Source: a virus. Taken from it: a stretch of DNA of 32,885 nt. Position 1 is the first letter of the stretch; the number at the start of each line of letters is the position of its first letter. The DNA is taken from IMG/VR virus record IMGVR_UViG_3300025102_005982, positions 1 through 32,885 of that record; one strand, written 5' to 3'. The notes beneath the pieces are model-generated. The model had not been told where the DNA came from. It was given only the letters and a program-made list of their open reading frames with translations, and searched no databases. Of the stretch, positions 1 to 32,885 are shown piece after piece. The position numbers and the translations under genes are program-made.

Positions 1-1
1 A

Positions 2-508
2 ATACGTGTAGGTAAGAATGAATCAATATATAATTATTTAATGGAACATCATCCAGAACTAGTAGAAGATGAATACTTCAGACCACATGATACAGCTGTA
101 ATATCAGTACCACAAAAAGCTCCTGAAGGTGCAATTATGAGAACAGAATCTCCATTCCAATTATTAGAAAGAGTTAAAAAGGTTGCAATGGAATGGATCA
201 AACCAGGACATAGAGCTGGTTCAAACACTCATAATGTATCTGCAACAATTTCATTAAGAGATCATGAATGGGATGCAGCTGGTGAGTGGATGTGGGATAA
301 CAAAGAACATTATAATGGTTTATCAGTATTACCATATAACGGAGGAACATATACACAAGCTCCATTTGAAGATATAGATGAAGAAACATATGAACGAATG
401 ATGGGATCATTATCAAAAGTAGATTTATCAAACATTGTTGAAGAAGAAGATGAAACAGATCTTAAAGGTGAATTAGCTTGTGCTGGTGGAGCATGTGAGA
501 TAGTATAA
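2..508 (+). CDS. nrdJ: Adenosylcobalamin-dependent (class II) ribonucleotide reductase, C-terminal part
   Basis: The gene is cut by the window start: the frame is open from base 2, so the first visible Met is internal. The visible 169 residues look like the end of a class II reductase, which reduces ribonucleotides to deoxyribonucleotides with a cobalamin-generated thiyl radical. Family-like stretches include GSNTHNVSATISL, a YTQAPFE segment and the tail ELACAGGACEIV. The two Cys in that tail would be the pair that passes electrons from thioredoxin or glutaredoxin to the active site. Such a gene supplies dNTPs for phage replication and needs no oxygen or second subunit, but it does need host B12. 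The stop codon overlaps an ATG (TAATG) that opens only 13 codons. The class assignment rests on motif recognition, since the radical and B12 regions lie outside the window. Confidence 0.85.
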   Translation: MRVGKNESIYNYLMEHHPELVEDEYFRPHDTAVISVPQKAPEGAIMRTESPFQLLERVKKVAMEWIKPGHRAGSNTHNVSATISLRDHEWDAAGEWMWDNKEHYNGLSVLPYNGGTYTQAPFEDIDEETYERMMGSLSKVDLSNIVEEEDETDLKGELACAGGACEIV

Positions 509-571
509 TGGGCTGGATTGAAAAATTATATTACGGATTTCCAATTTAATTGTAAAAAAGCTGCCAAAAGA

Positions 572-601
572 TTTGGTACTTTGAAATATTTTTCTTATCT
601 T
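572..601 (+). promoter_or_regulatory. Predicted promoter (TTTGG-N19-TATCTT)
   Basis: TTTGG at 572-576 and TATCTT at 596-601 are 19 bases apart, the same layout as five other gaps in this window. The expected transcription start is near 608, about 19 bases before the ATG at 627. It resembles the Bacteroidota -33/-7 promoter. The surrounding 118-base gap holds no gene; its leader is A-rich and lacks a Shine-Dalgarno sequence. Confidence 0.6.
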
Positions 602-626
602 TATATATAAATAAAAAGTAAAAAAT

Positions 627-884
627 ATGACAAAAGCGCAGTTACAGTCAGAATTATATTCTGCAAGATTAGAGTTAGAACATGTAATTAAACAGTTACA
701 GTTTAGAGTAGATTTCAATGATATTAAAAAGTTAGAAAAAGACCATAGTGATGAAGATCATGATATGCAATTTGCTAAAAAAGCAGGAGCATTAGAAGCA
801 TGGAATTCTATGTCTAACAATGATATAAGTATTGCTATAAAAAATCTAACAAAAGTTGTAAAAGATTTGGAAAGTTGCAAATAA
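627..884 (+). CDS. Small hypothetical protein
   Basis: An 85-residue soluble, highly charged protein that I do not recognise. It is largely helix-like, with heptad-like spacing of Leu/Ile/Val in the first 35 residues and again near the C-terminus, and a central Asp/Glu/His-rich stretch (DHSDEDHD, about 40-47). There is no signal peptide, membrane segment or Cys pair. It has its own predicted promoter and is followed by another, so it is probably a single-gene unit. Small acidic proteins expressed alone are often early host-takeover or regulatory proteins in phages, but nothing in the sequence shows that here. Confidence 0.75.
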   Translation: MTKAQLQSELYSARLELEHVIKQLQFRVDFNDIKKLEKDHSDEDHDMQFAKKAGALEAWNSMSNNDISIAIKNLTKVVKDLESCK

Positions 885-895
885 GTTATTATATT
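866..895 (+). promoter_or_regulatory. Predicted promoter (TTTGG-N19-TATATT)
   Basis: TTTGG at 866-870 lies inside the end of the preceding gene and TATATT is at 890-895, exactly 19 bases apart. The expected start is near 902, giving a leader of about 11 bases made almost only of A and T before the ATG at 913. Confidence 0.65.
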
Positions 896-912
896 AAATA
901 AAAATAAAAAAA

Positions 913-1242
913 ATGGGTTATAAAAATTCAAAACAATCACAAGCAAAAGTAGAACAAATTTGTCAAGGATTTGACTGGAATCGAGTAAGTTGGAGAGATA
1001 AAGAATATCTTACTTCAATGGTAAATGATACAATATATGCAAAATCATATAAAGATACAGGTATGTCATTTGACCAATCATATCCAAAGGCAGATGATTT
1101 TGTATTGTTTAATAACAAAGATTCAGCTGATCAATATGCTTCTGAGTTTTATCATTCGAGTATGATGTCATCACATTTATTATATAATCATCCTCGAGGA
1201 AGAAAGTATTGGTTAGTTTGGAGTTATTCAGGAAAAGCTTAG
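913..1242 (+). CDS. Hypothetical protein
   Basis: A 109-residue protein that I do not recognise. It is rich in aromatic residues (many Tyr, Trp and Phe) and has a basic N-terminus (GYKNSKQSQAK). No catalytic signature, signal peptide or membrane helix is visible. A Trp-Leu-Val-Trp patch near the C-terminus may form a hydrophobic strand. It has a predicted promoter just upstream and another overlapping its stop codon, so it seems to be transcribed as a single gene. The start is the first ATG after an A-only leader, in keeping with the SD-less starts seen elsewhere in the window. Confidence 0.75.
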   Translation: MGYKNSKQSQAKVEQICQGFDWNRVSWRDKEYLTSMVNDTIYAKSYKDTGMSFDQSYPKADDFVLFNNKDSADQYASEFYHSSMMSSHLLYNHPRGRKYWLVWSYSGKA

Positions 1243-1268
1243 GATTTATGAAAAGTTTTTCTTATATT
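1239..1268 (+). promoter_or_regulatory. Predicted promoter (TTAGG-N19-TATATT) before queD
   Basis: TTAGG at 1239-1243 overlaps the preceding stop codon and TATATT is at 1263-1268, 19 bases apart. The expected start is near 1275. The short leader contains a good Shine-Dalgarno sequence (AAAGGAGA, about 1277-1284) before the ATG at 1291. It probably drives the queD-queE-groES-folE-hpt run. Confidence 0.65.
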
Positions 1269-1290
1269 AAATTAATAAAGGAGATAGAAG

Positions 1291-1779
1291 ATGGGAAAGT
1301 ATCAATCAACTAAAGTATTCGATAATTATTCAGTAGCATTAAGACAATGGAAAGCAGCTCATTCTCATTGTGAATTATTACATGGATATGCTTTAAAATT
1401 TAAAGTATGGTTTGAATCTGTAGAGCCAATGGAAGGTGATCAATTAGATGAAATGAATTGGATTATGGATTATGGAGGATTTAAATCTCAAGACGCAGAA
1501 CCAACCCCAGGAAATGGATTAAAGGATTGGATGAATAGTATGTGGGACCATACATTATTAATTGAGAAAGATGATCCTTATTTAGATTTCTTCCAAGGTG
1601 CAGCAATGGAAGGAATAGCTAAACTAGTAGTAATGGATAAAATGGGAGCTGAATCATGTGCCAAATTAGTATATGATAAGTTTAATGATGTAATGTCCAA
1701 GACTGGTGGTGGTAGAGTAAAAGTAGTTAAAGTAGAATGTTGGGAAGCCGACCGTAATTCATCGATATATAGTGAATAA
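1291..1779 (+). CDS. queD: QueD-like 6-carboxy-5,6,7,8-tetrahydropterin synthase
   Basis: A 162-residue member of the QueD/PTPS family, which turns 7,8-dihydroneopterin triphosphate (the FolE product) into 6-carboxytetrahydropterin, the second step of 7-deazaguanine synthesis. Visible marks: the AAHSHC stretch with His24, His26 and catalytic-type Cys27; a zinc-site motif His31-Gly-Tyr33; MDYGGFK (59-65); Asp86-His87-Thr88 for the catalytic dyad; and Glu149 near the end (VECWE) for pterin binding. The usual motif is CxxxHxH, but here the last His is Tyr33. I believe this HGY form occurs in a subgroup of the family, so I do not read it as a dead enzyme. The gene overlaps queE by 8 bases, and folE lies 1 kb downstream. 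Confidence is high for the family and moderate for the exact reaction. Confidence 0.87.
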   Translation: MGKYQSTKVFDNYSVALRQWKAAHSHCELLHGYALKFKVWFESVEPMEGDQLDEMNWIMDYGGFKSQDAEPTPGNGLKDWMNSMWDHTLLIEKDDPYLDFFQGAAMEGIAKLVVMDKMGAESCAKLVYDKFNDVMSKTGGGRVKVVKVECWEADRNSSIYSE

Positions 1780-2545
1780 AAGAATAGAAGATTATAATAA
1801 AGTTTTACCTATATTAGAGGTATATAGATGTGTCCAATCCGAAGGAAGTAGGTTTGGTCGTCCTACAATTGCTGTTAGAACAACAGGTTGTACTCATAGA
1901 TGTTTCTTTGGAGAAGGTGGTTGGTGTGATAGTTGGTATACTAGTATTCATCCAGAAAAAGGTACATTTTGTTTTAATGATATAGTCAAAATATATGACG
2001 AAAATCCACAAATAAAAGAAATGATGTTAACAGGTGGATCACCAACAATGCATCCAGCATTAATTAATGAAATAACTCATTTTGCTCATGAGAGACAAAT
2101 AATAGTTACTATAGAAACAGAAGGTAGTCATTTTGTTAATACTGATTATCCAATAGACTTATTATCTATTAGTCCTAAGTTTTCAAATAGTATTCCTAAA
2201 TTAGGAGAAAAAACACCAGCCGGAAAAATAGTAGATGAACGAATGATAAAAGTTCATAATAGATTAAGAAAAAATACAGAAGCAATAAAAATGATGATGA
2301 GATTTCATGATGATTATCATTATAAGCCAGTATGGGATGGAACAGAAGAAAATTTAAAAGAAATTGAGGAATTAAGAGTTGAATTAAATATTCCAAAAGG
2401 AAAGACATATGTAATGCCAGCCGGAGATACTAGAGAACAATTAATTAAAATGTATCCAATAGTATTTGAAATGGTAGCAGAGCATGGTTATAATATGACA
2501 GGAAGAGATCATATCATAGCATATAATACACAACGAATGGTATAA
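1772..2545 (+). CDS. queE: QueE-like 7-carboxy-7-deazaguanine synthase (radical SAM)
   Basis: A 257-residue radical S-adenosylmethionine enzyme expected to contract 6-carboxytetrahydropterin to 7-carboxy-7-deazaguanine (CDG). The start is GTG, overlapping the queD stop by 8 bases. The first residues contain the QueE-type substrate segment (VYRCVQSEGSRFGRPT). The [4Fe-4S] cysteines are Cys40, Cys44 and Cys52, that is CX3CX7C rather than the plain CX3CX2C; longer spacings are known in QueE. The SAM-binding region has MLTGGSPTMHP (about 84-94), and IETEGS follows. A middle block of charged residues (about 150-180) is longer than in small bacterial QueE proteins. The gene sits between queD and groES and is probably co-transcribed with both. 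Confidence 0.9.
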   Translation: MNKRIEDYNKVLPILEVYRCVQSEGSRFGRPTIAVRTTGCTHRCFFGEGGWCDSWYTSIHPEKGTFCFNDIVKIYDENPQIKEMMLTGGSPTMHPALINEITHFAHERQIIVTIETEGSHFVNTDYPIDLLSISPKFSNSIPKLGEKTPAGKIVDERMIKVHNRLRKNTEAIKMMMRFHDDYHYKPVWDGTEENLKEIEELRVELNIPKGKTYVMPAGDTREQLIKMYPIVFEMVAEHGYNMTGRDHIIAYNTQRMV

Positions 2546-2558
2546 AAAAGGAGAAATT

Positions 2559-2858
2559 ATGAAAATGAAACCTATAGGAGATCAATTATTGTTAAAGCCA
2601 ATAAAAGAAGAAACAAAATCAGAACATGGATTAATATTATCTGCTAATTCATCTACATATGGAAAAGCTGAAGTAATAGCTACAGGTGTAGGTGTTCGTA
2701 CAATGACTGGAGATTTAATTGAAATGTCATGTAAAAAAGGAGATACAGTATTATTACCAGTAAGATTTTTATCAGGCAAAAATGGTAATGAAGTTACATT
2801 AGATGGAAATAAGTATGTATTAGTTAGAGAATCAGAAATAGCAATGAAATCAATATGA
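2559..2858 (+). CDS. groES: Phage GroES-like co-chaperonin
   Basis: A 99-residue protein close to GroES in length and plan: the N-terminal KPIGDQLLLKP strand, a mobile loop with GLIL at 24-27 (the GroES GIVL position that docks on GroEL), GKAEVIATGVG, and a C-terminal KYVLVRESEI strand. It should cap a GroEL ring. A phage-encoded GroEL lies 9 kb downstream, so a matched pair may fold phage proteins such as capsid or tail subunits, as T4 gp31 does with the host GroEL. A clear Shine-Dalgarno sequence (AAGGAG) precedes the ATG. The stop overlaps folE by 4 bases (ATGA). Its place between queE and folE, away from groEL, is unusual. Confidence 0.93.
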   Translation: MKMKPIGDQLLLKPIKEETKSEHGLILSANSSTYGKAEVIATGVGVRTMTGDLIEMSCKKGDTVLLPVRFLSGKNGNEVTLDGNKYVLVRESEIAMKSI

Positions 2859-3517
2859 AAGAAAAATTAAATATAGAACTAGTAAAGTCAGGTTATGCAA
2901 ACGGAGCAGCAGACGGCCGACCTTTAACAGAAGAAGAAAAACAAGCAATGATAACAGATGCAGCTCATGCATTTGGAATGTTTTTGGATGCATTGAAAGT
3001 AGATTGGCGAGATGATCCAAATTCAAATAAAACTCCATATCGAGTAGCTAAAGCATATGTGAGAGACTTATGGGCAGGTAGATATGAAGCTCCTCCTGCA
3101 ATAACAACATTTCCTAGTGATGGATATGATGGTATTGTATTTGAAGGAGGTATTCCATTGACAAGCATGTGTTCACATCATCATCAAACTATTATGGGAG
3201 TTGTACATGTTGCGTATATTCCAGGTAAAGATAGTCATGTGATTGGATTATCTAAATTGAATAGATTAGTAGAACATTTTGGTAGAAGAGGTGCAATTCA
3301 AGAACAATTGACAGTTGCAATTCATCATGCGGTAAATTCAATTATTGAAGATAATAATGGTGTAGCAGTTATGATTGATGCAACTCATAATTGTGTACAA
3401 TGTAGAGGAGTTAAACATGGTGGTGCAAGTATGAAGACAAGTAAATTAACTGGTGCGTTCAAAGATGATCCTGCTACAAGAAATGAATATTATGAATTTA
3501 TAAAAGGTTATAATTAA
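2855..3517 (+). CDS. folE: GTP cyclohydrolase I
   Basis: A 220-residue FolE that converts GTP to 7,8-dihydroneopterin triphosphate, the entry step for both folate and 7-deazaguanine synthesis. Zinc ligands are Cys106 and His109 (motif CSHHH, in place of the usual CEHH) and Cys180. Other family segments are VHVAYIPG, IGLSKLNRLVEHFGRR (about 130-145) and the pterin-binding QEQLT. Length matches the family. The start overlaps groES by ATGA and the last base of the stop is shared with the hpt start. With queD and queE beside it, the likely purpose is base modification rather than folate. Confidence 0.95.
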   Translation: MKEKLNIELVKSGYANGAADGRPLTEEEKQAMITDAAHAFGMFLDALKVDWRDDPNSNKTPYRVAKAYVRDLWAGRYEAPPAITTFPSDGYDGIVFEGGIPLTSMCSHHHQTIMGVVHVAYIPGKDSHVIGLSKLNRLVEHFGRRGAIQEQLTVAIHHAVNSIIEDNNGVAVMIDATHNCVQCRGVKHGGASMKTSKLTGAFKDDPATRNEYYEFIKGYN

Positions 3518-4023
3518 TGGAGATATTAATACCAGAATTTAAGATAGAAAGACGTGTAAGAGCGATGGCTCATAAAATATCAGAAGAACATAAAGCTTCT
3601 GGTAATTTGTTACCACCTGTAATGATTTGTGTATTAAATGGTGGTTATGCATTTTTTGCAGATCTTATGAAAGATATGGGTATTGATGTACAAATGGATT
3701 TTATTAGACCTAAGTCATATAAAGGTAAAGATAATTCAGAAGGAGTTAAATTTACAAAAGAATTAGAAATACATTGCAAAGGTAAAAGAGTTTATATTAT
3801 TGATGATATAGTTGATACAGGTAACACAATGTTTGAAATACTATTAAGAGTTAATGATATGATGCCAACCGATGTTAAAATTGTTACATTACTTAAACGT
3901 AAAGAAAATAGTCCACCAGTAGATCATTTTTGTTTTGAAATAGATAAAGAATGGGTGGTAGGTTATGGATTAGATGATAATTCATTGAAAAGAAATTATA
4001 GAAACATTTATAAAATAAATTAG
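3517..4023 (+). CDS. hpt: Hypoxanthine/guanine phosphoribosyltransferase-like protein
   Basis: A 168-residue type I phosphoribosyltransferase that should join a purine base to PRPP to give GMP or IMP. The PRPP motif VYIIDDIVDTGNT (92-104) has both acidic residues. The N-terminal region shows the HPRT-type VLNGGYAFFADL, the flexible loop SYKG (about 67-70), and the C-terminal base-binding WVVGYGLDD followed by YRN. Length is typical of bacterial Hpt. It is locked into the folE unit by a 1-base overlap. One role that fits the context is return of the guanine freed by the transglycosylase to the GTP pool that feeds FolE; this is inference. Specificity for guanine over hypoxanthine or xanthine cannot be read from the sequence. 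Confidence 0.88.
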   Translation: MEILIPEFKIERRVRAMAHKISEEHKASGNLLPPVMICVLNGGYAFFADLMKDMGIDVQMDFIRPKSYKGKDNSEGVKFTKELEIHCKGKRVYIIDDIVDTGNTMFEILLRVNDMMPTDVKIVTLLKRKENSPPVDHFCFEIDKEWVVGYGLDDNSLKRNYRNIYKIN

Positions 4024-4024
4024 T

Positions 4025-4249
4025 ATGCATATAGGAAAAGAATGGTTATGGATGGATACATTAGCCAAAGGCAAAAAAAAATCTAAAACTAAACAACAAT
4101 TACCTGATGCAAGAAACCACCAAATAATTAGTTTTATCAAATCAGGAATTAGAATAATAGGATATGCTTTACTACCATTTAATTTGGTAGTCTCAGTAAT
4201 TTTCCTTATATTAAGTGAAATAGTAGGAATAATAGAAGAATTAGTTTAA
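4025..4249 (+). CDS. Small single-pass membrane protein
   Basis: A 74-residue protein with a Lys-rich N-terminal part (KGKKKSKTK, about 16-24) followed by a hydrophobic C-terminal half (about 43-70) that could form one or two membrane segments. No family is recognised. By the positive-inside rule the basic N-terminus is predicted to be cytoplasmic. It starts 1 base after hpt and its stop is shared with the polymerase start (TAATG), so it is translationally linked to both. The hydrophobic coding part also holds a predicted promoter for the polymerase. It could be a membrane anchor or an inhibitor of host functions; nothing in the sequence decides this. Confidence 0.7.
   Translation: MHIGKEWLWMDTLAKGKKKSKTKQQLPDARNHQIISFIKSGIRIIGYALLPFNLVVSVIFLILSEIVGIIEELV
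4183..4211 (+). promoter_or_regulatory. Predicted internal promoter before DNA polymerase (TTTGG-N18-TATATT)
   Basis: Inside the small membrane-protein gene, TTTGG (4183-4187) and TATATT (4206-4211) are 18 bases apart, one less than the other sites. The context AATTTGGTAGT matches that of the site before the nuclease gene at 14395. The expected start is near 4218, about 31 bases before the polymerase ATG. Being in coding sequence, it is less certain than the intergenic sites. Confidence 0.45.
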
Positions 4250-6732
4250 TGTATCAAGCAGTAGCATATCAACGACGTACAAATACAGTACATATATGGG
4301 ATGATATTAAAGGTCATCTTAAAATAAAATATAAGCCATATGCATATGCAAAGAATCCTTCTGGTGCATTAACAACATTAGATGGAACTCGTGTAGATAA
4401 AGTATGGAACCCAGATTCCGAAGCTCCTGGATTATATGAATCAGATCTTAACCCTGAGATCAGGACATTAATAGATCAGTATACAGATTCAGATGAAATA
4501 TCTACAGGTCATAGAACATTGTTTATTGATATTGAAGTTGATATTGAAAATGGATTTCCAACTCCAGAAGAAGCTCAAAATGAAATAACTTCTATTGCAA
4601 TTTATGATGAAGCAGGTGATCAAAGATATGTATGGATATTAGATAAAGAAGGAGTGGTGCCATCTCGTAAAGAAGGTAATTTTGAGACAATATCTTGTCC
4701 AGATGAAGCTTCATTATTATCTAAATTTCTAATAACATATTACGAGATAATGCCTACTTTAATTACAGGTTGGAATATTGACTTTTTTGATATTCCATAT
4801 CTTTATAATAGAATATGTCATGTATTAGGAGAAAAACAAGCAAGAACATTATCTCCTATTAAAGATGTTATTTGGTTAAAGCATAGAAATAGATATAGAA
4901 TATCTGGAGTATCATGCTTAGATTATATGGCATTATATAAAAACTTTACTTATAATGAAGAGTCAAGTTATTCGTTAGAAGCTATCTCTCAAAAAGAATT
5001 GGGTAAAGGTAAAATGAAGTATGAAGGTACTTTGGATGATTTATTAAAAAATGACATTCAAGGTTATATCGATTACAATATGAATGATGTTGACTTGGTT
5101 TGGGAGATAGATCAAAAAATGAAGTTAATGGATTTAGCTCGTGGTATATGTCACAAAGGCCATGTTCCATATGAAGACTTTTTATTTCCGACTAGATATT
5201 TAGATGGTGCGGCATTAACATATATGAAACGATTAGGAATTGTAGCACCTAACAAACCTAGACATGATGAGATAAAACAAGTAGATCTATTAGGAGCATT
5301 CGTAAAGGCACCAAATCCAGGTAGATATAAATGGGTATATGACCTTGATTTAACATCTCTATATCCTAGTATCATCATGACACTTAACGTTTCACCAGAA
5401 ACTAAAATAGGAAAGGTTGAAGATTTTGATGGACATAAATATATTAAAAATGTTCCAATGGAATATTCAATGGGTGATGATGGTTGGGAATCACCAGAAA
5501 AATTAAGATCTTATTTAACAGAAAATAAATATTCTATTGCTGCTAACGGCGTTGTATATGATACAAATCAAAAAGGTTTTATATCATCTATACTTGAAAA
5601 ATGGTTTGCTGAAAGAGTTGAATATAAAAACTTAAGAAAAAAGTATGAAAAGGAAGGTGATCCTGCAAAAGCTGAATACTTTGATAGATTACAATTAGTA
5701 ACTAAAATTCTTCTTAATTCATTTTACGGAGTATTAGGTAATCCAACATTTAGATTTAATGATCCTGATAATGCAGTAGCCATTACAAGTACAGGCCAAC
5801 AATTGATTAAATTTACAGCAAACATTGGAAATAAATTTTATACAAGAGAATTAAATAAGAAAGAAGATTATTGTATATATACAGATACAGATTCAACATT
5901 CTTTTCATCATTACCAATTATAAAACATAGGTATCCAAAGTTTGATATTACAGATGAAAAATGGATGGCAGATAAAACAATTGAAATTGCAGATGAAGTA
6001 CAGGATTTTATAAATAGATCGTATGATATATATGCTGATAAGTTTCATAATGTAAATACTCATAAGTTTGATATTAAGCAAGAAAATGTTGCAAAAGCTG
6101 GTTTATGGATTGCAAAGAAAAGATATGCTCAATGGATTATTAATATAGAAGGACATACAGTATCTAAACTAGATGTCAAAGGATTAGATGTTGTAAGGTC
6201 TTCCTTCCCACCAGCCTTTAGAAAATTTATGGCTGAGGTACTAGAAGATATATTAAATGATATTTCAAAAGAAGAATTAGATGAAAAGATTCTAAACTTT
6301 AAAGAGTACATGAAAACATTACCGTTAATTGATGTCATGTTTCCAATTGGTGTTAAAAATGTAAAGAAGTGGCAACGTAAAGGTGATGGAATATTTGCAG
6401 TAAGAATGAAAGGAACGCCAGTACATGTTAAGTCAGCATTGAATTATAATGATATGTTAAAACATCATAATGTAAAAAATGTTCGAGAAATCATTAATGG
6501 CGAAAAAATAAAATGGACATATCTCAAGGCCAATAATATGGGCTTAGATACAATAGCAATGAAAGGATTTGAAGATCCACCTCCAATAGAAAAATTTGTG
6601 CAAGACAATATAAACTATAATAAAGTATTTACGTCTGCATTTGCTAACAAATTAAATGATTTCTATGGAGCAATGAATTGGGGTAAAATCCCAGAGAATA
6701 ATAATTTAGGTAAATTTTTTGCATTCGGCTAA
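4249..6732 (+). CDS. Family B DNA polymerase (T4 gp43-like)
   Basis: An 827-residue replicative polymerase with a 3'-5' proofreading domain; T4 gp43 has 898 residues. Exonuclease motifs: Exo I with Asp94-Ile-Glu96, Exo II NIDFFD (176-181), Exo III YNMNDVD (276-282). Polymerase motifs: A, DLTSLYPSI (367-375); B, KILLNSFYG (486-494); C, YTDTDS (544-549), with the two catalytic Asp; and KKRY (623-626). All catalytic residues look intact. The C-terminal tail (LGKFFAFG) has the short hydrophobic/aromatic form of a clamp-binding peptide and probably docks on the sliding clamp encoded at 9992. The start overlaps the previous stop as TAATG. It is complete in one gene, with no intein or split visible. 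Confidence 0.97.
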   Translation: MYQAVAYQRRTNTVHIWDDIKGHLKIKYKPYAYAKNPSGALTTLDGTRVDKVWNPDSEAPGLYESDLNPEIRTLIDQYTDSDEISTGHRTLFIDIEVDIENGFPTPEEAQNEITSIAIYDEAGDQRYVWILDKEGVVPSRKEGNFETISCPDEASLLSKFLITYYEIMPTLITGWNIDFFDIPYLYNRICHVLGEKQARTLSPIKDVIWLKHRNRYRISGVSCLDYMALYKNFTYNEESSYSLEAISQKELGKGKMKYEGTLDDLLKNDIQGYIDYNMNDVDLVWEIDQKMKLMDLARGICHKGHVPYEDFLFPTRYLDGAALTYMKRLGIVAPNKPRHDEIKQVDLLGAFVKAPNPGRYKWVYDLDLTSLYPSIIMTLNVSPETKIGKVEDFDGHKYIKNVPMEYSMGDDGWESPEKLRSYLTENKYSIAANGVVYDTNQKGFISSILEKWFAERVEYKNLRKKYEKEGDPAKAEYFDRLQLVTKILLNSFYGVLGNPTFRFNDPDNAVAITSTGQQLIKFTANIGNKFYTRELNKKEDYCIYTDTDSTFFSSLPIIKHRYPKFDITDEKWMADKTIEIADEVQDFINRSYDIYADKFHNVNTHKFDIKQENVAKAGLWIAKKRYAQWIINIEGHTVSKLDVKGLDVVRSSFPPAFRKFMAEVLEDILNDISKEELDEKILNFKEYMKTLPLIDVMFPIGVKNVKKWQRKGDGIFAVRMKGTPVHVKSALNYNDMLKHHNVKNVREIINGEKIKWTYLKANNMGLDTIAMKGFEDPPPIEKFVQDNINYNKVFTSAFANKLNDFYGAMNWGKIPENNNLGKFFAFG

Positions 6733-6752
6733 TAATAAATAGGAGATAAGAT

Positions 6753-7100
6753 ATGGAAACATTATTAACAGTGCTAATTACATTAATGGTTGTGGCTTTA
6801 CTAGGTGCAGGTATTAATTTGGTTAGGTTGAACCGAAGAGCTGATGAGCTTGATACATTAAAATTAGAAATGATTGATCTTCATGATAATCTTAATAGAT
6901 TAATTGAAGATGTCGATAGAAACTTAAGTCGACAAATAGACGATTTGCAAAAAGATACTTTAGACCGAATTGAAAAATGGGTAGCATCAACAGATAGAAG
7001 ATTTGATAAGACTTATAATGATATTCGACTTACAGTAGGCAGATTAAAAACATTAGATGAAACAATTAATCCAAACCAGGATTTTTTGAAAAATAAGTAA
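6753..7100 (+). CDS. Membrane-anchored coiled-coil protein
   Basis: A 115-residue protein with one N-terminal membrane helix (about 4-24) followed by a long charged helix (about 30-100) rich in Asp, Arg, Leu and Ile with coiled-coil spacing. It resembles no enzyme. The layout, a short membrane anchor with a cytoplasmic rod, recalls DUF948-like or spanin-like proteins, but there is no lipobox and no evidence for lysis. A Shine-Dalgarno sequence (TAGGAGAT) precedes the ATG. It follows the polymerase by 20 bases and is probably on the same transcript; a new promoter starts right after it. It may tether the replication machinery to the membrane, which is speculation. Confidence 0.75.
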   Translation: METLLTVLITLMVVALLGAGINLVRLNRRADELDTLKLEMIDLHDNLNRLIEDVDRNLSRQIDDLQKDTLDRIEKWVASTDRRFDKTYNDIRLTVGRLKTLDETINPNQDFLKNK

Positions 7101-7107
7101 TAAATGA

Positions 7108-7137
7108 TTTGGTTGTTTGCAAAAAATTTACTATATT
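7108..7137 (+). promoter_or_regulatory. Predicted promoter (TTTGG-N19-TATATT)
   Basis: TTTGG (7108-7112) and TATATT (7132-7137) are 19 bases apart in the gap after the coiled-coil gene. The expected start is near 7144, about 13 bases before the ATG at 7157, with an A-rich leader lacking a Shine-Dalgarno sequence. It probably drives the run from 7157 through the transglycosylase, clamp, clamp loader and GroEL. Confidence 0.68.
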
Positions 7138-7156
7138 AAATTAAAATAAAAAAGTT

Positions 7157-7576
7157 ATGTACGGAAAAAGTTATTGGTATGGAAAAGAAGTAGAAGGTAG
7201 ATTATCTGATATAGAAACAGTATTTGTTAGAGGACAAGTACCTAAAAACTATAAAGATTATCCACATATCTATTTTACAATTGAATATATTGAAATGGCA
7301 TGTGTTCATGGTAATTGGGATGAAATACATAGAATCCTAGAAACTAAACAATATGTTACAATAGAAGCTAATGAAAAGACAATGGAGAAAATTCCAATGT
7401 CTATTTTCAATAGAGCACATGTTATATATAGAATACCAGATATACATGTCGCAAAATTAAAAAAGACAGATACATTATCTATAGATGCTGGTTGGTATAG
7501 AGTACACCAGATAATGAAATGTAACTTAATGGAAATTAATCCAGATGATTATAAATTTGATAGAATAAAGGAATAA
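7157..7576 (+). CDS. Hypothetical protein
   Basis: A 139-residue protein that I do not recognise. It appears to be a mixed alpha/beta soluble protein with many Tyr and Ile residues and strand-like stretches (HIYFTIEYI, YVTIEA, HVIYRIPDIHVAKL). No nucleotide-binding motif, Cys pair or membrane segment is visible. It begins a transcription unit and is followed after 4 bases by a glycosyltransferase and then the DpdA-like gene, so a role near DNA modification is possible but unsupported by any motif. The N-terminal GKSYWYGKE is not a Walker A motif: the GK is not preceded by the needed glycine-rich loop. Confidence 0.72.
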   Translation: MYGKSYWYGKEVEGRLSDIETVFVRGQVPKNYKDYPHIYFTIEYIEMACVHGNWDEIHRILETKQYVTIEANEKTMEKIPMSIFNRAHVIYRIPDIHVAKLKKTDTLSIDAGWYRVHQIMKCNLMEINPDDYKFDRIKE

Positions 7577-7580
7577 AAAT

Positions 7581-8792
7581 ATGAAAAGAAATCTATTTTA
7601 CTTTGGCCTAGAGCCATTAAAAGCAAGGTATACATATCAATTATGTAAAGAATGGATGCCGGCTACATTTGAACGGTATGATGAAAAATTAAATTTTATT
7701 GATGTAGAAGGAGAATTTGATCCTGATTGTGAGATTAAAGTTGGTGCAGTATTAGATGCAATTGGTAGAGGAAAATATAGTTTATCTCAATGCCAAAACT
7801 TCTTACAAATGCTGTATGATGACAAAGTCCAAGACGGTGATATAATATTCTTGCAAGACTATTGGACACCAGGAGTCGAAGCCATTTGGTATGCATTAGA
7901 CCTGTATGGATATAAGAATGTAAAGGTATATACTATGTGTCATGCTCAATCAGTTGATGAATATGATTTTACATATCCTATGAGAAATTGGATGAGACCA
8001 TATGAATTAGGTTTAGATAAAAGATTAACTGGTATATTTGTAGGAAGTTCTATACATAAAGAACAATTAAGAGCAGCTGGATTTGAAGCTCCAATACATG
8101 TTGTATCATTACCAATTCATAAACAAGCAACATTAGAAAAACTTCCAGCTGGTGAATATAAAAAGAAAAATACAATTGTATATTCATCTAGATTAGATAA
8201 GGAAAAGAATCCTTTCTTTATGATGAAAGTTGCAGAAGCATTCTTAAAAAATCATCCAGATTATGAATGGCATGTAACTACATCAGGTAAAAAATTCAAA
8301 TCAATGTTACCAGGTGTAATTGATGCATTAGAAAAACTAGCTGAAGAACAACCAAGATTTAAATTAATGACTGGATTAACAAAAGAAGAATATTATACAG
8401 AATTAGCAACTTGTAAAATTCAATTTAATTCTGCATTACAAGATTATGTATCATGGACTGTTATTGAATCAACTACTTTTGGAGCTGATGTAGTATTTCC
8501 ATACTTTAGAAGCTTCCCAGAATTTATAGATGCAGATAGAATGTATAAGCCATTTGATGTAAAAGATGCATTAGAAACAATTGAAGATGCATTAGAAACA
8601 CCTAAAGTACATTCACATATAGTTGATACATCAGATCTAGGAAGACAGATGGAAGGATATATTATTGCTAATGATTATGAGAATGAATTATGTGTATGGC
8701 ATGAAAAAGAATTATGTGAATCTTTATTACAACAAGATGTAGATGCAAAGATTTTAGAACAGTATGAACAAGCTTGGGGAGAAGAAAACTAA
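7581..8792 (+). CDS. GT-B fold glycosyltransferase (GT4-like)
   Basis: A 403-residue protein with the plan of a two-domain GT-B glycosyltransferase. The second domain begins with a typical TIVYSSRLDKEKNP segment (about 198-210). The donor-binding region near 285-316 (SWTVIESTTFGADVVFP, then RSFPEFI) corresponds to the usual end of the nucleotide-sugar site, with Glu295 as the likely ribose-contacting acid. The full EX7E motif is not clear. It lies 1 base before the DpdA-like gene, 7 kb from the glycan cluster, among replication genes. It may therefore act on something tied to DNA, such as a modified base as T4 glucosyltransferases do, or on a protein. Donor and acceptor cannot be read from the sequence. 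Confidence 0.75.
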   Translation: MKRNLFYFGLEPLKARYTYQLCKEWMPATFERYDEKLNFIDVEGEFDPDCEIKVGAVLDAIGRGKYSLSQCQNFLQMLYDDKVQDGDIIFLQDYWTPGVEAIWYALDLYGYKNVKVYTMCHAQSVDEYDFTYPMRNWMRPYELGLDKRLTGIFVGSSIHKEQLRAAGFEAPIHVVSLPIHKQATLEKLPAGEYKKKNTIVYSSRLDKEKNPFFMMKVAEAFLKNHPDYEWHVTTSGKKFKSMLPGVIDALEKLAEEQPRFKLMTGLTKEEYYTELATCKIQFNSALQDYVSWTVIESTTFGADVVFPYFRSFPEFIDADRMYKPFDVKDALETIEDALETPKVHSHIVDTSDLGRQMEGYIIANDYENELCVWHEKELCESLLQQDVDAKILEQYEQAWGEEN

Positions 8793-8793
8793 T

Positions 8794-9978
8794 ATGAAAG
8801 ATTTAATTTATTATCCGTCATTGTCTGCAGGAGGTTGTGCAGGAGACTTTAAAAAGAATAAAGAAGTTAAACCAGGATTATCATGTAGATTTTATGATAA
8901 AGATTTTCCTGAAAGATGGAGACATCCTTATTTTCTAATTACAGCAGGTCATCATTATAAATGGGCAGATGCAAGACAAAGATATGGATTAGAAGACGAT
9001 GTACTAGTATTAGGTGATTCAGGAGGATTCCAATTAGCTACAGGAGCAATTAAATGGGATCCATCATTTAAGAAAACTATATTTGATTGGTTAGAAGCAA
9101 ATTGTGATTTAGGAGTTAACTTAGATATTCCACCAAGAGCAAAATATGATGGTAAGTTCCATGAATGTATGGATATTAGTTATGATAACTTTAAATATTT
9201 TGCAGATAATCAATCTGGTAAATGTAAGTTCTTAAATGTTATTCAAGGTAACAATGTTGAAGAATATGAAGCATGGTATCAAAAAATGAAAGACTTTGAA
9301 TTTAATGGTTGGTGTATTGGAGGTGCTCAAAAAAGAGTAACCATGTTTATGTCTGCATTAGTTCCTATGATAAAGAATAGAGAATTTGAAAAAGCAAGAA
9401 ATCAATTTATACATGTATTAGGTATATCAAAAATTTCAGATTTCTTTATGTTAAGCTTCTTTCAAAAGATGGTAAACAAGTATCATGGAGGTAGAATACA
9501 AATATCAACAGATTCAAGTTCTCCTGGGTTATATCCAGTATATGGAACTTATTTGCATTCACCTCAATTAAGTAAAATGACCTTTACTGATTTATATTTT
9601 CCAAAAGGAGAAAATCTTCCTTATAACGCAGATGATTTAGTTCCTAATCCATTAGGACATCCAGTATCTGAAGGAATGACATTTGGCGAAGTATCAAATT
9701 ATAAAGGTGATGTAACAATGAAAATGACATTGAATAATTTATTTGTATTTAACGAAACTGTTAAGCAAGTAGAAGAAATAGTAAAATGTCATAACGAGCT
9801 ATTACAAACAGTAGTTCCAAGAGACTTCTATGCAATACTAATGAGTATGGAAGAAATGTTCCAAGATCCGGATAAAGCTATTCATATCTATAATAAGAAT
9901 AGACAATTATATGATAGGTTTGGAGGTAGTACAAGAGATTTAGTAAACAATGAAGTATTTAATCAATTTTTCGAATAA
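8794..9978 (+). CDS. dpdA: DpdA-like DNA guanine transglycosylase
   Basis: A 394-residue member of the tRNA-guanine transglycosylase superfamily, most likely of the DpdA branch that swaps guanine in DNA for a 7-deazaguanine. Motifs: DSGGFQ at 75-80 (Asp75 as the base-recognition/acid residue), NLDIPPR with Asp111, VIQGN (149-153), IGGAQKR (about 175-181), HVLGIS (207-212), and STDSSSP with Asp240 as the probable nucleophile. The C-terminal CxCxxC...H zinc site of bacterial tRNA-type enzymes is not seen, which fits DpdA. An upstream start at 8764 would lie inside the previous gene; the ATG at 8794, 1 base after that stop, is preferred. FolE, QueD and QueE in the same window can supply the base. 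Confidence 0.85.
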   Translation: MKDLIYYPSLSAGGCAGDFKKNKEVKPGLSCRFYDKDFPERWRHPYFLITAGHHYKWADARQRYGLEDDVLVLGDSGGFQLATGAIKWDPSFKKTIFDWLEANCDLGVNLDIPPRAKYDGKFHECMDISYDNFKYFADNQSGKCKFLNVIQGNNVEEYEAWYQKMKDFEFNGWCIGGAQKRVTMFMSALVPMIKNREFEKARNQFIHVLGISKISDFFMLSFFQKMVNKYHGGRIQISTDSSSPGLYPVYGTYLHSPQLSKMTFTDLYFPKGENLPYNADDLVPNPLGHPVSEGMTFGEVSNYKGDVTMKMTLNNLFVFNETVKQVEEIVKCHNELLQTVVPRDFYAILMSMEEMFQDPDKAIHIYNKNRQLYDRFGGSTRDLVNNEVFNQFFE

Positions 9979-9991
9979 AAAAAGGTAAACA

Positions 9992-10711
9992 ATGGAAAAG
10001 AAACAATTAACAGGTTTTATTGATAAGTATCATCTAGCAGGAAATGCAAATTCAGTTAGATTGGATATCAAAGATAAAACATTAAGCTGTAATTTTATTA
10101 CAGATGATCAAAACGTAGTAGGATCTGTATCAATGAATAATTTTGATGTAGATGATGTAACATTAGGAGTATATGCAACTTCTCAGCTAACCAAGTTGTT
10201 AACTGCATTAGACAATGATGTTACTATGAGAATTAATAATGCAGATGGTACAGCATTTTCAATTAACTTATCAGATAAAACAACTGATGTAACATTTATG
10301 TTAGCAGACTTATCAGTTATTAGACAAGTTCCGGCAATGAAACAATTACCTGACTTTAATGTTAAGATTAAATTAACAAAAGACTTTGCAGATAAATTTG
10401 TTAAGTCCAAAAATGCATTGCCTGAAACAGAAAACTTTGCAATTGAAAGTGATGCATTAGGAACTAATATGATTTTAAATTATTCAACTTTGAATACGAA
10501 TAGAATTACATGGCCAACTACTCCAGAAGGAGAACAAAGCGATCTTAAAGCAACTTGTTTTTCAGCTAATTTATTTAAAGAAATATTAGTTGCAAATAAA
10601 GAAGCAGAGACAGGATATATTGAAGTATCAAGTGCAGGACTAGCAAGAGTATCATTTACAGGTAAAGATTATTCATCTACATATTACCTAGTACAATTAC
10701 AAGCTAATTAA
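9992..10711 (+). CDS. Sliding clamp (T4 gp45-like)
   Basis: A 239-residue protein, close to the 228 of T4 gp45, with the repeated beta-strand pattern of a processivity clamp and poor sequence conservation, as is usual for this family. It is identified from its fold-like composition and its place directly before the clamp-loader ATPase, the order gp45-gp44 seen in T4-like phages. It should form a trimeric ring that holds the polymerase on DNA; in T4 the ring also activates late transcription, but a late promoter machinery is not evident here. An AAGGT sequence lies 5' of the ATG, and the next gene starts 1 base after the stop. Confidence 0.85.
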   Translation: MEKKQLTGFIDKYHLAGNANSVRLDIKDKTLSCNFITDDQNVVGSVSMNNFDVDDVTLGVYATSQLTKLLTALDNDVTMRINNADGTAFSINLSDKTTDVTFMLADLSVIRQVPAMKQLPDFNVKIKLTKDFADKFVKSKNALPETENFAIESDALGTNMILNYSTLNTNRITWPTTPEGEQSDLKATCFSANLFKEILVANKEAETGYIEVSSAGLARVSFTGKDYSSTYYLVQLQAN

Positions 10712-10712
10712 T

Positions 10713-11642
10713 ATGTTTGGAAATCAAGAAAATACACTTTGGGTAGAAAAGTTTCGTCCAAGTACATTAGATGGATATGTTGGTAATGAATTAATTATTA
10801 GTAAAGTAAAATTATATCTTGAAAATGGTGATGTTCCTCATTTATTATTTTATGGAGGTGCAGGTACAGGTAAAACAACTTTAGCTAAGATTATTGCAGG
10901 TAATGTTGATGCAGATATTATGTATATAAACGCATCAGATGAGAATAATGTAGAAACAGTTAGAACTAAAGTAAAAAACTTTGCAAGTACAATTGGATTC
11001 AAAAGATGGAAAATTGTAATATTAGATGAAGCAGATTATATGACTCCAAATGGCCAAGCTGCCTTAAGGAATCTAATGGAGACATTTAGTAAAACAACTA
11101 GGTTTATCTTAACATGTAATTATGTTGAAAAGATAATTGATCCAATTCAATCTAGATGTCAGGTATTTGGAATTACTCCTCCTAATAAAAAAGAAGTAGC
11201 TAAAAGAATAGTTACAATACTTAAGGAACAGAGTATTAAATTTGAAATGAATGATTTGGTAACATTAATAAACAATGGATATCCAGATATTAGAAGAGTG
11301 TTAAATTCTGCTCAAAGACAAGTAATAGCTGGTGAATTACAAATAGATAAAGAAAGTTTAGTACAAGCAAATTATATGACTAAGCTTTTAGATATCTTAC
11401 AAAAAACAGAAGATAAAAAAACATGCTTTCAAGACATTCGTCAGCTAGTTAATAATAGTAAGGTAAAAGATTTTACTGCACTTTATAAATTTTTATTTGA
11501 TGAAGTAGATAATTATGCTACAGGTCATATCGCAAGTGTAATTTTAATTCTAGCAGAATCACAATATCAAGACGCATTTGCAGTTGATAAAGAACTTCAT
11601 ATTATGTCGACTATGATTAAAATAATTAATGAAATTAAATAA
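10713..11642 (+). CDS. Clamp-loader ATPase (T4 gp44-like)
   Basis: A 309-residue AAA+ protein that opens the sliding clamp and loads it on primed DNA. N-terminal LWVEKFRPSTLDGYVG is the standard opening of the RFC/gp44 family. Walker A is GGAGTGKT (48-55), Walker B IVILDEAD (101-108), and the SRC arginine-finger motif is at 147-149 (QSRC). The remaining third is the helical collar. T4 gp44 has 319 residues. It should assemble as four copies with one copy of the small subunit encoded at 13524. The usual gp44-gp62 adjacency is broken here by a zinc-ribbon gene and groEL. Confidence 0.96.
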   Translation: MFGNQENTLWVEKFRPSTLDGYVGNELIISKVKLYLENGDVPHLLFYGGAGTGKTTLAKIIAGNVDADIMYINASDENNVETVRTKVKNFASTIGFKRWKIVILDEADYMTPNGQAALRNLMETFSKTTRFILTCNYVEKIIDPIQSRCQVFGITPPNKKEVAKRIVTILKEQSIKFEMNDLVTLINNGYPDIRRVLNSAQRQVIAGELQIDKESLVQANYMTKLLDILQKTEDKKTCFQDIRQLVNNSKVKDFTALYKFLFDEVDNYATGHIASVILILAESQYQDAFAVDKELHIMSTMIKIINEIK

Positions 11643-11650
11643 GGGAAATA

Positions 11651-11896
11651 ATGTCAAAAGTAATAGGAATGGGTGGTAAGGAACAACCTGGAGCTCAAAT
11701 AAAATTAGATTATAACGATCTTAAAGATCTTGTTTGTGAAAATTGTGGATGTAAATTTTTTAGACAAGTTAATGCATTTAAAAAAATAGGCGCATTAGTA
11801 TCACCAACAGGAAAGGAACAGATTATTCCGATCCCGGTATATAGATGTGATGAATGTGGACATATAAATAAAGAATTTTTACCAAAAACAAAATAG
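11651..11896 (+). CDS. Small zinc-ribbon protein
   Basis: An 81-residue protein with two paired cysteine motifs, C29xxC32 (plus Cys34) and C66xxC69, spaced as in a zinc ribbon with a 33-residue insert that could form two beta strands. The second knuckle (RCDECGHINKEF) is of the type seen in many small nucleic-acid-binding or transcription-related ribbons. No other domain is present. It lies 8 bases after the clamp-loader ATPase and 9 bases before groEL, so it belongs to the replication run. A role with the clamp loader or in transcription is possible; the exact partner is unknown. Confidence 0.8.
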   Translation: MSKVIGMGGKEQPGAQIKLDYNDLKDLVCENCGCKFFRQVNAFKKIGALVSPTGKEQIIPIPVYRCDECGHINKEFLPKTK

Positions 11897-13522
<1,626 letters not shown>

Positions 13523-13523
13523 T

Positions 13524-13970
13524 ATGAAGAAACCAGCTACTATATTTGATCATATTGCAAATTTAACTCATAAAAAGAAATCATGGGATAAATTAACAGA
13601 GGCAGACCAAAAATCATTTGCCCCTTATATTATAAATAGATGGTTATCAATGCATCCAGATCTTATTGAAATTATTGACATGTTTCAACAATATACAATT
13701 GGACCATTAAGTAAAAAACATGTATATCAATTATACTATGATATTTTACCAAAGGCAAATGTAAGAGCTAAATATATTAAAGGTAAGAAATCAAATAAAT
13801 ACAACAAAGAACTTGTATCATTTATTAAAGATTATTATCAAGTTAGTTCAATAGAGGCCGAAGATTATATTGATATATTAATTATGACAACTGATGGTAT
13901 ACAAAGCATAGTTTCTGCATTACAATCATATGGTAAAACAGAAAAGGAAATAAAAAAGATATTAAAATGA
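13524..13970 (+). CDS. Clamp-loader small subunit (T4 gp62-like)
   Basis: A 148-residue protein whose opening (IFDHIANLTHKKKSWDKL) and following SFAPYIINRWLSMHPDLIEI match what I recall of gp62-family proteins. T4 gp62 has 187 residues, so this is a shortened form. It has no ATPase motif. The rest is helical and basic, with LPKANVRAKYIKGKK near the middle. It should be the single non-ATPase subunit of the clamp loader beside four copies of the gp44-like protein. It begins 1 base after groEL and overlaps the next gene by ATGA, so all are probably on one transcript. Confidence 0.8.
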   Translation: MKKPATIFDHIANLTHKKKSWDKLTEADQKSFAPYIINRWLSMHPDLIEIIDMFQQYTIGPLSKKHVYQLYYDILPKANVRAKYIKGKKSNKYNKELVSFIKDYYQVSSIEAEDYIDILIMTTDGIQSIVSALQSYGKTEKEIKKILK

Positions 13971-14359
13971 AAGCAATCAAAGATAGACCAAGAGTAGACT
14001 TTAAAGAAAAATCATCAACAGGAAATGAAGCAGTAGATTATTGTGAAACAAATTTTCCTGAAACTTGTAATGAATTTAAGAAAATACTTGAAGAACAATA
14101 CAAAATGTTTTGTAAAAAACAAAAGAATTATGGGCCAGGTAATATATCGGTAGGAACTAATTTACAAACTCCTGATGATGTTAAATTATCATTGACTGGA
14201 TTATGGTTTCGTATGAATGATAAAATACAAAGATTAAAGCAATTAATTGTTCTTGGTCATAAAGATGAAGTAGGAGAATCTGAACAAGATACATTCCAGG
14301 ATTTATCAATATATGGTATTATAGCTCAAATAGTTTCTGCAAACAAATGGGGTAAATAA
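13967..14359 (+). CDS. DUF1599/Nmad1-like (nucleotide modification associated) protein
   Basis: A 130-residue all-helical protein resembling the DUF1599 family, also called nucleotide modification associated domain 1. Matching positions: KNYGPGN (53-59), RMNDKIQRLKQL (82-93), and ESEQDTFQDLSIYGII (104-119), the acidic motif at which MazG-like NTP pyrophosphatases bind magnesium. By analogy it may hydrolyse or select a nucleotide, such as unmodified or modified dNTPs, in a phage with altered DNA. That role is inference from the family name and acidic motif. It overlaps the gp62-like gene by 4 bases and ends the replication run, just before a new promoter. Confidence 0.65.
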   Translation: MKAIKDRPRVDFKEKSSTGNEAVDYCETNFPETCNEFKKILEEQYKMFCKKQKNYGPGNISVGTNLQTPDDVKLSLTGLWFRMNDKIQRLKQLIVLGHKDEVGESEQDTFQDLSIYGIIAQIVSANKWGK

Positions 14360-14389
14360 TTTGGTAGTACGAGATATTTTTCTTATATT
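14360..14389 (+). promoter_or_regulatory. Predicted promoter for leaderless mRNA (TTTGG-N19-TATATT)
   Basis: TTTGG (14360-14364) directly follows the previous stop and TATATT is at 14384-14389, 19 bases apart. First T plus 12 bases gives a start near 14396, which is the ATG of the nuclease gene at 14395, and no ribosome-binding site separates them. A leaderless mRNA is predicted. Confidence 0.65.
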
Positions 14390-14394
14390 TATAT

Positions 14395-15330
14395 ATGAAT
14401 AAGTTTTTAAAATACAACCAAAGAGAGCCGAACAAGGCAGAACGAAAGATATCATATTCACAATATGCAATGTATTCAACATGTCCTAAACATTGGGAAT
14501 TGGCATATGTTCAAAATCTTCGTACTTTTAGTCAATCAATCCATACAATATTTGGAACAGCATTCCATGAAACATTACAAAACTATCTAACAGTTATGTT
14601 TAATGATTCTGTTAAGAAGGCCAATGAAATAGATATCAATAAGTATTTAGCAGACCAAATGCATTCTTTATATAAAGAAGCTGTTGAAAAAATGGGCGGC
14701 GAACATTTTTCATCATCTAGAGAATTAAATGAATTTTATTCTGATGGTATTGCAATTTTAGATTGGTTTAAGAAAAAAAGAGGTCAATACTTTTCAGCTA
14801 AGAATGAAGAATTATTAGGTATAGAAGTTCCAATCTATCATCCAGTTAACAATAAAAATGATAATGTAATGATGTTGGGTTATTTGGATATTGTTGTAAG
14901 AGATAAACGAGATAATAAAATTACTATTATAGATATTAAAACTAGTACAATGGGTTGGAATAAATATCAAAAAGCAGATAAAGTTAAAACATCTCAATTA
15001 GTATTATATAAAAAGTATTTTGCAGAACAATATGGATATGATGTAGAAAATATTGACATCAAATATATGATTGTTAAAAGAAAACTTATTGAAGGAGCAA
15101 TGTTTCCTCAAAAAAGGATTACAGAATTTATGCCAGCAAGTGGTAAACCAACCAGAAATAAATTAGGTAAATCAATAGAATCATTTGTAGACTTAAATTT
15201 TAATGCAGATGGATCTTATAAAATTAAACAGCATGTCGCGGTCGCAGGCAAGAATAATAAAAATTGTAAATGGTGTGAGTTTAAAGACCGATTAGACTTA
15301 TGTCCAAAAATTAATAGAATAAAGGAATAA
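14395..15330 (+). CDS. PD-(D/E)XK nuclease with probable Fe-S cluster (RecB/Cas4/AddB type)
   Basis: A 311-residue nuclease of the RecB/Cas4/AddB family. Motifs in order: GTAFHE with His58 and Glu59, GYLD with Asp165, IIDIKT with Asp180 and Lys182, and Q201xxxY205. Four cysteines (Cys30 in STCPKHW; Cys291, Cys294 and Cys303 near the end) have the one-plus-three layout of the Fe-S cluster that ties the ends of AddB and Cas4 nucleases together. It likely degrades or trims DNA ends during recombination, replication or host DNA breakdown. No helicase domain is fused. Start: only the ATG at 14395 keeps the N-terminal KISYSQYAMYS segment, although it sits right at the predicted transcription start. 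Confidence 0.9.
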   Translation: MNKFLKYNQREPNKAERKISYSQYAMYSTCPKHWELAYVQNLRTFSQSIHTIFGTAFHETLQNYLTVMFNDSVKKANEIDINKYLADQMHSLYKEAVEKMGGEHFSSSRELNEFYSDGIAILDWFKKKRGQYFSAKNEELLGIEVPIYHPVNNKNDNVMMLGYLDIVVRDKRDNKITIIDIKTSTMGWNKYQKADKVKTSQLVLYKKYFAEQYGYDVENIDIKYMIVKRKLIEGAMFPQKRITEFMPASGKPTRNKLGKSIESFVDLNFNADGSYKIKQHVAVAGKNNKNCKWCEFKDRLDLCPKINRIKE

Positions 15331-15334
15331 AATT

Positions 15335-15595
15335 ATGCAACTAACTCAAGAAATTATTACAGCTTTAAATGCAAAATATAATGCAGACAAAGCAACAGCA
15401 AATGCAAACTTAATTAATTTTTTCAATAATCCTGTAGCAGTAGGCGAACATCCTAATATTGTGGCAGAAGCAGATAAATTAATTGATACATTAGCTCACG
15501 CAGAAGGAAAAGTTGAAGTATTAACTAAAATTGTAGAATCAATTAATACAAAAGCAGAATCAGATGCAAAAGATGAAAGTAGCGATAATAGGTAG
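15335..15595 (+). CDS. Small hypothetical protein
   Basis: An 86-residue acidic, Ala- and Asn-rich protein (for example ADKATANANLINFFNN) with mostly helical character; no motif is recognised. It starts 4 bases after the nuclease with an AAAGGA sequence upstream. Its last 23 bases overlap the next gene in another frame; the C-terminal tail (DAKDESSDNR) lies in this overlap and may be constrained by it. There is no membrane segment. It could be a nuclease partner by position only. Confidence 0.7.
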   Translation: MQLTQEIITALNAKYNADKATANANLINFFNNPVAVGEHPNIVAEADKLIDTLAHAEGKVEVLTKIVESINTKAESDAKDESSDNR

Positions 15596-15974
15596 TAGAC
15601 ATTATGAGAATACTCGTAAGATAAAAGACGCGTTATTTCAACTTAAACAAAAATTTAAAGATGATTTAACTATTTTATCCGGAGGAGCTCAATATGGCGC
15701 TGATAAATTTGCAAGAAAGTATTCATTAGAGTTTGGAATAAAATATCAAGAATATAATCCAGCTCATACAACTAAAAATTTATATTCGGCTATGTCTGAT
15801 AACTATTATAATAAACCATATCATGTATCACAATTTCATCATAGAAATATATTGATAGCAAAAGCTTGTGATGTAATGATGGCATTCATTCCTAATGGAG
15901 ATAATGCAAATGGAAGTTTAAGTGCAATTAAACAAGCAAAAAAATTAAGTAAACCAGTAACAATAATAACATGA
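15573..15974 (+). CDS. SLOG-superfamily protein (YspA/DUF2493-like)
   Basis: A 133-residue Rossmann-like protein. The N-terminal MKVAIIGSRHYEN (GSR at 7-9) and the following SGGAQYGADKFARKYSLEFGI (from 36) match the nucleotide-binding pattern of SLOG domains of the YspA (DUF2493) type; the C-terminal ACDVMMAFIPNG and GSLSAIKQAKKLSKPV complete it. SLOG proteins bind or process nucleotide-like ligands and some work in anti-phage signalling, but this subtype has no settled reaction. An ATG 9 bases earlier (15564) is possible; the internal ATG giving MKVAII is the natural family start. It overlaps the previous gene by 23 bases and the next by ATGA. Confidence 0.78.
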   Translation: MKVAIIGSRHYENTRKIKDALFQLKQKFKDDLTILSGGAQYGADKFARKYSLEFGIKYQEYNPAHTTKNLYSAMSDNYYNKPYHVSQFHHRNILIAKACDVMMAFIPNGDNANGSLSAIKQAKKLSKPVTIIT

Positions 15975-16156
15975 AGAAGTATCTAACATATCATGCTAAA
16001 TGGCAATTAGGCATTATCGTATCATGGCCATGTATGTATCTATTTTCAGATATATTAGGATGGTCAAATCTTGCAACCGTAATTGGATTCCAGTTTGTAG
16101 GTGCAATAATATTTTGGCCAATTGATAAATTTATCTTTAAAAAGATGAAAGGTTAA
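15971..16156 (+). CDS. Two-helix membrane protein
   Basis: A 61-residue protein with two predicted membrane helices (about 10-28 and 33-54) and basic ends (KKY at the start, KKMKG at the end), so both termini probably face the cytoplasm. No family is recognised; several Trp and Phe residues sit at the membrane borders. It overlaps the SLOG-like gene by 4 bases and closes this unit. It might form a pair with the SLOG protein, since small membrane proteins next to nucleotide-sensing proteins are common in signalling modules, but no direct evidence is visible. Confidence 0.72.
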   Translation: MKKYLTYHAKWQLGIIVSWPCMYLFSDILGWSNLATVIGFQFVGAIIFWPIDKFIFKKMKG

Positions 16157-16173
16157 GTAAGTAAAAGCATATT

Positions 16174-16179
16174 TATATT
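16174..16179 (+). promoter_or_regulatory. Possible promoter -7 element (TATATT), weak upstream box
   Basis: TATATT followed by AAAT lies in the 53-base gap before the glycosyltransferase at 16210, like the other promoter sites. However, 19 bases upstream the sequence is AGGTT, not TTTGG. The expected start is near 16186, and a Shine-Dalgarno sequence (TAGGAGA) precedes the ATG. It would be the entry promoter for the glycan cluster. Confidence 0.4.
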
Positions 16180-16209
16180 AAATAAAAAGAACGGTTATAG
16201 GAGAAATAT

Positions 16210-17667
16210 ATGGAACCAATAAAGTTACCAAAGTTAAGAAAGATTGACCCAAACAAGCCAAAGAAAAAGAAAATCTTGTTGTTATCAGATGATTTAAGAA
16301 TGCATTCTGGTATCGCAAATGTATCAAGAGATTTTGTATTTGGAACAATTGATAAATATGATTGGGTTCAATTAGGAGCAGCTGTAAAGCATCCAAATGA
16401 AAATCAAGTTTTTGATATATCAGAAGAAGTTGGAAAGAAAATGAATGTAGATGATGCATATTGTAAGATATACGCATCTTCAGGATATGGAGATCCACAA
16501 AAATTATTTGAATTAATTCGTATTGAACAACCAGATGCGATTTTACATTTTACAGACCCTAGATTTTGGGTTTGGTTATATTCGATTGAACATCAGATTA
16601 GACAACATACTCCTATTATGTATTATAATATATGGGACGATTTACCTTATCCATTCTGGAATGAGCCGTTCTATGAGTCATGTGATTTAATCATGAATAT
16701 TTCTAAACAAACTAATAATATTGTAAAAAATGTTTTAAGAAAATATCCAAAACCAGATTGGGCAGTTCAATATGTACCTCATGGAATAAATGGAGATGAG
16801 TTTTATCCAATTGATTCATTACATTCAGAGTATAAGCAGTTTAAACAAACAGAACAAGGATTTAAGCGTGATAAGGATGTTGATTTTATTATTTTCTGGA
16901 ACAATAGAAACATTAGAAGAAAACAACCTGGTGATTTAATTTTATCATATAAAACTTTTTGTGATTCATTACCTAAAGAAAAAGCCGATAAATGTATGTT
17001 ACTTATGAATACTCAAGCTAGAGATGATAATGGCACGGATTTAGTTGCAGTTAAAAATGCACTTTGTCCAGATTATAAAGTTCATATTACAAATGGAGGA
17101 GTTCCGTTACAGCAATTAAATTTCTTTTATAATATGGCCGATGTAACAGTTAATATTGCTTCAAATGAAGGATTTGGATTATCAGGAGCTGAATCATTAA
17201 TGACAGGTACGCCTATTGTTAATAATGTCACCGGAGGCCTCCAAGACCATATGAGATTTGAAGATGATAATGGTGATTGGATCGATTTTAGTACTGATAT
17301 TCCTAGTAACCATGATGGAACATATAAGAAACATGCAAGATGGGCAAAGGCAGTATTTCCAACTAATAGATCTGTACAAGGTTCTCCATTAACTCCTTAT
17401 ATATTTGATGATAGAGTTGATTTTAGAGATGTTGCAAAAGCAATTAAATATTGGTACGATATGTCAGTAGAAGAAAGAAAAGAAAGAGGTATGGAAGGAC
17501 ATGATTGGGTTTGTGGAGATGAATCAAATATGTCAGCAAAAAATATGAGTTCATTGTTTAAAATTCATATTGATAAATGTTTAGAAAGTTGGACACCTAG
17601 AAAAAGGTTTACGTTATATAAAACAGGACCTAAAGTAAAAATTGAAAAATCAGGAGTAATAGCATGA
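16210..17667 (+). CDS. Glycosyltransferase, GT4-like
   Basis: A 485-residue GT-B glycosyltransferase. The acceptor domain opens with KILLLSDDLRMHSGIANVS after a Lys/Pro-rich N-terminal tail. The donor domain has IIFWNNRNIRRKQP (about 227-240) and the EX7E motif Glu320-Glu328 within ASNEGFGLSGAESLMTG, which binds the nucleotide sugar; GTPIVNNVTGG follows. The tail begins with MEPIKLPKLRK, and a related KLPKL peptide ends the next protein. It starts the glycan cluster with a good Shine-Dalgarno sequence and overlaps the next glycosyltransferase by 4 bases. The probable role is to add a sugar to a phage or host glycan in the cytoplasm; donor and acceptor are unknown. Confidence 0.88.
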   Translation: MEPIKLPKLRKIDPNKPKKKKILLLSDDLRMHSGIANVSRDFVFGTIDKYDWVQLGAAVKHPNENQVFDISEEVGKKMNVDDAYCKIYASSGYGDPQKLFELIRIEQPDAILHFTDPRFWVWLYSIEHQIRQHTPIMYYNIWDDLPYPFWNEPFYESCDLIMNISKQTNNIVKNVLRKYPKPDWAVQYVPHGINGDEFYPIDSLHSEYKQFKQTEQGFKRDKDVDFIIFWNNRNIRRKQPGDLILSYKTFCDSLPKEKADKCMLLMNTQARDDNGTDLVAVKNALCPDYKVHITNGGVPLQQLNFFYNMADVTVNIASNEGFGLSGAESLMTGTPIVNNVTGGLQDHMRFEDDNGDWIDFSTDIPSNHDGTYKKHARWAKAVFPTNRSVQGSPLTPYIFDDRVDFRDVAKAIKYWYDMSVEERKERGMEGHDWVCGDESNMSAKNMSSLFKIHIDKCLESWTPRKRFTLYKTGPKVKIEKSGVIA

Positions 17668-19016
17668 TGAAACCGTTAATAGTAGTACAAGGACCAGTCG
17701 CAACTAGATCAGGATATGGAAATCATACAAGAGATTTAGTTAGAAGTATAATTGCAATGGACAAATATGAACTTAAAATCATATCATTACCATGGGGACA
17801 TTGTCCTATGGATGCATTAAATGTACAAGATCCAAAGGATAAAATGATTATTGATTGTTTTTTAAGACAACAATTAAATAGACAACCAGATATATTTATT
17901 CAAGTTTCAGTTCCAAATGAGTTTAATATGGGACCTGATGGAAAAGAAATAAAGCCAGGTAAAATAAATATTGGTGTTACTGCAGGAGTAGAAACAGATG
18001 TTTGTCCAGCCGAATTAATATTAGGATGTAATAGAATGGATTTAGTTATTGCAACTTCAAAACATTCAGCTGATATAATTATGAAATCTACATATGATAG
18101 AATGGACAACAATACTCAGAAAAAAATTGATGAACTTAAATGTACTACTCCAATAAAAGTATTACATGAAGGATTAGATTTAGAAGTATATAAGAAAACA
18201 GCTGAATTAGATAGATCAATAGTAGATACATTAAATGAAATTCCAGAACAATTTTGTTTCTTATCGGTAGGGCATTGGATAACTGGTGTAATGGGAGAAG
18301 ATAGAAAAGATATCGGAATGACTATTAAGACATTTGCTGAAACATTTAAGTCTACAGGTTCAGGAAAAAGACCAGGTTTAATTCTTAAGTCTAGTGGTGC
18401 AACATTTAGTATTATTGATAGAGATCAGATACAATCAAAGATAGAAGATATATTAGCACCATATGGAGATAAAGCCCCAAATGTATATTTACTCCACGGA
18501 GATTTATCAGATAATGAAATGAATTCATTATATAATCACCCAAAGGTAAAAACAATGATATCATTTACAAAAGGAGAAGGATATGGTAGACCGTTAGCAG
18601 AATTTGCTGCAACAGGAAAACCAATAATGGCATCAAATTGGTCAGGCCAATTAGATTTCTTACATCCTGATTATTGTACATTGTTACCAGGTAAATTAAC
18701 AAAAGTTCATAAATCAGCTGCAAACCAATTTTTAGTAGAAGGTGCACAATGGTTTACTGTACAATATAGTTATGCAAGTAAAGTAATGAAAGATATGTTA
18801 AAGCATTATAAAAAATATCTAGAAAAGTCTAGGAAGATGCCACAACATATGAAAAATAATTTTAGTATGGAAAAGATGACAGAAAAGTTTTCTGAAATGA
18901 TAGGTAATTTAGATATTCCAGTAGCTCCACAAAAAATGGAATTAAAGTTACCAAAATTAAATAAAAAATCACCACCTAAAATTAATTTACCAAAATTAAA
19001 AAAGGTTAAAATATGA
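17664..19016 (+). CDS. Glycosyltransferase, GT4-like
   Basis: A 450-residue GT-B glycosyltransferase. The N-terminal VVQGPVATRSGYGNHTRDL is the usual glycine-containing acceptor loop, and SVGHWITG (about 201-208) starts the donor domain. The EX7E motif is Glu305-Glu313 within TKGEGYGRPLAEFAATGKP, followed by MASNWSGQLDF. The last 26 residues (about 425-450) hold two LPKL repeats in a Lys-rich tail (KLPKLNKK, then NLPKLKK), like the tail at the start of the preceding protein. The two genes overlap by 4 bases and may form a heteromeric pair, or both may bind a common partner through these tails. The start could be the first or second of two adjacent ATGs. Confidence 0.87.
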   Translation: MMKPLIVVQGPVATRSGYGNHTRDLVRSIIAMDKYELKIISLPWGHCPMDALNVQDPKDKMIIDCFLRQQLNRQPDIFIQVSVPNEFNMGPDGKEIKPGKINIGVTAGVETDVCPAELILGCNRMDLVIATSKHSADIIMKSTYDRMDNNTQKKIDELKCTTPIKVLHEGLDLEVYKKTAELDRSIVDTLNEIPEQFCFLSVGHWITGVMGEDRKDIGMTIKTFAETFKSTGSGKRPGLILKSSGATFSIIDRDQIQSKIEDILAPYGDKAPNVYLLHGDLSDNEMNSLYNHPKVKTMISFTKGEGYGRPLAEFAATGKPIMASNWSGQLDFLHPDYCTLLPGKLTKVHKSAANQFLVEGAQWFTVQYSYASKVMKDMLKHYKKYLEKSRKMPQHMKNNFSMEKMTEKFSEMIGNLDIPVAPQKMELKLPKLNKKSPPKINLPKLKKVKI

Positions 19017-19534
19017 AAAAAGAAACAACAAAAATAGAATTCGCAGAAGATGATTCTAAGTTAAATTTAGAATATGATGATGTATCACCATTTACAGGTA
19101 ATAAATGTGTATTAATTGAAGCTGATGTAAAAACTGGAATGGAGTCTCGTATATGCATGGAAACAGGATATACAACTACTGATAGATGGGCTGTAGGAAG
19201 CCGAGCATTAGATCAATATGAAACAATGATAACTCAATTATATAAAGATACAAAGTTTACAGATCAAACATTAAATCAAGTATGGTATTTAGCTACCATG
19301 AGAAATCATTTAGCATGTTTATATGCAGATGGAACATCTAAAGATGATTATGTATGGAAAATATCATATGTAAAAGCATTAGATGCAGATGAAAGATTAA
19401 AATACCCAGTAGATGGACAAGAAGGACAATACCATACTCATAAAGTAGATATTGAAAATGCAATATCATTTGATAAAGATGATTTCAAAAGTTGTATAGA
19501 TAAATTTTATGAAACAATGGGAGAATCAATATAA
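19013..19534 (+). CDS. Hypothetical protein in glycan cluster
   Basis: A 173-residue acidic soluble protein that I do not recognise. It has a GNKCVLIEADVKTGMESRICMETGYTT-like beta region at about 29-56, with two Cys that do not form a CxxC pair, and then helical segments with aromatic residues. There is no transferase motif, signal peptide or membrane helix. It sits between two glycosyltransferases with 4-base and 1-base overlaps (ATGA, TAATG) and so is tightly co-translated with them. It may be a virion or head protein that the neighbours modify, or an accessory subunit; neither is shown. Confidence 0.75.
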   Translation: MKKETTKIEFAEDDSKLNLEYDDVSPFTGNKCVLIEADVKTGMESRICMETGYTTTDRWAVGSRALDQYETMITQLYKDTKFTDQTLNQVWYLATMRNHLACLYADGTSKDDYVWKISYVKALDADERLKYPVDGQEGQYHTHKVDIENAISFDKDDFKSCIDKFYETMGESI

Positions 19535-20160
19535 TGAAAATAAGTTACGCAATAACAGTATGCAATGAGCATAAAGAAATACAAAAGTTATTAACATTTT
19601 TATTTGAACATAAACGACAACAAGATCAAGTTGTAGTTCAAATGGATATGAATGCAACTAAAGAAGTTATAAATGCATGTGAACAATTTGAATCAAAACA
19701 AGCATCTGAATATAGTTTAATTCAACATTCATTAGATAAAAACTTTGCTGCATACAAAAATAATTTAAACAAGGCATGTCATGGAAGTTGGATATTTCAA
19801 ATAGATGCAGATGAAATTCCAAATGAATATTTAATGGAAGCACTTCCTTTTATCCTAGAAGCAAATGATGATACAGAAGCATTTTGGGTGCCAAGAGTAA
19901 ATACAGTAGCAGGAATTACCGATGAACATATTGCCAAATGGGGTTGGAGAGTAGATGATCAAGGTTGGGTAAACTTTCCAGACTGGCAAATGAGAATATA
20001 TAGAAACAAAGAAGAAATATATTGGATAAAGCCAGTACATGAACAGTTAAAAGGTTATACTAAATTTGCAAATCTTCCCCCAGAAGAGAAGTTTGCATTA
20101 TATCATCCAAAAGATATTGGAAGACAAGAAAAACAAAATGCATTCTATGACACAATATAA
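19534..20160 (+). CDS. Glycosyltransferase family 2-like
   Basis: A 208-residue GT-A protein. The start (MKISYAITVCNEHKEI) is the family 2 nucleotide-binding strand and loop, and the metal-binding DxD is Asp91-Ala-Asp93 followed by Glu94 (FQIDADEIP). The later PDWQMRIYRNKEEIYW and HEQLKGY segments are typical of waaE/KdtX-like family 2 enzymes. It is shorter than the 250-300 residues of common members and lacks a membrane segment. The first ATG overlaps the preceding stop by 1 base, and the end overlaps the methyltransferase gene. It transfers a sugar from a nucleotide donor to an unknown acceptor. Confidence 0.85.
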   Translation: MKISYAITVCNEHKEIQKLLTFLFEHKRQQDQVVVQMDMNATKEVINACEQFESKQASEYSLIQHSLDKNFAAYKNNLNKACHGSWIFQIDADEIPNEYLMEALPFILEANDDTEAFWVPRVNTVAGITDEHIAKWGWRVDDQGWVNFPDWQMRIYRNKEEIYWIKPVHEQLKGYTKFANLPPEEKFALYHPKDIGRQEKQNAFYDTI

Positions 20161-20776
20161 AAAATATCCAAGATCATTAACAGAATTTAAAACATCAAAC
20201 TATACTCCAGGAGATCATTTTACTATTCCAAAGAAATGGGATAATTTTACAATGCATGCTCCATTATGGAAAAAGACGTTAGATCATTTTTTTGCTAACG
20301 GTAAAGATTTAAAATTTTTAGAATTAGGATCTGGTAATGGTTTATGTGCAAATTATATGTTAGATAATTATGATTGTCATGTTGATACAATTGATATAGA
20401 TGAAAACCATATAGTTCCAGAAGCTAATGTATCATATATAGTTAGTACAATAAGCAATCTGCAGCCATTTATTTCTGCAGGAAGGTGTTCATTTCATCAT
20501 ACTACCACAAAAGAATTTTTATTATCTAACCAAGATAAACAATATGATTTTATATATGTTGATGCATCTCATGATAGAGAATGGGTATTATATGATGCAG
20601 TAAATGCATTTCCATTATTAAAAGATGATGGACTAATGATCTTTGATGATTATGGTATGAAGGATTGTAAAAAAGGAGTAGATGCATTTCTAACTTGTTT
20701 TGATAAATTTGTAGAAATATTTTATGTTGATTGGCAGTTAATGCTAAGAAAAAAACAAAATTTACAGACTCAATAA
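20147..20776 (+). CDS. Class I SAM-dependent methyltransferase
   Basis: A 209-residue methyltransferase with the SAM-binding motif FLELGSGNGLC (57-67, Glu59 to Gly65), an acidic residue after the second strand (IDIDEN), and the FIYVDASHDREWVLYDAVNAFPLLKDDGLMIFDDYG run of the Methyltransf_24 type, in which Asp139 and the Asp167-Asp168 pair may bind a metal. It probably O-methylates a sugar or a catechol-like group. An earlier ATG at 20138 is possible and both overlap the upstream gene; starts further upstream are rejected because they lie deep inside it. The stop shares a base with the epimerase ATG. The glycan context favours sugar methylation. Confidence 0.82.
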   Translation: MTQYKKYPRSLTEFKTSNYTPGDHFTIPKKWDNFTMHAPLWKKTLDHFFANGKDLKFLELGSGNGLCANYMLDNYDCHVDTIDIDENHIVPEANVSYIVSTISNLQPFISAGRCSFHHTTTKEFLLSNQDKQYDFIYVDASHDREWVLYDAVNAFPLLKDDGLMIFDDYGMKDCKKGVDAFLTCFDKFVEIFYVDWQLMLRKKQNLQTQ

Positions 20777-21621
20777 TGAATATATTAGTAACAGGAGGAT
20801 TAGGATTTGTTGGCTCTACATTAGTTGATGAATTGTTACATGACGATCATACCGTTACAGTTATAGATAACTTATCATCAGAATCTAGTTCAGAAGAATA
20901 TAAAAATCAGTATGTAGAATATATAATTGATGATATTAGAAATATTGATAATTTAGATTTACCTAAATTTGAAGTTATATTTCATTTAGCTGGACTTGCA
21001 AGGATACAACCAAGTTTTGAATCACCATTAGATTATATAGATGTAAATGTTAATGGTACAGCAAAGATATGTGAATTTGCAAGGAAGTGTAATGCAAAAT
21101 TAATTTATTCAAGTTCTAGTTCAATAAACAATGGTGAATATAAAACTCCATATACATTTTCAAAATGGGGAGGAGAAGAAATACTTAAAACATGGATTCA
21201 ATGTTATAAATTAGATGCAACAATTACTAGATTTTATAATGTATATGGACCAAGAGAACCACAAACAGGAAATTATGCAACGGTAGTTAGAAAATTTATT
21301 CGAAAATATAAGAATAATGAACCATTAACAATCGTAGGTGATGGAAAACAAAGAAGAGACTTTACTCACGTAGATGATATCGTATCAGGTCTAATACAAG
21401 TAATGGAAGCAGGTAACAAAGGAGAACTATATCATTTAGGTAGAGGCATAAATTATTCTATTAATGAATTAGCAAATATGTTTACAGACGCAAAAATTGA
21501 ACATGTTCCTTTAAGAAAAGGAGAGGGAGAAGTTACATTAGCTGATTATGAAACGACATTTAAAAAATTAGGTTGGTCAGCCAAAAAAAATTTAATTGAT
21601 TATATAAAAGGAATTGAGTGA
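20776..21621 (+). CDS. NAD-dependent sugar-nucleotide epimerase/dehydratase
   Basis: A 281-residue extended short-chain dehydrogenase. GGLGFVG (7-13) is the NAD-binding motif, VIDNLSS follows at about 29-35, and the catalytic residues are the Ser cluster (112-116) and Tyr126xxxLys130. NVYGPREPQ (155-163) and GDGKQRRDFTHVDD are family signatures. The likely substrate is a UDP- or GDP-sugar, for epimerisation or 4,6-dehydration; a UDP-glucuronate-type 4-epimerase is one option, but specificity is not readable. The ATG at 20776 (MNILVTGG) is preferred over an earlier in-frame ATG inside the previous gene. It supplies an activated sugar to the surrounding transferases and overlaps the next gene by GTGA. 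Confidence 0.92.
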   Translation: MNILVTGGLGFVGSTLVDELLHDDHTVTVIDNLSSESSSEEYKNQYVEYIIDDIRNIDNLDLPKFEVIFHLAGLARIQPSFESPLDYIDVNVNGTAKICEFARKCNAKLIYSSSSSINNGEYKTPYTFSKWGGEEILKTWIQCYKLDATITRFYNVYGPREPQTGNYATVVRKFIRKYKNNEPLTIVGDGKQRRDFTHVDDIVSGLIQVMEAGNKGELYHLGRGINYSINELANMFTDAKIEHVPLRKGEGEVTLADYETTFKKLGWSAKKNLIDYIKGIE

Positions 21622-22643
21622 TAAAGGTTAAGATATTAAATGCACAAGAAGGTAGGAATGAACCTACCTTTCGTCCGCTATTGATGGTAGCTGATATGCT
21701 ACGTGAATATAGTATTGATCTTACACAGTCTAATAGTTATGATTATCTATTTATAGGAATGAATGACTTTATAGATAAAAGCCAGCCATTACAAAAAAGT
21801 ATAGACTTTGGGTTAGAACGTTTATCTAAAATTAACGGAGATTACTTTTTATTTGACGGATCAGATTCAACATCATTAATGGGAGCATATGAAGTGTTAG
21901 AACAAAGTAATGCAATGTTTCTAATGAAGAATCAAAAATTCCATACCCCAGAAGAATATTCAAAGCCATATGCATTCAATAAATGGTTTTTTGGTACAGG
22001 AAGTGGATTAGATTTATCATATAACATTTCAAAAGAAAATTGGAATCGGATAAAATTTTCAGGATATAATTTAGGATACCTATTACCTCAATATAGAAAT
22101 TTCCAACCTATTAGTACAGATAAATCAATTGATGTTTGTGCAATATTCCAAGCAATTCATAAAGAAAATTATGATCATAAAGTTCGTAACGATGAACATT
22201 ATACAAATCATAGAAATGGGTTATGGAAAAAGTTGGAACCATTAAAATCTAAATATTCAATGTTAACAGATAAGTTACCGTATAATGAATATATAGAAAA
22301 TTTACGTAAATCAAAAATAGTATTAGCACCATTTGGTATGGGAGAATTATGCTTTAGAGATTTTGAAGCTATGCAATATGGAACAATAATCTTAAAACCA
22401 TCTCATGATAAAGTTGATACAATTCCTAATGTATATGAAGATGGAAAAACTTATATAGCATGTAAATATGACTGGTCAGACCTTGAAGAAAAGATAGATT
22501 ATATATTATCTAATTTCCAAGAATTAAATGAGAAATTAACCCATAACCTGAGACAACAATTTGTAGAAAAGTATTCATATCATAATCTATGTATGTATTA
22601 TTATAATTTATTTTCAAATCTAACAGGAGTGCAAAATGGTTAA
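21618..22643 (+). CDS. Putative glycosyltransferase, GT-B-like
   Basis: A 341-residue protein with a GTG start overlapping the epimerase stop. The C-terminal third has the donor-site pattern of GT-B enzymes: SKIVLAPFGMGELCFRDFEAMQYGTI (from about 232, Glu243 and Glu250), then KPSHDKVDTIPNVYEDGKTY. The N-terminal half is poorly conserved, as is normal for an acceptor domain. The acidic pair is one residue closer than in the classic EX7E. It is probably another sugar transferase of the same glycan route. It overlaps the following gene by 8 bases. Confidence 0.75.
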   Translation: MIKVKILNAQEGRNEPTFRPLLMVADMLREYSIDLTQSNSYDYLFIGMNDFIDKSQPLQKSIDFGLERLSKINGDYFLFDGSDSTSLMGAYEVLEQSNAMFLMKNQKFHTPEEYSKPYAFNKWFFGTGSGLDLSYNISKENWNRIKFSGYNLGYLLPQYRNFQPISTDKSIDVCAIFQAIHKENYDHKVRNDEHYTNHRNGLWKKLEPLKSKYSMLTDKLPYNEYIENLRKSKIVLAPFGMGELCFRDFEAMQYGTIILKPSHDKVDTIPNVYEDGKTYIACKYDWSDLEEKIDYILSNFQELNEKLTHNLRQQFVEKYSYHNLCMYYYNLFSNLTGVQNG

Positions 22644-23379
22644 CTATTCAATAGTATCAGTTGTTAATGAACAATATAAAAAGTTTGCATACGTATTTGT
22701 AAAAAGTGCATTGGATAACTTGAATTTAGATTATGTTCATGAGATATGTTTACTTAATACAGGTATGAATGATAATGATGTCTCTAAATTAGAATCACTA
22801 CATAAAAAAATACGTATAGTAAAAGCAGACCAAATTGTATCATCTGGAAAAGGTTGGGATTCTGGCTGGAAGGAAAATGTTGATCTTAAAACTAAATTTG
22901 TTCAAGAATATATAAATTCAAATGAACTTCGTACATGTATGATAGACATTGATTGTATGTTCACAAATGATATATCAGATGTAATGTCAGTAGATAAAGA
23001 AATAGTATTATGTGATAGGTCAGAACATTTGAGTAACTCTCCATATATTGCATCATTTGTAGGATTTCTTAATATAGAAAAATCTAAAAGGTTCTTATCT
23101 GACTGGAGAAATTGTATGAAAACTATATCAGGATTTCAAACAAAAGAAACTCCTGCTTTATGTAAGATATCAACCAATCCTGAATATAATATTGGAACAT
23201 GTTCATATAAAATTATAGGCCTATACTATGATAATTTATATACAGATGATACTAGAATTATTCATTTTAAAAGTGATGGATCATCATTAAATCTACCCAT
23301 GGATAAAGGAGTTCAGGTACGGTTAGGAAAATTTAAACAGTTTTCAGAAATTATACAAAGGTATATACAAGATGTGTAG
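22636..23379 (+). CDS. Putative GT-A glycosyltransferase, GT8-like
   Basis: A 247-residue protein with a GT-A type layout. The DxD metal motif is Asp104-Ile-Asp106 (MIDIDCMFTNDI), after an N-terminal segment for nucleotide binding (YSIVSVVNEQYKKFAY). The later GFLNIEKSKRF segment and a C-terminal HFKSDG are the sort of acceptor and donor elements seen in GT8-like proteins. It overlaps both neighbours by 8 bases, and the downstream neighbour is the first amidotransferase. A similar glycosyltransferase-then-amidotransferase order occurs again at 26413-29124. Confidence for the fold is moderate; the reaction is inferred. Confidence 0.7.
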   Translation: MVNYSIVSVVNEQYKKFAYVFVKSALDNLNLDYVHEICLLNTGMNDNDVSKLESLHKKIRIVKADQIVSSGKGWDSGWKENVDLKTKFVQEYINSNELRTCMIDIDCMFTNDISDVMSVDKEIVLCDRSEHLSNSPYIASFVGFLNIEKSKRFLSDWRNCMKTISGFQTKETPALCKISTNPEYNIGTCSYKIIGLYYDNLYTDDTRIIHFKSDGSSLNLPMDKGVQVRLGKFKQFSEIIQRYIQDV

Positions 23380-24700
23380 TTTTATATTTACAAATAAAGA
23401 AGTAACAGATTTAGATCATATAAATCAGTTTGCAAAATTTAGAGGACCTGATCTTACTAATTCCTTAAGTAAAAATGGGTATACGTTTATTCATAATTTA
23501 TTAAGTATCACAGGAGAATTTACAAAACAACCATTTGAACAAGATGGAATAGTTTGTATTTATAATGGAGAAATATATAATTTTGATTCGTTCGGAGATT
23601 ATAATTCAGATGGTGAATGTTTAATACCTTTATATAAAAAATATGGAGATACTTTTATCCAAAAACTTGATGGTGAGTTTGCAATAGTATTAGTCGATTT
23701 TAATAAAGATAAACTAATCTTAAGTTCAGATATATTTGCAACTAAACCAATCTATGTTGGTGTAAAAGAAACAGATAAAATTGAATTAGCAATTGCATCA
23801 TATGCAAGTTCTATAAAGCGTTTAGGGATAGAAACTGTCAACAAAATACCAGCTAATACTATTGGAGTATATCAATTAAGTAATTTTGAATTTTTAAATG
23901 AATATACTGTACATGAATTTGATATAAACCAACATAAAAATACTTATGATGATTGGATTAAGGCATTTGAAAATTCAATACAAAAGCGATCAAGAAATTT
24001 AACTGTAAAAGCCTTCCTTGGGTTATCATCAGGATATGATAGTGGTGCAATAGCATGCGAACTTCATAAACAAAATAAAGACTTTAGAGCATATAGTATT
24101 CTAGCAGCCGAAAGTAAACAAATTTTAGATGATAGAAGTGATATCATTAATGATACTGAAATGATAGAAATGACTCGTGAAGAATATTTTGATAGAGTTC
24201 AATACCTTAAGGATAATGGCGAAGAATTTTCATATAATAGTAGATATAAGACTTATAACTATAAAGGAGATAAAGCTTCAAATGGCCTAGCAGCAATATG
24301 TGACCGCGGTCATAAACAAGGATATAGGATATATTTTTCTGGCCAAGGAGCAGATGAAATACTTTCAGATTATGGTCATGCAGGACATAAGATATATGGC
24401 CATAGCGAATTCGGAGGTAAATTTCCAGATGATTTATCTACAATATTTCCATGGTATAGTTTTTATGATGGAACTCAGATACAATATTTAAATAAAGAAG
24501 AATATGTAGCTGGAGCATATAGTATTGAAACTAGGTATCCATTTTTAGATAAAGATCTTATACAAGAATTTTTATGGCTTTCTGCAGATTTAAAAAATAA
24601 GTATTATAAAGGTCCTTTACATGTATATTTAGAACAAAATAATTTTCCATTTGAATCAGGAAAAAAGATTGGATTTGGTGCAGATAAAAATCTAAAATAA
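23372..24700 (+). CDS. Asparagine synthetase-like glutamine amidotransferase (copy 1)
   Basis: A 442-residue class II amidotransferase. Cys2 is the glutamine-cleaving nucleophile; RGPD (24-27), NGEIYN (65-70) and DGEF (100-103) mark the glutaminase domain. The ATP loop is SSGYDSG (219-225), in the SGGxDS position, and later come SGQGADE (323-329) and ETRYPFLD (386-393). Two oddities: the residue that is a catalytic Glu in asparagine synthetase (GEG) is Gln325 here, and the protein ends soon after KKIGF (431-435), about 100 residues short of full AsnB. It probably makes an amide on a sugar acid or other carboxylate of the glycan rather than asparagine. It overlaps the preceding glycosyltransferase by 8 bases. 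Confidence 0.85.
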   Translation: MCSFIFTNKEVTDLDHINQFAKFRGPDLTNSLSKNGYTFIHNLLSITGEFTKQPFEQDGIVCIYNGEIYNFDSFGDYNSDGECLIPLYKKYGDTFIQKLDGEFAIVLVDFNKDKLILSSDIFATKPIYVGVKETDKIELAIASYASSIKRLGIETVNKIPANTIGVYQLSNFEFLNEYTVHEFDINQHKNTYDDWIKAFENSIQKRSRNLTVKAFLGLSSGYDSGAIACELHKQNKDFRAYSILAAESKQILDDRSDIINDTEMIEMTREEYFDRVQYLKDNGEEFSYNSRYKTYNYKGDKASNGLAAICDRGHKQGYRIYFSGQGADEILSDYGHAGHKIYGHSEFGGKFPDDLSTIFPWYSFYDGTQIQYLNKEEYVAGAYSIETRYPFLDKDLIQEFLWLSADLKNKYYKGPLHVYLEQNNFPFESGKKIGFGADKNLK

Positions 24701-24730
24701 TTAGTTTAATTGAAAAAATTTTTATATATT
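24701..24730 (+). promoter_or_regulatory. Predicted promoter for leaderless mRNA (TTAGT-N19-TATATT)
   Basis: TTAGT (24701-24705) directly after the amidotransferase stop and TATATT (24725-24730) are 19 bases apart. The predicted start is near 24737, which is the ATG of the next gene at 24736; no ribosome-binding site fits in between. It splits the glycan cluster into two transcription units. Confidence 0.6.
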
Positions 24731-24735
24731 AGAAT

Positions 24736-25479
24736 ATGAAGAAAGATATAGTATTTATGACATGTTTTGAACAAGCTCCAGATTTATTGGATTATAAAGA
24801 GTGGTGTTTAAAATCATGGAAACCGTGGTGTAAAAAACATGGTGTAGAATTATTCATTTTATCAGATGAGTTAAGAGATAAAACAATTATGAAGCCTACA
24901 TGGCAAAGATGGCATGTATTTGAAATTTTAGAAGCAAATGATATTGATTACAACCAGGTTGCATTAGTAGATGTTGATACAATGATTCATCCAAATGCTC
25001 CAAATTTCTTTGATTTAACAAATGGTGAGTATTCTGGAGTTCAGGACGATCTAATGGTAGAATGGGTTCATAATAGTATTACAGGATATCAAGATATGTT
25101 TCCTAATACAAAATTTGATTGGACAACATATATGAATAATGGATTTATTGTTATGTCTCCTAAACATAAAGAGTTATGTAAATCTATTACAGACTTTTAT
25201 TATGCAAATGAAGATGAATTGCGAATGAGACAACATCAGACATTAAAAAAAGGTTCAGATCAAACTCCTGTTAATTATCTAGTAAGAAGAGAAAATAATC
25301 CAATTACTCATCTAAGTAAAAAATGGAATTTTACTCATATGCATATAAGAGGAGTACTTCAAAACTTTTTATTTTTAGATTGTGCTTGGTTATATCATTT
25401 TAATGGATTTGATAAATCAATGAGAAATGATATTATGAAACAAACTTGGCAAGAAATGGAAAAACGATATGAAAACTAA
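24736..25479 (+). CDS. Putative GT-A glycosyltransferase, GT8-like
   Basis: A 247-residue protein with a clear metal-binding DxD at Asp79-Val-Asp81 (VALVDVDTMI), an N-terminal DIVFMTCFEQ strand, YMNNGFIVMSPK (about 135-146) and a late HFNG motif, as in GT8 and related GT-A enzymes that keep the anomeric configuration. A Trp-rich start (WCLKSWKPWC) could bind a sugar. It opens the second half of the glycan cluster from its own promoter with almost no leader. It overlaps the next gene by 11 bases in another frame. Confidence 0.8.
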   Translation: MKKDIVFMTCFEQAPDLLDYKEWCLKSWKPWCKKHGVELFILSDELRDKTIMKPTWQRWHVFEILEANDIDYNQVALVDVDTMIHPNAPNFFDLTNGEYSGVQDDLMVEWVHNSITGYQDMFPNTKFDWTTYMNNGFIVMSPKHKELCKSITDFYYANEDELRMRQHQTLKKGSDQTPVNYLVRRENNPITHLSKKWNFTHMHIRGVLQNFLFLDCAWLYHFNGFDKSMRNDIMKQTWQEMEKRYEN

Positions 25480-26422
25480 ATTTGCAATAGGATGTTTAGT
25501 TCAATGGTTTGAATGTGATATCATTGAAGAATATGTGGATTCATTAAAGGATGCTATAGAAGCATATGATGGACAAGTTATAGTTGATTTCACAATTGTA
25601 GGCAACCAAGACCTAGAAAAATGTATATCAGAACAACAAATGAAACAATGCATTGGAAAAATTGATCGTATATGTAATATGGGAAACGTTCGTTATACGG
25701 ATGATCTTCATACAATTGCAGACTATAGAAGGATATTCAATGCCGACTACTGTGATCAAGTAGATGTTCTCTTATGGGGTGAAAGCGATGCCTTATTACC
25801 GAAGCAAACCTTTGGCATATTAGATAACTTACATCAAATGTCATTGCAAAATAATAATCCAAAATATTTAGCTTTCTTCGGAACATGTAAGATGTGGGAT
25901 GATTCTTGGAAGCCATTAGAACATCCAGATTTTACAGATAAACCTTTTTATTCTGAACCAGAAGATTTTAAACCTGATCATTGGTGGAGTTTAAGATATA
26001 CAATGTCAAAAGAAGAAATGAACAAAATAAATGATAAGACAGATGAGTTGGATGTTAGGATAATGCCCCAGCATAAATTTAACGGGTGTGGACTAGTAAT
26101 CTCTTCGGAGGTAATTCGAGCTGGCGCTAATATTCCAAAGTCTGTTTTCTTTGTTCATGAAGATTCTGCATTTATGTGGATAACAAATAAATTGTTAGGA
26201 AATATACCACAATATGTAATTAAAAATATACTGTTAGTTCATAACAGAAATCATCCAAATAAAAGAATGTATGTTACAGGAGAAAGAACAGATGGTACTA
26301 TGAACGAAAAAAGAAGAAGTAATGATTGGTATGTAAAAGCTAATCAAATGAGTGAACAAAATTATGTTAACTTATTCAATCCAAATTATAAATCATTTAC
26401 TTGGGAAGACGTATGGAAATAG
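25469..26422 (+). CDS. Putative glycosyltransferase, GT-A-like
   Basis: A 317-residue protein that I cannot place in a family. It starts with a Rossmann-like strand (KFAIGCLVQWFE) and has WGESDALLP with Glu105 and Asp107 at a DxD-like place, followed much later by NGCGLVISSEV (an acceptor-loop-like segment) and VFFVHEDSAFMW, where Glu-Asp may be the catalytic acid pair of an inverting GT-A enzyme. It contains an Asp/Trp-rich region (KMWDDSWKPLEHPDF). It is flanked and overlapped by glycosyltransferase genes. The GT-A call is from pattern and context and is moderately uncertain. Confidence 0.6.
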   Translation: MKTKFAIGCLVQWFECDIIEEYVDSLKDAIEAYDGQVIVDFTIVGNQDLEKCISEQQMKQCIGKIDRICNMGNVRYTDDLHTIADYRRIFNADYCDQVDVLLWGESDALLPKQTFGILDNLHQMSLQNNNPKYLAFFGTCKMWDDSWKPLEHPDFTDKPFYSEPEDFKPDHWWSLRYTMSKEEMNKINDKTDELDVRIMPQHKFNGCGLVISSEVIRAGANIPKSVFFVHEDSAFMWITNKLLGNIPQYVIKNILLVHNRNHPNKRMYVTGERTDGTMNEKRRSNDWYVKANQMSEQNYVNLFNPNYKSFTWEDVWK

Positions 26423-27780
26423 TTATATGTATAGATGATGTACATCCAGAAAAAGGTTGGGGACTTAAAGGCGATAAATGTATGGAATATTTAGAAAAAC
26501 TAAATCAAGAATTTGGTGCTAAATTTGTATTATTCATTCCATCTAATTACCATGATAAATATCCTATATCAGATCATCAGGAATGGATTGATTGGTTAAA
26601 ATCAAAAGATTATTTTGAATTAGCAGCTCATGGACATTACCATATGTGTGAAAGAACTGATATTGGAGAATGTGAATTTTTTGAATTAGATACTGCAGAC
26701 AAAGTTAAATCAAGGATCTGGCAGATGATGGAAGAATGGTCAGATGTTGGACACAAACCATCAGGATGGAGAAATCCAGGCTGGTTATGTACACCAGAAG
26801 CAGTTAAATGGTTAGGTCCTTTATTTAAATATTCGGCTATACATTATGAACATAATAGAGGTTTGGTTTGGGATTGTAGGACATTCCAAGGAGCTGATGG
26901 TATACATGAAACTGATATATCATTACATGACGGTAGAATAATGTTTCAATCACATATTGCAGGCGATTGGAATGATAATTGTTGGAACGAAGATAACTAT
27001 GAACAATTACGAATGTCATTAAAATACCTAACAGAAAATAATAATGTTGATTTTGTTACTCTCGAAGAGATAAATAATAGAAAGAAAGTGATTTATGTAA
27101 CAGCCGTAGGAGATGTACCATATATGCAACATACTTATCCATTATTACAAAAATATGCAAGTAAAATAAATGCAGACATTAGAATATTTGATGATAATGA
27201 TTTTGCAAAACATAATTATCCAAGTCCAAACTTCCTATTATTTGATATCTTTAAAGAATTTGTTGATAGCAAATATGAACAGATGATGTATATAGATGCA
27301 GATATCAGAATATTAGATAATGCACCAGATATATTTAATGAAGTAGAAAAATTTGGAATGGTACAAGATCATAAAGCTGATATGTGGAGACGAGAAGCAA
27401 TGCAAACTTGGTTAGATAAACATCATGTAGGAATGAAAATTGATCATTACTTTAACGGAGGAGTTATAGTTTCTAATAAACAAAGCATAAATGATATAAT
27501 AAAAACATTACCAGAAGATATGATGGCATTTTGGAGATCTACAAAAGATACATTTAATGATGGATACAATCAAAATATATTAAATTATTGTATCATCAAG
27601 AGTGGAATAGAATATCAAGAACTGCCAGACAAATGGAATAAGGTTTGTAGGAAAGCTACATGTGATGATTATTTTATTCATTATGTAGCAAATAAAGTAC
27701 AAATTGAAACTGAACTTGATAAGTTTAAGGATAACAAATGTAATCCTAATATAACAATGACATTAGATACATTATTTTAA
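26413..27780 (+). CDS. Polysaccharide deacetylase-like / GT8-like glycosyltransferase fusion
   Basis: A 455-residue two-domain protein. Residues 1-220 look like a CE4/NodB-type deacetylase: Asp8-Asp9 (CIDDVHP), the metal pair region His73-Gly-His75-Tyr-His77, GWRNPGW with Arg120, and a late His181 (FQSHIAG). Residues 225-455 look like a GT8-type transferase: VIYVTAVGDVPY, the DxD at Asp295-Ala-Asp297, and HYFNGGVIVSN (345-355). The fusion suggests that one protein both removes an acetyl group and adds or receives the next sugar. It is likely cytoplasmic, as there is no signal peptide, which is unusual for CE4 enzymes. The ATG at 26413 (MEIVICIDD) is preferred over a TTG 12 bases earlier. Confidence 0.78.
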   Translation: MEIVICIDDVHPEKGWGLKGDKCMEYLEKLNQEFGAKFVLFIPSNYHDKYPISDHQEWIDWLKSKDYFELAAHGHYHMCERTDIGECEFFELDTADKVKSRIWQMMEEWSDVGHKPSGWRNPGWLCTPEAVKWLGPLFKYSAIHYEHNRGLVWDCRTFQGADGIHETDISLHDGRIMFQSHIAGDWNDNCWNEDNYEQLRMSLKYLTENNNVDFVTLEEINNRKKVIYVTAVGDVPYMQHTYPLLQKYASKINADIRIFDDNDFAKHNYPSPNFLLFDIFKEFVDSKYEQMMYIDADIRILDNAPDIFNEVEKFGMVQDHKADMWRREAMQTWLDKHHVGMKIDHYFNGGVIVSNKQSINDIIKTLPEDMMAFWRSTKDTFNDGYNQNILNYCIIKSGIEYQELPDKWNKVCRKATCDDYFIHYVANKVQIETELDKFKDNKCNPNITMTLDTLF

Positions 27781-27783
27781 GAT

Positions 27784-29124
27784 ATGTGTAGTATATTATT
27801 TAGTAGTAAAGAAATAAAGAATTTGCAATTCGTTAATGAACGAATCAAGCATAGAGGACCAGATTATACTGGATTGGTTAGAGAAGGTAAATATACTTTT
27901 GTACATAACCTATTAAGTATTACTGGAGACTTTATAAAGCAGCCATTTAGAGAGGATGATATTATTTGTATATTCAATGGAGAGATATACAATTATCAAG
28001 AGTTTGGAGATTATAAATCTGATGGTGAATGTTTAATACCATTATACAAAAAATATGGTAATAGTTTTATAAAACAATTAGATGGCGAATTTGCAATTTT
28101 ATTAGTTGACCTTTCAAAAGATATCTTAATTGCATCTACTGATATATTTTCAACCAAACCATTATATATGGCCGCGGATGATAAAGATACATTTGGATTT
28201 TCTAGTTATGCATCTCCACTACAAAGAATGGAGTTTCAAAATGTATTTAAGATACCTGCAAATAAAACATATATATTCAAGTTATCAGAATTTGGTTTGA
28301 TAGAAGAACATTCAGTATGTGACTTTGATTTAAATCAACATAAGAACTCTTTCGATGATTGGAACCAAGCCTTTACAGATTCAATGACTAAAAGAGCAAC
28401 TGGTATTAGAGAACATTTATATCTAGGTTTATCATCAGGATATGATAGTGGTGTTATTGCATGTGAATTATTCAAACGAAAGATACCTTATAAAGTATAT
28501 ACAGTTATGGGTAGAGAACATGCAGAAGTAGTTGAACAACGACATAATATTATAAAAGAATTTGCAGAAGTAGAAACGTTAGATATTAGAGCAGATAGAG
28601 AAAGGTGTAGACAGTATATTCATAATAATATTGATCCATTTAGATTTAATATTTATACATCAGATCAATCTAAATATGATAGATACTTTAATGCTAACCT
28701 ACATGATGATTATGGTGCAATCGGACTAACATATATTTGTGAACATGCAAAGAAAGATAATAGAAAGATATATTTATCAGGACAAGGAGCAGATGAAATA
28801 TTTGCAGATTATGGACATGATGGTGAAAGTAAAGGAAGACATAGTGAATTTGGTGGATTATTTCCTAAAGATTTATCTTCAATATTTCCATGGCCAAATT
28901 TCTTTGAGAGTAGCCAAGAAGCATTTTTAGTGAAAGAAGAATATATTGCTGGAGCATTTGGGTTAGAAACTCGATATCCATTTCTTGACAAAAATGTTGT
29001 GCAAGAATTTTTATGGTTAGACGCCGACCTGAAAAATAAACATTATAAATCAGTACTTCATAATTATTTAAAAGAAAATAATTTTCCATTTGAAGAAAAT
29101 AAAAAAAGAGGATTTTCGGTATGA
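27784..29124 (+). CDS. Asparagine synthetase-like glutamine amidotransferase (copy 2)
   Basis: A 446-residue paralogue of the gene at 23372; by hand count 32 of the first 60 residues are identical without gaps. Cys2, RGPD (24-27) and NGEIYN (65-70) mark the glutaminase; SSGYDS (217-222) is the ATP loop. SGQGADE (332-338) again has Gln334 in place of the asparagine-synthetase Glu, and ETRYPFLD follows. It too ends right after KKRGF, leaving no C-terminal extension. The two copies differ most at about 230-310, the likely acceptor-binding region, so they may amidate different carboxylates. It follows the deacetylase fusion by 3 bases and overlaps the next gene by ATGA. Confidence 0.86.
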   Translation: MCSILFSSKEIKNLQFVNERIKHRGPDYTGLVREGKYTFVHNLLSITGDFIKQPFREDDIICIFNGEIYNYQEFGDYKSDGECLIPLYKKYGNSFIKQLDGEFAILLVDLSKDILIASTDIFSTKPLYMAADDKDTFGFSSYASPLQRMEFQNVFKIPANKTYIFKLSEFGLIEEHSVCDFDLNQHKNSFDDWNQAFTDSMTKRATGIREHLYLGLSSGYDSGVIACELFKRKIPYKVYTVMGREHAEVVEQRHNIIKEFAEVETLDIRADRERCRQYIHNNIDPFRFNIYTSDQSKYDRYFNANLHDDYGAIGLTYICEHAKKDNRKIYLSGQGADEIFADYGHDGESKGRHSEFGGLFPKDLSSIFPWPNFFESSQEAFLVKEEYIAGAFGLETRYPFLDKNVVQEFLWLDADLKNKHYKSVLHNYLKENNFPFEENKKRGFSV

Positions 29125-29903
29125 AGATAGCATTATGTTTATCAGGATATGTAGGCTCGGTATCAAAGTTCCATGCAAAAGGAGCACAAGAAATTGATAT
29201 TAGAGAAGGATATGGATATTTAAGAAAAAATGTGATTCAAGATTATGATGTAGATATATTTATACATAGCTGGGATATAAATCGTATGGAAGAGATTATT
29301 GGAACATATAATCCTTGTCTATATCAAATAGAACCACAAATACAACAATTTAAAGTAGACCATTCCAAATTTTCTAATTCACCAGATGGAAAGGTTGGAA
29401 ATCAATGGTCAATGAGAGATGTAGTATTTCAATGCCAGAGTCAAAAGTATTCTAGAATGAAATCGGTTGAATTAAAAACAACTTATGAAAAGGCAAATAA
29501 TTTTGAATATGATTATGTATTCCTATCAAGATTTGACCTAGCCTTTATGAACCCATTTCCATATGATAAAAAGTTTAAATGGAATGGAAAGGATTTTTCT
29601 CATGATGTAGAAATTAAAAAAGATAAGGTATATGCAGCAGGAAATAAAAGACCAGGCGCAATAAATGATTTTTACTATTTAACAGATTCCAAGAAGATGA
29701 ATATCATTGGCGATCTTTATAATCATATGGAAGCAGCAGGATTAGGTAGATATATTAATATACATCATGTAGAATATAATTATTTAGTAAATATGAAAAA
29801 TTTACCTATAGAATATTTATATACAAGACCATGGGGTGATCCAGTATGGAATGGTGATATAAGGTTATTACGTACAAATCCAAATATAAAATTGAAGAAA
29901 TGA
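29121..29903 (+). CDS. Putative glycosyltransferase-like protein
   Basis: A 260-residue protein that starts with MKIALCLSGYVGSVSKFH and has a VDIFIHSWD strand (about 44-52) and YVFLSRFDLAFM (about 133-144). The last carries an Arg-Phe-Asp in the place where some viral GT-A-like enzymes have the metal-binding acid. I recall similar proteins in marine phages annotated as glycosyltransferases, but cannot confirm a family. It is probably cytoplasmic; no signal or membrane helix is seen. It lies between amidotransferase copy 2 and the nucleotidyltransferase with 4-base overlaps on each side, so it belongs to the glycan unit. Confidence 0.6.
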   Translation: MKIALCLSGYVGSVSKFHAKGAQEIDIREGYGYLRKNVIQDYDVDIFIHSWDINRMEEIIGTYNPCLYQIEPQIQQFKVDHSKFSNSPDGKVGNQWSMRDVVFQCQSQKYSRMKSVELKTTYEKANNFEYDYVFLSRFDLAFMNPFPYDKKFKWNGKDFSHDVEIKKDKVYAAGNKRPGAINDFYYLTDSKKMNIIGDLYNHMEAAGLGRYINIHHVEYNYLVNMKNLPIEYLYTRPWGDPVWNGDIRLLRTNPNIKLKK

Positions 29904-30370
29904 TGAAAACAGAAAGAATTCTATATACAGGCGGAACATTTGATATATTCCATTATGGACATGTAAATTTATTAAGGCAATGTAAAATGATTGCTGATAA
30001 GGTAATAGTATCATTAAACTCAGATGAATTTATAAAAGAATATAAAGGAGAATATCCAATATTAAGATATGATGAACGAGTACAGGGCGTATCAGAATGT
30101 AAATATGTTGATAAGGTAATTAAAAATACAGGTGGAATTGATAGTAAGCCGGCCATTATTAAATCAAATGCAAATATAATAGCTATTGGAACAGATTGGG
30201 CAGAAAGAGATTATTATCAACAAATGGGATTCACTCAAGATTGGTTAGATGAAAATGGAATAGTATTAGTGTATTTACCAGATTCTAGACATTTAATATC
30301 TACATCAGATATTAGAGCTCGTATGGAAAAACATTATAAAAATTATTTAAAAGATGATGCAGGATTATAA
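29900..30370 (+). CDS. Cytidylyltransferase-like nucleotidyltransferase (TagD-like)
   Basis: A 156-residue nucleotidyltransferase of the HxGH superfamily. GGTFDIFHYGHVNLL (about 11-25, with His18 and His21) binds the NTP phosphate, and ISTSDIRARM near 130-140 is the second signature. The length and the layout are close to glycerol-3-phosphate cytidylyltransferase (TagD), and it may make a CDP-activated alcohol or sugar for the glycan route. The alternatives are RfaE2- and ethanolamine-phosphate-type enzymes. Two adjacent ATGs exist at the start. It overlaps the previous gene by ATGA and the purine nucleoside phosphorylase by 17 bases. Confidence 0.8.
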   Translation: MMKTERILYTGGTFDIFHYGHVNLLRQCKMIADKVIVSLNSDEFIKEYKGEYPILRYDERVQGVSECKYVDKVIKNTGGIDSKPAIIKSNANIIAIGTDWAERDYYQQMGFTQDWLDENGIVLVYLPDSRHLISTSDIRARMEKHYKNYLKDDAGL

Positions 30371-31166
30371 AGTAGTAGCTGAATATCTTAAAGAAAAGAT
30401 AGATTTTAATCCTAAGGCGGGAATTATATTAGGTTCAGGTTTAGGTAAAATGGCCAACAGTATAGATATAAAAGCATCAATAAGTTACGATACAATACCA
30501 GGATTTAAAAAGGCAACCATAGAAGGACATGCAGGAAATTTATTATTCGGATACTTATCAAATGTCCCAGTAGTTGCTATGCAAGGCCGTAATCATTTCT
30601 ATGAAGGACATTCAATGCAAGAGATTACATTTCCGATCAGAGTATTAAAATATTTAGGAATTGAATATTTGATAACATCGAATGCAGTAGGCGCAATGAA
30701 TGAAAATTATGAAATTGGAGATATTGTTATAATTGAAGACCATATAAATCTAATGGGATCAAATCCATTGATAGGACCTAATGATAATGAAATGGGAATA
30801 CGATTTCCTGATATGAGTCAAGTATATGATAATGAAATGGCCAATCTTGCAAGAACATATGCAACCAATAATAATATTCGTATACATGATGGAATTTATG
30901 TTGCATTAGCAGGACCAACATTTGAAACTCCAGCTGAATATAAATTTTTAAAAATTATTGGAGCTGATATAGTAGGTATGTCAACAGTACCAGAAGTATT
31001 AGTTGCAAAACATATGGGGTTACCAGTATATTCAATGTCAATAGTTACAGATTTGGGTATAGAAGGAAGAATAGTTAAAATAACTCATGAGGAAGTACAA
31101 GCGGCCGCGGATGCAGCTGCAGATGACATGATCAATATAGTTAAACATATAATAGTTAATAAATGA
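30354..31166 (+). CDS. Purine nucleoside phosphorylase (PNP, class I)
   Basis: A 270-residue trimeric-type purine nucleoside phosphorylase that splits (deoxy)guanosine or inosine with phosphate into the base and (deoxy)ribose-1-phosphate. Motifs: GSGLG (27-31), GRNHFYEGH (78-86) for phosphate, SNAVGAMN (109-116), GPTFET with Glu191 for the base, and GMST (208-211) for the sugar. The base-contact position that is Asn243 in human PNP appears to be Asp233 here (IVTDLG), which I believe is common in Bacteroidota PNPs. It sits in the glycan cluster without an obvious sugar role. With the hpt-like gene at 3517 it would complete a guanine salvage path. The start may be 30354 or 30357 (adjacent ATGs). 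Confidence 0.9.
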   Translation: MMQDYKVVAEYLKEKIDFNPKAGIILGSGLGKMANSIDIKASISYDTIPGFKKATIEGHAGNLLFGYLSNVPVVAMQGRNHFYEGHSMQEITFPIRVLKYLGIEYLITSNAVGAMNENYEIGDIVIIEDHINLMGSNPLIGPNDNEMGIRFPDMSQVYDNEMANLARTYATNNNIRIHDGIYVALAGPTFETPAEYKFLKIIGADIVGMSTVPEVLVAKHMGLPVYSMSIVTDLGIEGRIVKITHEEVQAAADAAADDMINIVKHIIVNK

Positions 31167-32089
31167 AAATAGCATTTTTTACAGAAGGTGGTTATCAAGG
31201 TAAGGTTTCTAGAGATAATCAAAACATGAGAACAGAATTAGCATGGATGTGTGCATTAGATGCAGACCATTATAACATAAATGCAGAATTACCAAAATAT
31301 TCTGATAGGTATGATTTAGGTATTATTATTATTCCTAAAAAGAATCCTCAATTTGATCTCGAAAAAATAAAGATGTGGTGTTCAAAGGTAGCTTCTATGC
31401 AAGAAGGTCCACATTGGTATTTCCAGGATTATCCATTAGAACAGCAAATTTGGTTTTACAATACATTAATGGATATGGATTTTCTTTTTGTTCATAATGA
31501 AATAGATAAAAAGTATTTTGAAGGATTAACAGGTAAAGATTGTAAAGTAATGCCAAGTTTAATGATAGAGGATTCTATTAAGTTTCCTAAATTAAATAGA
31601 TCAAATGTTATGATAGGAGGAAATTTTTGTCAATGGTATGGAGGATTTGATTCGTATATAACTGCACAAGAATTTGATTGTCCTATATATGCTCCAAGTA
31701 TGGGTAGAAAGATTGAAAATGAACATTGGATGGAAGGACTAAATCATTTACCGTATATGACTTGGGTAGAATGGATAAAGAAATTAAATAATTTCAAATA
31801 CGGAGTCCATTTAATGAGAACTCATGCAGCAGGAACATTTGCATTAAATTGTGCATATCTAGGCATTCCATGTATAGGTTATGATGGATTGGATACACAG
31901 ATGAAACTCCATCCTGATTGTACAATAGAATTGGGTGATATAACAAAAGCAAAACAAATCGCCAAAAAGCTTAGGAAAGATGAAGAATTTTATTTATATT
32001 GTAGTAATATAGCAAAAGAAAGTTATAAAAAGTATTATCATGAAAATCAGTTTTATAGTTCCATCAAGGAACAACTTAAAATATCTTAA
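31163..32089 (+). CDS. Putative glycosyltransferase, GT-B-like
   Basis: A 308-residue protein beginning with MKIAFFTEGGYQGK, a GT-B type acceptor-loop start, and with MIGGNFCQWYGGFDSY and RTHAAGTFALNCAYLGIPCIGYDG (about 230-253) in the donor half, the place where family 1/4 enzymes fix the sugar nucleotide. The acidic pair is not classic. It overlaps PNP by 4 bases and its own end is overlapped by the next glycosyltransferase (by 50 bases), which starts in another frame at 32040. It is predicted to act in the same glycan pathway; donor unknown. Confidence 0.65.
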   Translation: MKIAFFTEGGYQGKVSRDNQNMRTELAWMCALDADHYNINAELPKYSDRYDLGIIIIPKKNPQFDLEKIKMWCSKVASMQEGPHWYFQDYPLEQQIWFYNTLMDMDFLFVHNEIDKKYFEGLTGKDCKVMPSLMIEDSIKFPKLNRSNVMIGGNFCQWYGGFDSYITAQEFDCPIYAPSMGRKIENEHWMEGLNHLPYMTWVEWIKKLNNFKYGVHLMRTHAAGTFALNCAYLGIPCIGYDGLDTQMKLHPDCTIELGDITKAKQIAKKLRKDEEFYLYCSNIAKESYKKYYHENQFYSSIKEQLKIS

Positions 32090-32885
32090 ATGGTCATATG
32101 ATTCTATTAGAAAGAATCAAGGTGATCATGAAGTAGAAATTTGTGTAGCAGATGATGCTAGTACAGATGGTACATGGGAATGGTGTAAATCAACTATGGA
32201 ATCAGATTCTAATTTCAAGGCAATTAGAAATGAAGGACCAGATAGACAAGGATTAGTTATATTAAATGATAAACTAATCAATGAGACAGCTAGTCATGAT
32301 ATTTGTATGGTATGGCATGCAGATATGTATTTATGTCCAGAAGCATTAGATGCAATTAAGTCTCATATAAAACCTAAAACAATTGTTTCATTAACAAGGA
32401 TCGAACCACCTTTACATCCAGAAGGAGTAGAAAAAATAGTAGAAGATTTTGGAGTAGAACCTGAAGAGTTTAAAGAAGATGAATTACTAAGATGGTTAGT
32501 AGGATTTAAACAAGGAGAGGAAATTCCTGATACAGAAGGTATATTTGCACCTTGGGCATTCTACAAAAAAGAATTTCAAGAGATAGGAGGGCATGATAAA
32601 TTATTTGCTCCACAATCAAAAGAAGACTCTGATATCTTTAATAGATTTCAATTAAATGGAACTAAGTTTTATCAAACCTGGAAAGGATTTGTGTATCATA
32701 TGACCAGTAGAGGATCTAGATTTAATCCATATTCAGGAGGTGCACCAGGTAAAAATTCAGAAGAATGGATTGGAACTACTACTAGGAACATGAGGAATTT
32801 TATAAGAAAATGGGGCCATGCAGTAAGACATGATGAATTTATGAAACCTATCATTCCGCCAAAGTATGACATTGGATTTATTATT
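32040..32885 (+). CDS. Glycosyltransferase family 2, 3' end outside window
   Basis: The gene begins with ATG at 32040, overlapping the previous gene by 50 bases, and is still open at the window end, so only 282 residues are seen. MKISFIVPSRNNLKYL is the family 2 start; VADDASTDGTWEW (36-48) binds the nucleotide; HADMYL (93-98) is a DxD-like position with Asp95; and APQSKEDSDIF (about 190-200) contains the catalytic-type Glu195-Asp196. WAFYKKEFQEIGG matches the usual acceptor region. It is an inverting GT-A transferase, probably the next member of the glycan cluster, which continues past the window. Confidence 0.85.
   Translation, partial: MKISFIVPSRNNLKYLKWSYDSIRKNQGDHEVEICVADDASTDGTWEWCKSTMESDSNFKAIRNEGPDRQGLVILNDKLINETASHDICMVWHADMYLCPEALDAIKSHIKPKTIVSLTRIEPPLHPEGVEKIVEDFGVEPEEFKEDELLRWLVGFKQGEEIPDTEGIFAPWAFYKKEFQEIGGHDKLFAPQSKEDSDIFNRFQLNGTKFYQTWKGFVYHMTSRGSRFNPYSGGAPGKNSEEWIGTTTRNMRNFIRKWGHAVRHDEFMKPIIPPKYDIGFII

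What the first reader, a model, noticed from the sequence alone, without database searches (positions are those of the whole stretch)
1291..9978. 7-deazaguanine DNA modification route with no QueC in view
FolE, QueD and QueE together make 7-carboxy-7-deazaguanine (CDG) from GTP, and the DpdA-like protein can swap a base into DNA. The next usual enzyme, QueC (CDG to preQ0), is absent from the window. Known: phages with DpdA can carry dCDG, dDG (via a decarboxylase), dPreQ0 and related bases. Inference: this phage may insert CDG itself or a derivative made by an unidentified enzyme.
Basis: partly seen in the sequence, partly recalled or inferred. Interest (0 to 1): 0.7.

Follow-up and report, generated by a model that had tools for sequence, protein, structure and literature searches.

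The report
QueC-less phage 7-deazaguanine DNA modification cassette
This marine phage carries genes to build a guanine look-alike and put it into its own DNA by a route that skips the usual enzyme QueC, and hundreds of other phages that also lack QueC carry the same route plus a QueD-like enzyme and, mostly, a sugar-attaching enzyme, which suggests a sugar-decorated DNA letter that nobody has yet measured.

Summary
Observation confirmed: FolE, QueD, QueE and a transglycosylase (TGT/DpdA-type) with intact active-site motifs are present, QueC is not. The window is only a 33-kb fragment, so its own lack of QueC proves little; but QueC is absent from 11 close-relative contigs (one 127 kb) and from 29 of 29 larger related contigs. 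Looking outside the window showed what replaces it. A 120-aa family of unknown function (S1; PHROG 17812; AlphaFold model = QueD fold) occurs in the QueC-less phages, including the window's lineage (127-kb contig G001), and in none of nine QueC-bearing DpdA phages; 11 of 12 S1-bearing isolates lack QueC (one ambiguous). Most S1 phages also carry a GT4 glycosyltransferase (GTx) next to DpdA and/or S1; in the window it lies 1 bp upstream of DpdA. Best explanation: CDG is made by FolE-QueD-QueE, processed by S1 instead of QueC (most likely decarboxylated), put into DNA by DpdA, and glycosylated by GTx. S1 may be the predicted decarboxylase DpdL of a 2023 paper I could not read; the DpdA-linked glycosyltransferase seems undescribed in what I could search. 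The chemistry is inferred, not shown. New variant of a known kind.

The parts
1291..1779 (+). QueD (6-carboxytetrahydropterin synthase)
   Evidence: PF01242 40.6 bits, phrog_2389 115.6 bits; CxxxHGY motif as in immuto and phiST QueD
1772..2545 (+). QueE (CDG synthase, radical SAM)
   Evidence: phrog_2076 168 bits; 66% identical to Flavobacterium phage immuto QueE, 64% to Cellulophaga phage phiST; radical-SAM cysteines and GG(S/E)P motif aligned
2855..3517 (+). FolE (GTP cyclohydrolase I)
   Evidence: PF01227 153.5 bits
3517..4023 (+). hypoxanthine/guanine phosphoribosyltransferase; possible salvage of the guanine that DpdA releases (inference)
   Evidence: PF00156 84 bits, TIGR01203 139 bits; phosphoribosyltransferases also lie in the immuto and BUCT-ZZ01 Que clusters
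7157..7576 (+). u139, 139-aa protein of unknown function upstream of GTx; distant homologue of family S2 of the other cassettes
   Evidence: 70-96% identical across most window-group loci; hhalign to S2 P=3.6e-6 once intermediates are added
7581..8792 (+). GTx, GT4-type (GT-B fold) glycosyltransferase; proposed to glycosylate the inserted 7-deazaguanine
   Evidence: PF00534 E=6e-5; AlphaFold pLDDT 93.4, Foldseek best hits MshA and BshA 4e-13 to 1e-12; ends 1 bp before the DpdA start; co-occurs with DpdA and S1 across phage lineages
8794..9978 (+). DpdA-type transglycosylase (longest ORF opens at 8764; conserved start 8794)
   Evidence: TGT motifs invariant; NCBIfam DpdA/TgtA 18-19 bits; profile matches archaeosine TGT 1iq8 2.7e-6

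Best explanation
A QueC-independent 7-deazaguanine DNA-hypermodification cassette. FolE, QueD and QueE make 7-carboxy-7-deazaguanine (CDG) from GTP. Instead of QueC, the lineage has S1, a QueD-fold paralogue that keeps a three-histidine site (probably metal-binding) but lacks QueD's CxxxHG motif; it most likely processes CDG, with decarboxylation to 7-deazaguanine the favoured reaction. DpdA exchanges guanine in viral DNA for the resulting base; the phage HGPRT may recycle the released guanine. GTx, a GT4 enzyme encoded beside DpdA, then adds a sugar to the modified base, probably for protection from host nucleases. Shown: gene content, motifs, folds, synteny, and the S1/QueC pattern in the sampled genomes. 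Inferred: every chemical step after CDG, the order of insertion and glycosylation, and the protective role.
For: (1) QueC absent genome-wide in ACP17, Phosso, PA5oct, phiST and (only a 16-bit sub-threshold match) X1, present in 7 other phages and in CP220 and CAjan; absent in 6 of 7 further S1 phages and in 29 large S1 contigs. (2) S1 found in ACP17, X1, Phosso, PA5oct, phiST, window-lineage contig G001 and far-group contigs, in none of nine QueC-bearing isolates, and in seven more isolates. 11/12 S1+ isolates lack QueC versus 0/9 S1-: Fisher p=3.4e-5, ignoring phylogeny and how phages were chosen. (3) S1 is a confident QueD fold: pLDDT 93.8, top 22 PDB hits all QueD/PTPS, His18/37/39 invariant in 46 sequences. 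(4) GTx next to DpdA in the window group, PA5oct, X1, ACP17 and many contigs; DpdA-S2-S1-GTx-FolE-QueE clusters in freshwater phages; GTx model is GT4. (5) Window-lineage contig G001 carries S1, GTx, DpdA, FolE, QueD, QueE and no QueC; G033, G034, G043, G045 carry S1 and u139-GTx-DpdA without QueC.
Against: No chemistry can be shown from sequence. S1 lies about 40 kb from the cluster in G001 and was not found on the window fragment itself. phiST, Ahp1, RHph_I1_18, Bakedbeans, D479, MA9V-3 and Roos have S1 without GTx, so GTx is optional. Xanthomonas phage PhiXhv-12 has a divergent GTx with a QueC-domain protein and no S1. Vibrio phage D479 has S1 and a partial 33-bit QueC match. A GT4 enzyme normally needs a hydroxyl-type acceptor, which neither CDG nor 7-deazaguanine offers at C7 except as an ester or C-glycoside. 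The S1 family gives no significant PDB sequence match; its QueD link rests on the model, a weak hhalign and one weak Pfam hit.
Confidence: 0.6

Rival explanations
1. The phage inserts CDG itself (dCDG) or the S1 product (for example dDG) and stops there; GTx acts on something else, such as another base, a pterin or a surface glycan.
For: Several S1 phages lack GTx (phiST; six more). The window carries a separate glycosyltransferase block at 16-32 kb. GT4 relatives include a tetrahydrobiopterin glucosyltransferase (9v0l).
Against: Only GTx, not the other window glycosyltransferases, matches the far-group homologues, and GTx adjoins DpdA or S1 in unrelated lineages.
Confidence: 0.22
2. The phage makes CDG and the host's QueC finishes preQ0, so the DNA carries an ordinary dPreQ0 or dADG.
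For: Host participation is discussed, and Mycobacterium phage Bipper lacks only QueC (PMC6884629).
Against: QueC is replaced by S1 in 11 of 12 isolates rather than merely missing, and the pattern repeats in phages of Bacteroidetes, Proteobacteria, cyanobacteria and Firmicutes.
Confidence: 0.08
3. The genes raise queuosine or archaeosine in tRNA and the transglycosylase acts on tRNA.
For: Profile scores of the transglycosylase family are best for archaeosine TGT.
Against: The window protein lacks the CxCxxC segment that relatives such as GR7B keep; no tRNA genes in the window, G001 or G009; no QueC, which both tRNA pathways need; the gene sits between DNA polymerase and clamp in the replication cluster.
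Confidence: 0.06

Closest known systems
Phage DpdA / 7-deazaguanine DNA modification (Hutinet et al. 2019, PMC6884629)
   Same: FolE, QueD, QueE and a TGT-type transglycosylase encoded together; base exchange in DNA
   Different: QueC absent; S1 and the GT4 enzyme present; DpdA not alike by phmmer to immuto, phiST or phiSM DpdA, nearest in jumbo phages such as PA5oct and Phosso at about 25% identity
dCDG / dDG phages and predicted decarboxylase DpdL (Cui et al. 2023, NAR gkad657; recalled, not held)
   Same: 7-deazaguanine bases that branch from CDG before QueC; S1 lies in the phiST Que cluster (CGPG_00067) and may be DpdL
   Different: Identity of S1 with DpdL could not be checked; the linked glycosyltransferase is not part of that scheme as I recall it
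Flavobacterium phage vB_FspM_immuto (NC_055915)
   Same: Closest QueE (66%); PRTase, GroES and GroEL in the same region
   Different: Has QueC, QueF and a formyltransferase, a short 264-aa DpdA, no S1, no GTx
QueD (6-carboxytetrahydropterin synthase) versus S1
   Same: T-fold, three histidines that would bind metal
   Different: CxxxHG motif absent from S1; separate QueD gene in the same genomes
GT4 enzymes MshA and BshA
   Same: GT-B fold; R/K and E positions of the donor site conserved in the GTx family
   Different: 12-14% identity; acceptor unknown

Membership tests
DpdA DNA-guanine transglycosylase | TGT catalytic motifs (DSGGxQ, LDxP, QG, nucleophile Asp) | tested here: met
   Invariant in a 15-member alignment, D75 to D240
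DpdA DNA-guanine transglycosylase | Score above the NCBIfam DpdA equivalog cut-off | tested here: not met
   18.8 bits against 200; belongs to the superfamily, not to that curated bacterial subfamily
DpdA DNA-guanine transglycosylase | Encoded with 7-deazaguanine synthesis genes | tested here: met
   Same cluster in about 70 loci and in many other phages
DpdA DNA-guanine transglycosylase | Acts on DNA | not testable with these tools
   Needs LC-MS of virion DNA or an in vitro exchange assay
preQ0 pathway (FolE-QueD-QueE-QueC) | QueC (PF06508) present | tested here: not met
   Absent from the window, 11 close relatives and 29 larger related contigs
QueD / PTPS | T-fold (tested for S1) | tested here: met
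   Foldseek top hits E. coli QueD 1.8e-5, probability 1.0
QueD / PTPS | QueD CxxxHGH/HGY motif with catalytic cysteine (tested for S1) | tested here: not met
   S1 has invariant H18, H37, H39 but no CxxxHG; its invariant Cys is in an SCE motif. S1 is not filed as QueD
DpdL (CDG decarboxylase) | Sequence identity to the published DpdL | not testable with these tools
   Paper not held; no paper found on the name
GT4 glycosyltransferase | GT-B fold similar to GT4 structures | tested here: met
   pLDDT 93.4; MshA and BshA at 4e-13 to 1e-12
GT4 glycosyltransferase | Conserved donor-site R/K and E residues | tested here: met
   R204, K209 and E296 invariant or at least 90% conserved; their role is by analogy with GT4
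Nucleic-acid glycosyltransferase | Acceptor is a base in DNA | not testable with these tools
   Inferred from gene neighbourhood only

The most novel reading that the evidence does not exclude
Hundreds of phages across many hosts carry a glycosylated 7-deazaguanine in DNA, made by a QueC-free pathway in which a QueD-fold enzyme (S1) works on CDG and a DpdA-coupled GT4 enzyme attaches a sugar, with the transferase swapped between phages to vary the sugar.
Probability: 0.42. Interest if true: 0.85.

Novelty: new variant of a known kind. Interest (0 to 1): 0.68.

Why it matters
It gives the QueC-less branch of phage 7-deazaguanine chemistry two concrete candidate genes, S1 and GTx (S1 is 'unknown function' in PHROGs), and ties them to well-studied isolates (PA5oct, Paride, X1, ACP17, phiST, BUCT-ZZ01) where LC-MS can decide at once. 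If confirmed, glycosylation, so far best known on hydroxymethylated pyrimidines (own knowledge), would extend to a deazapurine in DNA, a new protective modification that is widespread in marine and freshwater phages.

Tried and rejected
Megablast of the window against isolate phages: no match. The window DpdA against the PDB as a single sequence: nothing; the profile was needed. The AsnB-like gene at 23372-24700 was considered as a CDG amidotransferase and set aside: it sits inside a glycosyltransferase block, away from the Que genes. PA5oct gp064, annotated tRNA-lysidine synthetase, was considered as a hidden QueC and rejected (PF01171, TilS-like). The tubercidin pathway was checked for an S1-like decarboxylase: its decarboxylase is UbiD-type (PMC6112128). 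u139 against S2 was first inconclusive (P about 0.005), later supported with intermediates. The first ORF caller hid the ACP17 DpdA and GTx behind antisense ORFs; annotated coordinates were used instead. The Cui et al. 2023 paper is not held, and several paper searches for its terms returned nothing useful. No tree of DpdA subfamilies was built: reference sequences of the named subfamilies were not all at hand.
Full report
OBSERVATION. The window is a whole IMG/VR record of 32,885 bp, a fragment of a tailed phage. Gene calls and family searches confirm QueD (1291-1779), QueE (1772-2545), FolE (2855-3517) and a transglycosylase-like protein (8764-9978, probably starting at 8794). GroES, HGPRT and a family-B DNA polymerase lie between them. 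QueC is not in the record. The transglycosylase is divergent (NCBIfam DpdA 18.7 bits), but its family keeps D-S-G-G-x-Q, LDxP, QG, HxLG and the IS-x-D nucleophile motif, hits TGT families, and its profile finds archaeosine TGT 1iq8 at 2.7e-6.

CLOSE RELATIVES. A scan of viral contigs gave 79 loci. About 70 share the order QueD-QueE-GroES-FolE-HGPRT-PolB-u139-GTx-DpdA-clamp-RFC wherever the contig reaches, with a few lacking HGPRT or the small genes. DpdA stays 79-99% identical even where the clamp falls to about 53%; its dN/dS is 0.04-0.07. Contig G001 (127 kb) and ten more contigs of this group have no QueC. Signal peptides of the 'AQ' and 'SCSEE' type in G001 and the similarity to flavophage QueE suggest a Bacteroidetes host (inference).

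THE NEIGHBOUR OF DPDA. GTx (7581-8792) ends one base before the DpdA start. Distant phages with this type of DpdA have GTx too, and none of the other window glycosyltransferases match them. In PA5oct it directly follows DpdA; in Xanthomonas phage X1 it directly precedes the transglycosylase, with FolE and QueE nearby; in Acidovorax phage ACP17 the order is QueD-FolE-S2-DpdA-GTx-S1-QueE. In Sinorhizobium phage Phosso, GTx sits with S1, FolE and QueE, and DpdA lies elsewhere. The AlphaFold model (pLDDT 93.4) is a GT-B fold nearest to MshA and BshA. In two contigs (L294, L295) PolB is 77-81% and DpdA 52-53% identical to the window but GTx only 20-23%, so the transferase seems to have been exchanged in place.

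WHAT REPLACES QUEC. Comparing the clusters revealed a small family, S1. It is PHROG 17812, function unknown. The model (pLDDT 93.8) is a QueD fold; the top 22 PDB hits are all QueD or PTPS. Three histidines, an SCE motif and an ED-x-ENG motif are invariant in 46 sequences; QueD's CxxxHG motif is missing. Genome-wide searches show S1 in ACP17, X1, Phosso, PA5oct, phiST and G001, and not in PhiXhv-12, GR7B, Illi-2, Vibrio 2.275, NCTB, immuto, phiSM, CP220 or CAjan. QueC shows the opposite pattern. Seven further S1 isolates were found; six lack QueC and one (Vibrio D479) has a partial 33-bit match. Taken as independent, which they are not fully, 11/12 against 0/9 gives p=3.4e-5. All 29 larger S1 contigs tested, up to 245 kb, lack QueC.

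EXTENT. More than 570 S1 relatives exist in IMG/VR. In 80 freshwater loci the cluster DpdA-S2-S1-GTx-FolE-QueE is nearly constant: S1 79, S2 77, DpdA 72, GTx 67. Other phages show the same genes in shuffled order, often with overlapping reading frames. The unknown window gene u139 is probably the window's version of S2 (hhalign P=3.6e-6). S1 with GTx and DpdA also occurs on bacterial contigs (Magnetospirillum, Aurantimonas), and S1 with QueD-QueE-FolE next to a terminase-like gene in Amycolatopsis, probably prophages.

MECHANISM. Established biochemistry gives GTP to CDG by FolE, QueD and QueE. S1 replaces QueC and has a fold that binds pterin- or purine-like molecules, so it most likely acts on CDG; decarboxylation is the simplest reaction without ATP. 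DpdA then exchanges the base into DNA. GTx, present in most but not all S1 phages, is proposed to glycosylate the product. My confidence: DNA modification with a 7-deazaguanine about 0.85; S1 acts on CDG about 0.65; decarboxylation about 0.5; GTx acts on the modified base about 0.55.

RELATION TO KNOWN SYSTEMS. It belongs with phage DpdA systems (PMC6884629), in which Bipper is already noted as missing only QueC. From memory, Cui et al. (NAR 2023) reported dCDG and dDG and predicted a CDG decarboxylase, DpdL; S1 may be that protein, but the paper is not held. I found no report of a DpdA-linked glycosyltransferase in the library searched, which lacks many subscription papers.

LIMITS. No nucleoside has been measured. 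QueC absence in contigs is absence from fragments, except for the complete isolate genomes. Lineages are related and phages were picked by homology, so the p-value is only a guide. The S1 gene of the window's own genome is not on the fragment; it is inferred from G001 and from contigs G033, G034, G043 and G045.

Noticed in passing
L294 and L295 (contigs G045, G033): Glycosyltransferase swap: PolB 77-81% and DpdA 52-53% identical to the window, but GTx in the same place only 20-23%, as if the transferase had been exchanged.
   Followed up: partly
L124:2735-5969 (Xanthomonas phage PhiXhv-12): A QueC-domain protein of about 510 aa annotated as a glutamine amidotransferase, a GlcNAc-malate deacetylase-like (BshB-type) protein and a divergent GTx in a row; suggests a GlcNAc-then-deacetylate decoration of an archaeosine-like base.
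   Followed up: no
L324:7971-10114 (Streptomyces sp. NEAU-Y11): S1-like gene followed by QueD, FolE and a deaminase-like gene, possibly a deazapurine metabolite cluster.
   Followed up: no
L310:7117-12243 (Amycolatopsis anabasis): DpdA-like, S1, QueD, QueE, FolE and terminase-like genes in a row, probably a prophage.
   Followed up: no
window 16210-32089: Glycosyltransferase-rich block with an asparagine-synthetase-like gene (23372-24700), perhaps a phage-encoded glycan pathway.
   Followed up: no
window 1291-1779 and relatives L018, L036, L040, L051, L052, L062: Two QueD versions within one phage group: 82-85% or 42-44% identical to the window, in the same position.
   Followed up: no
L334:2358-6515 (Synechococcus phage BUCT-ZZ01): Complete cassette in an isolate with a laboratory host, plus a second weak GTx-like gene beside FolE.
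   Followed up: partly
window 13524-13970 and 13967-14359: Clamp-loader A-like protein (PF16790, below cut-off) and a DUF1599 nucleotide-modification-associated domain protein.
   Followed up: no
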